This document shows, piece by piece, positions 1-64,000 of a stretch of DNA of 64,000 nt. A program made the translations under genes and the position numbers. Each line of letters opens with the position of its first letter. Within the stretch, counting starts at the first letter, position 1. The notes under the pieces were generated by a model. The model worked only from the letters and a program-made list of their open reading frames with translations, was not told the origin of the DNA and ran no database searches. This DNA is from Chloroflexota bacterium (GTDB lineage Bacteria > Chloroflexota > Anaerolineae > Anaerolineales > Villigracilaceae), in the NCBI GenBank assembly GCA_016191845.1, contig JACPVF010000003.1, positions 62,001-126,000 of the forward strand, in the 5' to 3' direction.

Positions 1-1455
1 TTTGTCAAAGGCTCGCCGCGCGAAGTGCTGCAACTATGCACGAAGATCCTGATCAACAAGGAAGTTGTGCCGCTGACCAATCCACTGCGGGCCGAGATCA
101 TGGCAGTCAACGACGATTATGCGCGCAATGCGCTGCGCGTGCTGGCGCTGGCCCGCCGTGAGCTGCCTCCGCGTGAAGGCGCGTACACCGCCGAGAACGT
201 CGAGCGTGACCTGACCTTTCTCGGGCTGATGGCCATGATGGACCCGCCCAGGCCGCAGGTCGAACAGGCCGTGCAGACCTGTCGCGAGGCGAACATTCGC
301 ATCGTGATGATCACGGGCGATTATGGCCTGACGGCCGAGTCGGTGGCGCGGCGCGTGGGCATGCTTACCACGCCCAATCCGCTGATCCTCACGGGTGCGG
401 AACTGGACGAACTTTCGGACGTGGCCTTGCAGGAACTGCTCGACCAGGAAGTGCTCTTCGCGCGCATGGCCCCCGAGCACAAGATGCGACTCGTCTCCGC
501 CTTTCAGGTGCGCGGTGAGGTGGTGGCCGTCACAGGCGACGGGGTCAACGATGCCCCCGCCCTGCGCAAAGCGGATGTGGGCATCGCGATGGGCCTGGTC
601 GGCACCGACGTGGCCAAGGAAGCCGCCGACATCATCCTGACCCAGGACGACTTCGGCGCGATCACCGCCGCCATAGAGGAAGGCCGCGGCGTATTCGACA
701 ACATCCGCAAATTCATCACTTACATCTTCTCAAGCAACATCCCCGAGTTGATGCCCTTCATCATCAAGGCCAACTTCCCGCTCGTGCCGCTGGCCCTGAG
801 CGTGCGCCAGGTCCTGGCTATCGATCTCGGCACCGACCTGTTCCCCGCGCTGGCCCTCGGCATGGAAAAACCCGAACCCGACGTGATGAAACGTCCGCCG
901 CGCCCGCGCAATCAGCCCCTGCTGGACCGTGGCCTGCTATGGCGCGCGTTCTGGCTCGGGTCGCTCGAGGCGGCTCTGTGCTTTGGGGGATTCCTGGCTG
1001 TATTCATCCTGTCGGGCCACATCCACAGGCTAGGGCTGGGGTTCCTGGCTCCGTTGGCGGGCCTGGTGAACATCCGCCTGAACATCCCCTTCGAGCACGC
1101 CATGCTGCTGGCCGCCACGGTCTATCACGCGGGCGTGGTCACAGCCCAGGTGGGCAATGCCCTGGCCTGCCGCTCGGACCGTTCGCGCAGTTCCAACCTT
1201 GGCTGGCTGAGCAACCAGGCCTTGTGGGTCGGCATCCTGATCGAGCTCCTGGGAATCATCAGCATCATTTATATCCCCGCCCTGGCCAGGCTGTTCCTGC
1301 ATGTCCCGCTGCCAGGCTGGATGTGGATCGTGCTGGGCTCCTACGCTTTGGTGTTATATTCGGTGGAGTGGATCCGCAAGGCCATCGTGCGCGGCTGGAA
1401 AGACAGGCGCGATCGCAAGATGTCCGCTCTCACGCTTCAAGAGGTTAGACAATGA
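1..1455 (+). CDS. P-type cation-transporting ATPase, C-terminal two thirds (5' end outside window)
   Basis: The frame is open from base 1, so the first internal ATG at 25 is not the start; the window opens inside the nucleotide-binding domain at KGSPREVL, the family KGAPE site. Further on are the DPPRPQV and MITGDYGL motifs and the hinge VTGDGVNDAPALRKADVGIA, then the C-terminal membrane segments. The M5-M6 region (SNIPELMPF and IDLGTDLFPALALG) resembles animal Na,K-ATPase (SNIPEITPF, IDLGTD..PA) more than SERCA, so a P2-type Na+, K+ or H+ pump is likely; the ion is inferred. Its stop overlaps the ATG of the next trkA gene (ATGA), which implies translational coupling. Confidence 0.93.
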   Translation, partial: FVKGSPREVLQLCTKILINKEVVPLTNPLRAEIMAVNDDYARNALRVLALARRELPPREGAYTAENVERDLTFLGLMAMMDPPRPQVEQAVQTCREANIRIVMITGDYGLTAESVARRVGMLTTPNPLILTGAELDELSDVALQELLDQEVLFARMAPEHKMRLVSAFQVRGEVVAVTGDGVNDAPALRKADVGIAMGLVGTDVAKEAADIILTQDDFGAITAAIEEGRGVFDNIRKFITYIFSSNIPELMPFIIKANFPLVPLALSVRQVLAIDLGTDLFPALALGMEKPEPDVMKRPPRPRNQPLLDRGLLWRAFWLGSLEAALCFGGFLAVFILSGHIHRLGLGFLAPLAGLVNIRLNIPFEHAMLLAATVYHAGVVTAQVGNALACRSDRSRSSNLGWLSNQALWVGILIELLGIISIIYIPALARLFLHVPLPGWMWIVLGSYALVLYSVEWIRKAIVRGWKDRRDRKMSALTLQEVRQ

Positions 1456-2108
1456 AAATCATCATCATGGGTTGTGGACGGGTCGGTTCGCACGTCAGCC
1501 AGTTGCTGGTGCAACAGGGACATGAGGTCACTGTGATCGACCATGACGCCACCGCACTGGCGCGTCTGGGCGCAGACTTCAAAGGCAGGGTCGTGCGCGG
1601 ACTGGGCTTCGACCGCAACGTGCTGATCGAAGCCGGCGTGGAATCCGCCGAGGGCTTCGTCTCGGCCAGTTCGTCGGACAATGCCAACATCGTGGCGGCC
1701 CGCATTGCGCGCAACATCTTCCGCGTGCCGCGCGTGGTGGCGCGGCTGTATGATCCCGTGCGCGCGGAGGTCTATCAGCGGCTGGGGCTGACCACCATCT
1801 CCAGTACCGCCTGGGGCGCGGAACGCATCGTCGAAGTCATCACCCATACCGACCTCGACACGCTGACCGTCTTCCCCGACGGAGGCGCGACCCTGGTACG
1901 GGTCGAAGCGCCCGTGCGGCTGAACGGTCACCGCGTGGCGCAATTGAATGTCCCCGGCGAGGTGCTGGTCACAGCCATCACCCGCAACGACCATACCTTC
2001 ATCCCTGTCTCGGGCACCGAGTTCCAGGATGGCGACATGATCTACCTGGCGGTCCTGCCTTCGGCCATGCAACGGCTGGAGGAACTGCTCGGGATGGAAA
2101 GGAGCTAG
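1452..2108 (+). CDS. trkA: TrkA-type potassium uptake regulator, NAD-binding (first of pair)
   Basis: A 218-residue cytoplasmic protein with an N-terminal Rossmann RCK domain (GCGRVGSHV nucleotide loop, acidic residue at the end of strand 2 in VIDHD) and a C-terminal TrkA-C domain from about residue 135. TrkA proteins bind NAD(H) or ATP and gate the K+ channel subunit TrkH/KtrB. No TrkH gene is visible here; it could lie elsewhere. The gene overlaps the P-type ATPase stop by 4 bases and is followed 2 bases later by a second trkA, so the three look like one operon for monovalent cation homeostasis. Confidence 0.92.
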   Translation: MKIIIMGCGRVGSHVSQLLVQQGHEVTVIDHDATALARLGADFKGRVVRGLGFDRNVLIEAGVESAEGFVSASSSDNANIVAARIARNIFRVPRVVARLYDPVRAEVYQRLGLTTISSTAWGAERIVEVITHTDLDTLTVFPDGGATLVRVEAPVRLNGHRVAQLNVPGEVLVTAITRNDHTFIPVSGTEFQDGDMIYLAVLPSAMQRLEELLGMERS

Positions 2109-2110
2109 CC

Positions 2111-2785
2111 ATGTTTGTCATTGTTGTCGGCGGTGGGAACACAGGTTCGCAACTGGCCAAATTTCTGCTGGATGCAGGCCACAGCGTACGCGTGATCGAC
2201 GAGCGGCCAGGCATCCTGGAAAAATTGGTCAAGGAATTGCCCGAAGACATCATCCTCAACGGCGACGGCTCCTCCCCTACCGTGCTAGAACGGGCCGAGA
2301 TCCACAAAGCACAGGTTCTCGCTGCCGTGACAGGCTCGGACGAGACCAACCTGGTCATCACCTCGCTGGGTAAGTTCGAGTTCAACGTGCCGCGTGTCAT
2401 CGCCCGCATCAACAATTCCAAGAATGCCTGGCTCTTCACCCCAGAGATGGGCGTGGACGTCTCGCTCAACCAGGCCGAGATCCTGGCGCGCTTGAGCGCC
2501 GAGGAAATGTCGCTGGGCGACATGATGACCATGCTCAAGATCCGCCGCGGCCAATACTCCATTGTCGAGGAAAAGATCTTCCCTGGCGCCAAGGCCGTGG
2601 GCACGACCATCAAAGACCTGGGCCTGCCCGATAACTGTACCATCTCGGGCATCCTGCGCGACGGTAAGATGATTCTGCCGCGCGGCACGACCATGCTCGA
2701 AGCCGGTGACGAAGTCCTTGCCATGGTGGACGACAACGCCCGTCAGGTGCTGGCCCGCCTGCTCGGCCGCCCCGACGGAAGTTGA
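2111..2785 (+). CDS. trkA: TrkA-type potassium uptake regulator (second of pair)
   Basis: A 224-residue RCK protein: GGGNTGSQLAKF Rossmann loop at the N-terminus, VIDERPG after strand 2, and a TrkA-C domain at about residues 140-220. It is a diverged paralogue of the preceding gene. Paired single-RCK genes often substitute for the one double-RCK TrkA of enterobacteria. It has a good ribosome site (aaaggagctagcc) inside the end of the upstream gene. It is the last gene of the ATPase-trkA-trkA unit and is followed by a strong terminator. Confidence 0.92.
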   Translation: MFVIVVGGGNTGSQLAKFLLDAGHSVRVIDERPGILEKLVKELPEDIILNGDGSSPTVLERAEIHKAQVLAAVTGSDETNLVITSLGKFEFNVPRVIARINNSKNAWLFTPEMGVDVSLNQAEILARLSAEEMSLGDMMTMLKIRRGQYSIVEEKIFPGAKAVGTTIKDLGLPDNCTISGILRDGKMILPRGTTMLEAGDEVLAMVDDNARQVLARLLGRPDGS

Positions 2786-2798
2786 CTCTCCCCAAACT

Positions 2799-2834
2799 AA
2801 AACGGGATGGCCAGTTGGCACATCCCGTTTTTTG
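2799..2834. terminator. bidirectional intrinsic terminator
   Basis: An 11-bp perfect stem (aaaacgggatg / catcccgtttt) closes on an 11-base loop, with a T-run on the right and an A-run on the left. It serves the trkA operon and the convergent methyltransferase gene. Confidence 0.9.
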
Positions 2835-2836
2835 AT

Positions 2837-3721
2837 TCATTTCATCGGCTCGCGGAAATCGTAAATCCCATCGCGGACCTCCCAGCGGCTCCCGCACCCG
2901 GGGCAGGTCAGGCTGCCCGAGCCTTCTTCCAACGCCGAACTGCCGCATTGCGGACACTTGAAGAATCCGCCCGCCGAGGCCGTCCCGCCCTGCCTGACGG
3001 CCCGCACGAACACCGACGGCGTCCACTGCCACCAGGCCCCCGTCCACTGGAAGAGCGAATCGAAGAAGACCAAAATCCCCGTTGGGATGAAGCGCTTCAG
3101 CAATCCCATGCGGAAGTGCGAAAGCGTCAGCGTACGCTCGATGCGGAAGCCCAATTCTGTCAGCCACTGGCGGACTGCCTTCGGGTGGAAGTCGAAATTC
3201 AACTCCACGAACTCGACAGGCTCCAGCGTGAACGGACTCCACTTCTGCCGCCCCAGCCAGTAGCGCAGAATCGCCTTCAGGTTCAGCTTGTTGGCAAATT
3301 CAAGGATGAACACGCCGTTCGGCCCCATTACGTTCCGCACCTGGGTCAGCGCCTTGGGCGCATCCGCCATGTGATGCAACACGCGGATCATCGTCGCGCC
3401 GTCGAACAGACTGTCCACAAAGGGCAGGCGGTACACGTCCGCCGCCACATAGATGTATTTGTCAGAAAGGCCGAGGCGCTGCTGGGCCTGCTCCAATTGC
3501 GTGCGTGAATAATCCAGTACCACGATGCGCTCGTAGCCCGCATAGCGCGGCGTGTTGCGTCCCGCGCCCGCACCAAGTTCGAGCATCAACTTTCCGCCCG
3601 CAGGGAGCAGGCGCTTCAATGCAATGGCCTCGGTGCGGTCTTCGTACTGGCGTCCGCCCTGATCCCAGAAGGAGGTCTGGTAATCGGAGCCTTCGTAACT
3701 ACAAACAGGAGGATGGGTCAT
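2837..3721 (-). CDS. class I SAM-dependent methyltransferase with C-terminal Zn ribbon
   Basis: 294 residues. The Rossmann methyltransferase core has the motif I loop LELGAGAGRN (about residue 50), an acidic motif II (VVLDYS) and the post-motif sequence of the Methyltransf_11 type (VLHHMADAPKALTQ). The C-terminal 40 residues hold two CxxC pairs (CPQCG, CPGCG), as in Trm112-like zinc ribbons. The substrate cannot be told from the sequence; relatives act on quinones, lipids or small metabolites. It is a single gene between two terminators. Confidence 0.85.
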   Translation of the reverse strand: MTHPPVCSYEGSDYQTSFWDQGGRQYEDRTEAIALKRLLPAGGKLMLELGAGAGRNTPRYAGYERIVVLDYSRTQLEQAQQRLGLSDKYIYVAADVYRLPFVDSLFDGATMIRVLHHMADAPKALTQVRNVMGPNGVFILEFANKLNLKAILRYWLGRQKWSPFTLEPVEFVELNFDFHPKAVRQWLTELGFRIERTLTLSHFRMGLLKRFIPTGILVFFDSLFQWTGAWWQWTPSVFVRAVRQGGTASAGGFFKCPQCGSSALEEGSGSLTCPGCGSRWEVRDGIYDFREPMK

Positions 3722-3747
3722 GAGTTGGGAATTAAGAAGTGGGGAAA

Positions 3748-3788
3748 TAAATCCAAGTGGCCCGAGGGATGCTCAGACCACTTGGATC
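3748..3788 (-). terminator. intrinsic terminator after the UDP-glucose dehydrogenase gene
   Basis: A 10-bp perfect inverted repeat (atccaagtgg at 3751-3760, ccacttggat at 3778-3787). Read on the minus strand it is followed by TTTATTT, and it lies just downstream of the ugd stop. Confidence 0.75.
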
Positions 3789-3803
3789 GATTGTGCGAAG
3801 GAA

Positions 3804-5114
3804 TTACTTTCCGTTGAACCCGCGTCCGATGGCGCGATAGGTAAAGCCCATCGCCTTCATGTGGTTCGGGTCGTAGATGTTGCGGCCGTCGAAGATGACA
3901 GGCGACTTGAGCAGGCCCTTGACCTTCTCCAGGTCGAGCTGCTTGAACTCGTTCCATTCGGTGACCACGATCAGCGCGTCACAGCCCTTGGCCAATTCGT
4001 AGGGATCATTGAAGAACTCCACGGCGGGCAGGATCGGGCGGGCCACATCCATCGCCACGGGATCATATCCGCGCACCTTGGCGCCCGACTCGATCAACTC
4101 GTTGGCAATGTCAATGGACGGCGCATCGCGCATGTCGTCGGTATTAGGCTTGAAGGCCAGCCCGAGCAGGCCCACGGTCTTGCCCTTGAGCGAGCCGCCG
4201 ACCATCTCCTCGGTGCGGCGGACGACCGCCGTGCGGCGGTCATAGTTCACATCCATGACCGCATTGAGGATCTTCGGCTCGAGGCCGCGCTCATTGGCCA
4301 TGAAGGCCAACGCTTCCACGTCCTTGGGGAAGCAGGAACCGCCCCAGCCCAGTCCCGCATCCAGGAAGTGACGGCCGATGCGTGCGTCATAGCCCATGCC
4401 CGCAGCCACTTCCTTCACATCCGCGCCGACCTTTTCGCACAGGTCGGCCAGTTCGTTGATGAAGGAGATCTTGGTGGCCAGGAAGGCATTGCTGGCATAC
4501 TTGATCATTTCCGCGGTGCGCAGGTCGGTGATGACGATGGGCGCGCGCAGGGGCAGGTGCAGCTGGGCCACCTTGTTGGCGGCATCGCGGTCGAGCGAGC
4601 CGATCACGGTGCGGTGCGGATTCATGAAGTCGCCAATAGCTGAGCCTTCGCGCAGAAATTCAGGGCAGGACACGACCGAGAAGTCGACCGGCTTGGGCTG
4701 GGCGCCCTTCACGATATCGGCCACCCAGTCGCCCGTCCCGATCGGCACGGTGGATTTATTGATGATGATCAACGGCGCGGTCATGCTCTTGGCAATGGAG
4801 GTCGCCGCTGCGGCCACGTATTGCAGGTCCGCTTCACCGTTGGCAGCGGAGGGAGTCCCCACCGCGATGAACGCATACTCAGAGCCTTTGACCGCTTCCT
4901 CGTACGAAGTGGTGAACGAAAGCCGCCCCGCCTTCACGTTGCGCTTGACCAGTTCATCCAGGCCAGGCTCGTAGATGGGCATGATGCCTTTCTTCAAATT
5001 CTCGATGCGCTGTTCGTTGACATCCAGGGCTACCACGCGGTTGCCCAGGTCGGCAAAACACGCGCCCGTCACGATGCCAACGTATCCAACGCCGATCACG
5101 CAAATCTGTTTCAT
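3804..5114 (-). CDS. ugd: UDP-glucose 6-dehydrogenase
   Basis: 436 residues, the usual length for bacterial Ugd/TuaD. It oxidises UDP-glucose twice with NAD+ to UDP-glucuronate, a precursor of surface polysaccharides. The N-terminal Rossmann loop is [10 protein letters not shown]. The catalytic cysteine sits in [14 protein letters not shown] at about residue 260, and the C-terminal NAD/UDP domain has [20 protein letters not shown]-mannose dehydrogenase is a less likely alternative. A ribosome site (aaaagga) precedes the ATG. A glycosyltransferase gene lies nearby. Confidence 0.94.
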
Positions 5115-5171
5115 CTTGTGAAATTCCTTTTCGTTAGTGATTTTTTACACAATTGGGTTTAATATACCACA

Positions 5172-5561
5172 TCACTTGTCCGCCCGATTTACCCGCTCCA
5201 TCAGGCGGTTGACCACCCGCAGCAGCGCCCCAAAATCGATCGGTTTGGCGATGTACTCGTCGCAACCCGCCATCAGGGCACGGGAGCGGTCGATCGGCAT
5301 GGTACGGGCAGTGACCGCCACAATCGGGATGTGGGCCGTCTTCGGGTCGGCCTTGATGGCGCGGGTCGCATCCCAGCCGTCCATGATGGGCAACGCCAGG
5401 TCCACAAGGATCAAATCGGGCAGTTGCTTGATGGCAGCCTGCACCCCTTCAGGTCCCGTCATCGCCAGGAACGTATCGTACCCATCGCGCTCCAGGAAGA
5501 AACGGATCAACTCGTGGTTGTCCATGTTGTCTTCGATGATGAGGATTCGACCTTTGCTCAT
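5172..5561 (-). CDS. single-domain response regulator (CheY/DivK-like receiver)
   Basis: 129 residues forming only a receiver domain: acidic pair at EDN (residues 10-12), phospho-acceptor aspartate in LILVDLALPIMDG (about 54), threonine in VAVTAR and the lysine in IAKPID. There is no output domain, so it must act through protein contacts, like DivK- or Spo0F-type proteins. No kinase is adjacent. It is transcribed divergently from the glycosyltransferase gene and appears to have an almost leaderless mRNA. Confidence 0.9.
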   Translation of the reverse strand: MSKGRILIIEDNMDNHELIRFFLERDGYDTFLAMTGPEGVQAAIKQLPDLILVDLALPIMDGWDATRAIKADPKTAHIPIVAVTARTMPIDRSRALMAGCDEYIAKPIDFGALLRVVNRLMERVNRADK

Positions 5562-5573
5562 AGGCTTTCGCCA

Positions 5574-5579
5574 AATATA
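5574..5579 (-). promoter_or_regulatory. predicted -10 box of the receiver gene (near-leaderless)
   Basis: On the minus strand TATATT lies 12 bases before the ATG at 5561, with no Shine-Dalgarno sequence between. Transcription would begin about 5 bases before the start codon. Confidence 0.45.
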
Positions 5580-5607
5580 CTACGGCTCATGGCATCGGGC
5601 AATGACG

Positions 5608-5613
5608 TATAAT
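5608..5613 (+). promoter_or_regulatory. predicted -10 box of the glycosyltransferase gene (leaderless)
   Basis: A perfect TATAAT ends 6 bases before the ATG at 5620, so transcription should begin at or next to the A of the start codon. No ribosome-binding site is present. Confidence 0.55.
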
Positions 5614-5619
5614 CCCTCT

Positions 5620-6765
5620 ATGCGCCTATTTTTCGTGGCCGATGGCCGCTCTCCCATTACCCAAAACTGGATCCGCTATTTCGTCGAACGCGGCGACGAG
5701 GTCCACCTTGCCTCCACCTTCGCCTGCACGCTGGATTTTCCCGTCAGCGGACTGTACACCGTGCCCGTGGCCTTCAGCGGGATGAAGAAACCGAGCGCCA
5801 CCCCCACCCCTTCCTCTGCGCGGACCCTCGGCCTGCGCACCGCCATGAGACAATGGCTCGGCCCCCTGACCATTCCCAGCGCCGCCCGTTCGTTGCGCGC
5901 CCTGCTCGAGCGCGTCCAACCCGACCTCATCCACGCCCTGCGGATTCCGTACGAGGGCATGTTGGCCGCCGATGCCTACATGGGCGTGCCGCTGGTCGTC
6001 TCGGTCTGGGGCAACGACTTCACCCTGCACGCTCCGTCCACACCGCTCATGCGCCATTACACGCAATGGACGTTGAAGGCCGCCGATGCCTTGCACGCCG
6101 ATTGCTGGCGCGACATCCGCCTCGGCAAACAGATGGGGTTCGCCACCGACCGCCCAACCCTGGTTACGCCGGGCAACGGCGGTATCCACGCCGATATTTT
6201 CCATCCGCCACAGGAACCTGCCTCACAGCCCATCATTGTCAACCCACGCGGATTCCGCGCCTACGTGCACAATGAAGCTTTTTTTCGCGCGATTCCGCTG
6301 GTGCTCGAGCATCGACCCGATGCGCGCTTCGTGTGCTCGTCCATGGCGGGCGAGGCCCAGGCCCTGCAATGGATACAAGAACTCGGCATCGGGCATGCAG
6401 TGACGCTCAACCCGCCCATGCCACACGCCCAAATGGCGGAGGTCTTCCGCGCGGCACAGGTGGTGGTCTCACCCAGCTTCCACGACGGCACGCCCAACTC
6501 GCTGCTCGAAGGGATGGCCTGTGGCTGCTTCCCTGTTGCAGGAGATCTTGAGTCGATCCGCGAGTGGATCACGCACGGCAAGAACGGTCTGTTGGTGGAT
6601 TCATCCAGCCCGCGCGCCATCGCGGAAGGAATCCTCTCGGCGCTGGAAAACAAAGACCTGCGGGAACAGGCCGCAGGTCTGAACGCGAAGATCATCGCCA
6701 CTCGCGCAGAATATTCGACCTGCATGGCGCAGGTCGAAGGGTTTTACAGCAAACTGGCACGGTGA
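5620..6765 (+). CDS. GT4-type glycosyltransferase
   Basis: 381 residues from MRLFFVADGRSPITQ. The frame is open further upstream, but that part overlaps the divergent gene and the TATAAT fixes the start here. GT-B fold: the N-terminal half has SVWGNDFTLHAP. The C-terminal Glycos_transf_1 domain has the SPSFHDGTPNSLLEGMACG donor-binding segment (EX7E-like glutamates) at about residue 285. It probably transfers a sugar from a nucleotide donor to a lipid or polysaccharide at the inner face of the membrane. The substrates are unknown; the nearby ugd gene suggests a surface-polysaccharide role. Confidence 0.87.
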   Translation: MRLFFVADGRSPITQNWIRYFVERGDEVHLASTFACTLDFPVSGLYTVPVAFSGMKKPSATPTPSSARTLGLRTAMRQWLGPLTIPSAARSLRALLERVQPDLIHALRIPYEGMLAADAYMGVPLVVSVWGNDFTLHAPSTPLMRHYTQWTLKAADALHADCWRDIRLGKQMGFATDRPTLVTPGNGGIHADIFHPPQEPASQPIIVNPRGFRAYVHNEAFFRAIPLVLEHRPDARFVCSSMAGEAQALQWIQELGIGHAVTLNPPMPHAQMAEVFRAAQVVVSPSFHDGTPNSLLEGMACGCFPVAGDLESIREWITHGKNGLLVDSSSPRAIAEGILSALENKDLREQAAGLNAKIIATRAEYSTCMAQVEGFYSKLAR

Positions 6766-6772
6766 GACGGGG

Positions 6773-6997
6773 TTAAATCTCCATGTCGCGCGGGGCACGC
6801 AACGCTTCGAGGCGGTTACGCAATTCGATGCGGCGCTCATCCGCCGCGGAACGGATCTGCCCGACGAAGCCTTCGCCGCGCTGGCGCAGTTCCGCGCGCA
6901 ACTCGTTGCCCGATTCAGGCGTGAGCAGCAGGGTCACCGTCGAACCGACCAACGCCCCCACGAAGACACCAATCAAAAAGCCAAATATCCTACGCAT
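6773..6997 (-). CDS. YtxH-like small membrane protein
   Basis: 74 residues: an N-terminal glycine-rich transmembrane helix (FLIGVFVGALVGSTVTLLLTP), then a charged amphipathic tail of about 45 residues. The pattern TPxSGxELR after the membrane helix is typical of the YtxH family, whose function is poorly known (stress-related in Bacillus). It has a good ribosome site (aaggagg) before the ATG. It is convergent with the glycosyltransferase gene, only 7 bases away. Confidence 0.78.
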   Translation of the reverse strand: MRRIFGFLIGVFVGALVGSTVTLLLTPESGNELRAELRQRGEGFVGQIRSAADERRIELRNRLEALRAPRDMEI

Positions 6998-7082
6998 GGT
7001 TCCTCCTTGAAATTATCAGAGACTCTTCGTCAAGTTATTTTTTTCTTATAATTTTATTATAGGCGAAAACGGACTTTTGTGG

Positions 7083-7201
7083 AATAATCCTGCATGCCAC
7101 GTGTATCCGAAAGAACGCGATGGCATGTCGTATCCAACGCACAGACGCATACCGGGGGGCGGCGTCACAGCGGACTCTACCTTTATCGGAGGGTACCCCT
7201 T
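7083..7201 (+). promoter_or_regulatory. panB promoter and roughly 110-base leader
   Basis: A possible -10 (AATAAT, 7083-7088) would give a leader of about 107 bases before the panB ATG. The leader ends with a ribosome site (cggagg) and the self-complementary gggtaccc. It has no riboswitch that I recognise. The frame is open through it, but the peptide looks non-coding. Confidence 0.35.
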
Positions 7202-8080
7202 ATGTCCACCCCTGCTCCTGTCCTTACTGCTGCGCCCACACGCAAAAAAGTGACCACGCTCACGTTCCGTCAGAAGAAGGAACGCGGCGAGCCGATCAGC
7301 ATGCTGACGGCTTATGATTATCCCACCGCCCTGGCCATGGACCAGGCGGGCGTCGACTCGATCCTGGTCGGCGACTCGCTGGCGATGGTCGTGCTCGGTT
7401 ACGAAAACACCCTGCCCGTCACCATGGATGAGATGCTGCACCATGCCCGCGCCGTGGCGCGCGGAGCCAAATCCGCGCTGCTGGTCGGTGACATGCCGTT
7501 CATGTCGTACCAGGTCTCGGTGGAGGATGCCGTGCGCAATGCGGGGCGCTTCCTCAAAGAGGCGGGCATGGATGCGGTCAAGCTGGAAGGCGGCCACGAA
7601 CGCGCCGACGCGGTCCGCGCCATCACCAGCGCGGGCATCCCCGTGATGGGACACATTGGCCTGACCCCACAGTCCATCCATCAACTGGGCGGATTCCGCG
7701 CCCAAGGCAAGACCGCCCGCGCCGCCAAACGTCTGCTCGAAGATGCGCTGATCCTCGAAGAGGCGGGCTGCTTCAGCCTGGTGCTCGAGTCGGTGCCTGC
7801 ACGGCTGGCCAGGCTCATCTCCGAGCGGCTGTCCATCCCCACCATCGGCATCGGCGCGGGTGCGGGCTGCGACGGTCAGGTGCTGGTGGCGCATGACCTG
7901 CTCGGCCTGTTCGACCGCTTTACGCCCAAGTTCGTCAAGCAATATGCAAACCTCAACGGCGAGATGACCCGCGCCTTCAACGAATACATCGCGGACGTGC
8001 AGTCCCGCGCCTTCCCTGCCGCCGAGCACACCGTCGAGATGGTGGACGAGGAATGGGACTCGCTGCTGAAGGAACTGTAG
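7202..8080 (+). CDS. panB: 3-methyl-2-oxobutanoate hydroxymethyltransferase (ketopantoate synthase)
   Basis: 292 residues from MSTPAPVL, chosen because a cggagg ribosome site lies about 10 bases upstream and family similarity begins at about residue 12. PanB adds a hydroxymethyl group from methylene-tetrahydrofolate to 2-oxoisovalerate, the first step to pantothenate and CoA. Diagnostic segments: MLTAYDYPTALAMDQAGVD, LVGDSLAMVVLGY (Mg-binding Asp), VKLEGG, GHIGLTPQS and the catalytic-Glu segment LVLESVPA, then TIGIGAGAGCDGQVLV. panE follows 9 bases later. Confidence 0.95.
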   Translation: MSTPAPVLTAAPTRKKVTTLTFRQKKERGEPISMLTAYDYPTALAMDQAGVDSILVGDSLAMVVLGYENTLPVTMDEMLHHARAVARGAKSALLVGDMPFMSYQVSVEDAVRNAGRFLKEAGMDAVKLEGGHERADAVRAITSAGIPVMGHIGLTPQSIHQLGGFRAQGKTARAAKRLLEDALILEEAGCFSLVLESVPARLARLISERLSIPTIGIGAGAGCDGQVLVAHDLLGLFDRFTPKFVKQYANLNGEMTRAFNEYIADVQSRAFPAAEHTVEMVDEEWDSLLKEL

Positions 8081-8089
8081 TCACACGCA

Positions 8090-8998
8090 ATGGATCTCCT
8101 CATCGTCGGAACGGGTGCGCTGGCCACACTGTTTGCCGCACGCCTGGGCACGACGGGAACCCACGTCTCGATGTTGGGCACATGGCAGGAAGGCATCGAG
8201 GCGCTTAATACACATGGCGCTCGTTGGGTGGACGGGGACGGCCTGGTACGTAGCACCCCCGTCCATGCAACCAAACATCCACAGGAGGTGCGTGGCGCGC
8301 GCTTCACAATGGTACTGGTCAAGACCTGGCAAACGGAGCGCGCCGCACATCAACTGGCGGAATGCCTCGCAGCGGACGGGATAGCTGTCACGCTGCAAAA
8401 CGGAATCGGCAACCGCGAAATTCTCGCACGGAACCTCGGGCCTGATCGTGCCGCCCTGGGTGTGACCACCACCGGAGCGACCCTGCTGGGTCCTGGGCTT
8501 GTCCGCCCGGGTGGAGAGGGAATCCTCTCGCTGGAACAGAATCCAGCCCTGGGTCCAGTGGAAGCGGCGCTGCGCTCGGCGGGCTTTCAGGTGGAATCCG
8601 TTCCAGATGCCGAGTCGCTCGCCTGGGGCAAACTGGTCATCAACGCCGCCATCAACCCGCTGACCGCCCTGCTGCGCGTCCCCAACGGCGAATTGCTCGA
8701 ACGTCCCGAGGCGCGTCACCTGATGGCCGATTTGGCGCAGGAAGTTGCGTCCGTGGCCCGCGCGGAAGGTATCCGCCTGCCGTTCGAGGATCCCGTTGAG
8801 ATGGTGGAGAAGGTAGCGCACACGACTGCCGCCAATCATTCGTCGATGTTACAGGATGTGCTGCGCGGTGCGCCGACCGAGATCGACGCCATCTGCGGTG
8901 CGGTAACTCAACGCGGAAAAGTTGTGGGGGTGCCCACGCCTGTCAACGCCATGTGCTGGCAGCTGGTGAAAGCGATGGTCGGGCGCGCCACATGGTAA
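8090..8998 (+). CDS. panE: 2-dehydropantoate 2-reductase
   Basis: 302 residues. It reduces ketopantoate with NADPH to pantoate, the step after PanB. It has an N-terminal Rossmann loop (IVGTGALATLFAARL), and the C-terminal domain has the lysine motif AWGKLVINAAINPLTALL at about residue 180 and the conserved HSSMLQD near residue 250. It follows panB immediately, so the two form a pantothenate operon. No clear ribosome site is present; translation probably depends on coupling. Confidence 0.93.
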   Translation: MDLLIVGTGALATLFAARLGTTGTHVSMLGTWQEGIEALNTHGARWVDGDGLVRSTPVHATKHPQEVRGARFTMVLVKTWQTERAAHQLAECLAADGIAVTLQNGIGNREILARNLGPDRAALGVTTTGATLLGPGLVRPGGEGILSLEQNPALGPVEAALRSAGFQVESVPDAESLAWGKLVINAAINPLTALLRVPNGELLERPEARHLMADLAQEVASVARAEGIRLPFEDPVEMVEKVAHTTAANHSSMLQDVLRGAPTEIDAICGAVTQRGKVVGVPTPVNAMCWQLVKAMVGRATW

Positions 8999-9027
8999 GA
9001 TTGGGGAAATTCCATTTGGAGGCATTG

Positions 9028-9936
9028 ATGCGTACAAAGATATCCCTGCTGATTGTGATCCTCATGCTGGCGCTGCCCTCCCTGGCCGCCGCACAGGGAG
9101 AGGTGCATCTCGCCACGCTCGAGGTCAAGTTGTGGCCCGAGTTCGACACGCCCGACATGCTGGTCATCTACGACTTCACCCTGACCGACTCCACGCCCCT
9201 GCCCGCGCGTGTGACCTTCAAAATTCCCATCGGCGTCCAGGTGCTGGCCGTGGCATCGATGGAAAATGGCAGCCTGCTGAACACTGCCTATGACGGACCC
9301 GTCTCGATGGAGAAATGGCAGGAGTTGACCATCCTGGTGGACAAGGCCACCACGTATCACTTTGAATATTATGCACCCATCCAAAAAACGGGCAGTGACC
9401 GTCAATTCATGTTCGACTGGGCGGGCGAATACGCCGTGGACAGTCTGACCGTCACCGTACAGCAGCCGCCGACCGCCACCTCGATGACGGGTACGCCCGT
9501 GCTTGAGTCCTTCCAGGATACCGATGGGTTGACTTATCATCGTTTGAAACTGCAAAACCTTAAAGCAAGTGAGCCGTTGGCCCTGCAGGTGAAATACCAA
9601 AAGAACGACGATGTCCTGACGGCGTCCAACTCCGCCATCCAGCCATCAGCTCCGCTGGACCAAAACACCACAGGGCGTATCAGCCTGGCGAATTACACAC
9701 CTTATCTGCTGGTCTTTGCAGGCTTCCTGCTCATTGCAGGCGGTGCGGGATACTACTTCCTCTTCTCGCGGCGCGAATCCACCGGGGACAATCCTCGCCG
9801 ACGTAAACGCCGCGCCGCCCCCACAGAAAACGAGACTCCCGCCAGCGCGGTGTATTGCTCGCAATGCGGTGAGCGTGCTCGTCCGGGTGACCGCTTCTGC
9901 CGCGTGTGCGGAACACGCATTCGCCAGGGCAATTGA
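9028..9936 (+). CDS. secreted/membrane beta-domain protein with C-terminal Zn ribbon
   Basis: 302 residues from MRTKISLL, preceded by a tttggagg ribosome site; the longer frame upstream runs into panE. It has a signal peptide cleaved near LAAAQ, then about 200 extracellular residues of beta-rich sequence with no recognised family. One transmembrane helix follows (YLLVFAGFLLIAGGAGYYFLF, about residues 230-250), then a cytoplasmic tail ending in a double-knuckle zinc ribbon (CSQCG, CRVCG). Function unknown. Similar ribbon tails recur in this window (the CcmI-like protein at 29685). Confidence 0.75.
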   Translation: MRTKISLLIVILMLALPSLAAAQGEVHLATLEVKLWPEFDTPDMLVIYDFTLTDSTPLPARVTFKIPIGVQVLAVASMENGSLLNTAYDGPVSMEKWQELTILVDKATTYHFEYYAPIQKTGSDRQFMFDWAGEYAVDSLTVTVQQPPTATSMTGTPVLESFQDTDGLTYHRLKLQNLKASEPLALQVKYQKNDDVLTASNSAIQPSAPLDQNTTGRISLANYTPYLLVFAGFLLIAGGAGYYFLFSRRESTGDNPRRRKRRAAPTENETPASAVYCSQCGERARPGDRFCRVCGTRIRQGN

Positions 9937-9943
9937 CCTCAAT

Positions 9944-9987
9944 CCGAATCAAAACGTCCGCCATTTTTGGCGGACGTTTTGATTCGG
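9944..9987. terminator. bidirectional intrinsic terminator
   Basis: A 20-bp perfect stem (9944-9963 with 9968-9987) around a TTTT loop, placed between two convergent genes. Confidence 0.88.
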
Positions 9988-10004
9988 GCCGATGCGTTGC
10001 AAAC

Positions 10005-10292
10005 TTACTTCTTTGATTCCAGGGCCGCCTTGGCAGGCTTCCGTATGAACAGATAGATGGTCAACATGATGACCATACCGATCAGCATCCCTTCCAATTC
10101 GGGCGCACGAGAGGAGAGTTCCGCAAGCCAACCACGTCCGCTGGCGGAGGTAGTCGCTTCAAAGTTGGCGATGGCCTGGGCAATTTCGCTAAAGTGCAAG
10201 TCTACATAGGCGACCCCGGCCAGGGCGATGATGGTGAGGGGGATGGCTAGCGCAAAGGTCCAGAATACTGCAACGAACGGTGCTTTCAGCAT
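10005..10292 (-). CDS. small two-helix membrane protein
   Basis: 95 residues with two transmembrane helices (residues 5-28 and 68-86) and an intervening soluble loop of about 40 residues. No family was recognised. It has a strong ribosome site (aaaggagg) 6 bases from the ATG. Its upstream region carries a perfect 14-bp palindrome also found before the second kinase gene, so it may be a target of the neighbouring two-component systems. Confidence 0.65.
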   Translation of the reverse strand: MLKAPFVAVFWTFALAIPLTIIALAGVAYVDLHFSEIAQAIANFEATTSASGRGWLAELSSRAPELEGMLIGMVIMLTIYLFIRKPAKAALESKK

Positions 10293-10389
10293 GACAGCCT
10301 CCTTTCATGGCGTCGAGGGATTATTTCCGTTTAAAGGATACGTCATGACCGTCCGCGCCGCAATAGGATGCATCAGTTATTCTTATACT

Positions 10390-10410
10390 GGGGCATTAAC
10401 CCCACTTATG
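10390..10410 (-). promoter_or_regulatory. palindromic operator-like motif (full site)
   Basis: GGGGCATTAACCCC (10390-10403) is a perfect palindrome flanked by ACTTATG. On the minus strand it reads CATAAGTGGGGTTAATG. It recurs before the kinase gene at 23393 (13 of 14 bases) and as a 15-of-17 copy before the octaheme cytochrome gene (20805-20821). It lies about 100 bases upstream of the ATG at 10292. Confidence 0.5.
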
Positions 10411-11059
10411 GTTTGATCAGACCCCTTCGGATTGCGTATTTCACCAGCTCGATGCGGTTGTGCAGTCCGAGTTTCCCCATCAGGTTTTCGCGGTGACGGG
10501 CTACCGTGTGTGGACTGATGACCAGTTCGGCAGCGATCTCGTCGTTGGTCTTCCCCTCCGCCAACAGCGCCAGGACCTCCCGTTCCCGCGGGGTCAGGTC
10601 ACCCAGGCTGGCGGTCTGCACCTCGTCATCCTCCCGCACCAGGAAATCCTTGACCAGCAGTTTTGCCAGCGATGGATAGATGTAAACGTCGCCACGGTGC
10701 GCCGCGCGAATGGCAGCAATCAGGTCATCGGGGGCGGCCCGCTTGGGCACGTACGCAGAGGCCCCCACCCGCAGCATCTCGAAGAAATATTGCTGATCCT
10801 CATGAATGGTTAGTGCCACCACCGCCATCTGGGGGTGGACCTGTTTGAGGCGGCGGGTCACCTCGATGCCCGAAAGGTCGGGCAGGGTGATGTCCATGAT
10901 GACCACATCCGGCTGGAGTTCATCGGCCAGTGCAAGCGCCTGCGTCCCATTCCCTGCCTCACCGACCAACAGCAGATCAGACTCATTCTCCAGCAACATA
11001 CGCAAACCGCTGCGTACCACGGCATGATCGTCCACCAGCAAGAGTCGAATTTCAGCCAT
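10406..11059 (-). CDS. NarL/FixJ-type response regulator (pair 1)
   Basis: 217 residues. The receiver domain has DDH at the start, the phospho-acceptor Asp in VVIMDITLPDLSG (about 55) and the lysine in YVPKRA. A LuxR-type helix-turn-helix at about residues 150-210 starts at LTPREREVLALLAEG, with recognition helix HTVARHRENLMGKLGLH. Its start overlaps the kinase gene by 8 bases, so kinase and regulator are coupled. The DNA-binding helix nearly matches that of the second regulator at 24855, which suggests shared targets. Confidence 0.93.
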   Translation of the reverse strand: MAEIRLLLVDDHAVVRSGLRMLLENESDLLLVGEAGNGTQALALADELQPDVVIMDITLPDLSGIEVTRRLKQVHPQMAVVALTIHEDQQYFFEMLRVGASAYVPKRAAPDDLIAAIRAAHRGDVYIYPSLAKLLVKDFLVREDDEVQTASLGDLTPREREVLALLAEGKTNDEIAAELVISPHTVARHRENLMGKLGLHNRIELVKYAIRRGLIKP

Positions 11060-12506
11060 GCGTTTCCCTTTCGAGCGGCACCATCACCTCCACCAGCGTG
11101 CCCATCCCAGGTTCGGATCGGATTACGCACGCACCGCCCACCAATGCAGCGCGTTCCTGGATCCCGAGCAATCCCCAACACGGATATTCACGCCGCGTGA
11201 GGGCCATGTCCACGTCGAAGCCGCAGCCCTTGTCCTCGACGTGAATGCTGACCTCCGCCCCACGGAAGAGAATCTGCACCTCGGCCCGGTCTGTTTTGGC
11301 GTGGCGGACGACATTGGTCACGCACTCCTGCACGATGCGATAGAGGACGGTGCGCACCTCGAGAGGAAGTTCCACCTCCTCTCCCTGACTGGAAACCCCC
11401 ACCGCGACCCCGGTCCGCTCCCCCATCTGGGCGGCATACCAACGCACGGCGGCCACCAGCCCAAAATCGTCCAATTGGGGCGGATGTAAACCGGTGATCA
11501 GATTCTGCAAACCGAACAAACCGGTCGCCACCACACCCTGCAATTCGCGCGCCTGCTTCGGAATCCGCTCGGAATGTAGAACGACATTGTCACTGATGGC
11601 GCGCAATCCCATACCAAGCGCGGTCAGGGTCTGGCCCACTTCATCGTGCAGCTCACGGGCGATGCGCTGGCGTTCCAACTCCTGCGCGCGGACCGTCTGC
11701 CGCAGCAACTCCTCGCGCAGTTCCTCCAGCCGACGACGTTCAGCCAGCTGAGCCTGGCTCAGTGTCTCGATCTGACGACGCGTCTCTTCCTCAAAGGCGC
11801 GCAGCGAACGGATGATCGCAACAGCGGCGATACAGGCCATCACCGAACGGAAGAGTTGAATGCGAAAGCCGAACCATGCAAGGAAGGTGTCTGCATTGAG
11901 GAAGCCTGACGGGAAGACCACGCTCCTGGCGGCAAAGAGTTGCCCCACCCCTCCATACAGACCGAAAGCAACCGCCGCGATGATCACATCCCGCCCAAAA
12001 TCGCTCATCCCCGCCTGCAGGAATTTCTGCCGCTGCAAGAACAATCCCCAGGCGGCCAGAGCTGCGCCGGGGATGGCCAACGAATAGCGGGTATACACAT
12101 CCGCCGCGACAAGACGCTGGAGCGGAGACTCGGTCAAGAACAGCCAGATCAGTCCCACGGTCCAGACGAGGGCAATGACACCGAGCAATTGCCAGGCCAG
12201 GCGGGCACGGGTTGACCCCACTACCAGGCGTGCGCCGAATTGGATCAGAAATAGGAAAGAGACCGCCAGCAAGATCACCCGTCCCGGCCCGATCCACGCA
12301 GACAACGCAGACGCATCCATCGGCGGGTGGATGAGCAGGAACATTTCCAGCCACTCGTGCGTGCCGTGCACCAGCCCAAAACCCGCCAGGGAGCGCAGGG
12401 CGCGCGCAAAATCCTGCTCGGAGGAACGCCCTACCTCCAGCAGGATGGCCAGCCCCATGCTGAAAAAAGACAACCCATACAGGAAGTACACGGTGATGAT
12501 GTCCAT
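11052..12506 (-). CDS. membrane sensor histidine kinase, NarX/DesK type (pair 1)
   Basis: 484 residues. About seven transmembrane helices occupy residues 1-230, with an intramembrane-edge motif HGTHEW near residue 50. A coiled coil follows, then the HisKA_3 dimerisation box (RQRIARELHDEVGQTLTAL, phospho-His in ELHDE) and an HATPase domain (DKGCGFDVD, GLLGIQERA). The signal is unknown; the His-containing membrane domain could sense a redox carrier, haem or gas. The paralogous kinase at 23393 has the same membrane domain. It forms an operon with the regulator, on the left edge of the cytochrome island. No clear ribosome site precedes the ATG. Confidence 0.92.
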   Translation of the reverse strand: MDIITVYFLYGLSFFSMGLAILLEVGRSSEQDFARALRSLAGFGLVHGTHEWLEMFLLIHPPMDASALSAWIGPGRVILLAVSFLFLIQFGARLVVGSTRARLAWQLLGVIALVWTVGLIWLFLTESPLQRLVAADVYTRYSLAIPGAALAAWGLFLQRQKFLQAGMSDFGRDVIIAAVAFGLYGGVGQLFAARSVVFPSGFLNADTFLAWFGFRIQLFRSVMACIAAVAIIRSLRAFEEETRRQIETLSQAQLAERRRLEELREELLRQTVRAQELERQRIARELHDEVGQTLTALGMGLRAISDNVVLHSERIPKQARELQGVVATGLFGLQNLITGLHPPQLDDFGLVAAVRWYAAQMGERTGVAVGVSSQGEEVELPLEVRTVLYRIVQECVTNVVRHAKTDRAEVQILFRGAEVSIHVEDKGCGFDVDMALTRREYPCWGLLGIQERAALVGGACVIRSEPGMGTLVEVMVPLERETHG

Positions 12507-12565
12507 GTGGTTTCACTTTTATCTTATCCCCCGTCCTCGACTGAGTCAATGAACAACCATGATTC

Positions 12566-12602
12566 AAAAAACTCACCCGCGAGATTCGCGGGTGAGTTTC
12601 AG
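12566..12602 (-). terminator. intrinsic terminator of the cytochrome b/nonaheme operon
   Basis: A 14-bp perfect stem (12569-12582 with 12586-12599) around a 3-base loop. On the minus strand it is followed by a T-run, just past the stop of the gene at 12620. Confidence 0.88.
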
Positions 12603-12619
12603 GTTTTCACTTTTTGCGT

Positions 12620-13876
12620 TTACTTTTCAGGCGCGCCCGCGTCGAGCCAGGCCTTGATCTTGGCGATCTCGTCAGCCAGCAATGCAGCATAGGGGTGTTT
12701 GCCGCTCTCGAACTTGACGATCATCGGGCTGTTGGCCGAGTCGCTGGGGATGAAGACCGGGCCGGTGGCGCCGCCCTTCATTGCGTCAGCATAAGAGGAG
12801 AGCATCAATCCGCCCGAAGCCGATGGGCCGTGACACATCAGACATTTCTGCGCCAGCATGGGACCGATAATGGCGTCCCAGGTGGGTGCGGAGGACGATG
12901 CCTCTGGGGTGCCGGTCGGAGCTGCAGGCGAGGACTCCGACGAGGGCTGGGTGGCAGGCACGGGTGTTGCGGTCGGGACCGGGGTATTCGTCGGCGTGAG
13001 TGTAGGTGACGGGGTGGGCGTCTGCGGCACGTAGACGGGGATGGTCGGTTCGAAGTTTGGGACAGACACGGCTGTCGTCTCGTGCCCCACGAAGAAGTAG
13101 AACCCATAACTGAATAACGCCAGGATGACGATGGCAATAGGCGCGTAGAGATACTGTCGCTTGCGCAACACCGCCGGCGGGATGGGCTCTGGCTGCTTGC
13201 CCGAATTGATCTGTGCCAGTTCGGCGGGATGCTCGTGCTCCATCTCCTCCTGGCTCATCTTGCCGGTGAACATGCTCAAGTTAAGATGCTTGATGTGCAC
13301 ATGGTAGAAGTGCCAGATGATGATGGCCAGCACGGCCAGCACAGCCTCGGCTCCGTGCGCAGCCTTGGCAGCAGGGATGGCTTCGCCCGGCAGGATGCGC
13401 AGGGTGGTGAGCGGGTTCCACATCATGAAGCCGGTCAAGCCCATCACGACCGTGCCCCAGATCAATGCCAGGTACTCGGCCTTTTCGGCGTACGAGTAGC
13501 GGCCGTAATACGCCTTATGCTTGCGCAGACCAAGGTAATACAGCACGTCTTCGTATACGTGGAGGATGTCGTTGATCCACGGGATCATGGTGATGGGCGT
13601 GCGCAGCACCATCACGCGGTAGAGCACTTCCAACACGTGGAAGACGCTCACGATCATCATCACGATGGCCGAGGTGTGATGGATGAGCCGTGCCGTTTCG
13701 ATGCCGCCCAACAACCTGAAGAAGCCCAGGCTGATGGGAGAATCAGGAAACTTCTGCGGCAGGCCCGTGAAACCCAGCACCGTGAACGAGATCAGAAACA
13801 CGATATGCTGGAGCCGCTGGATGAGATCAAAACGGACGTAGGCCTTTGTGGCGGAGGCCTGGGATTTCTCAGTCAT
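12620..13876 (-). CDS. four-helix cytochrome b fused to a monohaem cytochrome c domain
   Basis: 418 residues from MTEKSQAS: an aaggagg site lies 6 bases before this ATG, which overlaps the upstream stop; the longer frame adds 8 residues without a site. Residues about 20-240 form a four-helix cytochrome b (b561/formate dehydrogenase gamma type) with likely haem histidines in LIHHTSA and IIWHFYHVHIKHL. A fifth helix and a Thr/Pro linker lead to one CLMCH haem site in a domain like those of Planctomycete-type cytochromes. It probably passes electrons between menaquinol and the nonahaem partner. It is a paralogue of the gene at 15296. Confidence 0.88.
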   Translation of the reverse strand: MTEKSQASATKAYVRFDLIQRLQHIVFLISFTVLGFTGLPQKFPDSPISLGFFRLLGGIETARLIHHTSAIVMMIVSVFHVLEVLYRVMVLRTPITMIPWINDILHVYEDVLYYLGLRKHKAYYGRYSYAEKAEYLALIWGTVVMGLTGFMMWNPLTTLRILPGEAIPAAKAAHGAEAVLAVLAIIIWHFYHVHIKHLNLSMFTGKMSQEEMEHEHPAELAQINSGKQPEPIPPAVLRKRQYLYAPIAIVILALFSYGFYFFVGHETTAVSVPNFEPTIPVYVPQTPTPSPTLTPTNTPVPTATPVPATQPSSESSPAAPTGTPEASSSAPTWDAIIGPMLAQKCLMCHGPSASGGLMLSSYADAMKGGATGPVFIPSDSANSPMIVKFESGKHPYAALLADEIAKIKAWLDAGAPEK

Positions 13877-15299
13877 TGTGGGCCTCCTTGTCCTCGTCAT
13901 TGGATCCCTCGGGAGCGGGCGATTCGCCTTCGGCGGATTCCACTTCGACTTGCTCGGGCTCCTCTAGACCCACAGTTGGTTCCGCTTCGACGGCTTCTGC
14001 CTCGGCTGGCGGCGGGACTTCCTCGACCGGCGGAGTCTCCTCCTCCGCCTTCGGCGTCTCGGCCGGGGCGGCTTCCTCCACCGGGGCGGGCGGCACCGGT
14101 GCGGACGGCTCTTCATGCTTTACGACAGGCTTCGGCTTGCGGAAGCGGTTGATCATCATGCGCGTGAAGTCCATCACCACCAGGAGGCCCATCGAACCCA
14201 GCACGCCGGGGATCATGAACTTATAGAACAGGTTGATGTAATACACAACCGGGTACTTCTCCGGTGAGGGGATGTAATGCGACATCCACGCGTCGGGGAA
14301 GTTGGCCGTCGCATCCGGATGACAGGCCTGACACTTCTTCAGTAGATTCTCGCGCACAGCCAAGCCCTTGGCGGGATCATCAATCCGCATAATGTCGTGC
14401 GTGCCGTGGCAGTCCGTGCAGACCGGCTTGTTGGTGGGCTGGTCGGGAAATTCCTTGCTGAAGATCTCCACCGTGGTACCGTGGAAGTCGGACACGTAGG
14501 TGCTCAACACCTGCGTAGACAGGCCGTACTTCCTCATCAAAGTCTCGTCGGTGTGACACTTGGCGCACAGGGAGGGCACGCTGTTGCGGAAACTGGCCGT
14601 TGTGGGGCTTTGGATATTGTGCACCCCATGGCAATCCACGCAGGTCGGCACATCCAGGTTGCCTTCCTGGGTCAGCGCCGCGCCGTGGACGCTTTGTGCA
14701 TACACGCCATAGATGGCGTTATGACACTTGGCGCAGGTGTTGGGAATTTCCAAGCGCGCTTCGGGCAACAGCTTGCCGGTTGCAGGATCGGTCATCGGTT
14801 TCTGCGTGTGCGGGTTATGACAATCCGCGCAGACGGCCGCATTCTGGTTGCCAGCCGCCAGGGCCTTCTGATGGACACTGTCCATCGCCAGGGCGGATTG
14901 GTCTGAATGGCACTGGGTACAGGAGGCGGAGAAAGTCAACGTCACTTCGCGCAGCGATTGAACTTTGCGATCCGGGTGCGGGAAGCCGGTGATATCAGTA
15001 TGGCAGGACGTGCAGGCCACCTCGTTGGTGCCATGCACACTGGCTCCAAAGGCCTCAGAGTCGATGGTCAATTGCAGGGTCTCGCCGCTGTCCAACCCGA
15101 CCTTCATGCCCGCCTGCGAGTGGCAGGATAGACACAGGCTATTATCCGCCGCCTGGGGATGAGGGGCAGGCTGGTTAACGGAAACAGCCGCACGGTCCAT
15201 GAAGCTGGGACCGGCGGAGGCCGACGACAGGGCGAATCCAAAACTGACGAGGCAGGCCACTAGGCCCGCCACGAAGAGCAGGTTGCGGAGTCGCATCAC
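13869..15299 (-). CDS. nonahaem cytochrome c, membrane anchored, with acidic Pro-rich tail
   Basis: 476 residues: signal peptide, then nine CxxCH sites (CLSCH, CTSCH, CTQCH, CADCH, CAKCH, CVDCH, CAKCH, CTDCH, CQACH). One transmembrane helix follows at about 350-370, and a Glu/Pro-rich tail of about 90 residues would be cytoplasmic. All sites are CxxCH; the catalytic CxxCK of nitrite reductase NrfA is absent, so electron transfer is more likely than catalysis. It is a clear paralogue of the cytochrome at 16003, sharing its haem spacing and a CHGVHNIQ segment. It overlaps both neighbours by 4-8 bases. Confidence 0.9.
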   Translation of the reverse strand: MMRLRNLLFVAGLVACLVSFGFALSSASAGPSFMDRAAVSVNQPAPHPQAADNSLCLSCHSQAGMKVGLDSGETLQLTIDSEAFGASVHGTNEVACTSCHTDITGFPHPDRKVQSLREVTLTFSASCTQCHSDQSALAMDSVHQKALAAGNQNAAVCADCHNPHTQKPMTDPATGKLLPEARLEIPNTCAKCHNAIYGVYAQSVHGAALTQEGNLDVPTCVDCHGVHNIQSPTTASFRNSVPSLCAKCHTDETLMRKYGLSTQVLSTYVSDFHGTTVEIFSKEFPDQPTNKPVCTDCHGTHDIMRIDDPAKGLAVRENLLKKCQACHPDATANFPDAWMSHYIPSPEKYPVVYYINLFYKFMIPGVLGSMGLLVVMDFTRMMINRFRKPKPVVKHEEPSAPVPPAPVEEAAPAETPKAEEETPPVEEVPPPAEAEAVEAEPTVGLEEPEQVEVESAEGESPAPEGSNDEDKEAHND

Positions 15300-16006
15300 T
15301 TCCTCTCTCCTGACTGGCCGGCGAGACGCTCGTATTCTTTCTCGTGATAGGTTCGCATCTCCTCTTCGCTTAGTCGGCCCGTGAACATGCTCAGGTTCAG
15401 GCGTTCGATGTGAACGTGATAGATGTGCCAGATGAGGATGAAGATCGCCAGGACAACCGACTCGGTGCTATGAGCCAGTTTCGCGGCGGGCACCACCCCA
15501 CCCGGCAGGAAGCTGGTGGCCTGGATGGGGAACCAGATGATCAATCCACTGATGCCCATGATGGCCACACTGAAGAAGACCACCCAGTAGGTGACCTTCT
15601 GCTCGAAGTTATAACGGCCGAACCTCGGTTTATCCTTGCGCAGGAAGAGCAGATACTGGATCATGTGCCAGGCGTCGCGCAGGTCCTGCATGGTGGGCAG
15701 CAGATCGCCCGGCAGGCTGCGGCGGCTCATCAACACCAGGATGCGTCCCAAATGGTAGATCACCACCAGGCTGAGGAGGATGGCCGCGGCGTGATGAATG
15801 TTTTGGATCAGGAAGACCTGGTCTGGCGTGGCGAGCAGATCCTGGCTGATGGAGAACTCGCGGTATTTTTGGGGCAGGCCAGTCAGCAACAAGACCAGGA
15901 TGCTCAGGAACAGGAGGGCATGTTCCCAACGCTGACCGAGCGTAAAGCGCAGGAAGGTTCGTTCCTGCCGGGCAAGCGGGGTGGATTTGGCTTGTGTTCC
16001 GCTCAT
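15296..16006 (-). CDS. four-helix cytochrome b membrane subunit
   Basis: 236 residues, four transmembrane helices, with histidines in WEHALLF, IQNIHHAAA and LIWHIYHVHIERL that would hold two b haems. It shares TGLPQK, FGRYN and LNLSMFTG..SEEEM with the cytochrome b at 12620, so the two are duplicates; this copy lacks the fused cytochrome c. The expected role is menaquinol oxidation (or menaquinone reduction) for the nonahaem partner encoded just upstream. Genes overlap by 4 bases on both sides. Confidence 0.88.
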   Translation of the reverse strand: MSGTQAKSTPLARQERTFLRFTLGQRWEHALLFLSILVLLLTGLPQKYREFSISQDLLATPDQVFLIQNIHHAAAILLSLVVIYHLGRILVLMSRRSLPGDLLPTMQDLRDAWHMIQYLLFLRKDKPRFGRYNFEQKVTYWVVFFSVAIMGISGLIIWFPIQATSFLPGGVVPAAKLAHSTESVVLAIFILIWHIYHVHIERLNLSMFTGRLSEEEMRTYHEKEYERLAGQSGERK

Positions 16007-17115
16007 GGCCGGTTACTCCTCACGCGATCAACAGTGTTTCGAATAATTTGCAAGATGACGTAGATGACGCACACCCATAAAACGAACGGGGTAAAGGAAC
16101 CATAAAACTTGTCCACGTAGAAGAGGAAGGGCGTGCGCTCCAGGCTGATTGGGTTGTGGCCGGTCCAGGCGTCGGTCCAGTTGGGACCCGCGTTTGGGTG
16201 GCACTGACGGCACGTATTCAGCAGGTTCTTCGGATTCACCTTCGAAGACGGGTCGCCCGTCGAACGGATGTCGTGGATGCCGTGGCAGTCGGAGCAGACC
16301 GCGCTGTCGTGCCAAATGGTGGGCCAGCGCGCCTTGTACACGGAAACGTCCACACCATGCCAGGAGCGCTTATAGATATCATACACATCTGAGGACAGGC
16401 CGTACTTGTCCATCAATTCCTTGTTCGCATGGCAGCCCGCACACAGTTCCGGCTCGGCCACGCGGAACTGGCTCGTACGCGGGTCCTGGATATTATGCAC
16501 ACCGTGACAAGTGGTGCAAACCGGCACATCGGGATTTTCATCCTTCATCAAGGCTGCGCCATGCACACTCTGTTTATAGGTCTCCACGATCTGGCTGTGG
16601 CACTGCCCGCAAGTCTCCGAGATCAGCGAACGCGGCTCGTCGGGCGGGCGGATGTCGTGCGCGCCGTGGCAGTCCGTGCAGACGGGGGCGTTCTGGTTCC
16701 CTGCTGCCGCAGCCTGGGCGTGCATGCTATCCTGGGTCTTCTGATAATTCGAAGAGTGACACTTCTCACAGGTCTGATAATAAGAAAGCGAAAGTTCCCG
16801 CTTTGTCTGGAACTTGATTGCGGGGTGCGGGTACTCGGAAATATCGTTATGGCAGGCCTCGCACTCGATGCCGACGGCGCTGTGGACAGAATGCCGCAGG
16901 TCATCCTCAGCAATGTAGAGTGAAAGTTTCTCGCCGCTGGGAAGCGTGGTGCTCAATGTGGGATCGCCGTGGCAGGTCAGACAATACTTCACCGTCTCCT
17001 GCCCGGTCGGCTTTGCGCTGGCAGGCGACACCACAAATAAAAGACTGATCACCACAGCGGTCACGCCAGCAGCGATCAACCAAAAGACCTGCCGATGAAA
17101 GGTACGCGGTGTCAT
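16003..17115 (-). CDS. nonahaem cytochrome c, membrane anchored
   Basis: 370 residues: N-terminal signal helix, nine CxxCH sites (CLTCH, CEACH, CEKCH, CTDCH, CGQCH, CTTCH, CAGCH, CSDCH, CRQCH) and a C-terminal transmembrane helix (PFVLWVCVIYVILQII). It is paralogous to the protein at 13869 but lacks its acidic tail. It probably sits on the outer face of the membrane and exchanges electrons with the cytochrome b at 15296. No catalytic haem variant is visible. It is the second gene of a five-gene operon. Confidence 0.9.
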   Translation of the reverse strand: MTPRTFHRQVFWLIAAGVTAVVISLLFVVSPASAKPTGQETVKYCLTCHGDPTLSTTLPSGEKLSLYIAEDDLRHSVHSAVGIECEACHNDISEYPHPAIKFQTKRELSLSYYQTCEKCHSSNYQKTQDSMHAQAAAAGNQNAPVCTDCHGAHDIRPPDEPRSLISETCGQCHSQIVETYKQSVHGAALMKDENPDVPVCTTCHGVHNIQDPRTSQFRVAEPELCAGCHANKELMDKYGLSSDVYDIYKRSWHGVDVSVYKARWPTIWHDSAVCSDCHGIHDIRSTGDPSSKVNPKNLLNTCRQCHPNAGPNWTDAWTGHNPISLERTPFLFYVDKFYGSFTPFVLWVCVIYVILQIIRNTVDRVRSNRP

Positions 17116-17118
17116 GGG

Positions 17119-17364
17119 CTACGACTCCTTGTTTTTTTCGACAGTGGACTTCCCACCCTGGACCTCAGAGCGGGTCGCTGCTATTTCATTCTGGGCCGCG
17201 CCCCCATTCTCCTCACGGTCATCGGGCGGCTCGGGCGCTTCGGGCGCCACCAGCCCTATTTTACGGAGCAGGTAGGAAACCCCGAACAGAACCGCAAGCG
17301 GGATAACGCAGCGCAGGATGAACAGCAAGGCCACAAAAATTGGGCTGGCAGTTGTGTCATTCAT
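17119..17364 (-). CDS. small single-helix membrane protein, first gene of cytochrome operon
   Basis: 81 residues from MNDTTASP, chosen because a ggaggg site lies 6 bases upstream; a longer frame from 17394 lacks one. One transmembrane helix (residues 8-30) is followed by a hydrophilic Pro/Glu-rich tail of about 45 residues. No family was recognised. It lies 3 bases before the nonahaem gene and leads the operon, so it may be a small assembly or docking subunit of the cytochrome b/c complex. Confidence 0.65.
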   Translation of the reverse strand: MNDTTASPIFVALLFILRCVIPLAVLFGVSYLLRKIGLVAPEAPEPPDDREENGGAAQNEIAATRSEVQGGKSTVEKNKES

Positions 17365-17459
17365 GGCGTTTCCCTCCACGGCAAGGCTTTCCAAAAGCTT
17401 GCAGCGAATTTGGCAGGCATTGCGTCTCCAGAATATGAGTGTGGGATTAAGTAATGGAT

Positions 17460-17504
17460 AGTATAACCCAAACCTGTCACATGAGAATATTGACAGATGT
17501 CACT
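17460..17504 (-). promoter_or_regulatory. promoter of the nonahaem/cytochrome b operon with CRP/FNR-like site
   Basis: On the minus strand AGTGACATCTGTCAAT (17489-17504) fits GTGA-N6-TCA of the CRP/FNR family. A likely -10 (TATACT, 17465-17460) puts the site centre about 43 bases before the predicted start, near the class II activator position. The -35 is poor, as expected for an activated promoter. By-eye prediction. Confidence 0.45.
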
Positions 17505-17513
17505 TATTACGTA

Positions 17514-17551
17514 GAAAAAAGAAAGGGCGGGTCTGAATGACCCGCCCTTTC
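17514..17551 (-). terminator. intrinsic terminator of the NrfD operon
   Basis: A 13-bp perfect stem (17521-17533 with 17539-17551). On the minus strand it is followed by T-rich sequence (complement of gtagaaaaaa). Confidence 0.88.
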
Positions 17552-17570
17552 CATGGAAGCATTTGAAAGG

Positions 17571-18797
17571 CTAATGTTCCTGGTGATTGAACAACGGCAG
17601 GAACCGCACACCCAACGTCAGCACGGTCAGGGCGTAACCGATCACGAGGATGCCCACTCCCCATTCCACCGGCGCAGGGAAATAGGTTCCAATTGGCAGT
17701 TGGAAGGAAGTGCCCGGTGTATAAGACAGGGGTACGAACAAGCCGCCAACGGTCACGTTCCAGCGGTGGATGATGATACCCGCCATTGCCGAGAGTCCGC
17801 CTAACACGGCGGCCGCCGGGTTACGGTTGAAACGAGGCACAAGGAACAGGACGGCGGGAACAAGGATTCCCAACAGCACCTCCCCCACCCAGAAACTGAA
17901 GCTGTATGGGGTCTGCTGTTGCAGGAGCGCAAATGCGGAGCTGACACCGGGTGTGCGGCCGTAATAGGTCACAGCAGCCATATCCCAGAATTTGATGTAG
18001 CCGTAGGCCAGCAGTCCCACGCCGCTGAAGCGGGCAATCAACTGCAACACATCATGCGGCACCGTGCGTTTGCGCATGATCCATTCCATTACGTAGGCCA
18101 CCGAGACAGTGACAGCGGGTCCGGCGGCGATGGCGGAGAGCACGAACATGATTGGCATGCTCGGCTTGAACCAGATCGGACGGGACTTGACGATGCCGTA
18201 CGTGGCACCCAGCGAGGACTGGTGCAACAGGGAGATTACGAGGCCCAGCACGGCCAGGAAGGGAGTCAATTTGTGTAGGAAATGCCCAAACTTGCGCAGG
18301 GCAGGCCAACGGTCGAAGAGTTTGGTCTCCACGATCACCGGCGCAAACTCGGTCACCAGGATCATCAGGTAGACCGTGATGCACATGGTCACTTCCCAAA
18401 GCACCGAGTGCACATTCCAAAACACCCAGGGATGCCAGAAGCGGTCCGGGCGGCCGATGTCCACCAACAGCATCAGCATCGCGGAAGTGTATCCCGCAAA
18501 ACCGACCAGCACCGCCAGTCGGATGATCGGCTGGAGGCGTTTGATGCCGAAGATGTACACGATGGCCGAGAGCGTGAACGCGCCTGCACCCAGGGCGATG
18601 GACGAGAGGTCCACCGTGATCCACAGACCCCACGGCACAGAGTCGGTCAGGTTCGTAATGACCAAGCCATGAATAAACACCTGAATGGCGGAATATACTC
18701 CGATCAGGAGCAACACAGCCAGGAAACCCAGCCAAACCAGAAAGACCGGGCTGAATGGCAATTGAAAAGACTTGCGAGGCAGCGTGGTGGTGGTCAT
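17571..18797 (-). CDS. NrfD/PsrC-type quinone-interacting membrane subunit
   Basis: 408 residues with about nine to ten transmembrane helices, typical of the NrfD/PsrC/HybB group. These proteins exchange electrons between (mena)quinol and an attached Fe-S subunit and carry no haem. Family-like segments include WGLWITVDLSSIALGAGAF and DIGRPDRFWHPWVF. The Fe-S subunit lies 1 base upstream and an octahaem cytochrome before it, so the three should form a quinol:cytochrome module, comparable in logic to NrfBCD or Qrc but not identical to either. Confidence 0.9.
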   Translation of the reverse strand: MTTTTLPRKSFQLPFSPVFLVWLGFLAVLLLIGVYSAIQVFIHGLVITNLTDSVPWGLWITVDLSSIALGAGAFTLSAIVYIFGIKRLQPIIRLAVLVGFAGYTSAMLMLLVDIGRPDRFWHPWVFWNVHSVLWEVTMCITVYLMILVTEFAPVIVETKLFDRWPALRKFGHFLHKLTPFLAVLGLVISLLHQSSLGATYGIVKSRPIWFKPSMPIMFVLSAIAAGPAVTVSVAYVMEWIMRKRTVPHDVLQLIARFSGVGLLAYGYIKFWDMAAVTYYGRTPGVSSAFALLQQQTPYSFSFWVGEVLLGILVPAVLFLVPRFNRNPAAAVLGGLSAMAGIIIHRWNVTVGGLFVPLSYTPGTSFQLPIGTYFPAPVEWGVGILVIGYALTVLTLGVRFLPLFNHQEH

Positions 18798-18798
18798 T

Positions 18799-19638
18799 TT
18801 ACAAACCCTCCTTGGGCGGGATGTAGTACACGCTGGCTTCCGTCCCCAGGTCTTCGCGCAGGCGGAAGGTGGGATTGGAAGCGATCACCTGGGCAACCTT
18901 GCTATTCGGGTCCTTGAGATTACCGAAGGTGCGTGCGCCGACCGGGCAGATTTCGACACAAGCCGGGGTAGCTTCACGATCTTCGCCGGGCACCAGGCCC
19001 TTGGCCAGACCCGCGTCAATGCGCTGCTTGCAGAAGGTGCATTTTTCGATCACACCACGCGGACGGCGTTCGATCTCGGGTTCGCCCCAGGCCGGGACGT
19101 AGGGATTCTCATCGGTGCGATCTTCCCAGTTGAACTGGCGCGCATCGTACGGGCACGCCACCTGGCAGTACCGGCAACCGATACAGCGATCATAGTCCAT
19201 GACCACCAGGCCGTCTTCGCGATGATAGGTCGCCTTGACGGGGCAAACCTCCACACAGGGAGCATTCTGGCAATGCAGGCACGGACGGGAGAGGAAGAAG
19301 GTGTGACCTGCCGAATTCTTTTCCTGGATCACCACGTTCCACGGATCGCTGGCAAGCACGTCATTGGTGGCAGTGCAAGCACGCATGCAGTATTCGCATC
19401 CGATGCACAGGTCCAGGTTGATGGCCATGCCCCAGTGATACTGACCCGTCTCCGCACCGTGACCGCCCGTGGTCTCGCCTTCCAATTGTTGTTGCTTCAA
19501 TTGGCCGAAGGGCGAGAGCGGACCCGTGGTGAGCAGTGGCGCCGCTACGATCGAACCGACCGTCGCAACCGCCAGCTTGACCACGTCACCGCGCGTCAGC
19601 TTGACGACGATCTTTTTCTTAACTGTCTTTTTCGCCAT
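18799..19638 (-). CDS. four-cluster ferredoxin subunit (NrfC/PsrB-like)
   Basis: 279 residues from MAKKTVKKK; a gaggaag site precedes this ATG, and the longer frame reads back into the upstream gene. Cysteine groups for four [4Fe-4S] clusters are present: CIGCEYCMRAC, CLHCQNAPCVEVCP, CIGCRYCQVACP and CTFCKQR...CVEICP. The N-terminus is Tat-like (KLTRGDVVKLAVATVGSIVAA) but has RG where RR is expected. It wires the NrfD subunit to the octahaem cytochrome. Start overlaps the upstream stop by 20 bases. Confidence 0.9.
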   Translation of the reverse strand: MAKKTVKKKIVVKLTRGDVVKLAVATVGSIVAAPLLTTGPLSPFGQLKQQQLEGETTGGHGAETGQYHWGMAINLDLCIGCEYCMRACTATNDVLASDPWNVVIQEKNSAGHTFFLSRPCLHCQNAPCVEVCPVKATYHREDGLVVMDYDRCIGCRYCQVACPYDARQFNWEDRTDENPYVPAWGEPEIERRPRGVIEKCTFCKQRIDAGLAKGLVPGEDREATPACVEICPVGARTFGNLKDPNSKVAQVIASNPTFRLREDLGTEASVYYIPPKEGL

Positions 19639-20635
19639 CTTCCTCAACCTCCACGAACTGGATGCGGCGGCTGACGACCCAGGCGGCAACCCCGCCCACG
19701 ATCAGCCCGACGATGGCGCCCTGCATCAGGCCCGTGTACAAACGTACGGTACTCTGGGCCTCAAGGCTTTGGATCTTCTGCTCCTGGTCTTGAACCTGCT
19801 TTTCCAGGTCACTGGTGCTGGGAGCGGTGCCGGCTGTCTGTCCGCTCAACTGCAGGATGGTGTCACGAGTGTGGACCGTGTCCTTGTGGCAGTTGATACA
19901 GGCATCCGAGCCAACCGAAAAGGTGTGGCCGGTGGCAAACAGGCCGCCCGTCGAGGTGGTATGCGAGGCGGTTGCCATGTGACAATCGCTGCACTGAAGG
20001 CCGGAATTGGCATGCGTCCCGTGGGTGAAGGACGTTCCCGTATCCTTATGGCAGTTGGTGCACAGGTCGTTTACGGTATCCGCACGAGGAGCCTGGGAGT
20101 GCGGGTTGTGGCAGGATTCGCAATTGATACCCGCCTGACCGTGGCGGCTGGCTTGCCATTCGTCCGTGGTGGTCTTGTGGCAGCGGGCGCACAGAGTGTA
20201 ATCCGGTGTAACCGGCATGGGATTCTTCGGATGATCTACCTGCATCGGGCCATGGCAGGATTCGCAGGTCACACCTTCTTCAGAATACTTGCCGGTGGCG
20301 GGATCAAAGCCGGTGGTATGGCATTCCAGGCAGGCATCAGCCGAACCTTGCTTGGTCCAATCCTCCTGAAAGACCGGGGACGAGAACGCCTGCGAATGGC
20401 GGGTCCCCATCCACGTATCATGAATGTCCTTGTGGCAGCCGGCGCAAGTGGAGGAACCAACATAGCTGGGAACTGCCGTGGGGGCGGCGGTTGGGGTGGC
20501 CGTGGCCTCCTGCGCAGAAGGAGCGGCTGCGGCGGGTTGGGCCAGGCTAATTGCTACGCCCAGCGCCAGGCAGAACGCAAAAACTGCGGCAAAGGTCATC
20601 CAGGCCGTTTTTCCGAGGTTGAGCTTTGTTTTCAT
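19619..20635 (-). CDS. octahaem cytochrome c, C-terminally anchored
   Basis: 338 residues: signal peptide ending near AQPAAAA, Thr/Pro linker, then eight CxxCH sites (CAGCH, CLECH, CESCH, CARCH, CESCH, CTNCH, CSDCH, CINCH) in a cytochrome c554/DmsE-like arrangement. A short coiled coil (KQVQDQEQKIQSLEAQ) and a C-terminal transmembrane helix follow. No CxxCK or other catalytic haem variant is seen, so electron transfer is likelier than substrate reduction. It leads the operon with the ferredoxin and NrfD genes; its promoter carries several regulatory motifs. Confidence 0.9.
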   Translation of the reverse strand: MKTKLNLGKTAWMTFAAVFAFCLALGVAISLAQPAAAAPSAQEATATPTAAPTAVPSYVGSSTCAGCHKDIHDTWMGTRHSQAFSSPVFQEDWTKQGSADACLECHTTGFDPATGKYSEEGVTCESCHGPMQVDHPKNPMPVTPDYTLCARCHKTTTDEWQASRHGQAGINCESCHNPHSQAPRADTVNDLCTNCHKDTGTSFTHGTHANSGLQCSDCHMATASHTTSTGGLFATGHTFSVGSDACINCHKDTVHTRDTILQLSGQTAGTAPSTSDLEKQVQDQEQKIQSLEAQSTVRLYTGLMQGAIVGLIVGGVAAWVVSRRIQFVEVEEDGEKDS

Positions 20636-20704
20636 TGTGGTTGCAATCTCCCGTTGGGTAAGATCTTACACTGTGTGTACATAAGGTTGGGGCGAACAGC
20701 ACAA

Positions 20705-20720
20705 TGTGTCTTTTATCACA
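20705..20720 (-). promoter_or_regulatory. CRP/FNR-like palindrome upstream of octahaem gene (proximal)
   Basis: TGTGT-CTTTTA-TCACA matches TGTGA-N6-TCACA at 9 of 10 half-site bases. It lies 70-85 bases before the ATG at 20635. If transcription starts from the TAAGAT at 20668-20663 its centre would be near -56; if it starts from the TAGAAT at 20742-20737 the site is just downstream. Confidence 0.45.
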
Positions 20721-20736
20721 ATTGGTCGTTAATCCT

Positions 20737-20779
20737 ATTCTAATTTATTGCCGCCGTTTGGACAGTGTTGAATATCACA
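20737..20779 (-). promoter_or_regulatory. octahaem promoter with distal CRP/FNR-like site
   Basis: On the plus strand AGTGT-TGAATA-TCACA (20764-20779) matches 8 of 10 half-site bases. A possible -10 (minus-strand TAGAAT, 20742-20737) predicts a start near 20730, placing the site centre at about -41.5, the class II activation position. By-eye prediction. Confidence 0.4.
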
Positions 20780-20804
20780 AAATCAATATGATTTACATTA
20801 AAGT

Positions 20805-20821
20805 CATCACCCCCACTTATG
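20805..20821 (-). promoter_or_regulatory. half copy of the GGGGTTAATGCCCC-type motif
   Basis: CATCACCCCCACTTATG matches the 10394-10410 copy (CATTAACCCCACTTATG) at 15 of 17 bases in the same orientation. The second half of the palindrome is not kept. Confidence 0.4.
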
Positions 20822-20824
20822 AAT

Positions 20825-20862
20825 AAAAATTAGCGGACGCCTTTTGGCGTCCGCTAATTTTT
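20825..20862. terminator. intrinsic terminator of the decahaem gene
   Basis: A 17-bp perfect stem (20825-20841 with 20846-20862) with a TTTT loop and A/T-rich arms, 19 bases after the stop of the gene at 20881. Confidence 0.9.
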
Positions 20863-20880
20863 CGATCCGTTCGACCGGGT

Positions 20881-23082
20881 TTACGGGCGAGAGAACTTGC
20901 TGATATCGCCGCCCAGATCTTCGATCGAGTCGATGATGATCTGGATCACGTACTTGCCGTTATGGACGGCAGCGCCCGGGTTCTTGCGCAGGAAGTTGAA
21001 GTTGTAGGCAGCCTTGAGCAGGCGGGGCGTCCAAGTGGTGAAGGCACCTTCGTCCGCATCGTGCTCGCCGTTTCCATTGGCATCCACGAACCAGTACGGG
21101 TAAGCGTTCGTATCGTACACGATCGCGTTGCCGGTCTTGGCCTTGGCATACTTCTGGATTTCGGAATACAGAACGTCGCGCAGGGAGCGATATTCGTCGC
21201 GGATGCCCTGGGTCACGTTGCCATCGCCGTTGTAATCAGCGGTGGAGCTCATGCCGCGGATATCGTCAACCGCAGTCTCGCCATGGCACTGCTTGCACAG
21301 TTCTTCCTTGGGAGTACCGTTATGGACATCGTGGCAGCCGACACAGCCAGGCTTGCCATCCACCGCCGGGTGCGGGTTGGCGCCGACGTAGGTCTTGCCA
21401 TCGTATTCATAGAAGCCCGAAGCATCGCCGCCGAACCAAACATTGGCAATGCCAAGGTAGTGGGCATTGATGAAGCCGAACTTCACATCGTTGCCATTGG
21501 CATCCTTGATAGGCTCAACAACCGTGTCGGGGTTTTCAGCAGCGCCGGAGAACTGGGCAATGCGATCATCCACAGACTTCTTGGAAGCGCGGCCCTGATG
21601 GCACATGATGCACAGGTTCGAATCGGCATTTTCGCCGTAGCTCACAACCTTGCCGGAGGGCAGGGTCACATCCTTGACCGCATAGCGGGCAGGGAAGTTC
21701 GCGCCGTCGTGGCAGGTCACGCACATGAGGCCGTTGCCAGCGGGGACGCCTTCTTCAGGAACATCCTTGCCAGCCAGGATCATGGGCAGGGCGGAACCGC
21801 TGTGGCACTTGGCGCAGGCAGCTTCGACCATGTAGGAGGGCTTGCCCTCGGAGTCCAAGTCCCAGTGGCGGAAGGCCGCAGCCGCGCCATCAAAGTGACC
21901 GGGATCTTCGCGGTTCAGGGTGGTGACATCGAACTTGGTGGTCAGCTTCTCGCTGGAATTGACATCCTCGATCGAGTCGTAGAGCAGTTCGATGATGTAC
22001 TTGCCGCCGTGGGCAAACGCACCGGGATCCTTGACGGAGACCTGGTAGTTGTAGGCAGCCTTCAACAGGCGGGGAGTCCAGTTCGGATAAGCCTTGCCAT
22101 CCGCGCCCATGAAGTAAGGATAGGTGGCGCCGTCGTACTTGATCTCAGCGCCGGCAACTTCCTTTCCGTAAGCCTGGATGGAGGAATACAGGATCTCCTG
22201 CAGACCGGCGATCTCGGAGGCCACGCCTTCGGTCACATCGCCATCGCCATCGTAGTCGCTGGCGGAAGAGGGTTCGCGGACGTTCTTCAGGTCATCAACG
22301 GTCTTGACATCCTGATGGCACTCACCACAGGCTTCGACCTTGACCTCGAGGCTGTGCTGGTCATGGCAGCCGATGCAGGTGTTGTAACCATCGACGTGAG
22401 CATGCTTCATGTCGTACAGCTTGCCATCGTACTCGTAGCCCATGTGGACCTGCGAGCCGTACAGCGTGCCGCCGGCAGCGAAGTAGTGCACGTTGCTGAA
22501 GGACAGTTGGACATCGTTGCCCTTGTCATCCTTGTAGGAAGCGGGGATGGCATCGGGGTTGAGGTTTTCGCCAAACTTGGCGAGTTTCTCATCCAGGCTC
22601 ACCTTGGACTCGCGTCCCTGGTGACAGGTCATACAACGAGCCTCTGGGCCGAGGTTCTCGATGACCGCGCCGGAGGGGAAGGTGACCGAGGTCAACTTGT
22701 CGGCGGCTTCATTATGGCACATGGTGCAGCTGAACGGCTTGCCAGGGGCAGGCACAGCAGCATCCACCTTGCCATCCTGAATGAAGTCGACAAAGCCGGC
22801 TTCGCTGTGGCACTTCGCGCAGGTGGTGGGAATTTCGGCCGGGGTGGCAGCATCCCAGTGCTTGAAGGCTTCGGCGGTGGCGTCGGCATGACCGGAAGCC
22901 TCAAAGATCGGCTTGATCGCTTCAGCAGGATCAGGCGTCGCTGTGGGCGGGACAGCAGTCGCTGTGGGCGGCACTTCAGTGGGGGCTTCAGTCGGTGCCG
23001 GGGTCGGGGTGGAGCAGGCAGCCAACACTGCGCCCACTACGAGGACCACGCCAAGAACGAGCAGTAACTTTTTCATTGGCAT
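20881..23082 (-). CDS. decahaem cytochrome c lipoprotein built of two pentahaem repeats
   Basis: 733 residues: signal peptide with lipobox VLAAC (lipid-anchored Cys near residue 22) and a Thr/Pro linker, then two homologous halves of about 330 residues. Half 1 has CAKCH, CTMCH, CMTCH, CIGCH, CGECH; half 2 has CAKCH, CVTCH, CIMCH, CVGCH, CKQCH. Each half then carries an EF-hand/dockerin-like calcium motif (DYDGDGDVTEG, DYNGDGNVTQG) and a WTPRLLKAAYN segment. It would sit on the outer face of the membrane as an electron carrier or terminal reductase; the acceptor is unknown. The first ATG is preferred (ggag 11 bases upstream). Confidence 0.88.
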   Translation of the reverse strand: MPMKKLLLVLGVVLVVGAVLAACSTPTPAPTEAPTEVPPTATAVPPTATPDPAEAIKPIFEASGHADATAEAFKHWDAATPAEIPTTCAKCHSEAGFVDFIQDGKVDAAVPAPGKPFSCTMCHNEAADKLTSVTFPSGAVIENLGPEARCMTCHQGRESKVSLDEKLAKFGENLNPDAIPASYKDDKGNDVQLSFSNVHYFAAGGTLYGSQVHMGYEYDGKLYDMKHAHVDGYNTCIGCHDQHSLEVKVEACGECHQDVKTVDDLKNVREPSSASDYDGDGDVTEGVASEIAGLQEILYSSIQAYGKEVAGAEIKYDGATYPYFMGADGKAYPNWTPRLLKAAYNYQVSVKDPGAFAHGGKYIIELLYDSIEDVNSSEKLTTKFDVTTLNREDPGHFDGAAAAFRHWDLDSEGKPSYMVEAACAKCHSGSALPMILAGKDVPEEGVPAGNGLMCVTCHDGANFPARYAVKDVTLPSGKVVSYGENADSNLCIMCHQGRASKKSVDDRIAQFSGAAENPDTVVEPIKDANGNDVKFGFINAHYLGIANVWFGGDASGFYEYDGKTYVGANPHPAVDGKPGCVGCHDVHNGTPKEELCKQCHGETAVDDIRGMSSTADYNGDGNVTQGIRDEYRSLRDVLYSEIQKYAKAKTGNAIVYDTNAYPYWFVDANGNGEHDADEGAFTTWTPRLLKAAYNFNFLRKNPGAAVHNGKYVIQIIIDSIEDLGGDISKFSRP

Positions 23083-23162
23083 ATTAAAGCATTCTCCTTT
23101 GCTTGGGTTTACGGGGCGTTCCTCGCGGATTCGCCGCTCGTTTGATCACTGGGGACAAATAT

Positions 23163-23175
23163 CCCAATGATTGGG
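23163..23175. promoter_or_regulatory. 13-bp palindrome just after predicted decahaem start site
   Basis: CCCAATGATTGGG is a perfect palindrome around one central base. With a transcription start predicted near 23177 it would occupy about +2 to +14, where a repressor could act. Confidence 0.35.
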
Positions 23176-23238
23176 TTGTACATATTATATGATAATGTAG
23201 GGAAAAATGAGAGACAAGTTAATTTGCAATATAAGTCA

Positions 23239-23254
23239 TGTGACATCCATCACA
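23239..23254. promoter_or_regulatory. perfect CRP-type palindrome
   Basis: TGTGACATCCATCACA matches TGTGA-N6-TCACA exactly. It is centred about 70 bases before the start predicted from the minus-strand TATAAT (23189-23184) of the decahaem gene, close to the class I activator position. Confidence 0.6.
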
Positions 23255-23308
23255 TTATGGCATTTCACCGGAAGAAAATGTAGAAAATAAGCAAAAAACA
23301 TAGTTTTT

Positions 23309-23324
23309 TGTGCTTTTTATCACC
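23309..23324. promoter_or_regulatory. second CRP/FNR-like site, towards the kinase gene
   Basis: TGTGC-TTTTTA-TCACC matches 8 of 10 half-site bases. It is centred about 65 bases before the start predicted from TACAAT (23370-23375) of the kinase gene at 23393. Confidence 0.45.
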
Positions 23325-23348
23325 AAGGAGTTGTGATGCCCGCTATGG

Positions 23349-23375
23349 TGGGTTAATGCCCCAATACTGTACAAT
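23349..23375 (+). promoter_or_regulatory. kinase-2 promoter with palindromic operator-like motif
   Basis: Bases 23349-23362 match GGGGTTAATGCCCC at 13 of 14 positions and cover the -35/spacer region of a promoter whose -10 is TACAAT. The leader would be only about 11 bases. Confidence 0.5.
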
Positions 23376-23392
23376 TTAAGAAGGTTTTAAGC

Positions 23393-24865
23393 ATGCCCAC
23401 TAAAGAACTGGTCCAATGGCTCTATCTGGTCTTCTTCATCTACGGGTTGGCCTTTTTTGCGATGGGCGTGGCTATGGCCCTGGAGTCGGGACGGCGGCTG
23501 GCTCTGGCCGATGCACGTGTACTGCGTCCGCTGGCAGCTTTTGGTCTCCTGCATGGAACCCACGAGTGGATGGAGTCCTATCTGCTCCAGGCACAAGCGG
23601 TGGGCACCCCGCTGGGAGTGCTTGTCACTCCATTTAAATTGATACTTCTGAGCTCTTCCTTTATCTGTTTGTTCCTGTTTGCTGTCAACCTGCTGCGCCT
23701 GACCTCCTCGAGGTCCGGACTGCCCCAATGGCACATTGTTATCTTTGGATCGTATGCAGTGTTGGTGTTAACCAGCGCCTCCCTCACCTACTCGATCATC
23801 CCAATCCCGTGGGCTAATTTGTTGGACGGACTGGCACGCTACCTGCTCGCTGTCCCCGCCTCGATGCTGGCCGCCCTGGCCCTGCGCGCACGCGGACTTC
23901 AGGCCCGCGCAGAGGACCGCCCTGCCCTGGAAAAATCTTTTTACCTGGCAGCCTTGGGCTTTGGGATCTATTCCGTCACCCAGGCCTTTGTTCATCCGCT
24001 GGAAATGTTTCCCGCCAACCTACTCAACGAGGAAAATTTCCTCGCCGCTAGCGGGTTCCCAATCCAAGTGATTCGCGCATCGACAGCACTCCTCATCACC
24101 TATGGATTACTGCGTGCTACACAGGCTGTAGAGGAAGAACGGAATCTGCAATTGTTTGCAGTTCAGCAGGCCCGCCTGCAAGCCCTGCAGCAACGCGATG
24201 AACTGCGGCGCGATCTGCTAAGACACACGGTTCAAGTTCAGGAAGAGGAACGTGCCCGCGTCGCGCGTGAACTCCACGATGAGACCGCCCAGATCCTTTC
24301 GGCCGCATCGTTGCACCTGGCAGCTCTTCGTGCCAGCCTCAAGCGCAAACCAGATGCCATTGCCATTGTGGAGCAGTTACAGGACCTCACCCGTCAGATT
24401 TCACACAGCCTGTATCGTCTGGTGCGGGACTTGCGGCCTGCCCATCTCGATGACCTGGGCCTGGTTCCGGCCCTGGACTTTTTGGTCGAAGACGCACGCG
24501 TTACCAAGGGCATGGATGTGAGTTTGACCGTGGAGGGCATGCCGCGCCGCATCGACGTATCCATCGAGACCATCCTGTTCCGAGTGACACAGGAGGCGCT
24601 CACTAACATTTTCCGCCATGCACAGACCCAACAGGGTCAAGTTCACCTGTGCTTCAGCGGAGACCAGGTCCGTTTGACGGTAACAGACCTGGGGCAAGGT
24701 TTTGATATCGAAGGTCCCTTCCACGCGCCGCGCGGCTGGGGTCTGGAGGGCATGCGGGAACGGATCGAGTCCGCAGGCGGCATCTTCCTCCTGACCTCGG
24801 CGGTCGGAAAAGGCACAACAGTGGAGGCGCTCATCCCGCTGCAAGGAGTCAACAATGACAATTAA
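23393..24865 (+). CDS. membrane sensor histidine kinase, NarX/DesK type (pair 2)
   Basis: 490 residues, a full-length paralogue of the kinase at 11052. About seven transmembrane helices include the shared FFIYGLAFFAMGVAMALESGR and HGTHEWME segments. A coiled coil follows, then HisKA_3 (EERARVARELHDETAQILSAA) and HATPase (DLGQGFDI, GWGLEGMRERIESAGG). The input signal is unknown. It overlaps its response regulator by 11 bases and is transcribed away from the decahaem gene, flanking the cytochrome island on the right as its paralogue does on the left. Confidence 0.92.
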   Translation: MPTKELVQWLYLVFFIYGLAFFAMGVAMALESGRRLALADARVLRPLAAFGLLHGTHEWMESYLLQAQAVGTPLGVLVTPFKLILLSSSFICLFLFAVNLLRLTSSRSGLPQWHIVIFGSYAVLVLTSASLTYSIIPIPWANLLDGLARYLLAVPASMLAALALRARGLQARAEDRPALEKSFYLAALGFGIYSVTQAFVHPLEMFPANLLNEENFLAASGFPIQVIRASTALLITYGLLRATQAVEEERNLQLFAVQQARLQALQQRDELRRDLLRHTVQVQEEERARVARELHDETAQILSAASLHLAALRASLKRKPDAIAIVEQLQDLTRQISHSLYRLVRDLRPAHLDDLGLVPALDFLVEDARVTKGMDVSLTVEGMPRRIDVSIETILFRVTQEALTNIFRHAQTQQGQVHLCFSGDQVRLTVTDLGQGFDIEGPFHAPRGWGLEGMRERIESAGGIFLLTSAVGKGTTVEALIPLQGVNNDN

Positions 24866-25544
24866 TCTCATGCTTGTGGACGATCACGATGTGGTTCGCA
24901 CCGGGCTTCGTTCGTTTCTGGATACCCAGCCCGGAATGCGCGTGGTGGCCGAAGCACGCGACGGGCAGGAAGCCCTGAAACTGGCAGCCCAGACGAAACC
25001 GCAAATCGTGTTGATGGACATCACCATGCCCAGCATGGACGGTCTGGAGGCAACTCGTCGATTGAAGGCGGAGCTACCCGAGTGTCTGGTACTGGCCCTG
25101 ACCGTACACGAGGACAAGCAATATTTTATGGAAATGCTGGCGGCGGGCGCTTCGGGATATCTGACCAAGCAGGCCGCAGCCGACGAACTGGTATCGGCCA
25201 TCCATGCCGTGGCGGCAGGCAACGTGTACCTTCAGCCCGCGCTGGCCCGCTGGTTGCTGGAAGATTATCAGCGCCTGGCCCGGCAGGTGGGAATCCAACC
25301 ACGTGTGCAAACCGAGGAACAGGAAGAAGGCATGATCGGCCTGGATGCACTCAGCGCGCGCGAGCGCCAGGTGCTCGAGTTGGTGGGCCAGGGCTTGAAC
25401 AACCACCAGATCGGGGAAAGGCTCAACCTGAGTCACAAGACCGTAGCCCGTCACCGTGAGCGTATCATGGCCAAGCTCAAGATGCACTCGCGCACCGAGT
25501 TGGTCAAGTTTGCCATCCGCACCGGGTTGATCACGTTGGAGTAG
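24855..25544 (+). CDS. NarL/FixJ-type response regulator (pair 2)
   Basis: 229 residues: receiver domain with DDHD, phospho-acceptor Asp in IVLMDITMPSMDG (about 54) and YLTKQA lysine. A LuxR-type helix-turn-helix begins at LSARERQVLELVGQG, with recognition helix KTVARHRERIMAKLKMH. This region closely matches the first regulator (TVARHRE..M.KL..H.R.ELVK.AIR.GLI), hinting at overlapping operators. It is coupled to the kinase gene by overlap; the ccm operon starts about 220 bases later. Confidence 0.93.
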   Translation: MTINLMLVDDHDVVRTGLRSFLDTQPGMRVVAEARDGQEALKLAAQTKPQIVLMDITMPSMDGLEATRRLKAELPECLVLALTVHEDKQYFMEMLAAGASGYLTKQAAADELVSAIHAVAAGNVYLQPALARWLLEDYQRLARQVGIQPRVQTEEQEEGMIGLDALSARERQVLELVGQGLNNHQIGERLNLSHKTVARHRERIMAKLKMHSRTELVKFAIRTGLITLE

Positions 25545-25572
25545 TTCACCCAAAATGGGACAAATTCGGGGG

Positions 25573-25629
25573 TTTTACATGACATCCATCTGAACCCTTC
25601 TCAGGGTGAATTAATCTCGCCATGTAAAA
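25573..25629 (+). promoter_or_regulatory. nested inverted repeats upstream of ccmE
   Basis: A 9-bp inverted repeat (TTTTACATG 25573-25581, CATGTAAAA 25621-25629) encloses a small hairpin (ACCCTTCTCAGGGT). Inside the left arm CATGA-CATCCA-TCTGA (25578-25593) resembles the CRP-type site at 23239, with an identical spacer. It could be an operator region or a weak terminator for the regulator gene. Confidence 0.35.
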
Positions 25630-25650
25630 TGAAGCCAGTTACAAGAATAA

Positions 25651-25721
25651 GCTTGCGTACTGGGAAACCAAACGACACGAATATGTTTCTGTCAGGTTTT
25701 CCATTGCGCAAGCCGTTTGGT
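25651..25721 (+). ncRNA. possible pseudoknotted leader RNA of the ccm operon
   Basis: GCTTGCG (25651-25657) pairs perfectly with CGCAAGC (25707-25713), and ACCAAACG (25667-25674) pairs perfectly with CGTTTGGT (25714-25721). The order A-B-A'-B', with A' next to B', is that of an H-type pseudoknot with stacked helices. It ends 43 bases before the ccmE ATG, so it could control translation. It fits no known riboswitch that I recognise. Confidence 0.35.
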
Positions 25722-25764
25722 CTAAATACTCAATCACCAAGTTCTATCACCTGGAGGCAATCAG

Positions 25765-26247
25765 ATGAAAGTGAACAAATTTATGATCGGAGGCCTGTTC
25801 ATTCTGGCGGCAGTGGTCTTCCTTGTCGTCTCTTCTTCGCAGGCCAACTCGGAATATTTCATGACCGTGGATGAATTGAGCACCAAGGGTGCATCTGTGA
25901 TGGGCAAGAGCCTGCGCGTCTCGGGTGCCATCATCGGCGATACGATCCAGTATGATGCGGCCACGTTGACCCTGACCTTCGAAGTGGCGAACGTCCCCGG
26001 CGACAATGCTGAGATCGAGGCGCAGGGCGGTCTGGCGGAAGTGCTCCACCAGGCAGTGATCGACCCGACCCGCAGCCGCATCAAGGTCATCTATCAGGGC
26101 CCCAAGCCCGACCTGCTCCGCAACGAGGCGCAGGCCATCATGACCGGCCACATCGATGAAAATGGGGTCTTCCACGCGGATGAGTTGCTGCTCAAGTGTC
26201 CCACCCGCTATGAAGAGGCGGTGCCTGAACAGGCCGCCAGCAAGTAG
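25765..26247 (+). CDS. ccmE: CcmE haem chaperone, CxxxY variant
   Basis: 160 residues: N-terminal membrane anchor, then the OB-fold CcmE domain (VSGAIIGDTIQYD, VIYQGPKPDLLRNEAQAIM, GHIDENGVFHADELLLKCP). CcmE carries haem covalently from CcmABCD to the CcmF ligase. Instead of the usual haem-binding His, the C-terminus has Cys145-Pro-Thr-Arg-Tyr149, the CxxxY motif described for some archaea and Desulfovibrio. It leads the ccm operon and has a ctggagg ribosome site. A hairpin with a T-run follows. Confidence 0.92.
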   Translation: MKVNKFMIGGLFILAAVVFLVVSSSQANSEYFMTVDELSTKGASVMGKSLRVSGAIIGDTIQYDAATLTLTFEVANVPGDNAEIEAQGGLAEVLHQAVIDPTRSRIKVIYQGPKPDLLRNEAQAIMTGHIDENGVFHADELLLKCPTRYEEAVPEQAASK

Positions 26248-26254
26248 GCGAAAC

Positions 26255-26290
26255 AACCTGGCAGGGCAAGCCCTGTCAGGTTTTCATTTG
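26255..26290 (+). terminator. leaky terminator or attenuator between ccmE and ccmF
   Basis: A 12-bp stem with one G-T pair (26255-26266 with 26271-26282) is followed by TTTTCATTT, 16 bases before the ccmF ATG. It could set a higher level of CcmE than of downstream proteins. Confidence 0.65.
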
Positions 26291-26305
26291 TAACGAGGAG
26301 AAATC

Positions 26306-28531
26306 ATGGTTGCAGATTTTGGATACGGAATCTTAGTGGTTGCGCTTTTGGTGTCGTTGTACAGCGTGGTCGCGGCGCTGGTGGGCGTGCGGACGAAATC
26401 CGCCGCCCTGGTCGAATCAGCCCGCCGCGCCATGTTGTTGACCTGGCCGCTGATCACGCTTTCAGCGCTGGCTCTGATCTACCTGTTGGTCAACAATCAT
26501 TTCGAGGTCAGTTTCGTCTATGAAGTGACCAGCCGCAGCATGCCCACCTACTTGAAAATCACCGCCTGGTGGGGTGGACAGGCTGGTTCGCTGGTCTTCT
26601 GGTCGTGGTTGATGTCGGCTTTTGCTTCGCTGGTCACTTTGCGCAAGTGGGATCGTGACCGCGAGTTCCTGCCGTGGGTGATCGTGGTTTCCTCGGTCAC
26701 GGTGGCCTTCTTCCTGATGATGTCGGTCGTCTTCGAGAATCCGTTCGCGCGCATGTGGTTTGCTCCTTCAGGCGAGGTGATCAAGGCCATGCTTCAGCCT
26801 GCAGGATCGACCGCGGTTCCGCTGCAACCCGATGGCCGCGGCCTGAATCCGTTGTTGCGCCACCCGGGCATGATCATCCACCCGCCCATGCTCTATCTGG
26901 GATTCGTCTCCTTCGTGATCCCCTACGCCTTCGCCATTGCAGCGCTTGTCACCGGCCGCACCGATGACCGATGGATCCGCATCACCCGACGCTGGACCCT
27001 GTGGGCCTGGCTGTTCCTGTCCTTCGGCCTGGTTCTCGGCGGACGCTGGGCCTATGACGTGCTCGGCTGGGGCGGCTACTGGGGCTGGGACCCGGTCGAG
27101 ATCGCGGCCTTCATGCCGTGGCTGACTGGTACCGCCTTCCTGCACTCGGTCATGATCCAGGAGAAGCGCGGACAACTCAAGCAGTGGAACATGATCCTGA
27201 TCATGTTGACCTACGCGCTGGTCATCTTCGGCACCTTCCTCACCCGCTCGGGCGTACTCTCCTCGGTGCATGCCTTTGCAAGCAGCCCGATCGGCCCGTT
27301 CTTCATGGGCTTTGTGGCGCTGACCTTCGTCATTTCCATTGCATTGTTGATCTGGCGCTGGCCCGACCTGCGCTCCGAGACCGAGATGAAGTCCATGCTC
27401 TCGCGCGAGGCGTTGTTCCTGCTCAACAACCTGCTCTTCATGAGCGTGCTGGTCATCTGCTTCGTGGGCGTCATCTACCCGCTGGTCTCCGAACTGGTGA
27501 CCGGCTCGAAGGTGACGGTCGGCCCGCCGTGGTATGAGTTCAGCACCTCGCCGCTGTTCGCGATGTTGATGTTCCTGATGGCGATTGCCCCGCTCTCCTC
27601 GTGGGGCCTCTCCTCTCAGGAGAAACTCGCCAACATCAACAAGCCCGTGCTCGGTGGATTGCTGGCCGCGCCGGTCGTCGCCTATGCCATCTGGTGGAAA
27701 CCCATCTCGGAGATAATGGGCAGCCTGCCCGGCGTGGTCATCTCGCTGGCCATTATCCTGATCGTGGTGGTCCTGATGTACCTGTTCCGCAAACTGCTCT
27801 GGCAGTCGGTGCTGGTAGCCTCCGTCATTACGGCTTACCTGGCTTTCACTTATACCCAAAACCTGATCGCCCTGATCGGCTTCTTCCTCGTGGCGCTCAC
27901 GCTGATGGTCACCCTGCGTGAGTTCTGGCGGGCCACCCGCGCACGCCAGAATGCCCAGCAGGAGAATTTCTTCACGGCCTTCTCGCGCCTGATCGGCCGC
28001 AACCGACGCCGCTATGGCGGATACGTCATCCACGTCAGCATGATGTTGATGGCCATCGGCATCCTCGGCATCGAACTGTTCCAGAAGGAAACCCAGGGCA
28101 TGATCCCTGTGGGCCAGTCCCTGAAGATCGCCGGGTACACGGTGGAATACAAGGACCTGGCTTCCTGGGACGAGGCTGACAAGGGCGTGAACTACACCCG
28201 CGCCGTGGTCAGCGTTTACAAGGACGGCACCTACCTGGGCGACCTGCATCCGCGCAAGGACTTCTACTTCGACTCACAGCAATCCATGACCATCCCCGGT
28301 CAGCGCCCGACTCTCAAAGACGACCTGTACGTGCTGTTGATCGACTGGCAGCCCGCCACGACCACCGGCGCGACCTTCAAGATCTACGTCAACCCGCTGG
28401 TCAACTGGTTGTGGATCGGCAGTCTGCTGTTCTTCATCGGCGTCATCATTGCGGCCTGGCCCGACCGGGATCCCGAGTACGTCCCGGCCCGCGCGCGCAA
28501 TAAGGCGTACCAGCCCAGTTCAGCGGACTAG
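26306..28531 (+). CDS. ccmF: CcmF cytochrome c haem lyase subunit
   Basis: 741 residues, longer than E. coli CcmF (about 650), with some 15 transmembrane helices. CcmF takes haem from holo-CcmE and ligates it to CxxCH of apocytochrome on the outer side of the membrane. The tryptophan-rich WWD motif is at about residues 248-268 (GWGGYWGWDPVEIAAFMPW). Further family segments are TRSGVLSSVHAFA and HPGMIIHPPMLYLGF with conserved His. An extracellular domain near residues 600-700 precedes the last helix. It has a ribosome site (cgaggag). Confidence 0.95.
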   Translation: MVADFGYGILVVALLVSLYSVVAALVGVRTKSAALVESARRAMLLTWPLITLSALALIYLLVNNHFEVSFVYEVTSRSMPTYLKITAWWGGQAGSLVFWSWLMSAFASLVTLRKWDRDREFLPWVIVVSSVTVAFFLMMSVVFENPFARMWFAPSGEVIKAMLQPAGSTAVPLQPDGRGLNPLLRHPGMIIHPPMLYLGFVSFVIPYAFAIAALVTGRTDDRWIRITRRWTLWAWLFLSFGLVLGGRWAYDVLGWGGYWGWDPVEIAAFMPWLTGTAFLHSVMIQEKRGQLKQWNMILIMLTYALVIFGTFLTRSGVLSSVHAFASSPIGPFFMGFVALTFVISIALLIWRWPDLRSETEMKSMLSREALFLLNNLLFMSVLVICFVGVIYPLVSELVTGSKVTVGPPWYEFSTSPLFAMLMFLMAIAPLSSWGLSSQEKLANINKPVLGGLLAAPVVAYAIWWKPISEIMGSLPGVVISLAIILIVVVLMYLFRKLLWQSVLVASVITAYLAFTYTQNLIALIGFFLVALTLMVTLREFWRATRARQNAQQENFFTAFSRLIGRNRRRYGGYVIHVSMMLMAIGILGIELFQKETQGMIPVGQSLKIAGYTVEYKDLASWDEADKGVNYTRAVVSVYKDGTYLGDLHPRKDFYFDSQQSMTIPGQRPTLKDDLYVLLIDWQPATTTGATFKIYVNPLVNWLWIGSLLFFIGVIIAAWPDRDPEYVPARARNKAYQPSSAD

Positions 28532-28552
28532 GTCCACGCAGGAGAATGTGAT

Positions 28553-29053
28553 ATGAAACGCACCCATCGTTTTGCGGCCTTGGCCCTGCTCCTCCTGCTT
28601 CTGGCAGGACTTTGGGCTGGCTCCGTCGCCGCACAGGGTTCCACCCCCACGGATGACGAAGTCAACGCCATTGCCAAGCAGTTGTATTGCCCAGTGTGCG
28701 AGAACACACCGCTCGACGTGTGTCCCACCGAGGCTTGCCGCCAGTGGCGCGAGTTGATCCGCCAGCAGTTGTCCGAAGGCTGGACGGAAGACCAGATTAA
28801 ACAATATTTCGTGGATAATTACGGCGCGCGCGTGCTTGGCGAACCGCCACGCACCGGCCTGAATTGGTTAGTATACCTGCTGCCACCCGTACTGATCCTA
28901 GCGGGCGCCTTCGTGCTCTTCCGAGCCATGCGGGCGTGGATGAAGCCGTCCACAACGGAAGCAGCTGCGGGTCCAGTGGAAACACCTCAGCCCGCCACAC
29001 AGGATGACGAGTACGTATCCAAATTCGAAGAAGAACTCCGCAAGCGGAAATAA
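28553..29053 (+). CDS. ccmH: CcmH thiol-oxidoreductase subunit
   Basis: 166 residues: cleavable signal sequence, then the CcmH fold with LYCPVCENTPLDVC in place of the usual LRCxxCQ, C-terminal helix and tail. CcmH keeps apocytochrome cysteines reduced and presents them to CcmF. Two more cysteines (VCPTEAC) follow the active pair, an unusual feature. It lies 21 bases after ccmF, before a thioredoxin gene with the matching CcmG role. Confidence 0.92.
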   Translation: MKRTHRFAALALLLLLLAGLWAGSVAAQGSTPTDDEVNAIAKQLYCPVCENTPLDVCPTEACRQWRELIRQQLSEGWTEDQIKQYFVDNYGARVLGEPPRTGLNWLVYLLPPVLILAGAFVLFRAMRAWMKPSTTEAAAGPVETPQPATQDDEYVSKFEEELRKRK

Positions 29054-29063
29054 AATCCCTCGC

Positions 29064-29084
29064 CTCCCGATTCACAATCGGGAG
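29064..29084 (+). other. intercistronic hairpin between ccmH and thioredoxin gene
   Basis: A 9-bp perfect stem (ctcccgatt / aatcgggag) with a CAC loop and no T-run. It may protect or process the mRNA rather than terminate it. Confidence 0.45.
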
Positions 29085-29101
29085 TGGGGCAGGAGAATGC
29101 A

Positions 29102-29674
29102 ATGACTGAAATCAATGAAACAGCCCCCCGGCGCGGCGTGCCCGTCTGGGTCCAGGTCATCATCTGGTCTCTCTTGGTGGCCTTGATGGTGCTGGTGGGA
29201 ATCACCCTCAACAAGCGACAGCAGGGGTCCGTACAGCCTGGGGTGGAGATTCCCGACTTCACGTTGAAATTTTTCGACGGGTATCAGTATGAGGGCAAGA
29301 GCGAGATCAAACTCTCGGACCTGCGCGGCAAGGTGGTGGTGATCAACTTCTGGGCCTCGTGGTGCAAACCCTGCGAGCAGGAAGCCGCCGAACTTCAGCA
29401 GGCCTGGAGCGAGTATGCCGACAGCGGCGACGTGGTCTTCCTTGGCGTGGACTATGTGGATACCGAGCCTGAGGCGCGCGTGTACCTCAAAAAATTCGGC
29501 ATCAGCTTTGCCAATGGCCCCGACATGGCTACGAAGATCTCACAGATGTTCCGCATCACCGGCGTGCCCGAGACCTACTTCATCGACCAGAACGGCGTGC
29601 TGCAATACGTGAAGGTCGGCCCATTCACCTCGGTGGACGAGATCCGTGCCGAGATCGAGAAACTCCTACCCTAA
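29102..29674 (+). CDS. membrane-anchored thioredoxin-like protein (CcmG/ResA type)
   Basis: 190 residues from MTEINETAP, preceded by aggagaat; the slightly longer frame is less likely. It has one N-terminal transmembrane helix (about 18-38) and an outward-facing thioredoxin domain with WCKPC active site in FWASWCKPCEQEA and the cis-proline loop TGVPETYF. It is expected to reduce CcmH or apocytochrome disulfides during haem attachment, as CcmG and ResA do. It is placed inside the ccm operon. Confidence 0.92.
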   Translation: MTEINETAPRRGVPVWVQVIIWSLLVALMVLVGITLNKRQQGSVQPGVEIPDFTLKFFDGYQYEGKSEIKLSDLRGKVVVINFWASWCKPCEQEAAELQQAWSEYADSGDVVFLGVDYVDTEPEARVYLKKFGISFANGPDMATKISQMFRITGVPETYFIDQNGVLQYVKVGPFTSVDEIRAEIEKLLP

Positions 29675-29684
29675 AGGGGCAAGC

Positions 29685-30200
29685 ATGGACCTGAGCGCAA
29701 TCTTCTTTCTCCTGGCCGTCCTCATCCTGGTCGGCATGTACCTGTATGCGCCCTTCACCGGGCGCTCCAACCGCACCTCGACCACGCAAGAGGAACATGA
29801 GGTCTCGGGCCTGATGGCCGAGCGTGACCGCATGATCAACGCCCTGCAGGAACTCGACTTCGACTTCAAACTGGGCAAGATCCCCGAAGAGGACTATCCC
29901 ACCCAGCGCGCGGAACTGCTCAAGAAAGGCGCGGATATCCTGCGTAAGCTGGATGAGTTGCGCCCCGCCGCCGTCTCTGCCGCCAACGCCGAAGACCGCC
30001 TCGAAAAGGCCGTGGCCGCGCGCCGCGCCGACGCCGCCGTAGCCACTCGCGCCGCCGTCACCGATGATGACATAGAATCGCAGCTGTCCGCGCGCCGTAA
30101 GCAACGCAAAGAGAAGTCGGCGGGATTCTGCCCGCGCTGCGGCCAGCCCGTGCTGGTCAGCGACCGCTTCTGCCCCTCCTGCGGAAAATCCCTCGCCTGA
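29685..30200 (+). CDS. CcmI-like N-terminal domain protein with Zn ribbon
   Basis: 171 residues from MDLSAIFF; the upstream extension overlaps the thioredoxin gene. One transmembrane helix is followed by a helical hairpin (RDRMINALQELDFDFKLGKI and EEDYPTQRAELLKK) resembling CcmI N-termini, then an Ala-rich helix. A C-terminal ribbon with two CxxC knuckles (CPRCG, CPSCG) follows. CcmI normally holds apocytochromes through TPR repeats, which are absent here, so a scaffold role is inferred from context. Confidence 0.78.
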   Translation: MDLSAIFFLLAVLILVGMYLYAPFTGRSNRTSTTQEEHEVSGLMAERDRMINALQELDFDFKLGKIPEEDYPTQRAELLKKGADILRKLDELRPAAVSAANAEDRLEKAVAARRADAAVATRAAVTDDDIESQLSARRKQRKEKSAGFCPRCGQPVLVSDRFCPSCGKSLA

Positions 30201-30211
30201 TAAGAGACCTT

Positions 30212-32110
30212 ATGAAACGACTTACCTTATTTATCCTGCTCGGCCTGTCCCTGATTCTGACCGCCTGCAACCTCAGCCTCGCGGAGGATGTCACCCCGCC
30301 GCCCGGTTATATCTCCCCCACCCCGGCCCCCACGCTGGGTCCGCTCTTCCCGGCCGCCGCACCCGATGTCAAAAACGGCGCCGCCATCTACGTCGAGAAA
30401 TGTGCCGCCTGTCACGGCGATACCGGCCTCGGCGACGGTGCGCAGGGCAAGCAACTGCCCGTCACTGTAGCCGCCATCGGCCTGCCGCAGACCGCTCAAA
30501 AGGCCTCTCCCGCCGAGTGGTACATGGTCGTCTCGCAGGGTCGCATGGACCGCTTCATGCCGCCCTTCACCAGCCTTTCCGAACAGGAACGCTGGGACGT
30601 GGTGGCCTACGCCCTCAGCCTGCACGCCACCCCCGCGATGATCGAACAGGGCCAGGCGCTCTTCGAAAAGAACTGCGCCGACTGCTCGCTCGATTTCTTC
30701 ACCAGCCAGGAAAAAATGTCGTCCCTCTCGGATGACGACCTGATCAGCCTGATGTTACAAGGCTCCGACGCTTTCCCCGCCTTTGGCGCGAACCTCAACC
30801 AGGATGAACTCTACAGCGTGGCGGCCTACCTGCGCTCCCTGACCTTTGCCGCCGCTCCCGCTGCCGCCCCGACGGCTGTTCCCGCCACCGCGACTCCCGT
30901 CGCCGCTGCAAGCGAGACAAGCACCACCCCCGCCGCCGAAGGGACTCCCTCCGCTGAAGCCTATCCCAACGCCACCGAGACAATCGCCACCCCCGTAGCG
31001 GGCATCGGCACCGTGAACGGCAAGGTGGCCTTCCCCGATGGAACCGTCCCCGCGGACTTCACCGTCACCCTGCGCGGATATGACCACGCCCAGGACTCCA
31101 GCGGCCCGCAAGAGACCCTTACCCTCGAAGGCCCCGTCAACTCCGACGGCAGTTTCACCTTCGAAAATGTCGAGCTGCCGGATGGCCGCATCCTCATGGC
31201 CGAGGCCAGCTATAAGGGTATCCTCTACCAATCGGAACTGTCGATGACCCAGGCAGGGGAGAGCGTGGTGGAACTCGCCCCGCTTACCCTGTACGACACC
31301 TCCACTGATCTCGCCGCCCTCACCGTGGACCAGGGTCACGTCTTCCTCGACGTGAGCACGGGCCAGGTGCAGATCATCGAGTTCATCAGCATCCTCAACT
31401 CCACCGGCAAGACCGTCCTCGTGCCGGTCACCAGTGACACGATGGCTCTCGCCAAGGCTCCCGCTGGCACCACCAGCCTGGGATATGACGCCCAACAGGG
31501 ACAGGCCATGCCCGTGCAGGCCCAGGACGGCAGCTTTGCCATGCCCCCGTCCGACAAATCCTATGGCCTGGTGGCGGGCTTCCAGATGCCCTACGACAAC
31601 AAATCCGCCGAGGTGGAGATTCCCTTCGTGCTCGGCATGCCCGCTGATTCCTCCATCTTCGTGCCCGTCGGTGTGAAGCTGGAAGGCAACGGTCTGATCG
31701 ACCAGGGTCAGCAGGATATCGGAAACGGGACCGTCTATCAGGTCTACGGCTTCGGGCCGTTATCCGCCAACAGTTCCCTGACCGTCAAGATGAGCGGCCA
31801 ACCCCAGACCGGTGAAACCGCTGGCGGAACATCCATCAACTCGAACCAAACGCTCATCATCGGCGTGGGTCTGCTGGGCATCCTGCTCATCGGGGCGGGC
31901 GGCTGGCTCTACTTCCGCGACCGCAAACGCAGCGAAGAGACCGATGAAGAGCATGGTGACGAGGATGAATTCGATGACGCCGACAGCGTGCTGGACGCCA
32001 TCATCGCCCTCGACGATTTGCACCGCGCCGGCAAACTCCCTGACGAGGCATATCAAAATCGCCGCGCCGAGTTGAAGGAACAGCTCAAAAAACTGGAGAG
32101 CAGGGACTAG
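30212..32110 (+). CDS. cytochrome c lipoprotein with one intact and one degenerate haem domain
   Basis: 632 residues: signal peptide with lipobox ILTAC, a cytochrome c domain with CAACH and a distal Met region, then a second cytochrome-like domain whose motif is CADCS, lacking the haem histidine. A Thr/Ala/Pro linker follows, then beta-rich extracellular domains (about 260-540), a transmembrane helix, and a cytoplasmic acidic tail ending in a CcmI-like helical hairpin. It sits between the CcmI-like and ccmA genes; the role is unknown, perhaps an electron donor or sensor tied to cytochrome assembly. Confidence 0.8.
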   Translation: MKRLTLFILLGLSLILTACNLSLAEDVTPPPGYISPTPAPTLGPLFPAAAPDVKNGAAIYVEKCAACHGDTGLGDGAQGKQLPVTVAAIGLPQTAQKASPAEWYMVVSQGRMDRFMPPFTSLSEQERWDVVAYALSLHATPAMIEQGQALFEKNCADCSLDFFTSQEKMSSLSDDDLISLMLQGSDAFPAFGANLNQDELYSVAAYLRSLTFAAAPAAAPTAVPATATPVAAASETSTTPAAEGTPSAEAYPNATETIATPVAGIGTVNGKVAFPDGTVPADFTVTLRGYDHAQDSSGPQETLTLEGPVNSDGSFTFENVELPDGRILMAEASYKGILYQSELSMTQAGESVVELAPLTLYDTSTDLAALTVDQGHVFLDVSTGQVQIIEFISILNSTGKTVLVPVTSDTMALAKAPAGTTSLGYDAQQGQAMPVQAQDGSFAMPPSDKSYGLVAGFQMPYDNKSAEVEIPFVLGMPADSSIFVPVGVKLEGNGLIDQGQQDIGNGTVYQVYGFGPLSANSSLTVKMSGQPQTGETAGGTSINSNQTLIIGVGLLGILLIGAGGWLYFRDRKRSEETDEEHGDEDEFDDADSVLDAIIALDDLHRAGKLPDEAYQNRRAELKEQLKKLESRD

Positions 32111-32114
32111 TCCC

Positions 32115-32813
32115 GTGATCGAAGTCCGCAAACTCGTCAAACGCTTTGGCCTGAAGGCCGTCCTGCGCGGGCTGGACTTCACCGTCCAGCCTGGGGAGTT
32201 CGTGGCCCTGCTCGGCCCGAACGGCGCCGGCAAGACCACTTTCCTGCGCATCCTGGCCTCGCTCTCGCGCCCTTCGCTGGGCGAGGTGCGCGTGGCGGGC
32301 TACTCCCTGCCGAACGAGGCCGCCCAGGTCCGTGCGCGACTGGGTGTGGTCTCGCACATGCCCCTGCTCTACCCCGACCTGACCGCCGAGGAAAACCTGC
32401 GCTTTTATGCGCGCATGTACGGCCTCGAGAACCAGTCGGCGCGCATCACGGAAGTGCTGGAAATGGTCGGCCTCGAAAAGCGCCGCGGCGATCTGGTCCG
32501 CACTTTTTCGCGCGGCATGCAGCAACGCCTGGCCATTGGCCGCGCCGTGATCCACGACCCGGAGGTGATGCTCTTCGACGAGCCGTATACCGGCCTCGAC
32601 CAGGATGCCTCTGAAATGCTGGATGAGGTCTTGAAGTCTGTGGCGGCCCGCGGCCGTACCGTGGTGATGACCTCGCACGACCTGGCCCGCGCCGAAGACC
32701 TGGCCACCCGCTTCGACATCCTCTCGCGCGGCGTGATCGCCGCCTCGACCACCCAGGCCGAGCTCAAGAACACCAACCTGTTGGCCTACTATAAACAGGC
32801 CCTGGCAGACTGA
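32115..32813 (+). CDS. ccmA: CcmA haem-exporter ABC ATPase
   Basis: 232 residues, starting with GTG. It is an ABC ATPase with Walker A GPNGAGKTT (about residue 36), signature FSRGMQQRLAIGRA, Walker B VMLFDEPYTGLD and switch His in TSHDLARAED. With CcmB, CcmC and CcmD it powers loading and release of holo-CcmE. Identity rests on the family and on being followed directly by ccmB, ccmC and ccmD. It lies 4 bases after the cytochrome lipoprotein gene. Confidence 0.92.
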   Translation: MIEVRKLVKRFGLKAVLRGLDFTVQPGEFVALLGPNGAGKTTFLRILASLSRPSLGEVRVAGYSLPNEAAQVRARLGVVSHMPLLYPDLTAEENLRFYARMYGLENQSARITEVLEMVGLEKRRGDLVRTFSRGMQQRLAIGRAVIHDPEVMLFDEPYTGLDQDASEMLDEVLKSVAARGRTVVMTSHDLARAEDLATRFDILSRGVIAASTTQAELKNTNLLAYYKQALAD

Positions 32814-32814
32814 C

Positions 32815-33510
32815 ATGACCGACAAGAAATCCCATCCCTCCCTGCTCGGCGCGACCCTGGCCATCGTCCAAAAGGACCTGGCCGCCGAGTTTCGCTCGCG
32901 TGAGTTATTTTCGGCCATGCTGGTCTTCTCGTTGCTGGTCATTATCATCTTCAACTTCGCCCTCGAACTGGACATCGAAGTGCGTCGTACCGTGGCGGCA
33001 GGCGTATTGTGGACCACCTTCGCCTTTGCCGGGACGCTCGGCCTGAACCGTTCGATGGCCGTCGAAAAGGACCGCGGCTGCATGGATGGTCTATTGCTTG
33101 CGCCTGTGGACCGCTCGGCCATCTTCTTCGGCAAGGCCATCAGCAACCTGGTCTTCATGTTGGTCGTGGAGGCCATTGTCCTCCCGGTCTATGCTCTGCT
33201 CTACGACGAGATGCGCATCTTCCAGCCGGGCTTTCTCGGCGTGATCCTGCTTGGATCCATCGGCTACATCGGGGTCGGCACACTGCTCTCCACCATGTCG
33301 GTGCAGACTCGTATGCGCGAGGTTTTGCTGCCCATCCTGCTCTTCCCCATCGCCATCCCCGTGCTGCTGGCAGCCGTCAAGGCCAGCAGCGGGATCCTGT
33401 CTGGGGCGGAGTGGGCCGAAATCGTCACCCCGATCAACATCCTGATCCTGTACGACGTGGTCTTCATCGCCGTCCCCTACATGTTCTTTGACGCCGTGGT
33501 GGAAGAGTAA
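32815..33510 (+). CDS. ccmB: CcmB membrane subunit of the CcmABCD complex
   Basis: 231 residues with six transmembrane helices. It has the family N-terminus (ATLAIVQKDLAAEFRSRE), the FAGTLGLNRSMAVEKDRG loop after helix 2 and the LLPILLFPIAIPVLLAA helix. It pairs with CcmA to form the ABC transporter that releases holo-CcmE from CcmC. The gene starts 1 base after the ccmA stop. Confidence 0.93.
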   Translation: MTDKKSHPSLLGATLAIVQKDLAAEFRSRELFSAMLVFSLLVIIIFNFALELDIEVRRTVAAGVLWTTFAFAGTLGLNRSMAVEKDRGCMDGLLLAPVDRSAIFFGKAISNLVFMLVVEAIVLPVYALLYDEMRIFQPGFLGVILLGSIGYIGVGTLLSTMSVQTRMREVLLPILLFPIAIPVLLAAVKASSGILSGAEWAEIVTPINILILYDVVFIAVPYMFFDAVVEE

Positions 33511-33552
33511 CTCTTCCCCGGGCTGCGACCTTCACTTATTCAAGGAGTTTCC

Positions 33553-34251
33553 ATGCAATCCAAACCCATCGCCCTTACCATTCTCGATGTTGTCTCCATC
33601 ATCGTCCTGGGCATCTCCACCTACCTGGCGCTTGTCTTCGCCCCCACCGAGGCCGTGATGGGCGAGGTCCAGCGCGTATTCTATTTCCATATCGGCACCG
33701 CGTGGATCGGTCTGCTCGGCTTCATCATCGCCGCCATCGCAGGCATCACCTACCTCGTCACCAAGGACCTGAAATGGGATCGTTTCGAGGTGGCCGCCGT
33801 GGAAGTCAGCACCGTGTTCTTCTTCCTGACCATCGTGCTCGGTTCCATCTGGGCCCGCCCCGCCTGGAACACCTGGTGGACCTGGGATCCGCGCCTGACC
33901 ACCGCCGCCGTGACCGAACTTATCTACATCGCCTACTTCATGTTGCGCCAGGGCATCGACGACCCCGATAAACGCGCCCGCTTCGGAGCACTCTACACTC
34001 TGCTGGGCGGCATCAGTGCGCCCATCACCTTCATGGTCATCCGCCTGTTCCGCACCATCCACCCGGTGGTCATCGGCAATCAGAGCGCCGCAGCCCAGGG
34101 CGGATTCAGCATGAGCAGCGATATGAAGGTGGCCTTCTTCTTCGCCCTCTTCGCTTTTACCGTCATCTTCGTAGACCTAATCTGGCACCGCGTCCGCCTG
34201 GGCGCACTGCAGGAAAAGGTCGAACAACTCAAATTGAAACTGAGCGACTAG
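33553..34251 (+). CDS. ccmC: CcmC haem-handling protein
   Basis: 232 residues with six transmembrane helices. It has the tryptophan-rich WWD motif (ARPAWNTWWTWDPRLTT, about residue 105) flanked by conserved histidines in VFYFHIGTAWIG and RTIHPVVIG. CcmC binds haem at the outer face and attaches it to CcmE. The ribosome site is caaggagtttcc. ccmD follows 8 bases later. Confidence 0.94.
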   Translation: MQSKPIALTILDVVSIIVLGISTYLALVFAPTEAVMGEVQRVFYFHIGTAWIGLLGFIIAAIAGITYLVTKDLKWDRFEVAAVEVSTVFFFLTIVLGSIWARPAWNTWWTWDPRLTTAAVTELIYIAYFMLRQGIDDPDKRARFGALYTLLGGISAPITFMVIRLFRTIHPVVIGNQSAAAQGGFSMSSDMKVAFFFALFAFTVIFVDLIWHRVRLGALQEKVEQLKLKLSD

Positions 34252-34259
34252 GAGTTCCA

Positions 34260-34427
34260 ATGTTCCTCGAAACCATCCCCGACACCTCGAACTACATGAT
34301 CGCCGGCTACGTGATCAGCTTCCTTACCATGGGCATCTACGTTGCCAGCCTGTACATCCGTAACCGCAATCTGCGCCAGGATCAGCAGACACTCGAAGAC
34401 CTGGACAGAACTGAAAGCAAAAAATAA
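34260..34427 (+). CDS. ccmD: CcmD-like small membrane protein
   Basis: 55 residues: short N-terminus, one transmembrane helix (YMIAGYVISFLTMGIYVASLY, written here without flanks) and a charged tail (RNRNLRQDQQTLEDLD). Size, topology and position after ccmC match CcmD, which stabilises CcmC-CcmE and helps release holo-CcmE. It has a taggagttcc ribosome site and is easily missed because of its length. It is the last gene of the ccm operon. Confidence 0.82.
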   Translation: MFLETIPDTSNYMIAGYVISFLTMGIYVASLYIRNRNLRQDQQTLEDLDRTESKK

Positions 34428-34440
34428 TCCAATTCTTATC

Positions 34441-34468
34441 AGAGTCCGCTATAATGATGGCGGACTCT
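34441..34468 (+). terminator. ccm operon terminator with the next gene's -10 box in its loop
   Basis: A 9-bp perfect stem (agagtccgc 34441-34449, gcggactct 34460-34468) is followed by gttt, a short T-run. The 10-base loop begins with TATAAT (34450-34455), a consensus -10 for the gene at 34479. One element may both end the ccm transcript and start the next. Confidence 0.5.
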
Positions 34469-34478
34469 GTTTCATAAG

Positions 34479-36089
34479 ATGCGCCTGCGCTGGACCGCCT
34501 TCCTGCTTGTGATCCTGGCCCTGTTGGGAACTGCCTTCGCGCCGCCGCCCCAGTCGCAGGCCGCCCCTCCCCCTCCTGGACCCGATCGTTATACTGTCAT
34601 CACTGTGGATTACACTGCTTATACCTGGTGGATGGCCAATTGGAGCCACAACGAGGTGGTGTGTGCGGTGGTCGCCGACCATGAGGGTCCACCTACACCC
34701 AAAGAGGTCTACCGCGATTGCGGGAAGACCATTTACGACAAGTGGGTCTCTCAACCACCCTGCATCAAACCCGGGAAATCACAAGCCTGCATCGGTTATT
34801 ACACTTTCCTCGTCTTCGAACAGGCGGCCGTAAAAGAAATTCCCACCAAGTTGCCTGAGGCTGCTGCCTGGTTGACGCTCGAAAATTGTTCCTCGGTTTC
34901 AAGTACCTCAACCAGCATGTGCGAGACCCTGCCCAACCTGGTCATCACGGGACAGGAGCCCCTGCCCAACGAAAGCATCACGCGCATTGAGGGCACGCTG
35001 GATGGTGTGGATTTTGCCTGCGACGCTGCCACCTGTTCGGTCCCGCTCACGGTCACCAACGAAAAAGGCGTACAGATCAAGTTCTGGGCCTACTCCAGCT
35101 ACGGCGACAGCAGCCCCACCTTCACAGGGCAGATACGCGTGATCCAATCGGACGCGGGTAACCCCGATCAGTTGTACTGGTACGTGGACGTGCTCTCCTC
35201 ACAATGGCAGGGACAGCCCGTAGCCACCTGCTCCGACTCGTGGGAGGTCTTTCCGCCCGTGGGCGGCGCCCCCGATTGGTTGAGCACCCCCACCGAGAGC
35301 GAAGATCTCTCCAGCGACATCCCCTACACCTACCTGGCCGCCAACCTGATCCTGCAGGGCGCAGTGGACGCCAGTACCTGCCCCGATGGCGGACTTATCC
35401 CCGGCGGTGGGGCCAACACCTGCGGCGTCGAGACCGCCCGCCCCGCTGTGACCGAGTGGCAGAATCAGTTCGACTCGCTCATCATCAACACGGCGCAAAC
35501 CACGGGCGTCCCCGCCCGCCTGCTCAAGAACCTGTTCGCGCGAGAGAGCCAGTTCTGGCCGGGCGTCTTCCGCGCAAATGGCGATACAGGCCTGGGTCAG
35601 CTGACCGAGAACGGCGCCGATACCACCCTGTTCTGGAACCCATCCTTCTTCACGCAATTCTGTCCGCTGGTACTCTCAAGCGATGCTTGCAGCGTGGGAT
35701 ACGCGCATCTCGCTCCCGACCAGCAGGCCATGCTGCGCGGTGCGCTGGTCGGGTCGGTCAACGCCACCTGCGAGGACTGCCCGCTCGGGCTGGACCTGAG
35801 TCAAGCCGATTTTTCGGTGACGGTCTTTGCCCATACCCTGCTGGCCAATTGTGAACAGACCGGGCGCATCGTCCGCAACTTTACAGGCAAGGCCCCGGGC
35901 ACCAGCGTCTCTTACGAAGACATGTGGAAGTTCACCCTGGTCAACTACAACGCGGGGCCAGGCTGCCTGGGCGATGCGATCGAGGGCGCGCGCGGACAAG
36001 GGTTGGAGCTGACTTGGGCAAATATCTCGTCCTATCTGCCGGGTACATGCACGGGGGCCATTGACTACGTGAACGACATCAGCCAGTAA
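34479..36089 (+). CDS. secreted protein with C-terminal lysozyme-like (SLT) domain
   Basis: 536 residues: signal peptide, Cys-rich N-terminal region of about 280 residues with no recognised family, then from about residue 330 a transglycosylase-like fold. That fold has ARLLKNLFARESQFWPG with the likely catalytic Glu, GDTGLGQLTENGAD and LVNYNAGPGCLGDAI. These match the ES, GLxQ and AYNxG motifs of soluble lytic transglycosylases. About 20 cysteines suggest disulfide stabilisation. It probably acts on peptidoglycan outside the cell. Its promoter lies in the preceding hairpin. Confidence 0.8.
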   Translation: MRLRWTAFLLVILALLGTAFAPPPQSQAAPPPPGPDRYTVITVDYTAYTWWMANWSHNEVVCAVVADHEGPPTPKEVYRDCGKTIYDKWVSQPPCIKPGKSQACIGYYTFLVFEQAAVKEIPTKLPEAAAWLTLENCSSVSSTSTSMCETLPNLVITGQEPLPNESITRIEGTLDGVDFACDAATCSVPLTVTNEKGVQIKFWAYSSYGDSSPTFTGQIRVIQSDAGNPDQLYWYVDVLSSQWQGQPVATCSDSWEVFPPVGGAPDWLSTPTESEDLSSDIPYTYLAANLILQGAVDASTCPDGGLIPGGGANTCGVETARPAVTEWQNQFDSLIINTAQTTGVPARLLKNLFARESQFWPGVFRANGDTGLGQLTENGADTTLFWNPSFFTQFCPLVLSSDACSVGYAHLAPDQQAMLRGALVGSVNATCEDCPLGLDLSQADFSVTVFAHTLLANCEQTGRIVRNFTGKAPGTSVSYEDMWKFTLVNYNAGPGCLGDAIEGARGQGLELTWANISSYLPGTCTGAIDYVNDISQ

Positions 36090-36105
36090 GCTTCTGTTCG
36101 ACCTC

Positions 36106-36136
36106 AACTGTCCGCGATTCTCGCGGGCAGTTTTCG
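36106..36136 (+). terminator. intrinsic terminator
   Basis: A 12-bp stem with one G-U pair (36106-36117 with 36121-36132), followed by TTTTCGTTT, after the transglycosylase-like gene. Confidence 0.78.
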
Positions 36137-36259
36137 TTTGGGACTTTTACCCAATCCCATTACACAAAATTCAGATGATTCTCACTGGTAAAAACCATGA
36201 TTACAACTTATTCTGATATTGTCACCTTATCATTTGGACTTATCAACCAGGAGAAAATC

Positions 36260-37210
36260 ATGGTCGAGTTATCCACTTTGCGTGTATTTTTGGCGGCGGC
36301 CGAAGAGAGAAACTTCAGCCAGGCCGCACGGCGACTGAACATGTCCCAGTCGGCGGTCAGTCAGAATATCCAGGCCATGGAACAGGCCTACAACGTCGAG
36401 CTCTTCCTGCGGCGCGGACGGTCGGTTGCATTGAGCGAAGCGGGTGAAACCATCCTGCCGCTGGCGCGCGAGGTACTGCGTTCCGCCCGCCTGTTGGAAG
36501 ACAGCCTGCAGAATATCCACGCGCACGAGGTGGGCGGCGACCTGCTGATCGGCTGCTCGACTTCGGCGGGGAAGTATCTCATGCCTGCCCTGCTTTCCAT
36601 GTTCCAGCAGGAGCATCCCGCCGTGCACCCGCGTGTCAAGATCATGTCGCGGGACGGCATCTTCGAACGTCTGGTCAACCAGACCATCCCGATGGGTGCC
36701 TCCAGCAAGTTGTTCGAGCACCGCGACATCGACTGCCAGCCGCTGTTCGACGACCGCATCATCCTGATCGTGCCCACCGACCATCCCTGGGCCCGCCATG
36801 GTCATGCCATCCCCGACGATCTGCTCGACCAGAAGATCATCATGCGCGAGGAGATCTCGGGCACCTGCGAGACCGTCATGCAGGGGTTGCGCGCCTACGG
36901 CATCACGCCCGACATGCTCAACGTGGCCATGGAACTCGGCAATCCCGAGGCCATTGAGATGGCCGTGGAACGCGGAGTGGGCATCGCCTTCGTTTCGGAG
37001 ATGGTCGCTGCACGCGGACTGGCCTTCGGGCGCGTAAAGAAGGTGGAGCTTCAAGGGCTCGACCTGCACCGTACCGTCTACATCTCGCGCAATGTGCATT
37101 ACCCTTTCACACGAGCTCAATCCCTGTTCTGGGACTTTGCCCAGACCCAGCGCGAAAAATTGAACTCCGAGATCTGGGACAGCCTGGTGAATTTCGCCAC
37201 CAACCCCTAA
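36260..37210 (+). CDS. LysR-type transcriptional regulator
   Basis: 316 residues from MVELSTLRVF, chosen for its ccaggagaaa site and because the helix-turn-helix begins at once; the longer frame adds 21 unrelated residues. The winged helix is FSQAARRLNMSQSAVSQNIQAME (key residues at about 20-42), followed by an alpha/beta effector domain. Similarity is to the CysB/CbbR-like group; the effector is unknown. It may control the Fe-S oxidoreductase gene that follows in the same direction, but LysR genes more often face their targets. Confidence 0.92.
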   Translation: MVELSTLRVFLAAAEERNFSQAARRLNMSQSAVSQNIQAMEQAYNVELFLRRGRSVALSEAGETILPLAREVLRSARLLEDSLQNIHAHEVGGDLLIGCSTSAGKYLMPALLSMFQQEHPAVHPRVKIMSRDGIFERLVNQTIPMGASSKLFEHRDIDCQPLFDDRIILIVPTDHPWARHGHAIPDDLLDQKIIMREEISGTCETVMQGLRAYGITPDMLNVAMELGNPEAIEMAVERGVGIAFVSEMVAARGLAFGRVKKVELQGLDLHRTVYISRNVHYPFTRAQSLFWDFAQTQREKLNSEIWDSLVNFATNP

Positions 37211-37282
37211 AGGTGTGCTAAACTAAATCACATTCCGAAACCCATCCTCTCCCCTACGGGAGAGGACTGCTATGGAGGCTCC

Positions 37283-39268
37283 ATGCTCACCCTCGTTGAA
37301 AAGATCCTCTTTGCGCTGGCGGTGGCTGCATCCCTGTATTACACCTGGCGCGGCGTGGAACACATCATCAGGAACATCGGCAGCGGCCAGGGGAAGATGA
37401 ACTGGTCCCTCGTCCCCAAACGGATTGGAGAACTGACCGTCAAGGTCGGGCTCTTCCAACCCGTTTTTCGTTTCCGCCTGGGACCCAGCATTTTGCACGC
37501 ACTGATCGGTTGGGGCTTTCTGTCCTTTTTGCTGATCAACCTCGCGGACCTGATCTACGCCTACTCAGGTTTCAAGCTGCTTGAACACCTCGGCTGGTTC
37601 GGGAATGCCTATCGTCTGCTGGCGGATATTGCCAACGTGGCGATCATCGTTGGCATCCTGGCGATGGTGATACGACGCTTCGTCCTGCGACCCGCAACCC
37701 TGTCCACGCGGGAGACGACCCTGCTGCACCCCAAGGCGCGATTCGGCATCCTGCGTGACTCGGCCATCGTGGCGGGTTTCATCTTCATCCACAACTCGAT
37801 GCGCTTCCTGGGCGAATCCTTCGGGGTGGCATTGGCGGGTCACGCCGACCCGTGGCAGCCGACCATTTCAACGGTGGCAGGCTGGTGGTCGGGGATGAAT
37901 CCGAACGCACTCGTCGCGGGAGAACATCTCGCGTTCTGGTTATCCATTGGCGCGGTGGTGGCCTTCCTCCCATATTTCCCATACAGCAAACACATCCATC
38001 TGTTCTTCGCCCCCATCAACTTTGCGCTCAAGCCCGAGCGGAAATCCATCGGGCAGTTGAGCTACGTCAACCTCGACGACCAGAGCATCGAGCAGTTTGG
38101 CGCGGCCAGGATGAAGGACCTCGGCTGGGAGCAGATCATGGACAGCTACGCCTGCATCATGTGCTTCCGCTGTCAGGAGGTCTGCCCTGCGTACAACACA
38201 GGCAAGCTGCTCTCGCCCGCCGCATTGGAGATCAACAAACGCTACCACCTGAATGGCGGCGGCGGGACGGATGTGGAACTCAAGACGCTCATATCGGACG
38301 AGGCGGTCTGGGCCTGCACCTCGTGCGGCGCTTGCGTGGACATCTGCCCGGTGGGCAACGAGCCCATGCGCGACATCCTCGACATCCGCCGCAACCTGTC
38401 GATGATGGAGAGCGCCTTCCCCAAGCAGTTGGAGACGGCCTTCAAGGGCATGGAACGCAACATGAACCCATGGAATGTGAGCCAGGCCGACCGCATGAAG
38501 TGGGCACAGGGACTCACGGTCCCGACCATCGAGCAGAATCCTGAACCCGAGATCCTGTGGTGGGTGGGCTGCGCTCCCGCCACGGATGCGCGCGCACAGA
38601 AGACCGCGCAGGCCTTCGCAAAAATTTTGAATGCAGCAGGCGTGAACTACGCCGTGCTGGGCAAGAACGAAGCCTGCACAGGTGACTCGGCGCGCCGCGC
38701 GGGCCGCGAGGACATTTTCTTTGGGCTGGCCACGCAAAACGTGGAAATCCTGAACGAGGTCGCGCCTAAACGGATTGTCACGACTTGTCCGCACTGCCTG
38801 CACACCCTCAAGAATGAATATCCCGCCTTCGGCGGAAACTATGAAGTCATCCATCACACGCAGTTCATCAACGAACTGGTTGGCGCGGGCAAGATCCAGT
38901 TGGAAGTGACCCAGGACGACATGAAGGTCACCTTCCACGACCCGTGCTACCTGGGACGCCACAATAAGGTCGTGGACGCGCCGCGCGAGGCGTTGAAATC
39001 GGCGGGCGCGCTGACCATCGAGATGCCGCGCCATGCGGAAAAGTCCTTCTGCTGCGGCGCGGGCGGCGCACAGATGTGGAAGGAAGAAGAGCCAGGCGCG
39101 GCGCGCGTCAACGTGACTCGCTTCACCGAGGCGAAACTGACTGGGGCCGAAACGGTCGCCGTCGGCTGCCCGTTCTGTCTGACGATGATGACCGACGCCT
39201 CCAAAGCGGACGGCGGCACGATCCAGGTCAAGGATGTGGCCGAGATCGTGGCGGAGCGGATGAAGTAA
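37283..39268 (+). CDS. membrane cytochrome b/Fe-S oxidoreductase with two CCG domains (HdrDE-like)
   Basis: 661 residues. The N-terminal 260 residues form about five to six helices like NarI/HdrE cytochrome b. Two [4Fe-4S] motifs follow (CIMCFRCQEVCP, CTSCGACVDICP at about residues 290-365), then two cysteine-rich CCG domains with CxnCCG signatures (CTGDSARRAGRED region; CCGAGGAQMW). Such fusions, related to heterodisulfide reductase, are thought to pass electrons from ETF or cytosolic donors to menaquinone. No etfAB is seen here, so the donor is unknown. Ribosome site tatggagg. Confidence 0.88.
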   Translation: MLTLVEKILFALAVAASLYYTWRGVEHIIRNIGSGQGKMNWSLVPKRIGELTVKVGLFQPVFRFRLGPSILHALIGWGFLSFLLINLADLIYAYSGFKLLEHLGWFGNAYRLLADIANVAIIVGILAMVIRRFVLRPATLSTRETTLLHPKARFGILRDSAIVAGFIFIHNSMRFLGESFGVALAGHADPWQPTISTVAGWWSGMNPNALVAGEHLAFWLSIGAVVAFLPYFPYSKHIHLFFAPINFALKPERKSIGQLSYVNLDDQSIEQFGAARMKDLGWEQIMDSYACIMCFRCQEVCPAYNTGKLLSPAALEINKRYHLNGGGGTDVELKTLISDEAVWACTSCGACVDICPVGNEPMRDILDIRRNLSMMESAFPKQLETAFKGMERNMNPWNVSQADRMKWAQGLTVPTIEQNPEPEILWWVGCAPATDARAQKTAQAFAKILNAAGVNYAVLGKNEACTGDSARRAGREDIFFGLATQNVEILNEVAPKRIVTTCPHCLHTLKNEYPAFGGNYEVIHHTQFINELVGAGKIQLEVTQDDMKVTFHDPCYLGRHNKVVDAPREALKSAGALTIEMPRHAEKSFCCGAGGAQMWKEEEPGAARVNVTRFTEAKLTGAETVAVGCPFCLTMMTDASKADGGTIQVKDVAEIVAERMK

Positions 39269-39274
39269 ATCTTG

Positions 39275-39308
39275 TTGCAGGGGCAGGGTTTTCCTGCCCC
39301 TGCAAATT
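39275..39308 (+). terminator. palindrome: terminator and possible REP-like element
   Basis: A 13-bp perfect stem (39275-39287 with 39293-39305) with a GTTTT loop, just after the oxidoreductase stop. Its GCAGGGGC arm resembles the palindromes inside the next gene, a REP-associated transposase. Confidence 0.7.
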
Positions 39309-39317
39309 TGGGGTGAT

Positions 39318-39956
39318 ATGAAATCCAAATTCAATCCACGACAGCATCGCAGAAAATCCATTCGTCTGAGTGGATATGATTATTCGCAGGCGGATGCCTA
39401 TTTCGTCACCATCGTGGCATGGCAGCGAGTATGTCTGTTAGGGGAAATTGTGGACGGCGAAATGAAGTTAAGCTCGTATGGAGAAATCGTCCAAAAATGG
39501 TGGAATGAGATTCCCAAGCATTTCCCGAATGTGGAAATAAGCGCATTTATCATCATGCCCAATCATATCCACGGCATCATCATTCTTGCGGACAGTAGGG
39601 GCGCGGTCCCCGCGCCCAGTAATGAACCAGATTTTAATTCCATGGCGCCCACGCAAACACAGGGAATTGGCATTTCTGAAAATCAGGCCCGAAAACAAGA
39701 CACGACTCTGAAACAGGGCGGGGAGACTCCGCCCCTACGACGGCCTACATTGGGACAGGTCGTGGCATACTTCAAATATCAATCCACAAAGGAAATGAAT
39801 CTACTGGATGGGTCGGGCGTGGTCACAAAATTCTGGCAGCGCAATTATTATGAACACATCATCCGCAACGAACGCGAAATGGATAGGGTATGGCGTTACA
39901 TCGAAGGGAATCCGTCCGCGTGGGAAGAGGATGAGGAAAATCCAAAGCATCGATAA
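39318..39956 (+). CDS. REP-associated tyrosine transposase (Y1 HUH family)
   Basis: 212 residues. The IS200-like catalytic features are present: HUH motif in IIMPNHIHGIII (about residue 82) and the catalytic Tyr in VVAYFKYQSTKEM (about 153), with AYFVTIVAWQR at the start and FWQRNYYEHIIRNE near the end. RAYT proteins are single-copy relatives of transposases that act on REP palindromes. A Pro/Gly-rich segment between the catalytic parts (about residues 92-140) is encoded by two REP-like palindromes lying within the gene. Confidence 0.9.
   Translation: MKSKFNPRQHRRKSIRLSGYDYSQADAYFVTIVAWQRVCLLGEIVDGEMKLSSYGEIVQKWWNEIPKHFPNVEISAFIIMPNHIHGIIILADSRGAVPAPSNEPDFNSMAPTQTQGIGISENQARKQDTTLKQGGETPPLRRPTLGQVVAYFKYQSTKEMNLLDGSGVVTKFWQRNYYEHIIRNEREMDRVWRYIEGNPSAWEEDEENPKHR
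39595..39617 (+). repeat. REP-like palindrome inside the RAYT gene (copy 1)
   Basis: A 23-base element beginning GTAGGGGCG, with an 8-bp stem (gggcgcgg / ccgcgccc) and a 3-base loop. It matches the reverse complement of 39716-39738 at 19 of 23 bases. It is translated in frame as part of SRGAVPAP. Confidence 0.6.
39716..39738 (-). repeat. REP-like palindrome inside the RAYT gene (copy 2, inverted)
   Basis: On the minus strand it begins GTAGGGGCGG and ends CCCCGCCC. It is an inverted partner of the copy at 39595, 98 bases away, and is translated in frame as GGETPPLR. Confidence 0.6.
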
Positions 39957-39993
39957 AATAGCTCAATAACTGGTCATGTCCTAGGAGTTTATT

Positions 39994-40872
39994 ATGGATG
40001 ACACTGCCGCTCTGAAATATACAACACTAAAGCTCTTCTACTACTCGATCATGGTTTTCCTTATTGCGTTCATATTCTGGCAGATTCTTACTCCTGCTCA
40101 AGATCTTTATGGTAATTTCAGCCTTGGCCTCATTCTCTTTTTCTTGTTCTCCCTCTTTACATTTCTTGCGTGGAAGACACAATCTCATTCCATTCTTGGG
40201 TCTATTTTTTTCTGGCCTGCCAGCCTGTTTTGGTTGCTTCTTTTCATGTTCATGCTTAATGCGTACCCATCAGTTGAAGATATTACCTATCAGAACAGAA
40301 CCATTTACATTCTGACTTTCAACAAAGATATGTTGCAACCGCAGTATTATGGTTTTCAGGTAACGAAATGGCCATGGGGTGCTCTTCCCGAAACTGGTTG
40401 GCTTTCTGAAAGGAACGGAGACATGCAATTTGTTTATGATGAAGAGAAAAAGTCAATGATGGTTATTTCAACATTTCGACAAAGGGGAGAGTTACTGTAT
40501 ATAGATAACGGGACTTCTCATCAAGACTTTCAGGGATACACAGGAACAAAATATGAAAATCACATTTATTTTGTATCCATGAATTGTAATTGAGATAAGA
40601 CATCCAGTTCCTGCGACCCATACACTTATTCAATCGCCAAATGCAACCTGGATCTGACTACCTGCGAAAATCTCCCATTTCAATACCAAGATCGTTATGC
40701 ATACCCATACCTGGAAGTGGACAAGGAAAATAACGAACTTAATTTCATCCTAGAATTTACTGATTGGCCATCTGGTCAGGCAGAACCAATATCCAAGCAA
40801 GTAAAAATTTATAGTTATGGCGCCCATCCCCGCTGTTACGTGGAAGGCTGCAAAATTCTCAACACTCCATAA
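39994..40872 (+). pseudogene. AT-rich membrane protein gene interrupted by in-frame TGA
   Basis: The first part (39994-40590, 199 residues) has three transmembrane helices within residues 1-90, then a soluble domain, and ends at TGA (40591-40593). The same frame stays open for 92 more codons to TAA at 40870, and that part looks like real protein (SSCDPYTYSIAKCNLD, EFTDWPSGQAEP, CYVEGCKIL). The original product was probably 292 residues, with Trp or another residue at position 200. Nonsense mutation, sequencing error or readthrough are possible. No family was recognised. Base composition is far lower in GC than neighbours. Ribosome site taggag. Confidence 0.65.
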
Positions 40873-40924
40873 GCAAAACTTCTGTTTCTCTCCCTGCTTT
40901 CATCTTTCCTCTTTCATCTTTTGT

Positions 40925-40930
40925 TATAAT
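40925..40930 (+). promoter_or_regulatory. -10 box of the dehydrogenase E1-E2 operon
   Basis: TATAAT lies 32 bases before the ATG at 40963, with a caggagagag ribosome site in between. Confidence 0.55.
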
Positions 40931-40962
40931 CCCCCTAAACCACTCTAATTCAGGAGAGAGAC

Positions 40963-43389
40963 ATGCCCAAAAAGAAGGGTAATGTTCGTATTGAGCTTCC
41001 CCTTTCGAAAGAAGAGATCCTCCGCGATTACCGCCTGGCCTATCAAAGCAGGCAGGCGTCCCTGATCGGTAGACGTGAAGTCCTGAGTGGCAAGGCAAAA
41101 TTCGGCATTTTCGGCGACGGCAAGGAACTGGCCAACCTGGCCATTGCCCGCGCCTTCCGCAAGGGCGACTGGCGCTCGGGCTATTATCGTGACCAGACCT
41201 GGATGTTCACTTTAGGCGTGATGAGCATCCAGGAATTTTTTGCCCAGCTCTACTCCCACGCGGACCTGGCCCACGATCCCGCCACGGGCGGCCGCTCGAT
41301 GAACGCCCACTTCGCTTCGCGCAACCTCAACCCCGACGGCTCCTGGCGCGACCAGACCCAGATGTACAACGTCGCCGCCGACGTCTCCCCCACCGCCGCG
41401 CAGATGCCGCATGCCGTCGGCCTGGCCTACGCCTCCGTCCTCTACCGCAACCTCCCCGAACTGCTCAACTTCAAGAATTTCTCGAACAACGGCGACGAAG
41501 TCACCTTCGCTACCATCGGCAATGCCTCCACCGCCGAAGGCCTGTTCTGGGAATCGGTCAACGCCATCGGCGTGCTCAAGGCCCCCGCTGTGCTCACCAT
41601 CTACGACGACGGCTACGGCATCTCGGTCCCCAATCAGTTTCAGATGGTCAAGGAAAATATCGGGGCGCTGCTCAAAGGCTTTGAACGCGATCCTGAGGCC
41701 TCACCCGAAAAAGCCGAGCGCGGCTACGACCTGTACACCGTCCATGCCTGGGATTATCCTGCCTTGCTCGAAACCTACCGCTCTGCGGCCGAGATCGCGC
41801 GCGAATATCACATCCCCGCCCTGGTGCACGTCATCGACGTGACCCAGCCGCAGGGCCATTCCACCTCGGGCAGCCACGAACGCTACAAATCGCCCGAGCG
41901 CCTCAAATGGGAGCAGGAATTCGACTGCGTGACGCGCATGCGCCGCTGGATTTTGGATAACGGCATCGCCACGGACCCCGAACTGGTCGCCGTCGAAAAA
42001 GAGGACCTCGCCATTGTGGAGAGATTCCGCAAAGCCGCCTGGGACGCCTACCTGGCTCCGATGGAGGAAGAGCGCGCCCAGGTCGCGGATATGTTCGAGG
42101 AGATCGCCACCAGCCTGCCCCAGCCGTTGACACAGACCCTGCGCCAACTCCGCGACCGATTGGTCAGCCTGCCGTCGTTCACGCGGCGCGACATCCACGC
42201 GGCGGCGCACGAGGCATTGAGATCCCTGCGGGCGGAAGGACATCCGTCCAAGCAGGTGCTGGTCGAGTGGATGAATCGGTATCACGAGAGCGGGCTCGAA
42301 CGGTATGACGAACACTTGTATAGCGGGACCGCGCTCAAGGTCAAGGAAGTGCCGCCCGTCTACTCGGAGAACTCGCCCACCGTGATGGGCTTCGAGGTGG
42401 TCAACGCCGCCTTCGACTCCATCCTCGGGAGCGACCCGCGCGTGGTCGGCTTCGGCGAGGACGTGGGCTTCCTCGGCGACGTCAACCAGGGCTTCAAGGG
42501 TATGCAGGAAAAATACGGCGCGTTGCGCGTGACCGACACGGGCATCCGCGAAGCCACCATCCTCGGGCAGGCCATCGGCATGGCCATGCGCGGACTGCGC
42601 CCGATCGCGGAAATTCAATATCTCGATTATGTACTGTACGCGCTGCAGATCATGAGCGACGACCTGGCCACGCTGCGCTGGCGCACCGCGGGTGGACAGA
42701 AGGCGCCCGTCATCGTGCGCACGCGCGGACATCGGCTGGAGGGCATCTGGCACTCAGGCTCGCCGATGGCAAGCATCATCCATCTGGTACGCGGCATGTA
42801 TGTGCTCGTCCCACGTGACATGACCCGCGCTGCAGGCTTCTATAACACCCTGCTCAAATCTGACGAACCCGCCATCATGGTCGAGGTGCTCAACGGCTAT
42901 CGTGTCAAGGAACGTCTGCCCGATAACATCGGCGAGATGTGCCTGCCGCTGGGCGTGCCCGAAGTATTGTGTGAAGGCCGCGATGTGACCGTGGTCACGT
43001 ACGGCGCGTGCTGCCGCATTGTCTTGGATGCCGCCGAGAAGTTGAGCAAGGTCGGCATCGAGATCGAGGTCATCGACGTGCAGACGCTGCTGCCTTTCGA
43101 CATCCATGGCAGGATCGTCGAGTCGCTCAAAAAGACCAATCGCGTGCTGTTCGTGGATGAGGACGTGCCAGGTGGCACATCGGCGTACATGCTGCAAGAG
43201 GTTATTGAAAAACAAGGTGGGTACTTCCATCTCGACTCCCCCGCGCGGACCCTCTCGGGCACGGCCCATCGTCCCGCCTATGGCAGCGATGGTGATTACT
43301 GGTCCAAGCCCAATGCCGAGTCGATCTTCGATGCGGTGTATGAAATGATGCGCGAAGTGGACCCTGGTTTGTATCCTGAGATTCATTAA
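40963..43389 (+). CDS. 2-oxoacid dehydrogenase E1, alpha and beta subunits fused
   Basis: 808 residues. The N-terminal half is E1-alpha with the thiamine diphosphate segment IGNASTAEGLFWESVNA (about residue 185) and IYDDGYGISVPNQ. The C-terminal half from about 460 is E1-beta with FGEDVGFLGDVNQGFKGM, DTGIREATILGQAIGMA and VDEDVPGGTSAYM. It decarboxylates a 2-oxoacid, most likely branched-chain 2-oxoacids (or pyruvate), and passes the acyl group to lipoyl-E2 encoded next. Fused alpha-beta E1 proteins are known in several phyla. The true substrate cannot be settled from sequence alone. Confidence 0.9.
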   Translation: MPKKKGNVRIELPLSKEEILRDYRLAYQSRQASLIGRREVLSGKAKFGIFGDGKELANLAIARAFRKGDWRSGYYRDQTWMFTLGVMSIQEFFAQLYSHADLAHDPATGGRSMNAHFASRNLNPDGSWRDQTQMYNVAADVSPTAAQMPHAVGLAYASVLYRNLPELLNFKNFSNNGDEVTFATIGNASTAEGLFWESVNAIGVLKAPAVLTIYDDGYGISVPNQFQMVKENIGALLKGFERDPEASPEKAERGYDLYTVHAWDYPALLETYRSAAEIAREYHIPALVHVIDVTQPQGHSTSGSHERYKSPERLKWEQEFDCVTRMRRWILDNGIATDPELVAVEKEDLAIVERFRKAAWDAYLAPMEEERAQVADMFEEIATSLPQPLTQTLRQLRDRLVSLPSFTRRDIHAAAHEALRSLRAEGHPSKQVLVEWMNRYHESGLERYDEHLYSGTALKVKEVPPVYSENSPTVMGFEVVNAAFDSILGSDPRVVGFGEDVGFLGDVNQGFKGMQEKYGALRVTDTGIREATILGQAIGMAMRGLRPIAEIQYLDYVLYALQIMSDDLATLRWRTAGGQKAPVIVRTRGHRLEGIWHSGSPMASIIHLVRGMYVLVPRDMTRAAGFYNTLLKSDEPAIMVEVLNGYRVKERLPDNIGEMCLPLGVPEVLCEGRDVTVVTYGACCRIVLDAAEKLSKVGIEIEVIDVQTLLPFDIHGRIVESLKKTNRVLFVDEDVPGGTSAYMLQEVIEKQGGYFHLDSPARTLSGTAHRPAYGSDGDYWSKPNAESIFDAVYEMMREVDPGLYPEIH

Positions 43390-43413
43390 CCGCAGAGGAA
43401 AAGAGGAGCATTT

Positions 43414-44661
43414 ATGGCAACCAATGTATTTGTCCCGCGCCTCGGTGAGGGCGTTGACGAGGTCACCATCACCAAGTGGCTCAAGCAGGTCGGCGAATCG
43501 GTCAACGAACTGGAGCCGCTGCTGGAAGTCAATACCGACAAGGTCGATACCGAAATCCCCGCGCCCACCTCGGGCGTGATCCTGCGCATCGAGATGAAGG
43601 AAGGCCAACCTGCCAAGGTTGGGGAGTTGCTGGCGGTCATCGGCGCGGCAGGAGAAGTGGCAGGAGACGTCTCAGCATCGAAGCCCCAAGAAGAAACGTC
43701 AAAAGAAACCAAGCAACCAATCGAAACGCCGACCACCGTTCAAAGCATCCCATTGGGGGACCGTCCGCCGTCCGACCTCGGTTTCATCTCCCCTGTCGTG
43801 GCCAAGATCGTCGCCGAGCATGGCGTGGATCTCAGCCAGGTGCGCGGCACAGGCATGAATGGACGCATCACCAAGAACGATGTGCTGGCGTTCGTGGAAA
43901 ATGGAAAGAAGAAAGAATCCGCCCCTCCCGCAGATCGCAGGGGAGCATCTTCGAACCTGCAACCTGCCAACCTGCCAACCCCTGATGACCAACTCATCAA
44001 ACATACCGTCATCCGCAAGTCGATCGCCGAGCACATGGTGATGAGCAAGCGCACCTCACCGCACGTGCTGACCGTCATGGAAGCGGACATGAGCCGCGTG
44101 GTCAAACATCGCGCCGCGAACAAGGCCGCCTTCGAGCGTGACGGCGTCAACCTGACCTTCACAGCTTACTTCCTATCGGCCATCGTGGCGGGACTGAAAG
44201 CCTATCCCACTGTCAACTCCTCGTGGACCGAGGAAGGGCTGCTGGTCCACAAGGCCGTCAACCTGGGCATGGCCACCTCGCTCGGCGAGGACGGCTTGAT
44301 CGTACCCGTCATCAAGGGCGCGGACAACCTGTCGCTGCTGGCGATGGCTCGCGCGGTTAACGACCTGGCAACTCGCGCCCGCAGCAAAAAGCTGCAACCC
44401 GACGAGGTCAAGGGCGGCACGTTCACGCTGACCAACCACGGCGTGAGCGGATCGCTGCTGGCCTTCCCCGTCATCAACCAGCCGCAATGCGGCATCCTCG
44501 GAATCGGCGCGATGCAGAAACGCGTGGTGGTCATCGACGACGCCATCGCCATCCGTCCGATGGTGTATCTATCCTTTGTTTTCGATCACCGCATTCTGGA
44601 TGGCGCTTCTGCCGACTGGTTCCTGAACAGGGTCAAGGAGACGCTGGAGAATTGGGTGTAA
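43414..44661 (+). CDS. dihydrolipoamide acyltransferase (E2)
   Basis: 415 residues. The lipoyl domain has the modified Lys in NTDKVDTEIPAPTSG (about 44). A Pro/Thr linker is followed by an E1/E3-binding domain (ISPVVAKIVAEHGVDLSQV, GRITKNDV at about 125-165). The catalytic domain ends with the active-site motif FDHRILDGASADWFL. It carries the acyl group from E1 to CoA. It lies 24 bases after the E1 gene; the E3 (lpd) gene lies separately at 49893. Confidence 0.93.
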   Translation: MATNVFVPRLGEGVDEVTITKWLKQVGESVNELEPLLEVNTDKVDTEIPAPTSGVILRIEMKEGQPAKVGELLAVIGAAGEVAGDVSASKPQEETSKETKQPIETPTTVQSIPLGDRPPSDLGFISPVVAKIVAEHGVDLSQVRGTGMNGRITKNDVLAFVENGKKKESAPPADRRGASSNLQPANLPTPDDQLIKHTVIRKSIAEHMVMSKRTSPHVLTVMEADMSRVVKHRAANKAAFERDGVNLTFTAYFLSAIVAGLKAYPTVNSSWTEEGLLVHKAVNLGMATSLGEDGLIVPVIKGADNLSLLAMARAVNDLATRARSKKLQPDEVKGGTFTLTNHGVSGSLLAFPVINQPQCGILGIGAMQKRVVVIDDAIAIRPMVYLSFVFDHRILDGASADWFLNRVKETLENWV

Positions 44662-44664
44662 GAA

Positions 44665-44697
44665 AAGACAGTCGGGGAAATACCCCGACTGTCTTCT
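44665..44697. terminator. bidirectional terminator after the E2 gene
   Basis: A 13-bp perfect stem (44665-44677 with 44683-44695) and a 5-base loop, between convergent E2 and SLH-protein genes. Confidence 0.8.
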
Positions 44698-44726
44698 GGT
44701 ATCACGATAGATATGTCCAGAATAGG

Positions 44727-45800
44727 CTATGGGTTAGTAAAAGCTCTCAGCAAGAAAATTGCCATTTCTGCCCGCGTGATACTCCTATCCGGACAATATT
44801 CTGTTGCGCTACACCCACTTGTTATACCTTCATTGCTCAATTGTTGAATCCATGGTGCCGCCCAATAATTCCCGGGTACATCAGAAAAAATCGTACTTGA
44901 TACGGATGGAGGCTGATAATTGCTCCCATGTTCTGCCCGTAGAAGGAAAACTGCCATTTGCGCCCGTGTAACATTACCTTCAGGACAGTACCTCAATGGA
45001 TTCGTCGCACAACCACCTGTAATACCATCCGAATATAGTTTTTCGATAACCGCGCCCACAATATTACTTGAAGGCCATTGATAGCTAAGAGGAACATCAT
45101 CAAAAATGTATCCATTTGCATTCGGAAATGCATAATTTGATCCGCGTATTCCACGTTCCAGAAAAAATGCCATCTCAGCGCGAGTCACATTGCTAGTAGG
45201 GCAAAAGAAACCGTCGGTGGGGCACTCCGGACTTCTGATGGCAGATGGATCCATAATGCCCATTTGAATCATTGGCTCAATATAGGAATAGGCCCAATGA
45301 TTTGTTGGTACATCATAAAAAGTCGGCCATTGCAGAGTCGATATCTGCCATTTCTCAGCATTACGATAAGTGCCCCCATAAGATTGCCAATAGTGATTTA
45401 CATAGTTATACCGAGTTAGAGGCTTGCCAGGCGGGCATGTTACATCATATTTGAGAAGCCAATCGCCATTATAAGATTTTACGCCGCTCTGTATCATCCC
45501 AGGATTGTTATAACTTTCATATTGATCATAACTATACAAAGTTGGATTTGTACCAAACTTAACATAAGTGGTCCAAACAGTTGCACCAACTTGGGACATG
45601 GCTTGGCTCGGAAATGATGAATACTCATAACGTGCGGCCCTCCAAGAATGCTGGCCATTTACCGTCCCTTGTTCCACAATAACATTTCCATAACCTATAT
45701 TGGTATTATAGTAAGAAGTGCCGTCTGCATATGCCAACACAGTACTTGAAAAGAATAACGCGACACATAAAAGAATGGAATAGATTAGTTTCTTTTTCAT
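44727..45800 (-). CDS. secreted protein with three SLH domains
   Basis: 357 residues: signal peptide, an N-terminal domain of about 140 residues with many Tyr and Asn and no recognised family, then three S-layer homology domains from about 160. Each has the signature VTRAEMAFFL, VTRAQMAVFL or ITRAEMAIFL after an FxDVPxxxWAxxxI segment. SLH triplets bind secondary cell-wall polymer, so this is a surface protein. The gene is markedly AT-rich, like the next one, which hints at acquisition. It is second in a two-gene operon. Confidence 0.88.
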   Translation of the reverse strand: MKKKLIYSILLCVALFFSSTVLAYADGTSYYNTNIGYGNVIVEQGTVNGQHSWRAARYEYSSFPSQAMSQVGATVWTTYVKFGTNPTLYSYDQYESYNNPGMIQSGVKSYNGDWLLKYDVTCPPGKPLTRYNYVNHYWQSYGGTYRNAEKWQISTLQWPTFYDVPTNHWAYSYIEPMIQMGIMDPSAIRSPECPTDGFFCPTSNVTRAEMAFFLERGIRGSNYAFPNANGYIFDDVPLSYQWPSSNIVGAVIEKLYSDGITGGCATNPLRYCPEGNVTRAQMAVFLLRAEHGSNYQPPSVSSTIFSDVPGNYWAAPWIQQLSNEGITSGCSATEYCPDRSITRAEMAIFLLRAFTNP

Positions 45801-45814
45801 AGAATCCTCCTTGA

Positions 45815-46723
45815 TTATTTCAAATGCTTTAAAACTTCGGCGGGTGGCGCGTCTACCTTCTCCACAAGAGACGTAGTAATCTGCTGGACCAACTGGGCTT
45901 GACTATCCTGCAAAAAATCGTAGCGATTCATCTGCAAAAGCAATCCTGTTTCTTTTGAAAAATAGTATTCAGTATAGCCGCCAACCACTAATCGATTACC
46001 CATTTCTACGGCTTTTGTGCCCTTTGTTATAATAGTACAAATTACCACTGGATCATCGCCCAAAAAGCCGTCCCTCATTTCAAACACCGCAAAATTCTTT
46101 TCCCATTCTGCGTCATGGAGAAATGTGCCAGCCGTAGAAAGCTTCTCCGGGGGGCCTTGCATTACATTATCTTCTGCTCCAGCAGTGAATACTCCCACTT
46201 GAACAGGAACCATTGGGCCAAAATCCTGAAGAGATATCTCTTGAAGAATATTGCCTTTCTCATCTAAAAGAGACCAGGTTTCATCTATCCATTCATTGGA
46301 AGGGGCGGGGGTGCCGTCTGCCAAGACGATAGACCCCATTCCCAAGTCAGAGCGCGTATATTCATGATAAATGGAATGTTGCCAACCAGCAGTGACATAT
46401 TTGCTATCAGCTTCCTCGATTAATGCTTTTATATCCTCAATTATCATTTCGTTCTGTTTTACTTGCTCCGCGCGGAGGGGAATCAGATCAGGATTATTAC
46501 CCTGGGTAGATGAATTAGATAACCCTTCTGAAAAAACCGCTTCGGTTGGAGCAAAGATATCGTTATCCATTTGGGCAGTCGCACTCTGTTCCATTTGTGG
46601 AGAATTTAGTATTTCCTCAAATGTCATATTCTGTGCAAATGCACCTTTGGCCTGCCACCCCAGAAAAAGTGCAGCTAATCCTGTTAACAGAATTCCGAAT
46701 AGAACCCATTTTTTTCGTTTCAT
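45815..46723 (-). CDS. exported protein of unknown function
   Basis: 302 residues: signal peptide (LLTGLAALFLGWQAKGAFAQ), then a hydrophilic acidic stretch and a mixed alpha/beta region (about 100-300). No family was recognised; the latter half (YYFSKETGLLLQMNRYDF) vaguely resembles outer-surface lipoprotein-sorting folds such as LolA/RseB, weak evidence. It is AT-rich and lies 14 bases upstream of the SLH gene, so the two probably act together at the cell surface. Ribosome site aaggag. Confidence 0.7.
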   Translation of the reverse strand: MKRKKWVLFGILLTGLAALFLGWQAKGAFAQNMTFEEILNSPQMEQSATAQMDNDIFAPTEAVFSEGLSNSSTQGNNPDLIPLRAEQVKQNEMIIEDIKALIEEADSKYVTAGWQHSIYHEYTRSDLGMGSIVLADGTPAPSNEWIDETWSLLDEKGNILQEISLQDFGPMVPVQVGVFTAGAEDNVMQGPPEKLSTAGTFLHDAEWEKNFAVFEMRDGFLGDDPVVICTIITKGTKAVEMGNRLVVGGYTEYYFSKETGLLLQMNRYDFLQDSQAQLVQQITTSLVEKVDAPPAEVLKHLK

Positions 46724-46825
46724 TTTTTCTCCTTATAGAGACTTGTATATAACCTTCCCTCAGTCTATTGCATTATTCATATACCGCCTACTGTGGACTT
46801 CCACAGGTCGCATAGCAGATAAAAT

Positions 46826-47041
46826 CTAATTTTCAAGCAATCCAATTTGCTTTGCAAGCAATATCATAGTAATGCGTGAAGAAACATTCAGTTTCGAAAA
46901 AATATTTTTGAGGTGAAATTCCACTGTCCTTGGTGATATATTCAAAGACTGCGCAATTCCTTTATTGGTCAGACCCTGGCTTGCCAGCGCCAAAATTTGT
47001 TTCTCACGTTCAGTTAAATTGGGAGTATGGATTTGGCTCAT
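46826..47041 (-). CDS. stand-alone LuxR-type helix-turn-helix regulator
   Basis: 71 residues from MSQIHTPN, with a gaggagggtca ribosome site; the longer frame upstream reads through the promoter and is rejected. It consists only of a GerE/LuxR DNA-binding domain (LTEREKQILALASQGLTNKG, SPRTVEFHLKNIFSKLNV). With no receiver or ligand domain it resembles GerE-size regulators. It lies upstream of the AT-rich exported/SLH operon, which it may control. Confidence 0.85.
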   Translation of the reverse strand: MSQIHTPNLTEREKQILALASQGLTNKGIAQSLNISPRTVEFHLKNIFSKLNVSSRITMILLAKQIGLLEN

Positions 47042-47067
47042 TGACCCTCCTCTGAATGATTTTTTGT

Positions 47068-47094
47068 ATTCTACCCCCCCAAAAAAAAAGGGGG
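47068..47094. promoter_or_regulatory. C7-A9-G5 homopolymer tract in a divergent promoter region
   Basis: Seven C (47074-47080), nine A (47081-47089) and five G (47090-47094) in a row. On the minus strand the tract directly follows upstream of a -10-like TAGAAT (47073-47068) of the LuxR-type gene. It may be prone to slippage. Confidence 0.5.
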
Positions 47095-47137
47095 ACGCTT
47101 GCATATAGTACAATCGTACCATGCAAAAGGTATCAGT

Positions 47138-47758
47138 ATGACCAACTTCGACGAACGTGCCAAAGATTGGGACTCGGATCCCATGAAAGTGGAACGCGCC
47201 CGCGTGGTGGCGGACGCCATCCGCAAGAGCGTGCCGCTCACGGCAGACATGTCCGCGCTGGAGGTGGGCTGTGGGACGGGGCTGCTCAGTTTCGCCCTGC
47301 AAGCGGACCTCGGCCCGATCACGCTGGCCGACACCTCGCAAGGCATGCTGGATGTGCTGGCCGGGAAGATCGCCGCCGCGGGCGTGACCAACATGCACCC
47401 CGTCAAACTGGACCTGACGACTGATCCCTTGCCTGCCGAGCGCTATGCCATCACCTACTCACTGCTGACCTTTCATCATGTCCATGATACACAAATCCTG
47501 CTCGAAAAATTCCATGCGGTGCTCGAGCCAGACGGCATCCTGCTGGTCTGCGACCTCGACAAGGAAGACGGCACCTTCCACACTGACGGCACCACCGACA
47601 TCCACCTGGGCTTCGAGCAAACGGAATTGCAAAAGCAAGTGGAAGCGGCTGGATTTTGTGACGTGTCATTTTCGACGCCGTACGTGATCAGGAAAGAGAT
47701 TCAGGATGGAACCGAGAAGGAGTTTCCCCTCTTCCTGATGTCGGCCCGTAAGAGATGA
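47138..47758 (+). CDS. class I SAM-dependent methyltransferase
   Basis: 206 residues from MTNFDERAKDWD; an earlier in-frame ATG at 47099 lies in the promoter (TACAAT at 47109-47114). SAM-binding motif I is LEVGCGTGLLSFAL (about residue 48), acidic motif II TLADTS, and motif IV is LLTFHHVHD. The start resembles UbiE/COQ5-like or Methyltransf_25 proteins, but the substrate is unknown. It is a single gene with its own terminator. Confidence 0.88.
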   Translation: MTNFDERAKDWDSDPMKVERARVVADAIRKSVPLTADMSALEVGCGTGLLSFALQADLGPITLADTSQGMLDVLAGKIAAAGVTNMHPVKLDLTTDPLPAERYAITYSLLTFHHVHDTQILLEKFHAVLEPDGILLVCDLDKEDGTFHTDGTTDIHLGFEQTELQKQVEAAGFCDVSFSTPYVIRKEIQDGTEKEFPLFLMSARKR

Positions 47759-47762
47759 CCGC

Positions 47763-47790
47763 AAAAGGCGACTTGCGTCGCCTTTTTATT
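47763..47790 (+). terminator. intrinsic terminator
   Basis: A 10-bp perfect stem (aaaaggcgac / gtcgcctttt) with a TTGC loop and continuing T-run, directly after the methyltransferase stop. Confidence 0.88.
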
Positions 47791-47844
47791 TTCCCCATTG
47801 AAATAGAACTTATGTTCTGATACAATTTCCACAAGGAGATGACC

Positions 47845-48498
47845 ATGCGATCTGATGTCCAACTCAAGGTAAATGATCAAACCGCCGCTGCTTATTTATC
47901 CGCACCCGATGGCGGCGGACCCGGTGTACTTGTGCTGCATGCCTGGTGGGGACTCAAACCCTTCTTCAAGCAGGTCTGCGACCGGCTGGCCGGGCAGGGC
48001 TTTACTGCGTTTGCGCCTGATTTGTATCAGGGTCGCGTCGCGAAGACCATCGACGAGGCCAAAGCGTTCATGGAACAGAACGATTTCGAGTTGATGGGTG
48101 CAACCGTCGAAGCAGCCGTGAAGCATCTCAAGGCCCAAACAGGCGTACCCCTGGGTGTGGTCGGCTTTTCGATGGGCTCGGGCTGGGCACTGGCTGTCGC
48201 CGCCAACGAGCCAGACGTCAAGGCCCTGATCCAGTTCTACGGCGCGGGTGAAGCGGATTACAGCCAGATCCAGGCGAAGATCCTCGGTCATTTCGCCGAG
48301 GTGGATGAATGGGAACCGCTCGAATATGTTCGCCAGATGGAAGAAGGCATGAAGGCAGCCAATCTGGATGTGAACCTGGTCACCTACCCCAATGTCGCCC
48401 ACTGGTTCGTGGAGGAGGATCGGCCCGAATTCGACGCCTCCGCCTCCGCCCTGGCCTGGGAAAGAACCTACAAGTTCCTGAAACAGAATTTGAAATAA
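47845..48498 (+). CDS. dienelactone hydrolase family protein with Ser nucleophile
   Basis: 217 residues. The second of two nearby ATGs is preferred because aaggag touches the first. It is an alpha/beta hydrolase of the DLH family: HAWWGLKPFFK near the oxyanion site, nucleophile elbow GFSMGSG (about residue 114), acid in the ILGHFAEVDEW region and His in NVAHWFVE. True dienelactone hydrolases use Cys at the elbow; this protein has Ser, so a general esterase is more likely. It is monocistronic between two terminators. Confidence 0.87.
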   Translation: MRSDVQLKVNDQTAAAYLSAPDGGGPGVLVLHAWWGLKPFFKQVCDRLAGQGFTAFAPDLYQGRVAKTIDEAKAFMEQNDFELMGATVEAAVKHLKAQTGVPLGVVGFSMGSGWALAVAANEPDVKALIQFYGAGEADYSQIQAKILGHFAEVDEWEPLEYVRQMEEGMKAANLDVNLVTYPNVAHWFVEEDRPEFDASASALAWERTYKFLKQNLK

Positions 48499-48503
48499 AA
48501 AGT

Positions 48504-48537
48504 AAACCTCCTTCTTTTACGGAAGGAGGTTTTTTTT
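48504..48537. terminator. bidirectional terminator
   Basis: A stem of about 9-10 bp (aaacctcctt / aaggaggttt) with a T-run of eight, between convergent genes. Confidence 0.88.
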
Positions 48538-49757
48538 CACCAAATAAAGATTCGCAACCAGATCACGCCCAACACCAGCGAGATGATCGTGATAAGAAAC
48601 CCGGCCTTGGTGTATTCCCAAAACTCCAGCCTCACCCCTCGACGGGCAGCGGATTCTGCCACGATCAGGTTGGCCACCGATCCAAGTAAGGTCAGGTTAC
48701 CCGCCAGCGTGGACGCAGCCGCCAGCGTCAGCCAGCCAGCCTGCGGGTTGGGCAGCGACTGGACCAATGGCTTGAGGAGCAGCACGGCAGGCACGTTCGA
48801 GACCAGGTTGCTCAACACCACCGTCACGGCAGACAGGGCGAAGACATTGTTCATGGATTCCTTCACGCCCGCCACCAGTTGCAGAGTGATGCCGCTCGCT
48901 TCCAGGGCGCCCGTAACGATGAACAAGCCGCCAAAAAAGAACAGCAGGTCGGTGTCCACAGCGTTCATGATCTTCTCGGGCTTGATGCGGCGCGTCAGCA
49001 ACAATATCGTCCCTGCCACGAAGGCCGCCTCGGCAATGGGCACACCGACCACAAAGGCGATCAATAGCCCCGCCGTGACGAACAGGCTCTTATATAACAG
49101 CGGATGATAGACACGCGTCTCGGGGATCTCCACGTGCGTGAACTTCGCATCGCGAAACTCGGCGGGATAGAACCAAACCAGCACCAGCCAGATCCCGCCC
49201 AGGCCGAGGAGAGCGATAGGGGTCAGGGCCAGCATAAAGTCCAGATAGGAGATACCCGACGCAATGCCAATGATCATGTTCTGCGGGTTGCCTGTCAGCG
49301 TGGCGACCGAACCGATATTGGCGGCTGTCGCCAGGCCGATCAAATAAGGGACGGGATTCCGCCTGGCAGCCAGGGTGATGTCAAGGATGAGCGGGGTCAG
49401 CATCAGGCAGATGGTGTCGTTCAGAAAGAGTGCACTCAATACGCCCACGACCAGGATCTCCAGGGCTAACAGGGCGCGCGGAGAATCTGTCCACTTGAGA
49501 ATGAAGCCGCCCGCCAGACGAAAGAATCCCGCCAGTTGCAGGTTGGCATTGATGATCATCATGCCGAAGAGCAGGACGAGCGTGTTCATGTCGATGAATC
49601 CGCCCATCTGCCGAAATTCGATCTGACCTGCGGCCAGCAGCAACCCAACGCCAATCAGGGTGATGGTGGTGCGGTTGACACGCAGACGCGGAAATTCGCC
49701 CAGCGCAATCCCGATATAGGTAAGAATAATGATGGGTAAAGCGATCCAAAGGTTCAT
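48537..49757 (-). CDS. ArsB/NhaD/DASS-type ion transporter
   Basis: 406 residues from MNLWIALP; the frame is open upstream but a -10 element lies there. About eleven transmembrane helices of the IT superfamily (CitMHS/ArsB). Characteristic hairpin segments are FLNDTICLMLTPLILD and TAANIGSVATLTGNPQNMIIG in the first half, and LSNLVSNVPAVLLL and AGNLTLLGSVANLIVAE in the second. It may move anions (arsenite, carboxylate, sulfate) or exchange Na+/H+; the substrate is not decided. Its transcript is probably leaderless. Confidence 0.86.
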   Translation of the reverse strand: MNLWIALPIIILTYIGIALGEFPRLRVNRTTITLIGVGLLLAAGQIEFRQMGGFIDMNTLVLLFGMMIINANLQLAGFFRLAGGFILKWTDSPRALLALEILVVGVLSALFLNDTICLMLTPLILDITLAARRNPVPYLIGLATAANIGSVATLTGNPQNMIIGIASGISYLDFMLALTPIALLGLGGIWLVLVWFYPAEFRDAKFTHVEIPETRVYHPLLYKSLFVTAGLLIAFVVGVPIAEAAFVAGTILLLTRRIKPEKIMNAVDTDLLFFFGGLFIVTGALEASGITLQLVAGVKESMNNVFALSAVTVVLSNLVSNVPAVLLLKPLVQSLPNPQAGWLTLAAASTLAGNLTLLGSVANLIVAESAARRGVRLEFWEYTKAGFLITIISLVLGVIWLRIFIW

Positions 49758-49766
49758 AGGCTGGCT

Positions 49767-49772
49767 ATTATG
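49767..49772 (-). promoter_or_regulatory. predicted -10 of the transporter gene (near-leaderless)
   Basis: Minus-strand CATAAT ends 9 bases before the ATG at 49757, with no ribosome site. Confidence 0.4.
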
Positions 49773-49892
49773 CCACAGCCTGTCGGGTTCGATTTCTATG
49801 CAACTAATTGGCCGCTTCTTCATCTACACAGAATGCCGAGGCAAAAGTAGTAAAATTGCGGCACTTACTCAAAACCAACTCTGGAGAGTCAA

Positions 49893-51293
49893 ATGTCTGA
49901 AAATTTCGATGTGGTTGTTATCGGTGCCGGGCCTGCGGGATACGTGGCTGCCATCCGTGCCGCACAACTCAAACAGAAGGTCGCCATCGTGGACAAGCAA
50001 TGGCTGGGCGGCGTGTGCCTCAACGTGGGCTGCATCCCGTCCAAGTCGTTGCTGCGCAACGCTGAACTGGCGCACATCCTGCGCGAACGCGGCAAGGATT
50101 TCGGCTTCTCGATGGAAAACCTCAAGCTGGATTACAGTGTGGCTGTCAAGCGCTCGCGCCAGAATTCTGACCGCCTGACCAAGGGCGTGGGCTTCCTGAT
50201 GAAGAAGAACGGGATTGCCGTCTTCATGGGATCTGCCAAACTGACGAAGCCGAATCTGGTCACCGTGACCGACAAGGACGGCAAGGCGACAGAGCTTTCC
50301 GCGAAAAACATCATCGTGGCCACGGGCGCTTCCGCCGCTGCCCCCGCCGCGTGGAAGATCGACGGCGAGAAGGTCGTCACCTACTGGGAAGCCATTCTGC
50401 AGGAGAAACTGCCCAGGTCGGTGGTGGTGATCGGCTCGGGCGCCATCGGCGTGGAGTTCTCCACCGTGTGGAACTCCTACGGTGTGGACGTGACCATCGT
50501 CGAGATGTTGCCGCGCCTGGTTCCGCTCGAAGACGAAGAGGTCTCGAAGGAACTCGAAAAGGAATTCAAGAAGCGCGGCATCAAGGCGCTGACGGGGCAC
50601 AAGGTCGAATCAGTGGAAGCGACGGCTACAGGCGTGAAGGTCGTGGTCAGCGCTGACGGCAAGACGACCGCCCTCGAAGCGGACCAGGCTCTCGTCGCGA
50701 TCGGCTTCCGTCCCAACTCAAAGGGGCTGGGCCTCGAAGAGGTCGGGGTCAAGATCAGTGAGCGCGGCTTCGTCGAGATCAACGAAAAGATGCAGACCAG
50801 CATCCCGAACATCTACGCCATCGGCGACGTGACGGGCAAGCTGATGCTGGCACACGTCGGCTCGGCGATGGGCATCGTGGCGGCTGAGACCATCGCGGGC
50901 GCGGAGACGGTTACACTCGATTACGAGATGATGCCGCGTGCCACCTACTGCCAGCCGCAGATCGCATCGTTTGGCCTGACCGAGGCGCAGGCCAAGGAAC
51001 GCGGGTACACCGTCAAGATCGGGCGCTTCCCCTTCCAACCGAACGGCAAGGCGCTCGGCATCGGCGATTACGCGGGCTTCGTCAAGCTGGTCATCGACGA
51101 GAAGTACGGCGAGATCCTCGGCGCACACATGATCGGCCCCGAAGTGACCGAGCTGCTGCCTGAGTTGACCCTGGCGCACATGATGGAATTGACCCCGCAC
51201 GAGATCGCCCGCAACGTCCACGCTCACCCGACGCTCTCCGAAGCCATCATGGAAGCGGCGCACGGCGCGGAAGGCAGCGCCATTCATATCTAA
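49893..51293 (+). CDS. lpdA: dihydrolipoyl dehydrogenase (E3)
   Basis: 466 residues. FAD-binding loop GAGPAGYVAAIRAAQ, redox-active disulfide GGVCLNVGCIPSK (Cys about 41 and 46), NAD loop IGSGAIGVEF, second FAD motif YAIGDVTGKLMLAH and C-terminal catalytic His-Glu (NVHAHPTLSEAIMEAAHG). It reoxidises the dihydrolipoyl group of E2 with NAD+, and probably serves the E1-E2 complex at 41-44.7 kb. Ribosome site ctggagag. Confidence 0.95.
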   Translation: MSENFDVVVIGAGPAGYVAAIRAAQLKQKVAIVDKQWLGGVCLNVGCIPSKSLLRNAELAHILRERGKDFGFSMENLKLDYSVAVKRSRQNSDRLTKGVGFLMKKNGIAVFMGSAKLTKPNLVTVTDKDGKATELSAKNIIVATGASAAAPAAWKIDGEKVVTYWEAILQEKLPRSVVVIGSGAIGVEFSTVWNSYGVDVTIVEMLPRLVPLEDEEVSKELEKEFKKRGIKALTGHKVESVEATATGVKVVVSADGKTTALEADQALVAIGFRPNSKGLGLEEVGVKISERGFVEINEKMQTSIPNIYAIGDVTGKLMLAHVGSAMGIVAAETIAGAETVTLDYEMMPRATYCQPQIASFGLTEAQAKERGYTVKIGRFPFQPNGKALGIGDYAGFVKLVIDEKYGEILGAHMIGPEVTELLPELTLAHMMELTPHEIARNVHAHPTLSEAIMEAAHGAEGSAIHI

Positions 51294-51297
51294 ATCG

Positions 51298-51332
51298 AAT
51301 GACTGTCACCAAATGGTGGCAGTCATTTTTTT
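51298..51332 (+). terminator. intrinsic terminator of lpdA
   Basis: A 13-bp stem with one T-G pair (51298-51310 with 51315-51327) around AAAT, followed by a T-run. Confidence 0.88.
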
Positions 51333-51353
51333 ATTCCTTCATCGAGGATACAC

Positions 51354-52562
51354 ATGAAACACGTTCTCCCGCTGCTCCTGTTCGTCGTTGTTCTGCTCTC
51401 GGCCTGTGCACCCGCGGCCACCTCCCAGCCCACCCTCCCCCCACCCGTTGAGACGGCCACAGCAACCGCCGTCCCGTCCACAGTGACGCCCACCCACACA
51501 CCACGCCCGACGGCCACGCCCAACTATCCCCTGCCCATTCAGACACCCATCTCTGTCCTGCAGCCGATCACAAAAGATAATGTGGTGAACCTGCGTCCCA
51601 TCTCCAGGTTGACGGCTAACGGGCTGTCACAACAAGCCACCTTTCGGATTTCTTCCTCGGGTCCGCGCCACCCGCTGTGGATCTTTTCGAGCGACCTGAG
51701 CCGCGCAGCCTACATCCAGCCCAATTCCGTTGCCATCCTCGATGTAGCGGGGACGGGAAAATCCACACAGACCCTGAATCTGACGGCGAACCGTCCGTGG
51801 AGTGACGGCGCCTTCCTGAAGGACAACAAATTTCTGGTCATCGGCCAGGGCAACCTCTCGCTCTTCGACCTTTCCAGCGGACGCGAAATCAAACAAGTGG
51901 ACCTGTACTGCTGCCTCGACAAACGGGTATATTTGCTGCCCGACGGCGGGCGTGCCCTGGTCCCCTCGCGCACCGGCATGGACTTGTACGACGTCGGAAC
52001 ATTGGAGCGCATCCAGGGCTATGATGCGCCAGGCAACAGCAGCATGGTAGCCGACGTCAGTCCCGATGGCAAATGGCTCGCGCTGGCGGGCGAACGCAAC
52101 AAAAGCGTGTTCGTCTTCGACGTGGAGCGGGCCGTGGTCCAGCAGACGCTCAAGGTGGAGCGTTTCGTGGCCGTCAACGTGAAATTCCTCGGCAACGGCC
52201 AAGTGATCCTGACCGACGAACTGGGTGACTTCAACTTGCTGCAATTCTGGGACATGACCACAGGCAAGAAAACACGCGAGATCCAATTGACCGATGAGAT
52301 GATGGGCCTGCCTGCCAAAGAACGGTTCCGCGTGGCGTCCATCGCGGTCCACCCCTCGGGCGGATTCTTCGTGATGGCGATCTCCTCGTCCAGGCCGTTG
52401 CTCGTCTTCTGGGCAGCGGACGCTGACCAGCCCTTTGCCGTGATCGACACCAGCAAGCAAGGCATCCAATCGTTCAACTATGCCACCAAGACCGACGTGC
52501 TGGAATTCATGGACGAGTCCAGGCTGTTTGTGGTGGATTCACTGTGGGGTGTGGTCCCGTAG
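51354..52562 (+). CDS. beta-propeller lipoprotein
   Basis: 402 residues: signal peptide with lipobox LLSAC, Thr/Pro-rich spacer to about residue 65, then WD40-like/YVTN-type propeller repeats (SPDGKWLALAGERNKSVFVFD, HPSGGFFVMAISSSRPLLVFW show the blade pattern). It is probably tethered to the outer face of the membrane; binding partner unknown. Ribosome site at gagga before the ATG. It is a single gene between two terminators. Confidence 0.82.
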   Translation: MKHVLPLLLFVVVLLSACAPAATSQPTLPPPVETATATAVPSTVTPTHTPRPTATPNYPLPIQTPISVLQPITKDNVVNLRPISRLTANGLSQQATFRISSSGPRHPLWIFSSDLSRAAYIQPNSVAILDVAGTGKSTQTLNLTANRPWSDGAFLKDNKFLVIGQGNLSLFDLSSGREIKQVDLYCCLDKRVYLLPDGGRALVPSRTGMDLYDVGTLERIQGYDAPGNSSMVADVSPDGKWLALAGERNKSVFVFDVERAVVQQTLKVERFVAVNVKFLGNGQVILTDELGDFNLLQFWDMTTGKKTREIQLTDEMMGLPAKERFRVASIAVHPSGGFFVMAISSSRPLLVFWAADADQPFAVIDTSKQGIQSFNYATKTDVLEFMDESRLFVVDSLWGVVP

Positions 52563-52584
52563 CTTCGTTCCATCAGGAAAGACT

Positions 52585-52616
52585 GAACACCCTGCAATGT
52601 GCAGGGTGTTTTTTGA
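52585..52616 (+). terminator. intrinsic terminator
   Basis: A 12-bp stem (gaacaccctgca / tgcagggtgttt, the outer pair being a wobble) with an ATG loop and a T-run, after the propeller gene. Confidence 0.87.
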
Positions 52617-52721
52617 TTTTGAACCTTTTTGCTTCCCAGTGGTACATACCATCGAGAAGCAGATACAATGCAAATAGCCGACCTTGCCTTTTTCTGGAAA
52701 TCGCAAGAGACGCAATCAGCC

Positions 52722-53273
52722 ATGACGCAACCCGTTGACGATTTCGATCTCATCCGTCGCATGCAAGCGGGCGACGACGATGCCGTGCGCGATCTGTACG
52801 CGCAGTACGGTCAGCGGCTCCATGCGTATGCCTTGCGCCTCACCAATGATCCCGCCACCGCCGAGGATGTGGTCCAGGTCACGCTTGTTACGGCCTGGCA
52901 AACCGCCCGCGCATTTCGCGGTGAGGGACGCCTCATCGCATGGTTATTGGGCATCGTCCACCACACGGCAATGAAGAGCCTGAGACACATGCATCAGCCG
53001 CTCGACGCGATGGAAGATGCCGTCAGCGAGAACCAGCTCACGCCCGAGGATCAGGCCGAGGCTGGTGAAACGAAGCGTTGGGTCCGCCAGGGTTTGAAAA
53101 GTCTATCGGTCGAGCATCGCGCCGTGCTGGAGCTCGTCTTCTATCAGGGGCTTTCGCTGGACGAAGTGGCGAAGGTCTGCAACTGTCCGCTGGGCACGGT
53201 CAAGAGTCGTTTGAGCTATGCGCGTCAGCATCTGCGCGGCGTCCTCAGCCGCACTGAGGAGGATTGGCGATGA
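52722..53273 (+). CDS. ECF-type RNA polymerase sigma factor
   Basis: 183 residues from MTQPVDDFD. Upstream in-frame ATGs at 52629 and 52668 overlap the preceding terminator region or a TACAAT box, so the later start is preferred, with some doubt. Region 2 (DLYAQYGQRLHAYALRLTND, AEDVVQVTLVTAWQ) and region 4 (LSLDEVAKVCNCPLGTVKSRLSYARQHL) are present. It should direct polymerase to a small regulon, held in check by the membrane anti-sigma factor encoded next (ATGA overlap). Confidence 0.9.
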   Translation: MTQPVDDFDLIRRMQAGDDDAVRDLYAQYGQRLHAYALRLTNDPATAEDVVQVTLVTAWQTARAFRGEGRLIAWLLGIVHHTAMKSLRHMHQPLDAMEDAVSENQLTPEDQAEAGETKRWVRQGLKSLSVEHRAVLELVFYQGLSLDEVAKVCNCPLGTVKSRLSYARQHLRGVLSRTEEDWR

Positions 53274-54133
53274 ACCACGAAGAAGAAGTCATCTTGTATG
53301 CGGCAAATCAAATGGATGCCAATGAGCGCGCCCGCTTCGAAAAGCATCTTGCAGACTGCGCCGACTGTCAGGCGGATCTGAGGATGTGGCAATCGCTTGC
53401 GGATGAAATGCAGGCCGCCGCCGTGCCTGCTCCCGCCCATCTGGCCGACTCTGCCCTGGAAACGATCCACGCGCCGTCACAATTGGCGCGCGCCTTCAGA
53501 GGCATGATCCAGTTGCTGCGCATGCAGTTGATGCTGATGCACAACGAGTTATGGGTCGGCTCGGCCGCATTGATGGTCATCTTTTTGGCCATGGCGCTGC
53601 TGGCGGCGCGCGTGGAAGTGCTGTACTTCTTCGCCCCGATCCTCGCTGCCGGCACGGTGACCCTGATCTACGGCTCGGAGCACGACCCCGCCACTGAGTT
53701 GACCTTTTCTACACCCGTCTCCCCCTGGAAGATCCTGCTGGCACGCTTGACGCTGGTTTCTGCATACAACGTGTTTCTCGCCCTGTGCGCCACGGTGGGA
53801 CTGCTTCTCATCCTGCCGCCGCAAGCCCTGGGCGAGCTCATCCTCGGTTGGCTCGCACCGATGACCTTCCTTTCCGCACTGGCGCTGTTGCTCTCCATGT
53901 GGATCGGCACAGGCAACGCCCTGTTCATTTCGTACGCGCTCTGGTCGATGCAATTTCTCGCAATGACCTCCGTCGGCGAATGGTTTGTATTTCTCGCCCC
54001 GTGGCTTGAGTCGTACCGCCAGTTCTGGCATGACCCTGCCTTGCTCTTCTCCATCGGCCTCGTATTGATCTTGTTTGCGCTCTGGTCGTCTGGGCGTGAG
54101 CAGGTACAGTGGCACAGAACGATCGCAATGTAA
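53270..54133 (+). CDS. anti-sigma factor with zinc-finger domain and six-helix membrane part
   Basis: 287 residues from the ATG at 53270, which overlaps the sigma stop; an aggagg site lies 8 bases upstream. The N-terminal zf-HC2 domain (H...CADC, about 20-35) is the usual sigma-binding module. After a linker come about six transmembrane helices, far more than the single helix of most anti-sigma factors, with weak resemblance to ABC-2 permeases (TELTFSTPVSPWKILLARL). It may link the state of the transporter encoded downstream to sigma release. Confidence 0.82.
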   Translation: MNHEEEVILYAANQMDANERARFEKHLADCADCQADLRMWQSLADEMQAAAVPAPAHLADSALETIHAPSQLARAFRGMIQLLRMQLMLMHNELWVGSAALMVIFLAMALLAARVEVLYFFAPILAAGTVTLIYGSEHDPATELTFSTPVSPWKILLARLTLVSAYNVFLALCATVGLLLILPPQALGELILGWLAPMTFLSALALLLSMWIGTGNALFISYALWSMQFLAMTSVGEWFVFLAPWLESYRQFWHDPALLFSIGLVLILFALWSSGREQVQWHRTIAM

Positions 54134-54142
54134 AAAATATTC

Positions 54143-54238
54143 TGTCATTGCGAGGGTGCCCTTGCACTTTGCCCGAAGCAATCTCCCACTTAGCCATGAG
54201 ATTGCTTCGTCGGGAAGAACGCCCTCCTCGCAATGACA
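54143..54238. repeat. palindromic dispersed-repeat-like element (MITE/REP type)
   Basis: The 96-base element starts TGTCATTGCGAGG and ends CCTCGCAATGACA, with inner arms CGAAGCAATCTCC and GAGATTGCTTCG, so it folds into one long imperfect hairpin. This sequence style is a recurrent intergenic repeat in many bacterial genomes. It sits between the anti-sigma and ABC genes without breaking either. Confidence 0.82.
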
Positions 54239-54258
54239 TAAGAATCACTGGAGTTCCC

Positions 54259-55038
54259 ATGTCTCGATTTTTTGGCGTCTTGCGCCATGAGTTCAACATG
54301 TCCCTGCGCCGTCCTGGCTTGTGGATCGCGTATGGGCTGGTCCTGATCTTCTATTCCGTCACGGTCATGTACCCTGTGCCGGAAGAAAAAGTCACCATCC
54401 TCACCGACAAACAGAGCTGGCAATATGCAGGGCAGATGGCTTTCACTTTCAACCTCTTCCTGCCCGTCGTCGTGGGCATCCTCTCCGCCGACCGCATGCA
54501 GCGCGATTTCCGCCAGGGCATCCGCGAATTGCAGGAGAGCACTCCGCTCAGCATTTTGGAGTACACGCTTGGCAAATATTTCGGCGTGCTGACGGCATCG
54601 CTTGCACCCGTGCTGGCCTGGCTTTGGCTGATCACGGGGCTGTTCATCGGGTTTGGCAATGCGCCCATCGGCTTCTTCTACACGATGACGCTGGCATTCT
54701 TGACCATCATGGTGCCCGCTTTTGCATTTGTGACCGCCTTTTCACTGGCCTGTCCGCTCATCATGCCGCTGCGTGTCTATCAAATTCTGTTCACAGGGTA
54801 TTGGTTCTGGGGAAACTACATCAGCCCGGAATTCTTCCCCACCCTCAACGGGACCCTGCTCACCGTCAGCGGGATGTATGCCTATCAGGGATTTTTCGGC
54901 GGCTTCATCAACGCCGCTGACCCGCTCCAATACTCCGCTTCAGACGCCACCCTGAACCTGATCGTGCTCGGGCTGTGCATCGCCGCCGCGATGATCGTCC
55001 TCAACGTGTACCTGCAATGGCAGTCCCGCCGCGCATAG
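54259..55038 (+). CDS. ABC-2 type transporter permease (first)
   Basis: 259 residues from MSRFFGVLRHEF, with ctggag 6 bases upstream; the longer frame runs into the palindromic repeat and is rejected. Six transmembrane helices with the ABC-2 N-terminus (LRHEFNMSLRRPGLW) and STPLSILEYTLGKYFGV loop. It probably forms the membrane channel together with the next permease and the ATPase at 55722. The transported substrate is unknown. The anti-sigma/transporter order suggests an envelope-stress role. Confidence 0.85.
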   Translation: MSRFFGVLRHEFNMSLRRPGLWIAYGLVLIFYSVTVMYPVPEEKVTILTDKQSWQYAGQMAFTFNLFLPVVVGILSADRMQRDFRQGIRELQESTPLSILEYTLGKYFGVLTASLAPVLAWLWLITGLFIGFGNAPIGFFYTMTLAFLTIMVPAFAFVTAFSLACPLIMPLRVYQILFTGYWFWGNYISPEFFPTLNGTLLTVSGMYAYQGFFGGFINAADPLQYSASDATLNLIVLGLCIAAAMIVLNVYLQWQSRRA

Positions 55039-55046
55039 GATTCAGC

Positions 55047-55709
55047 ATGAAACGTTTTTCCCTGAAATACACCTTCCTGACCTATCGCCTCGACCAGCTT
55101 TGGTTCCCGCTGGCATTCTGGGCCTTCTTCGTCATCCTGACCTTGATCCTGCACAAAGAGGACCAGAACTTCAACATTACCCGCGCCTATATCGGGGTCG
55201 CCGTTCCGCTCATTGGTGGGATCATGGCCGCCTATGCCATCCTCGACGACCCCGCATTGGAACTGCGTTTTGCGACGCCCATCCGCGCTGCGCAAATCCT
55301 CTTCGAGCGTACAGCCCTGATCTTCCTGATCCAGGCGCTGAGCGCACTCGCCTTCATCATCTTCGCCCGCCTTATCGGCGTGGACCTTTCGCCCCTTGGG
55401 GATGGGCTCCACCTGCACCTCGCGTGGATCATTCCAACCCTCACCATGATCGCCCTTGGCACCTTCGGTGCCATCCTCGGCGCGCAGACCATGATCGGCG
55501 CCTTCCTGGTCGGCCTGGTCTGGATCATCGAGATCATCATCCGCGATGGTATGGCGGTCAACAACTGGAAGTATGCCTACCTCTTCATGGGCATCCTTGC
55601 CCCGGAACATCCCGACCTTATTGGAAATCAACTGGCTCTCTTCGCCCTGTCAGCCGCATTTCTCTTCTTCACCTGGCTGTTGCTGCATCGACAGGAACGT
55701 TATATCTAA
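55047..55709 (+). CDS. ABC transporter permease (second)
   Basis: 220 residues from MKRFSLKYTF, 8 bases after the first permease stop. Six transmembrane helices; the DDPALELRFATPIRAAQILFE segment matches the loop TELTFSTPVSPWKILLARL of the anti-sigma membrane part in position and pattern (E/L-rich...ATP/STPxxxxxIL), suggesting a common origin. It is likely the partner of the first permease. Confidence 0.82.
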   Translation: MKRFSLKYTFLTYRLDQLWFPLAFWAFFVILTLILHKEDQNFNITRAYIGVAVPLIGGIMAAYAILDDPALELRFATPIRAAQILFERTALIFLIQALSALAFIIFARLIGVDLSPLGDGLHLHLAWIIPTLTMIALGTFGAILGAQTMIGAFLVGLVWIIEIIIRDGMAVNNWKYAYLFMGILAPEHPDLIGNQLALFALSAAFLFFTWLLLHRQERYI

Positions 55710-55721
55710 AAGGACATCCCC

Positions 55722-56621
55722 ATGATTCAAATCGCTGGACTCACCAAAACCTACGGCACTGGCAACAAGACCGTCAACGCGCTCAACGGCGTAGACCTGC
55801 AGATCAACTCTGGCATGTTCGGCTTGCTCGGACCCAACGGCGCGGGCAAGACCACCTTCATGCGCATCCTGGCGGGCATTATCAACCCCAGCAGCGGCTC
55901 CGTCCGTGTGGACGGCCATGACCTCACCACCGAAGCAGGCAAGCACGCGGTCAAATCCATGCTCGGGTATCTGCCTCAGGAACTCGGCATGTACACCGAA
56001 CTCAGCGCCGAGCAATTCGTCGATTACATGGCCATCCTCAAAGGGCTGGATGATACATCCAGACGTAACAAACGTGTGGCCGAAGTGCTCGAGATGGTTG
56101 GCTTGCACGATGTGGCAAAACGCAAGATCAAAGGCTTCTCGGGCGGGATGAAGCGCCGCGTCGGCATCGCCCAGGCCCTGGTCAACGACCCAAAGATCCT
56201 CATCGTGGATGAACCCACCGCGGGCCTCGACCCCGAGGAGCGCATCCGTTTCCGCAACCTGCTCGTCAACCTGGCAGCAGACCGCGTCGTGCTGCTGTCG
56301 ACTCACATCGTGGAAGACATCGGGCAGACCTGTCGCGACCTGGCTGTGCTGGCCAAGGGACGCATTCTCTTTCGCGGCAGCCCTGCTGAAATATTGAAGG
56401 CCGCTGAAGGGCATGTATGGACTCTGACCATGTCGGGGCTGGAGAAGCCCAACCACGATCTGACCGTCGTCTCCATGCTGCATCTGGCCGAAGGGACGCA
56501 GTACCGCCTCGTTGGTCCCGGCATCAACGGATACACAGGTGCCCAGCCAGTACAGCCTGGACTGGAAGATGGTTACGTCTGGCTGATGAAGAGCGCTGGT
56601 CAAAGCCTTGAAACCATCTGA
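55722..56621 (+). CDS. ABC transporter ATPase
   Basis: 299 residues: Walker A GPNGAGKTTF (about 40), Q-loop YLPQELGMY, signature FSGGMKRRVGIAQAL, Walker B ILIVDEPTAGLD, switch His in STHIVEDI, then a C-terminal extension of about 75 residues. It belongs to the drug/lantibiotic exporter (CcmA/NatA-like) branch that pairs with ABC-2 permeases. It is the last gene of the sigma/anti-sigma/transporter operon. Confidence 0.93.
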   Translation: MIQIAGLTKTYGTGNKTVNALNGVDLQINSGMFGLLGPNGAGKTTFMRILAGIINPSSGSVRVDGHDLTTEAGKHAVKSMLGYLPQELGMYTELSAEQFVDYMAILKGLDDTSRRNKRVAEVLEMVGLHDVAKRKIKGFSGGMKRRVGIAQALVNDPKILIVDEPTAGLDPEERIRFRNLLVNLAADRVVLLSTHIVEDIGQTCRDLAVLAKGRILFRGSPAEILKAAEGHVWTLTMSGLEKPNHDLTVVSMLHLAEGTQYRLVGPGINGYTGAQPVQPGLEDGYVWLMKSAGQSLETI

Positions 56622-56623
56622 CG

Positions 56624-56661
56624 AAAAACATCCGAAGTCGCACGACTTCGGATGTTTTCTT
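56624..56661. terminator. bidirectional terminator
   Basis: A long stem (gaaaaacatccgaagtc with gacttcggatgttttc, one A bulged or mismatched) with T-rich tail, between convergent genes. Confidence 0.87.
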
Positions 56662-57491
56662 TACAACTCCAGTTTCATCTGAAACTGTCCCAGGTCTTCT
56701 TTTACAAATCCCACCTTTTCGAAGAAGCCGCCCATCTCTTCGGGGAAGAGTGCGGAGGCGTGCCAGGTCTTGTTGGGATAGGCTGCGAACAGGGCGCGCA
56801 ACAGGCGCCGCGCCTGTCCCTGCCCACGCGCGGACGGTTCCGTCAGCACCGACCAAAGGGAGGCGTGTCCGCCGCTCAGGGCCGAGGTGACGGCGTAGGC
56901 CGAGCCAAGGCGGAAGGCGCGCGAGGGCGTGGCAAACAGGGACAGGGTCTCGCCTGCCAACTGCCAGGGCAGTTCGGCATATCCATGATGGGTGACGAGA
57001 TCGGCCGCCTCGGGAATCTCCACCTCGGTCAACGCAGCGGACTGGCCCGCAGGCGCGGAAGTCGCAAACCCAAACAGTCTGCGCATTTTGTGGAAACCAT
57101 ATTTCTCGTACAGGCGGATGGCGGCCTCATTCCTGTCGATGACCTCCAGATACATGGCCCGTTCCCCGCGCTGACGGGCCTCTTCGAGCAATCGCTCCAC
57201 CGCATGGGACCCAGCACTCCTGCCGCGCCAAACGGGGACCACACCCATCGCCGCCAATCGGCTGGCCGACCCGCGGCGGGCAATCAACGCCAGGGCGGCG
57301 GGTTCACCGTTCGCCAGCAGGACGCGGCTGCAGGTCAGGTCGACCGAGTCGCGGCGGATCATCCCCAACAGGGCGCTGACGTCCATGCGGATCGGGACGA
57401 AATAACCTTTGAAACTACGCGTCAACAGATCGGCCAGGTCGGCCAGGGAAAAGTCGGAGGCAGGCTGCAGGAAAAAGGAAGAGGTATCCAT
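56661..57491 (-). CDS. GNAT acetyltransferase, two tandem GNAT-like domains
   Basis: 276 residues. The N-terminal domain has the acetyl-CoA segment VVPVWRGRSAGSHAVERLL and the family end YLEVIDRNEAAIRLYEKYGF. The C-terminal half has a second, weaker GNAT pattern (EPSARGQGQARRLLRALFA, FFEKVGFVKED). It would transfer acetyl from acetyl-CoA to an amine; the substrate is unknown. No clear ribosome site. It is a single gene convergent with the ABC operon. Confidence 0.87.
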   Translation of the reverse strand: MDTSSFFLQPASDFSLADLADLLTRSFKGYFVPIRMDVSALLGMIRRDSVDLTCSRVLLANGEPAALALIARRGSASRLAAMGVVPVWRGRSAGSHAVERLLEEARQRGERAMYLEVIDRNEAAIRLYEKYGFHKMRRLFGFATSAPAGQSAALTEVEIPEAADLVTHHGYAELPWQLAGETLSLFATPSRAFRLGSAYAVTSALSGGHASLWSVLTEPSARGQGQARRLLRALFAAYPNKTWHASALFPEEMGGFFEKVGFVKEDLGQFQMKLEL

Positions 57492-57517
57492 GCCGAAATT
57501 ATACTTTGGCTGTTTCG

Positions 57518-58711
57518 TTAGTGTTGCAGTGCTGCAATCAACGCCTGTGGATCAAGGATCTTTCCAAAAGAATATATCCTTCCATCATGCTCGATCTGGA
57601 TCGTGCGGCCTGTTTCGAGAGCCGTGGCCCAGAATTTCTCGGGGGTAACTTCAGGGTCGATCTGGACAGCCAGCGCATACATTCCAGCCAGGTAGGGAAC
57701 GGTCCAGCTTGCGCCGCCCTGGCGATAAAAGGCATAATCCCCAAATCCAGTCGGGCTGGCCGTGGTACGAGAGTCCATGGGGACGAGCAGCATCGAGTCG
57801 GGGACCGCATGGCTGAAGAATTGATCGGCCCACCAATCGGCGGGTGCGTAGGATTTGGGATCATCTGGGTCAGCCAGCGGCTCACGGCCCAACCCGAAAA
57901 GCTCAAACCCATATGTGTCATCCAGCACGGTATTGACCACGAATATGCCATCGGCTTTGGCGTCTTCGACTGCCGATTTGATCTCGTCATAACCCTGATC
58001 GCCAGGCATCCAGCCAATGGACATGGAAATCACCTTGATCCGATGTTCCTGCGGCAAGGCTTGATTCACTTCCATGATCCGCCGCACGATCCTCGCCAGA
58101 CAGGCAAAATCCGTTTGCCTACCGTAACAACTTTCATTGGCGAAATAATATAAGTCCGCGCCTGGTGCAACGCCAACCGTCTTACCGACAGCGATCGAAG
58201 CAACCGCCGCACCGTGAATGGACATGGCATCAAACCATGGGACCTCCCAGGTTTCCTCGTACAGCTTGAGTTGGCTCACATACTCTTGATGATCGACCAA
58301 TAATGTCTGGTCGATGATGGCCAACCCAACACCTCTGCCGGTGACGCCTTGTTCATGCAATGCGCGGAGTCCCAATCCTGGATTTTTCCCCACATCCAAA
58401 ATTCGCTGCCAGTCGAAGTCAAGCGGCATCTTTTCAGGCCATTTTGTCTGATCATCGAAGGAGGCATGCGACAGGACTTCTCCCGAATTCGACAAATCCA
58501 ACTGGGTCAGATCCGTCGAGCGCAGATCCGCTTGCCAAAGGTCGCTGGAATGTGGGTCATAGGTCGGGATGGCAGTCAACGTCGCATCGAAATTCGCGGG
58601 GTTGGGATGGCGGGCTATGGGTCCTTTTGGGGAAAACATGCGGAGAACAAAAAATCCCGCCAACAACAGCACGATCAACCCAAGGGAATAAATGCGCACC
58701 TTGCCAGACAT
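57518..58711 (-). CDS. subtilisin-like serine protease (S8), membrane-anchored
   Basis: 397 residues: N-terminal signal anchor (about 8-26), then an S8 domain. Likely triad: Asp in LAIIDQTLLVDHQE (about 135), His in SIHGAAVASIAVG (about 165) and Ser in GGASWTVPYLAGMYALA (about 335). The last replaces the usual GTSxAxP by GASWTVP, seen in some bacterial subtilases. No inhibitor-type prodomain is obvious. It is probably exported. Ribosome site aaggaggtggc. Confidence 0.84.
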   Translation of the reverse strand: MSGKVRIYSLGLIVLLLAGFFVLRMFSPKGPIARHPNPANFDATLTAIPTYDPHSSDLWQADLRSTDLTQLDLSNSGEVLSHASFDDQTKWPEKMPLDFDWQRILDVGKNPGLGLRALHEQGVTGRGVGLAIIDQTLLVDHQEYVSQLKLYEETWEVPWFDAMSIHGAAVASIAVGKTVGVAPGADLYYFANESCYGRQTDFACLARIVRRIMEVNQALPQEHRIKVISMSIGWMPGDQGYDEIKSAVEDAKADGIFVVNTVLDDTYGFELFGLGREPLADPDDPKSYAPADWWADQFFSHAVPDSMLLVPMDSRTTASPTGFGDYAFYRQGGASWTVPYLAGMYALAVQIDPEVTPEKFWATALETGRTIQIEHDGRIYSFGKILDPQALIAALQH

Positions 58712-58925
58712 GCCACCTCCTTGCCCACAAAATGAATTTAACAGTGGATCATCTTACTCCCGACACATTCATTCGTACAAGATCGCTTACTGACATTTCC
58801 CCTATGATTCACAGCCGATTGTCCTCATCCGCCCATTGCTTCATTCCCTAAAATCCCCTACAATGTGGACAGACTCTCTCATTCAAAGGAGACGACCCAG
58901 CCTGCCTGGGGCGCCAGATATCCGC

Positions 58926-59411
58926 ATGGAAGAAAAAACCTACACCGTTTCACAAGCACACCATTATTTTGCCGTCGATTATCATTCCCAGACCTGGGAA
59001 TTGCTCGAAAAGCCCAAGCGTACCCTGGACGAAGAGGAACGCCTGCTGGATTATGCACACGCCTCCCTGGCCCACTGGCGTTCCACGGGGACGGCGCTGC
59101 GCCATCAGCGCGGCGAGTGGCTGCTGGCCCGTGTCTACGCCGTGCTGGGAGAGGGCAGGCAGGCCCTCAAGCACGCCTACCGCTGCGCCGAGATCCTGCA
59201 CGCCAACCAGGCCGAGATGCAGGACTTCGATTTCGCCTTCGCCTACGAAGCCGTCGCCCGCGCTCACGCGGTGGCAGGCGAACGTGCCGACGCGGAACGT
59301 TTCCTGCAAAAAGCGAAGGAAGCGGGCGAAAAGATCCAGGAAACCGACGACCGCGAGACGTTCTTCGCCGAATTGAAGAGCGGCGACTGGAACGGAATCC
59401 GCGTAGTGTAA
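58926..59411 (+). CDS. helical TPR-like protein
   Basis: 161 residues from MEEKTYTVSQ. The frame is open to 58836, but a TACAAT box (58860-58865) suggests transcription begins only after it; the start remains uncertain and no good ribosome site precedes this ATG. Helical pairs such as HQRGEWLLARVYAVLGEGRQ, FDFAFAYEAVARAHAVAGER and DAERFLQKAKEAGEKI have the TPR spacing. It is probably a cytoplasmic protein-protein adaptor; partner unknown. Confidence 0.68.
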   Translation: MEEKTYTVSQAHHYFAVDYHSQTWELLEKPKRTLDEEERLLDYAHASLAHWRSTGTALRHQRGEWLLARVYAVLGEGRQALKHAYRCAEILHANQAEMQDFDFAFAYEAVARAHAVAGERADAERFLQKAKEAGEKIQETDDRETFFAELKSGDWNGIRVV

Positions 59412-59455
59412 GTCTATATCAGGAGAGTCGATCACATCCCGAATGGCAGGACACG

Positions 59456-60223
59456 ATGAGCAACAAAAAGAACAAACTCCCCAAGGTCTATCCCTTTGTC
59501 CAGCCGACGCCCATGGAAAAACCCCTGCCGCCGACTCCCACCACGCCGCGTCCAACCACGAAAGGCAGGGTCTCACAACGCGGATTGTTGAGCGTGTTGA
59601 CCTTGATCCTCAGCATCGGCGCGCTGACGGCCGCCCTGGGCGGCGGCGCAAAATTGATCCTGGATATTTTTGGGGAGGGGTTGTTCAACAACATGGAAAC
59701 CTTGTGGGCGAAGGCCACGGTGTTGGGACTGGCCTACGTCTTCGGCTGGCTCTCGGCTGTGATCTCGATCCGCGTCTACGGAAACCTGATCCTTCCGACC
59801 ATCATCAAGATCTATACCTGGGCCTCCCTGCTGGGAACCAGCGGCTTGTACATCGCCATTTTGCAGCGCCTCTTTAAACAAGGTTATGACCTCCCGCACT
59901 ATGCAGCCTACTTGCTGATCACCGCGGCGGGACTGGCGGTAGTGGTGGGCCTGCACCTGGTGTTGGAGGAACACGACCTGCGGCCGTTCGCCGTCCCGCT
60001 GCTGGTCATCAACCTCGGCCAATTGGGGCTGATCGTGGTTCGCTATGTATTCACCAGCACTGCCAAAGGCGGCTGGTTCCTGGTGGGCGACCTGGTCTTC
60101 TTCTTTTCCATGCTGACCTTTTCCGTGCTGATGGTGACCCACCTGGGACTCCTGAACCCCTACCGCAACCGCATCACGAAATTCTTCGACCAGAACAGCG
60201 TCGTCATCCGCCCCGACTCTTGA
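59456..60223 (+). CDS. six-helix membrane protein of unknown function
   Basis: 255 residues from MSNKKNKLP; the upstream frame overlaps the TPR-like gene and is rejected. A Pro/Thr-rich cytoplasmic N-terminus of about 40 residues is followed by six predicted transmembrane helices (about 45-235) and a short tail. No family was recognised. It lies 44 bases after the TPR-like gene in the same direction, so the two may be co-transcribed. Confidence 0.7.
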   Translation: MSNKKNKLPKVYPFVQPTPMEKPLPPTPTTPRPTTKGRVSQRGLLSVLTLILSIGALTAALGGGAKLILDIFGEGLFNNMETLWAKATVLGLAYVFGWLSAVISIRVYGNLILPTIIKIYTWASLLGTSGLYIAILQRLFKQGYDLPHYAAYLLITAAGLAVVVGLHLVLEEHDLRPFAVPLLVINLGQLGLIVVRYVFTSTAKGGWFLVGDLVFFFSMLTFSVLMVTHLGLLNPYRNRITKFFDQNSVVIRPDS

Positions 60224-60246
60224 GTCTCGTTTTACTAAAAAGAATC

Positions 60247-60286
60247 GACAGCGCCCGAGCGGAGGTCCACTCGGGCGCTGTTTTTT
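60247..60286. terminator. bidirectional terminator
   Basis: An 11-bp perfect stem (cagcgcccgag 60249-60259, ctcgggcgctg 60270-60280) with a T-run of six, between convergent genes. Confidence 0.88.
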
Positions 60287-60610
60287 CTACGCGCGGATCA
60301 TCGTCAGCAACATCTTGAAGCGCGCCGTGGCTTTGAGCGCATGCGGCTCGTTGGCGGGCAGGATGATGGCCTGTCCCGCATGGACCTGGAACGGCTGGCC
60401 CGAAATGCGGACCTCCGCCTCACCGTCCAGGATGTGGACTAGGGCATCGAACGGGGCGGTGTGCTCGGAGAGTTCCTGTCCCACATCGAAGGCGAACAGC
60501 GTGACGTTGCCAGCCTCCGCCTTGGTGATCTGGCGGCTGACAACCGAACCTTCCTGGTATTGTGCCAGGTCGGCTAATTCGAGGATTTGGGCTTTGGGGG
60601 CAGTGGACAT
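60287..60610 (-). CDS. small cupin-domain protein
   Basis: 107 residues from MSTAPKAQI, with an aaagga site; the longer frame lacks one. Single-domain cupin: motif 1 near QELSEHTAPFDALVHILDGEAEV and motif 2 near QAIILPANEPHALKA. Metal-ligand histidines (EHT, H of VHI, PHAL) are present, so a metal-binding fold is plausible. The activity is unknown; such proteins are often sensors, detoxifying dioxygenases or isomerases. It lies just downstream of the M23 protein gene. Confidence 0.84.
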   Translation of the reverse strand: MSTAPKAQILELADLAQYQEGSVVSRQITKAEAGNVTLFAFDVGQELSEHTAPFDALVHILDGEAEVRISGQPFQVHAGQAIILPANEPHALKATARFKMLLTMIRA

Positions 60611-60621
60611 ATTTTTCCTTT

Positions 60622-62739
60622 CTAAGGCTGTAAACATGCAGGGATGGAATCGCTCAAGCCGTCGGGGTCCTGGGTGACATTGTTCTCATAGATCTTCACA
60701 TACTGGACCGTACTAAATTGCTTGAGGCTGGCGCGCAGCAGGTCTGCAATGGTGTAGGCTGCGCCGCTGGGGTCGCAGGTACCTTTCAAGAAGACGCGCG
60801 CGATGCCATTGGAGACTTCGACCTTGGAGTAGCCTGTGTACCCATTATACAGGGCAATCCAGCCGTAGTCGTTCTTCTCGGTCAGGCCTGGACCCTTGAA
60901 GTACTCGGTCAGCACGGTGGCATACAATGCGTTGGACGGCGCCCAGCGTTTGCCGAAGACTTCATACGGTGGATTGTTCGCGTTGTAACGCGCCGCGTCT
61001 ACAAAGTAAACCTTGACCTCGGTGTACAACGGCGTAACCGTGGGACGCGGGGTACGCGTGGCCGTCGGGGTCCGGGTGGCGGTTGGAGTACGAGAGGCGG
61101 TCGGCGTCTTGCTCGGCGTGGGCGTAAACGTGGCCGTCGGCGTGAAGGTACGTGTGTTCGTGGGAGTTCGCGAAGCGGTCGGTGTCTTGCTGGCCGTCGG
61201 CGTGAAAGTATTCGTCGGGGTGAAGGTTGGTGTACGAGTAGGCGTGAAGGTACGCGTGTTGGTTGGCGTGTATGTGTTTGTCGGGGTGCGCGTGGACGTG
61301 GCCGTGCGGGACGCGGTGGGCGTCTTGCTCGGCGTGGAGGTGAACGTATTGGTCGGAGTCTTCGTCGGGGTACGCGTGAAGGTCGGCGTGCGTGTGACCG
61401 TCGCAGTAAAGGTGTTGGTAGGGGTCCGCGTGGGGGTGGAGGTGAGGATCGGCGGCGGGGTGGGCGTCGAGTCGCCGAGCAGCACGAACCGCACGGCATC
61501 CGCGCCCAATTCCAGGCTGCCCACCGTGTCGGACTGGTCCTGCGTGCGGTTGGTCAACTGCACATATTCCGCGCCGTTGCCATTGAAGGTGTACTTGCCC
61601 ACGTAGACCCAGCCGTCGGTCACGTAGAAATTATTGGGGAAGACGTCCTGGTTGATGACCACCTGATCGTCCTCGCCTGCGTGATGCAGCGTGTACACCG
61701 CGCCTTGTGAGGTGGCCTTGATGGCAGGGATGCGGATGTAAACCGCATACACGCCCATGGCTGCATTGGATGGGAAGCCCCAGATGCCCGTGCAGGTCGG
61801 CGAACTTAACCGTGGCTTGACATAACGCATCATCCCGTTGGTGGCGCTGACCGTGTTGGCAAGCGTCCAGCAATTGGGCGGATTCTCGGTGAAACCCGCA
61901 CTGCCATCGTCGATGACGAAGCCGCCCGTGGGCGCGGCGGGCATGGCCAACGGGTCGCCTGAAGGCAGGATCTCCGCGCCGTAGTAGATCATCGAGGGAT
62001 AGGAGAGCCATAGCGACTGCGGCTGGTTGTAGGTCCACGGGTCTGCGCCCGAGCCTGACCAGCCGTAGGGATCCACGACCTTGAGCGCGGGGTTGCGAAC
62101 CTGCAAGTGCAGGTGCGGCCCCGACGAGTTGCCCGTCGTGCCGCTGATGCCGATCATCTCACCGTGTGAGAGGTAGACACAGCCAGGCGTGGAGCAGGTC
62201 TGTACGGCCACCGAACTCATGTGACCGTAGAGCGTGGTGTAGCCGTTCGAGTGATGCAGGCGTACGTAAATGCCCACGTTGGAACTATGATTCTGCGGGT
62301 CCCACCAGCCCGCATAAACCACCTGGTCTGCATCGGCGGCAGCATAGACAGGGCGGTACGAGATGCCATAGTCGATGCCGTCGTGGCCGTTATAGGCCAC
62401 CCAATCCCCCAGACTATACGACCAGTAGATGTTGTAGCCTGCGTCGCAGATCCCGCCCGGCGGACGTGCGCCCGCAGGCTGCGGCGAGGGACAATTCTTA
62501 TACGCCGTGTTCCCGTTGAAGGTCACGATGCGGTTGTCATCGAAGCTGTAGTTCGGGGAAGTATGATCGAAGATCGAGGATTGCGAAGCGCTGCCGGGAA
62601 ACGGTGGATACAGGAACGGCTCGACGGCCGCGGAGGCGGGCTGGGCCAGGGCTGCGCGCACACCGAGCAGCGCACCACCGATGATCAATATGGCAACGAT
62701 GAAACGAGTGAGCCGAGTCAAGAGTCCTCCCTGCGGCAT
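60622..62739 (-). CDS. secreted M23 peptidase-like protein with Thr/Pro repeat and GerMN domain
   Basis: 705 residues from the ATG at 62739, which overlaps the upstream TAA (TAATG); a TTG at 62721 after gggagg is an alternative start. A signal helix is followed by an LytM/M23 domain ([21 protein letters not shown]: zinc ligands His-Asp-His), then a golvesin-like beta domain (about 290-430). About 140 residues of T-P-T-x repeats follow, then a GerMN domain ([15 protein letters not shown]). It probably cleaves or binds peptidoglycan. Confidence 0.84.
61030..61455 (-). repeat. imperfect tandem repeat encoding Thr/Pro/Arg linker
   Basis: Short degenerate units encoding T-P-T-x-T/S-x, with the larger unit SKTPTASRT recurring three times. 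The repeat keeps all frames rather open, which creates a false reading frame on the other strand. Confidence 0.75.
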
Positions 62740-63434
62740 TAGGGCTGGGGCGTGGCCTGTGAAATGGGAACGGCTTGCAGCGTGGAGAGCACCGTCAGCG
62801 CATCGGTGCGGCACTCGTCGCTCAGGCCCTGGAAGTCGAGTTGGAAACCCGTGTAGATGGTGCCGTTGCTGCCCTGATAGTTGATGAAGGCCAGCGCCTC
62901 GTTGACGTAAGCCATCGCCACGTCGTAGGTCAGACCGTCGATGTAGATCACGTCGTGTTCGACGCGCACGTTGGGCGGAAGTCCGCGCCCCGCCGTGGGC
63001 GTGAGCATGCAATATTCGATCTTGCGGTGCGCCAGCGCAGGCATGCCGAACTGGTCGGTGGTCAGCGCCCATAGCTCAGGGTTGTATTTCACGCGGAAAT
63101 AATAACCGGGCTGCGAGTCGCCCAGGTAAGTCGGCAGGCCGTCCCACACTTCCAGCGGCGGCGGGCTGGGCACCAGCGTGGGCAGTTCGAGCGGCGGCAG
63201 CGGTGTCGCGGTCAGGGTCGGTTCGGGGGTCGGGGAAGAGGTGGAGGTCGGCGATGGAATTGGGGTCGAGGTCTCGGTGGGCGGCGCGGGCGTGGGCGTC
63301 TCCTGCGGCAGGAGCGGCAGTTCAGTGGCGGGTTCCGTCGCAGCAGGGGCCTCCGTGGCGGCAGGCGCGGGCACAGAGCCGCAGGCGGAAACCAGCAGGG
63401 CAAGCAGGATCAGGAAGGGAATCGCACGTCGCAT
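62739..63434 (-). CDS. Thr/Pro-rich lipoprotein
   Basis: 231 residues: signal peptide with lipobox LLVSAC, a Thr/Pro/Glu-rich spacer to about residue 95, then a compact domain of about 130 residues ([35 protein letters not shown]) with no recognised family. It would be lipid-anchored on the outer face. The stop shares its last base with the next gene's ATG, so it is coupled to the M23 protein. Confidence 0.78.
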
Positions 63435-63440
63435 TCGGCC

Positions 63441-64000
63441 TCAACGATGGAGCCAGATCGGACAGCAGGCGGGTCCCGTCAAAAGCGGCGACCCCTCACC
63501 CGAAGCCAGGTCTACGATCTGCACATCCATTCTACCATTCAGGACGAAATCGAATGCCAAAGTGTTTCCATCGGGCGACCAGACCGGTGTTTCGGCGCGG
63601 CCTTGTGTGAAATGTGTGACCTGCGTCACGGTGCGATGCTCCAGGTCGACAATGGCAATGTTGCTGAGGAGTGCGCCTTCCGAGGTGTCGGCAGCGGGGT
63701 CGTCGGGATTCGAGCGGATGACGAAGGCCAGCCGCATCCCGTCGGGTGACCAGCTTGCCGCATACCCGTGACCTGCGTCCGCATCCGCTACCTTGACCGG
63801 CAGCGACCCGTCGGCGTTCGCCACCCATAACTCCCCCACCGTGAAGGGAATCTGCGTATCGGGAATCTTGATGAAGGCCAGGCGTCGACCATCCGGCGAC
63901 CAGCGCACAAAGGAGAGATAATTCTTCGAATCCGTGAACAGTTGCTCGACCGTATGCCCGCCATCCCGCGTGGACCAGATCTCGCTGCCGAAACCAAAGC
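63441..64000 (-). CDS. TolB/PD40-like beta-propeller protein (5' end outside window)
   Basis: The frame is open to the right edge, so the N-terminus is missing and the GTG at 63908 is internal. The visible 186 residues contain blades of the WD40-like (PD40) type with the W/W-SPDG-xRLAF signature repeated three times (RWSPDGRRLAFIK, SWSPDGMRLAFVI, VWSPDGNTLAFDF). It is probably exported, as the two following genes are. The three form an operon at the cell surface. Confidence 0.85.
   Translation of the reverse strand, partial: FGFGSEIWSTRDGGHTVEQLFTDSKNYLSFVRWSPDGRRLAFIKIPDTQIPFTVGELWVANADGSLPVKVADADAGHGYAASWSPDGMRLAFVIRSNPDDPAADTSEGALLSNIAIVDLEHRTVTQVTHFTQGRAETPVWSPDGNTLAFDFVLNGRMDVQIVDLASGEGSPLLTGPACCPIWLHR

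Follow-up and report, generated by a model that had tools for sequence, protein, structure and literature searches.

Closest described systems

The nearest characterised analogue of part of the locus described here is CbcL of Geobacter sulfurreducens, an inner-membrane, quinone-linked cytochrome with nine bis-His c haems that works outward (PMC9129911). OcwA of Thermincola potens has open CxxCH haems and no CxxCK motif, and it reduces nitrite and hydroxylamine, with a nitrite turnover of about 1 per minute that is far below that of NrfA (PMC6703420). Among the Chloroflexota, the isolate Ardenticatena maritima performs both anodic and cathodic electron transfer and has a heptahaem cytochrome on its surface (PMC5808234). 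Sediments, sludge, and methanogenic reactors harbour abundant Anaerolineales, which are generally regarded as fermenters. Genome surveys reported many multihaem cytochromes in this order and left extracellular respiration open (PMC7399161).

Gene content and organization of the island

The window analysed here is a 64-kb stretch of an Anaerolineales contig, in which positions 12620-23082 hold nine neighbouring genes, all on the minus strand (ORF list and Pfam). They encode two nonahaem, one octahaem, and one decahaem cytochrome, a monohaem domain, two b561 subunits, an Fe-S/NrfD pair, and a small membrane protein. Motif counts gave 37 CxxCH in five ORFs, namely 1 (12620-13900), 9 (13869-15299), 9 (16003-17115), 8 (19619-20635), and 10 (20881-23082), and a motif search found no CxxCK among the island ORFs. 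These counts agree with the sequence-only reading that preceded this analysis, and its two b-type membrane subunits and Fe-S/NrfD pair were recovered with Pfam (PF01292, PF03916, and 4Fe-4S domains). In the rest of the window, other long ORFs with CxxCH have one each. The haem-motif columns are kept in the alignments of orthologues, which excludes a chance origin of the motifs. No catalytic domain was found inside the island with Pfam and curated models.

That reading had also proposed three leftward operons, and three transcription units are indeed plausible from gene spacing and a hairpin. One would consist of the decahaem gene alone and another of the octahaem, Fe-S, and NrfD genes; the third would comprise the genes for the 91-aa protein, nonahaem cytochrome b, a b561 subunit, nonahaem cytochrome a, and the b561-monohaem protein, whose neighbours overlap or lie 3 bp apart. 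A terminator-like hairpin with 14 pairs (9 G-C) and a T-rich tail lies 3' of the NrfD gene (17520-17552, minus strand, read from 17552 to 17520). Since terminator-like hairpins overall were not above chance (15 vs. 12.9 in shuffles), the support from terminators comes from this one strong, well-placed hairpin.

The nonahaem-b561 pairs

Nonahaem cytochrome b (16003-17115, minus strand) has a signal and a C-terminal transmembrane (TM) anchor, and nonahaem cytochrome a (13869-15299, minus strand), which is 39% identical to it, has a C-terminal TM anchor and an acidic tail. In 36 sequences, nonahaem b shows nine invariant further histidines that can be paired one to one with its nine haem motifs, consistent with nine bis-His c haems as in CbcL. 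The structural model of nonahaem b (pLDDT 86.4) matched known structures loosely (HAO at Z 9.6 with an rmsd of 12, MtrA at Z 6.4), and we therefore claim no fold family for this protein. No plasmid relatives of nonahaem b were found. Upstream of it lies the 91-aa protein (17119-17394, minus strand), which has one TM helix, adjoins nonahaem b in relatives, and gave no Pfam family; it had been overlooked in the sequence-only reading, to which the two-component systems that flank the island are a further addition.

The predicted dihaem b561 subunit 2 (15296-16006, minus strand; PF01292, 61.9 bits) is FdnI-like and 36% identical to b561 subunit 1 (12620-13900, minus strand; PF01292), which continues through a Thr/Pro-rich linker into a C-terminal monohaem PSCyt1 domain (PF07635) that is absent in some relatives. 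Like FdnI, the gamma subunit of formate dehydrogenase, the b561 subunits keep all four haem-b ligands: the columns of E. coli FdnI H18, H57, H155, and H169 are invariant in 17 sequences, and the Asn110 column is also kept. Unlike in the FdnI system, no molybdopterin formate dehydrogenase is encoded in the island, and the two subunits reach 81.7 and 44.8 bits against the TIGR01583 equivalog cut-off of 115.85 bits. Membership in a standard formate dehydrogenase was rejected on both grounds.

The octahaem, Fe-S, and NrfD module

The octahaem cytochrome (19619-20635, minus strand) has a signal, a C-terminal TM helix, and Cytochrome_C554 and C7 domains. Its alignment shows seven invariant further histidines for eight haems and a methionine (Met140) in 94% of sequences, and its profile matches OcwA (E 2.4e-16) and MtrA (E 5.3e-14). 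The adjacent exported, ferredoxin-type subunit with 4Fe-4S domains (18799-19638, minus strand) likely starts at the ATG at 19638 rather than the TTG at 19689; its signal carries a twin-Arg motif in most relatives and RG in the window copy. The presumed quinone-reactive, NrfD-type integral membrane subunit (17571-18797, minus strand; PF03916, 116 bits) is 39-89% identical to its relatives and gave no matches in a single-protein PDB sequence search. The nearest curated models were DsrO (190/200 bits) and QrcC (184.3/400 bits) for the Fe-S subunit and QrcD (292.5/570 bits) for the NrfD-type subunit. The Qrc scores, together with the missing QrcB-type molybdopterin protein, led us to reject a Qrc complex, and NrfABCD was rejected on the scores for NrfC (130/377.6 bits) and NrfD (41.3/347.6 bits) and the lack of a CxxCK NrfA in the island.

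The decahaem lipoprotein

The decahaem protein (20881-23082, minus strand) consists of a lipobox, with A22-C23 kept in at least 90% of 34 aligned orthologues, a Thr/Pro-rich spacer, and two tandem pentahaem halves. The halves are 41% identical to each other (E 2e-79), and the sequence comparison indicates that the protein is a tandem duplication of a pentahaem unit. Neither a comparison with OcwA nor a single-protein PDB sequence search gave a detectable sequence match. Half 1 models as an NrfA-type pentahaem fold, nearest to OcwA (Z 11.5) and 6qvm (Z 11.0) of monoderm iron reducers and followed by NrfA (Z 10.7), with rmsd values of 3.8-4.0 over 219-252 residues, whereas unrelated structures stayed at Z <4; a Foldseek search by itself fell short of significance (E 0.14). 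This predicted fold suggests a third monoderm lineage, besides those of Thermincola and Carboxydothermus, in which the NrfA pentahaem core was recruited for a function at the cell surface. The NrfA fold is also common to soluble-substrate reductases, which counts against a role as a surface conduit.

The alignment further shows ten invariant further histidines, five per half. NrfA also has an active-site histidine that is not a ligand. We therefore dropped the claim that all ten haems are bis-His, because the five invariant histidines in each half need not all be ligands, and an open haem could be concealed in one of the halves.

Host genome and flanking regulators

The host genome is 99% complete, and outside the window the regions around matches were examined. 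No match to Omp85 was found in this genome with a search in which 7 of 14 controls gave a signal, and 70 SLH matches were present. By these markers the host is apparently an S-layered, monoderm member of the Anaerolineales (Chloroflexota), in line with the earlier suggestion that it lacks an outer membrane. With models for MenB, MenD, and MqnC, no match in the genome exceeded the cut-off, leaving the previously assumed donor, menaquinol, unproven. The genome encodes, elsewhere, NrfHA with its own NapC-type quinol dehydrogenase, a haem-copper oxidase, and an alternative complex III cluster; cytochrome c maturation genes adjoin the island.

Two two-component systems with HisKA_3/HATPase_c kinases flank the island and probably control it. 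One (10406-12506, minus strand; response regulator 10406-11059, membrane histidine kinase 11052-12506) adjoins the octahaem-FeS-NrfD module in many relatives, and the other (23393-25544, plus strand; kinase 23393-24865, response regulator 24855-25544) is divergent from the decahaem gene, likewise in several relatives. The two kinases are paralogous (36% identical), and PHROGs gave one match for a flanking kinase, over the kinase domain.

Conservation across the class

In 78 of the 80 named loci, a nonahaem gene lies directly beside a b561 gene. As these loci were fetched with the nonahaem family as query, the constant pairing of nonahaem b with nonahaem a was not used as evidence. The co-occurrence check proposed earlier showed that the modules pair well above expectation in 249 genomes of the class: NrfD with nonahaem in 21 (10.3 expected), NrfD with decahaem in 24 (7.2 expected), and nonahaem with decahaem in 47 genomes (23.6 expected). 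Many of these genomes have the nonahaem or decahaem gene and no NrfD module. Clustering of the neighbouring genes revealed no conserved terminal reductase; the genes often located nearby are for cytochrome c maturation and, in part of the relatives, for a Rieske/cytochrome b complex. The decahaem-nonahaem-b561 core is present in the cultured species Bellilinea caldifistulae.

A proposed quinone-to-surface conduit and its alternatives

On balance, and with somewhat better than even confidence, we read the island as a conduit by which a monoderm bacterium moves electrons between its quinone pool and the cell surface for extracellular exchange. Its quinone-linked parts would be two paralogous complexes, each pairing a dihaem, FdnI-type b561 subunit with a membrane-anchored nonahaem cytochrome, and a separate NrfD/Fe-S/octahaem complex; all three would trade electrons with quinones and relay them to extramembrane haems. 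The decahaem protein, with its lipobox and in a monoderm envelope, would be surface-exposed and may pass electrons to a mineral, a shuttle, an S-layer cytochrome, or a partner cell. In favour of this reading are the gene content and linkage, the conserved haem ligands, the predicted fold, the S-layered envelope, the absence of a catalytic domain from the island, and the electrode activity of A. maritima (PMC5808234). Of the two quinone entry points proposed earlier, the separateness of the modules stands (FdnI ligands, NrfD family), but their number would be three, two of them paralogous. We infer the complex partners, the direction, the quinone type, and the acceptor, and electrons may leave to an extracellular acceptor or a partner cell. 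The FdnI quinone site lies on the cytoplasmic side, and FdnI moves electrons from outside towards it. With a site placed likewise, the b561 complexes would conserve energy inward and spend proton-motive force outward, which makes use in both directions plausible. In electrode reactors, the Anaerolineales were chiefly planktonic (PMC7399161), which counts against the conduit reading, as do the many genomes that have a nonahaem or decahaem gene and lack the NrfD module, and the menaquinone models that stayed below cut-off.

Respiration of a soluble acceptor appears unlikely, although several observations speak for it. In this scheme the quinol dehydrogenases would supply a reductase encoded elsewhere, or an open haem of the octahaem or decahaem protein would itself be the site where nitrite, hydroxylamine, or a different small molecule is reduced. 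The lack of CxxCK had been held to argue against nitrite and hydroxylamine reduction, a weak argument because OcwA reduces both with CxxCH haems (PMC6703420). The seven histidines for eight haems in the OcwA/c554-like octahaem protein leave room for such chemistry, as would an open haem concealed in a decahaem half; in a weak alignment, haem 1 of the decahaem protein is paired with NrfA's catalytic haem. Moreover, in two relatives' loci (L044 and L071), the NrfD module lies near a b561-heptahaem gene and an octahaem cytochrome with a PF11783 domain, which was read on the window genome's copy. Against this stand the absence of a terminal reductase among the conserved neighbours and of CxxCK, the NapC-type dehydrogenase that NrfHA already has, and the slow nitrite turnover of OcwA.

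The b561-nonahaem complexes might instead run mainly inward, drawing on minerals, electrodes, or partner cells as electron sources and conserving energy while the NrfD module serves another chain. We consider this improbable: the direction is unreadable from sequence, and fermentation is the described lifestyle of Bellilinea and similar cultured relatives. CbcL points outward (PMC9129911), whereas the FdnI homology with its kept ligand columns, the haem-copper oxidase and NrfA that could drain the quinone pool, and the cathodic transfer of A. maritima (PMC5808234) favour uptake. The haem-copper oxidase and the adjoining cytochrome c maturation genes would also fit ordinary quinol:cytochrome c oxidoreductases feeding an oxygen-reducing oxidase, but an alternative complex III cluster is already in the genome. 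Long bis-His haem chains suit low-potential electron transfer, and Bellilinea, the cultured carrier of the core, is a strict anaerobe; this role is very improbable.

Returning to the conduit, parts of the island are conserved across the class. A broader and still tentative proposal is that Anaerolineae might own a widespread monoderm machine for extracellular electron transfer, composed of a duplicated NrfA-fold pentahaem surface lipoprotein and a reversible, split FdnI/CbcL-like nonahaem-b561 quinone link, and that many presumed fermenters trade electrons with minerals or partner cells. Having named a linked gene set with its core in B. caldifistulae makes extracellular respiration testable in pure culture.

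Comparison with known systems

Compared by description, the nonahaem-b561 pairs resemble CbcL in coupling a b-type membrane component to nine extramembrane c haems (PMC9129911). However, CbcL is one polypeptide of a diderm, whereas here cytochrome and b subunit are encoded by separate, overlapping genes, a TM anchor belongs to the nonahaem protein itself, and two paralogous pairs are present. Qrc menaquinone reductase and NrfBCD likewise combine multihaem, Fe-S, and NrfD-type membrane proteins, with an octahaem here in place of the hexahaem QrcA. As in clusters of Methanoperedenaceae (PMC7327174) and CbcSTU and SirCD (PMC11434368), gene order and conserved adjacency place a b-type gene, or NrfD and 4Fe-4S genes, beside multihaem cytochromes. 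Those quinone:cytochrome c oxidoreductase clusters differ in haem number (6 for the b-type ones) and keep the two types separate, whereas both are linked here with the decahaem lipoprotein.

The predicted fold of the decahaem half compares with the NrfA-type pentahaem core of the monoderm surface cytochrome OcwA (6i5b, PMC6703420) and of OmhA, the S-layer undecahaem cytochrome of Carboxydothermus ferrireducens (6qvm, PMC7829351). OcwA fuses a c554-like tetrahaem part to one pentahaem unit, whereas the protein described here has two tandem pentahaem units and a predicted lipid anchor. Multihaem genes of the same class were listed by Hug 2013 (PMC3971608) and in the bioanode study (PMC7399161), in passages that do not describe the linked island, the nonahaem-b561 pair, or the duplicated pentahaem fold. 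Quinol:multihaem clusters and multihaem-rich Anaerolineales are thus already published, and the island is a further variant of them.

Gene content and organization of the multihaem island

The island (12620–23082, reverse strand) encodes the eight proteins described in the sequence-only reading, all of which were confirmed as real by their ORFs, CxxCH counts, and Pfam assignments. Its five haem ORFs, all on the reverse strand, encode a monohaem protein (12620–13900; 1 CxxCH), nonahaem proteins a (13869–15299; 9 CxxCH) and b (16003–17115; 9 CxxCH), an octahaem protein (19619–20635; 8 CxxCH), and a decahaem protein (20881–23082; 10 CxxCH). None of the five contains a CxxCK motif, and each remaining long ORF of the 64-kb window has at most one haem motif. 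By Pfam, the monohaem protein is one of two b561 proteins and carries its haem in a PSCyt1 tail, and the island further encodes one NrfD protein and one 4Fe-4S protein. A ninth, previously overlooked protein of 91 aa with a single TM helix (17119–17394, reverse strand) is encoded next to nonahaem b in relatives as well. Because a terminator-like hairpin of 14 pairs (17552–17520) lies between NrfD and the following genes, and 245 bp separate the decahaem and octahaem genes, the three operons proposed earlier are plausible as three transcription units.

Immediately next to the island (25765–32110) are genes for cytochrome c maturation (CcmE, CcmF, CcmH, and a thioredoxin-like protein) together with one for a class I cytochrome c, and Ccm genes are frequent neighbours in relatives too. 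The island is flanked by two paralogous two-component systems, whose kinases (11052–12506 and 23393–24865) share a membrane sensor domain that matches no Pfam family. The domain carries an HGxHEW motif with conserved His, Glu, and Trp, and may be a redox, haem, or quinone sensor.

Conservation and co-occurrence of the modules

All 80 named loci retrieved with the nonahaem family carry Chloroflexota titles, mostly Anaerolineae/Anaerolineales with a few under other Chloroflexota names. A b561 gene lies beside nonahaem a in 78 of them, followed in frequency by a NapC-type heptahaem gene (n = 43), a decahaem-type match (n = 37, 35 of them strong), NrfD (n = 30), and nonahaem b (n = 16). The island gene order is kept in a genome of the same family (G017), and decahaem, nonahaem, and b561 genes are consecutive in the cultured species Bellilinea caldifistulae GOMI-1. 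Extra modules are present in the loci of relatives (L039:2219–3943; L054:4938–7043; L134:13274–13933), namely a NapC-type heptahaem protein with a PSCyt1 tail and a cytochrome b accompanied by a PetD-like protein with seven c haems fused to it.

Co-occurrence was counted in 249 genomes sampled from the class, whose kinship makes the p-values too small. NrfD appears with nonahaem in 21 genomes against 10.3 expected (p = 1.6e-5) and with decahaem in 24 against 7.2 (p = 1.5e-12), and 47 genomes have both nonahaem and decahaem against 23.6 (p = 4.5e-12). At the family level, 15 families have both nonahaem and decahaem (p = 5.5e-4, with the family total taken as about 69). The three modules thus do occur together, with all of them present in 18 genomes. 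Nonahaem-b561 is the most widespread (92 genomes), followed by decahaem (64) and the NrfD module (28). Since the NrfD module and the second nonahaem-b561 pair, present in fewer loci, are rarer, the arrangement in the window seems to have accrued in certain lineages.

Membrane and electron-transfer subunits

The b561 profile aligns with the gamma subunit of Escherichia coli formate dehydrogenase, FdnI (1kqf_C, E = 5.9e-17), and the columns of the FdnI haem-b ligands, H18, H57, H155, and H169, are invariant in 17 sequences. FdnI N110, near the quinone site, is retained in subunit 2 (15296–16006) and most homologues and is Ser in subunit 1 (12620–13900). Besides their nine haem motifs, the nonahaem proteins have nine invariant further His (36 sequences), a signal, and a C-terminal TM helix. 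In the octahaem protein, seven further His are invariant and a Met is 94% conserved, so that one of its haems is His/Met-ligated or open. The twin-arginine signal of the Fe-S protein (18799–19638) in most relatives would place this subunit outside the membrane, but the motif, RR in those relatives, is degraded in the closest group, to RG in the window and RS in G017.

A lipobox is conserved in the decahaem protein, whose halves are 41% identical; five haems and five further invariant His fall in each. Each half also contains an EF-hand-like loop (DYDGDGDVTEG and DYNGDGNVTQG), which suggests structural calcium. In a confident AF2 model (pLDDT 85.6), half 1 resembles the Thermincola potens cytochrome OcwA (Z = 11.5, rmsd 3.8, 219 residues), the Carboxydothermus ferrireducens S-layer undecahaem cytochrome 6qvm (Z = 11.0), and the nitrite reductase NrfA (Z = 10.7), with unrelated rows below Z = 4. 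Foldseek alone ranked OcwA first, not significantly (E = 0.14). OcwA and 6qvm are found on the surface of monoderm iron reducers (PMC6703420, PMC7829351), which makes the modelled likeness to them the best clue to decahaem function, although the same fold is common to soluble-substrate reductases. In a weak sequence match (E = 0.007–0.008), the first decahaem haem falls on the catalytic haem of NrfA, where His takes the place of Lys. The absence of CxxCK, previously held to argue against nitrite, hydroxylamine, or tetrathionate reduction, does not settle the matter, since OcwA, whose haem motifs are all CxxCH, reduces both nitrite and hydroxylamine.

Host envelope and proposed electron route

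Omp85 gave no match in the host genome, although it did match in 7 of 14 control genomes; together with 70 SLH matches, this fits a monoderm with an S-layer, in line with the earlier proposal of a cell lacking an outer membrane. The host encodes a haem-copper oxidase, NrfHA, and an alternative complex III cluster. These and the island all need a quinone, yet model searches of the host genome found no MenB, MenD, or MqnC above cut-off. Contig C5 encodes a 412-aa cytochrome (L063:8199–9437) whose 15 CxxCH motifs make it a very dense haem wire. Contig C11 encodes a candidate S-layer-bound surface cytochrome (L059:9477–11234), in which a heptahaem part is joined to S-layer homology domains.

The direction of electron flow is not readable from sequence, and outward flow is the simplest reading. 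Electrons would then pass from the quinone pool via the b561 haems and nonahaem proteins, or via NrfD, Fe-S, and octahaem proteins, to the decahaem lipoprotein and outward, the steps beyond the membrane subunits being inferred in both routes. The S-layer heptahaem cytochrome, the haem part of which was found only in the host (G000), G001, and G025 among 61 genomes (2 of 60 relatives), could take electrons onward. Were the quinone site placed as in FdnI, electrons coming in would let the b561 complexes conserve energy, and electrons going out would cost it.

Comparison with known systems

Gene clusters that combine b-type or NrfD/Fe-S modules and multihaem cytochromes are known as quinone:cytochrome c oxidoreductases (PMC7327174), of which CbcSTU is a further known example (PMC11434368) and CbcL a fused nine-haem version (PMC9129911). 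A fused layout as in CbcL also occurs on host contig C15, where a heptahaem protein of 910 aa includes a b561 domain. It is encoded beside an octahaem cytochrome with a PF11783 Cytochrome_cB domain (both in L061:6998–11188), and L044 and L071 have a similar pair close to the NrfD module. In contrast to CbcL, the nonahaem-b561 complexes of the island are split and duplicated. Multihaem-rich Anaerolineae, including octahaem operons with DMSO-reductase-type subunits, had been described before (PMC3971608, PMC7399161), and electrode respiration was reported for a Chloroflexota isolate (PMC5808234). What is new here is that, in a monoderm, split and duplicated nonahaem-b561 complexes are linked to an NrfD-octahaem module as well as to a lipoprotein whose pentahaem unit is duplicated.
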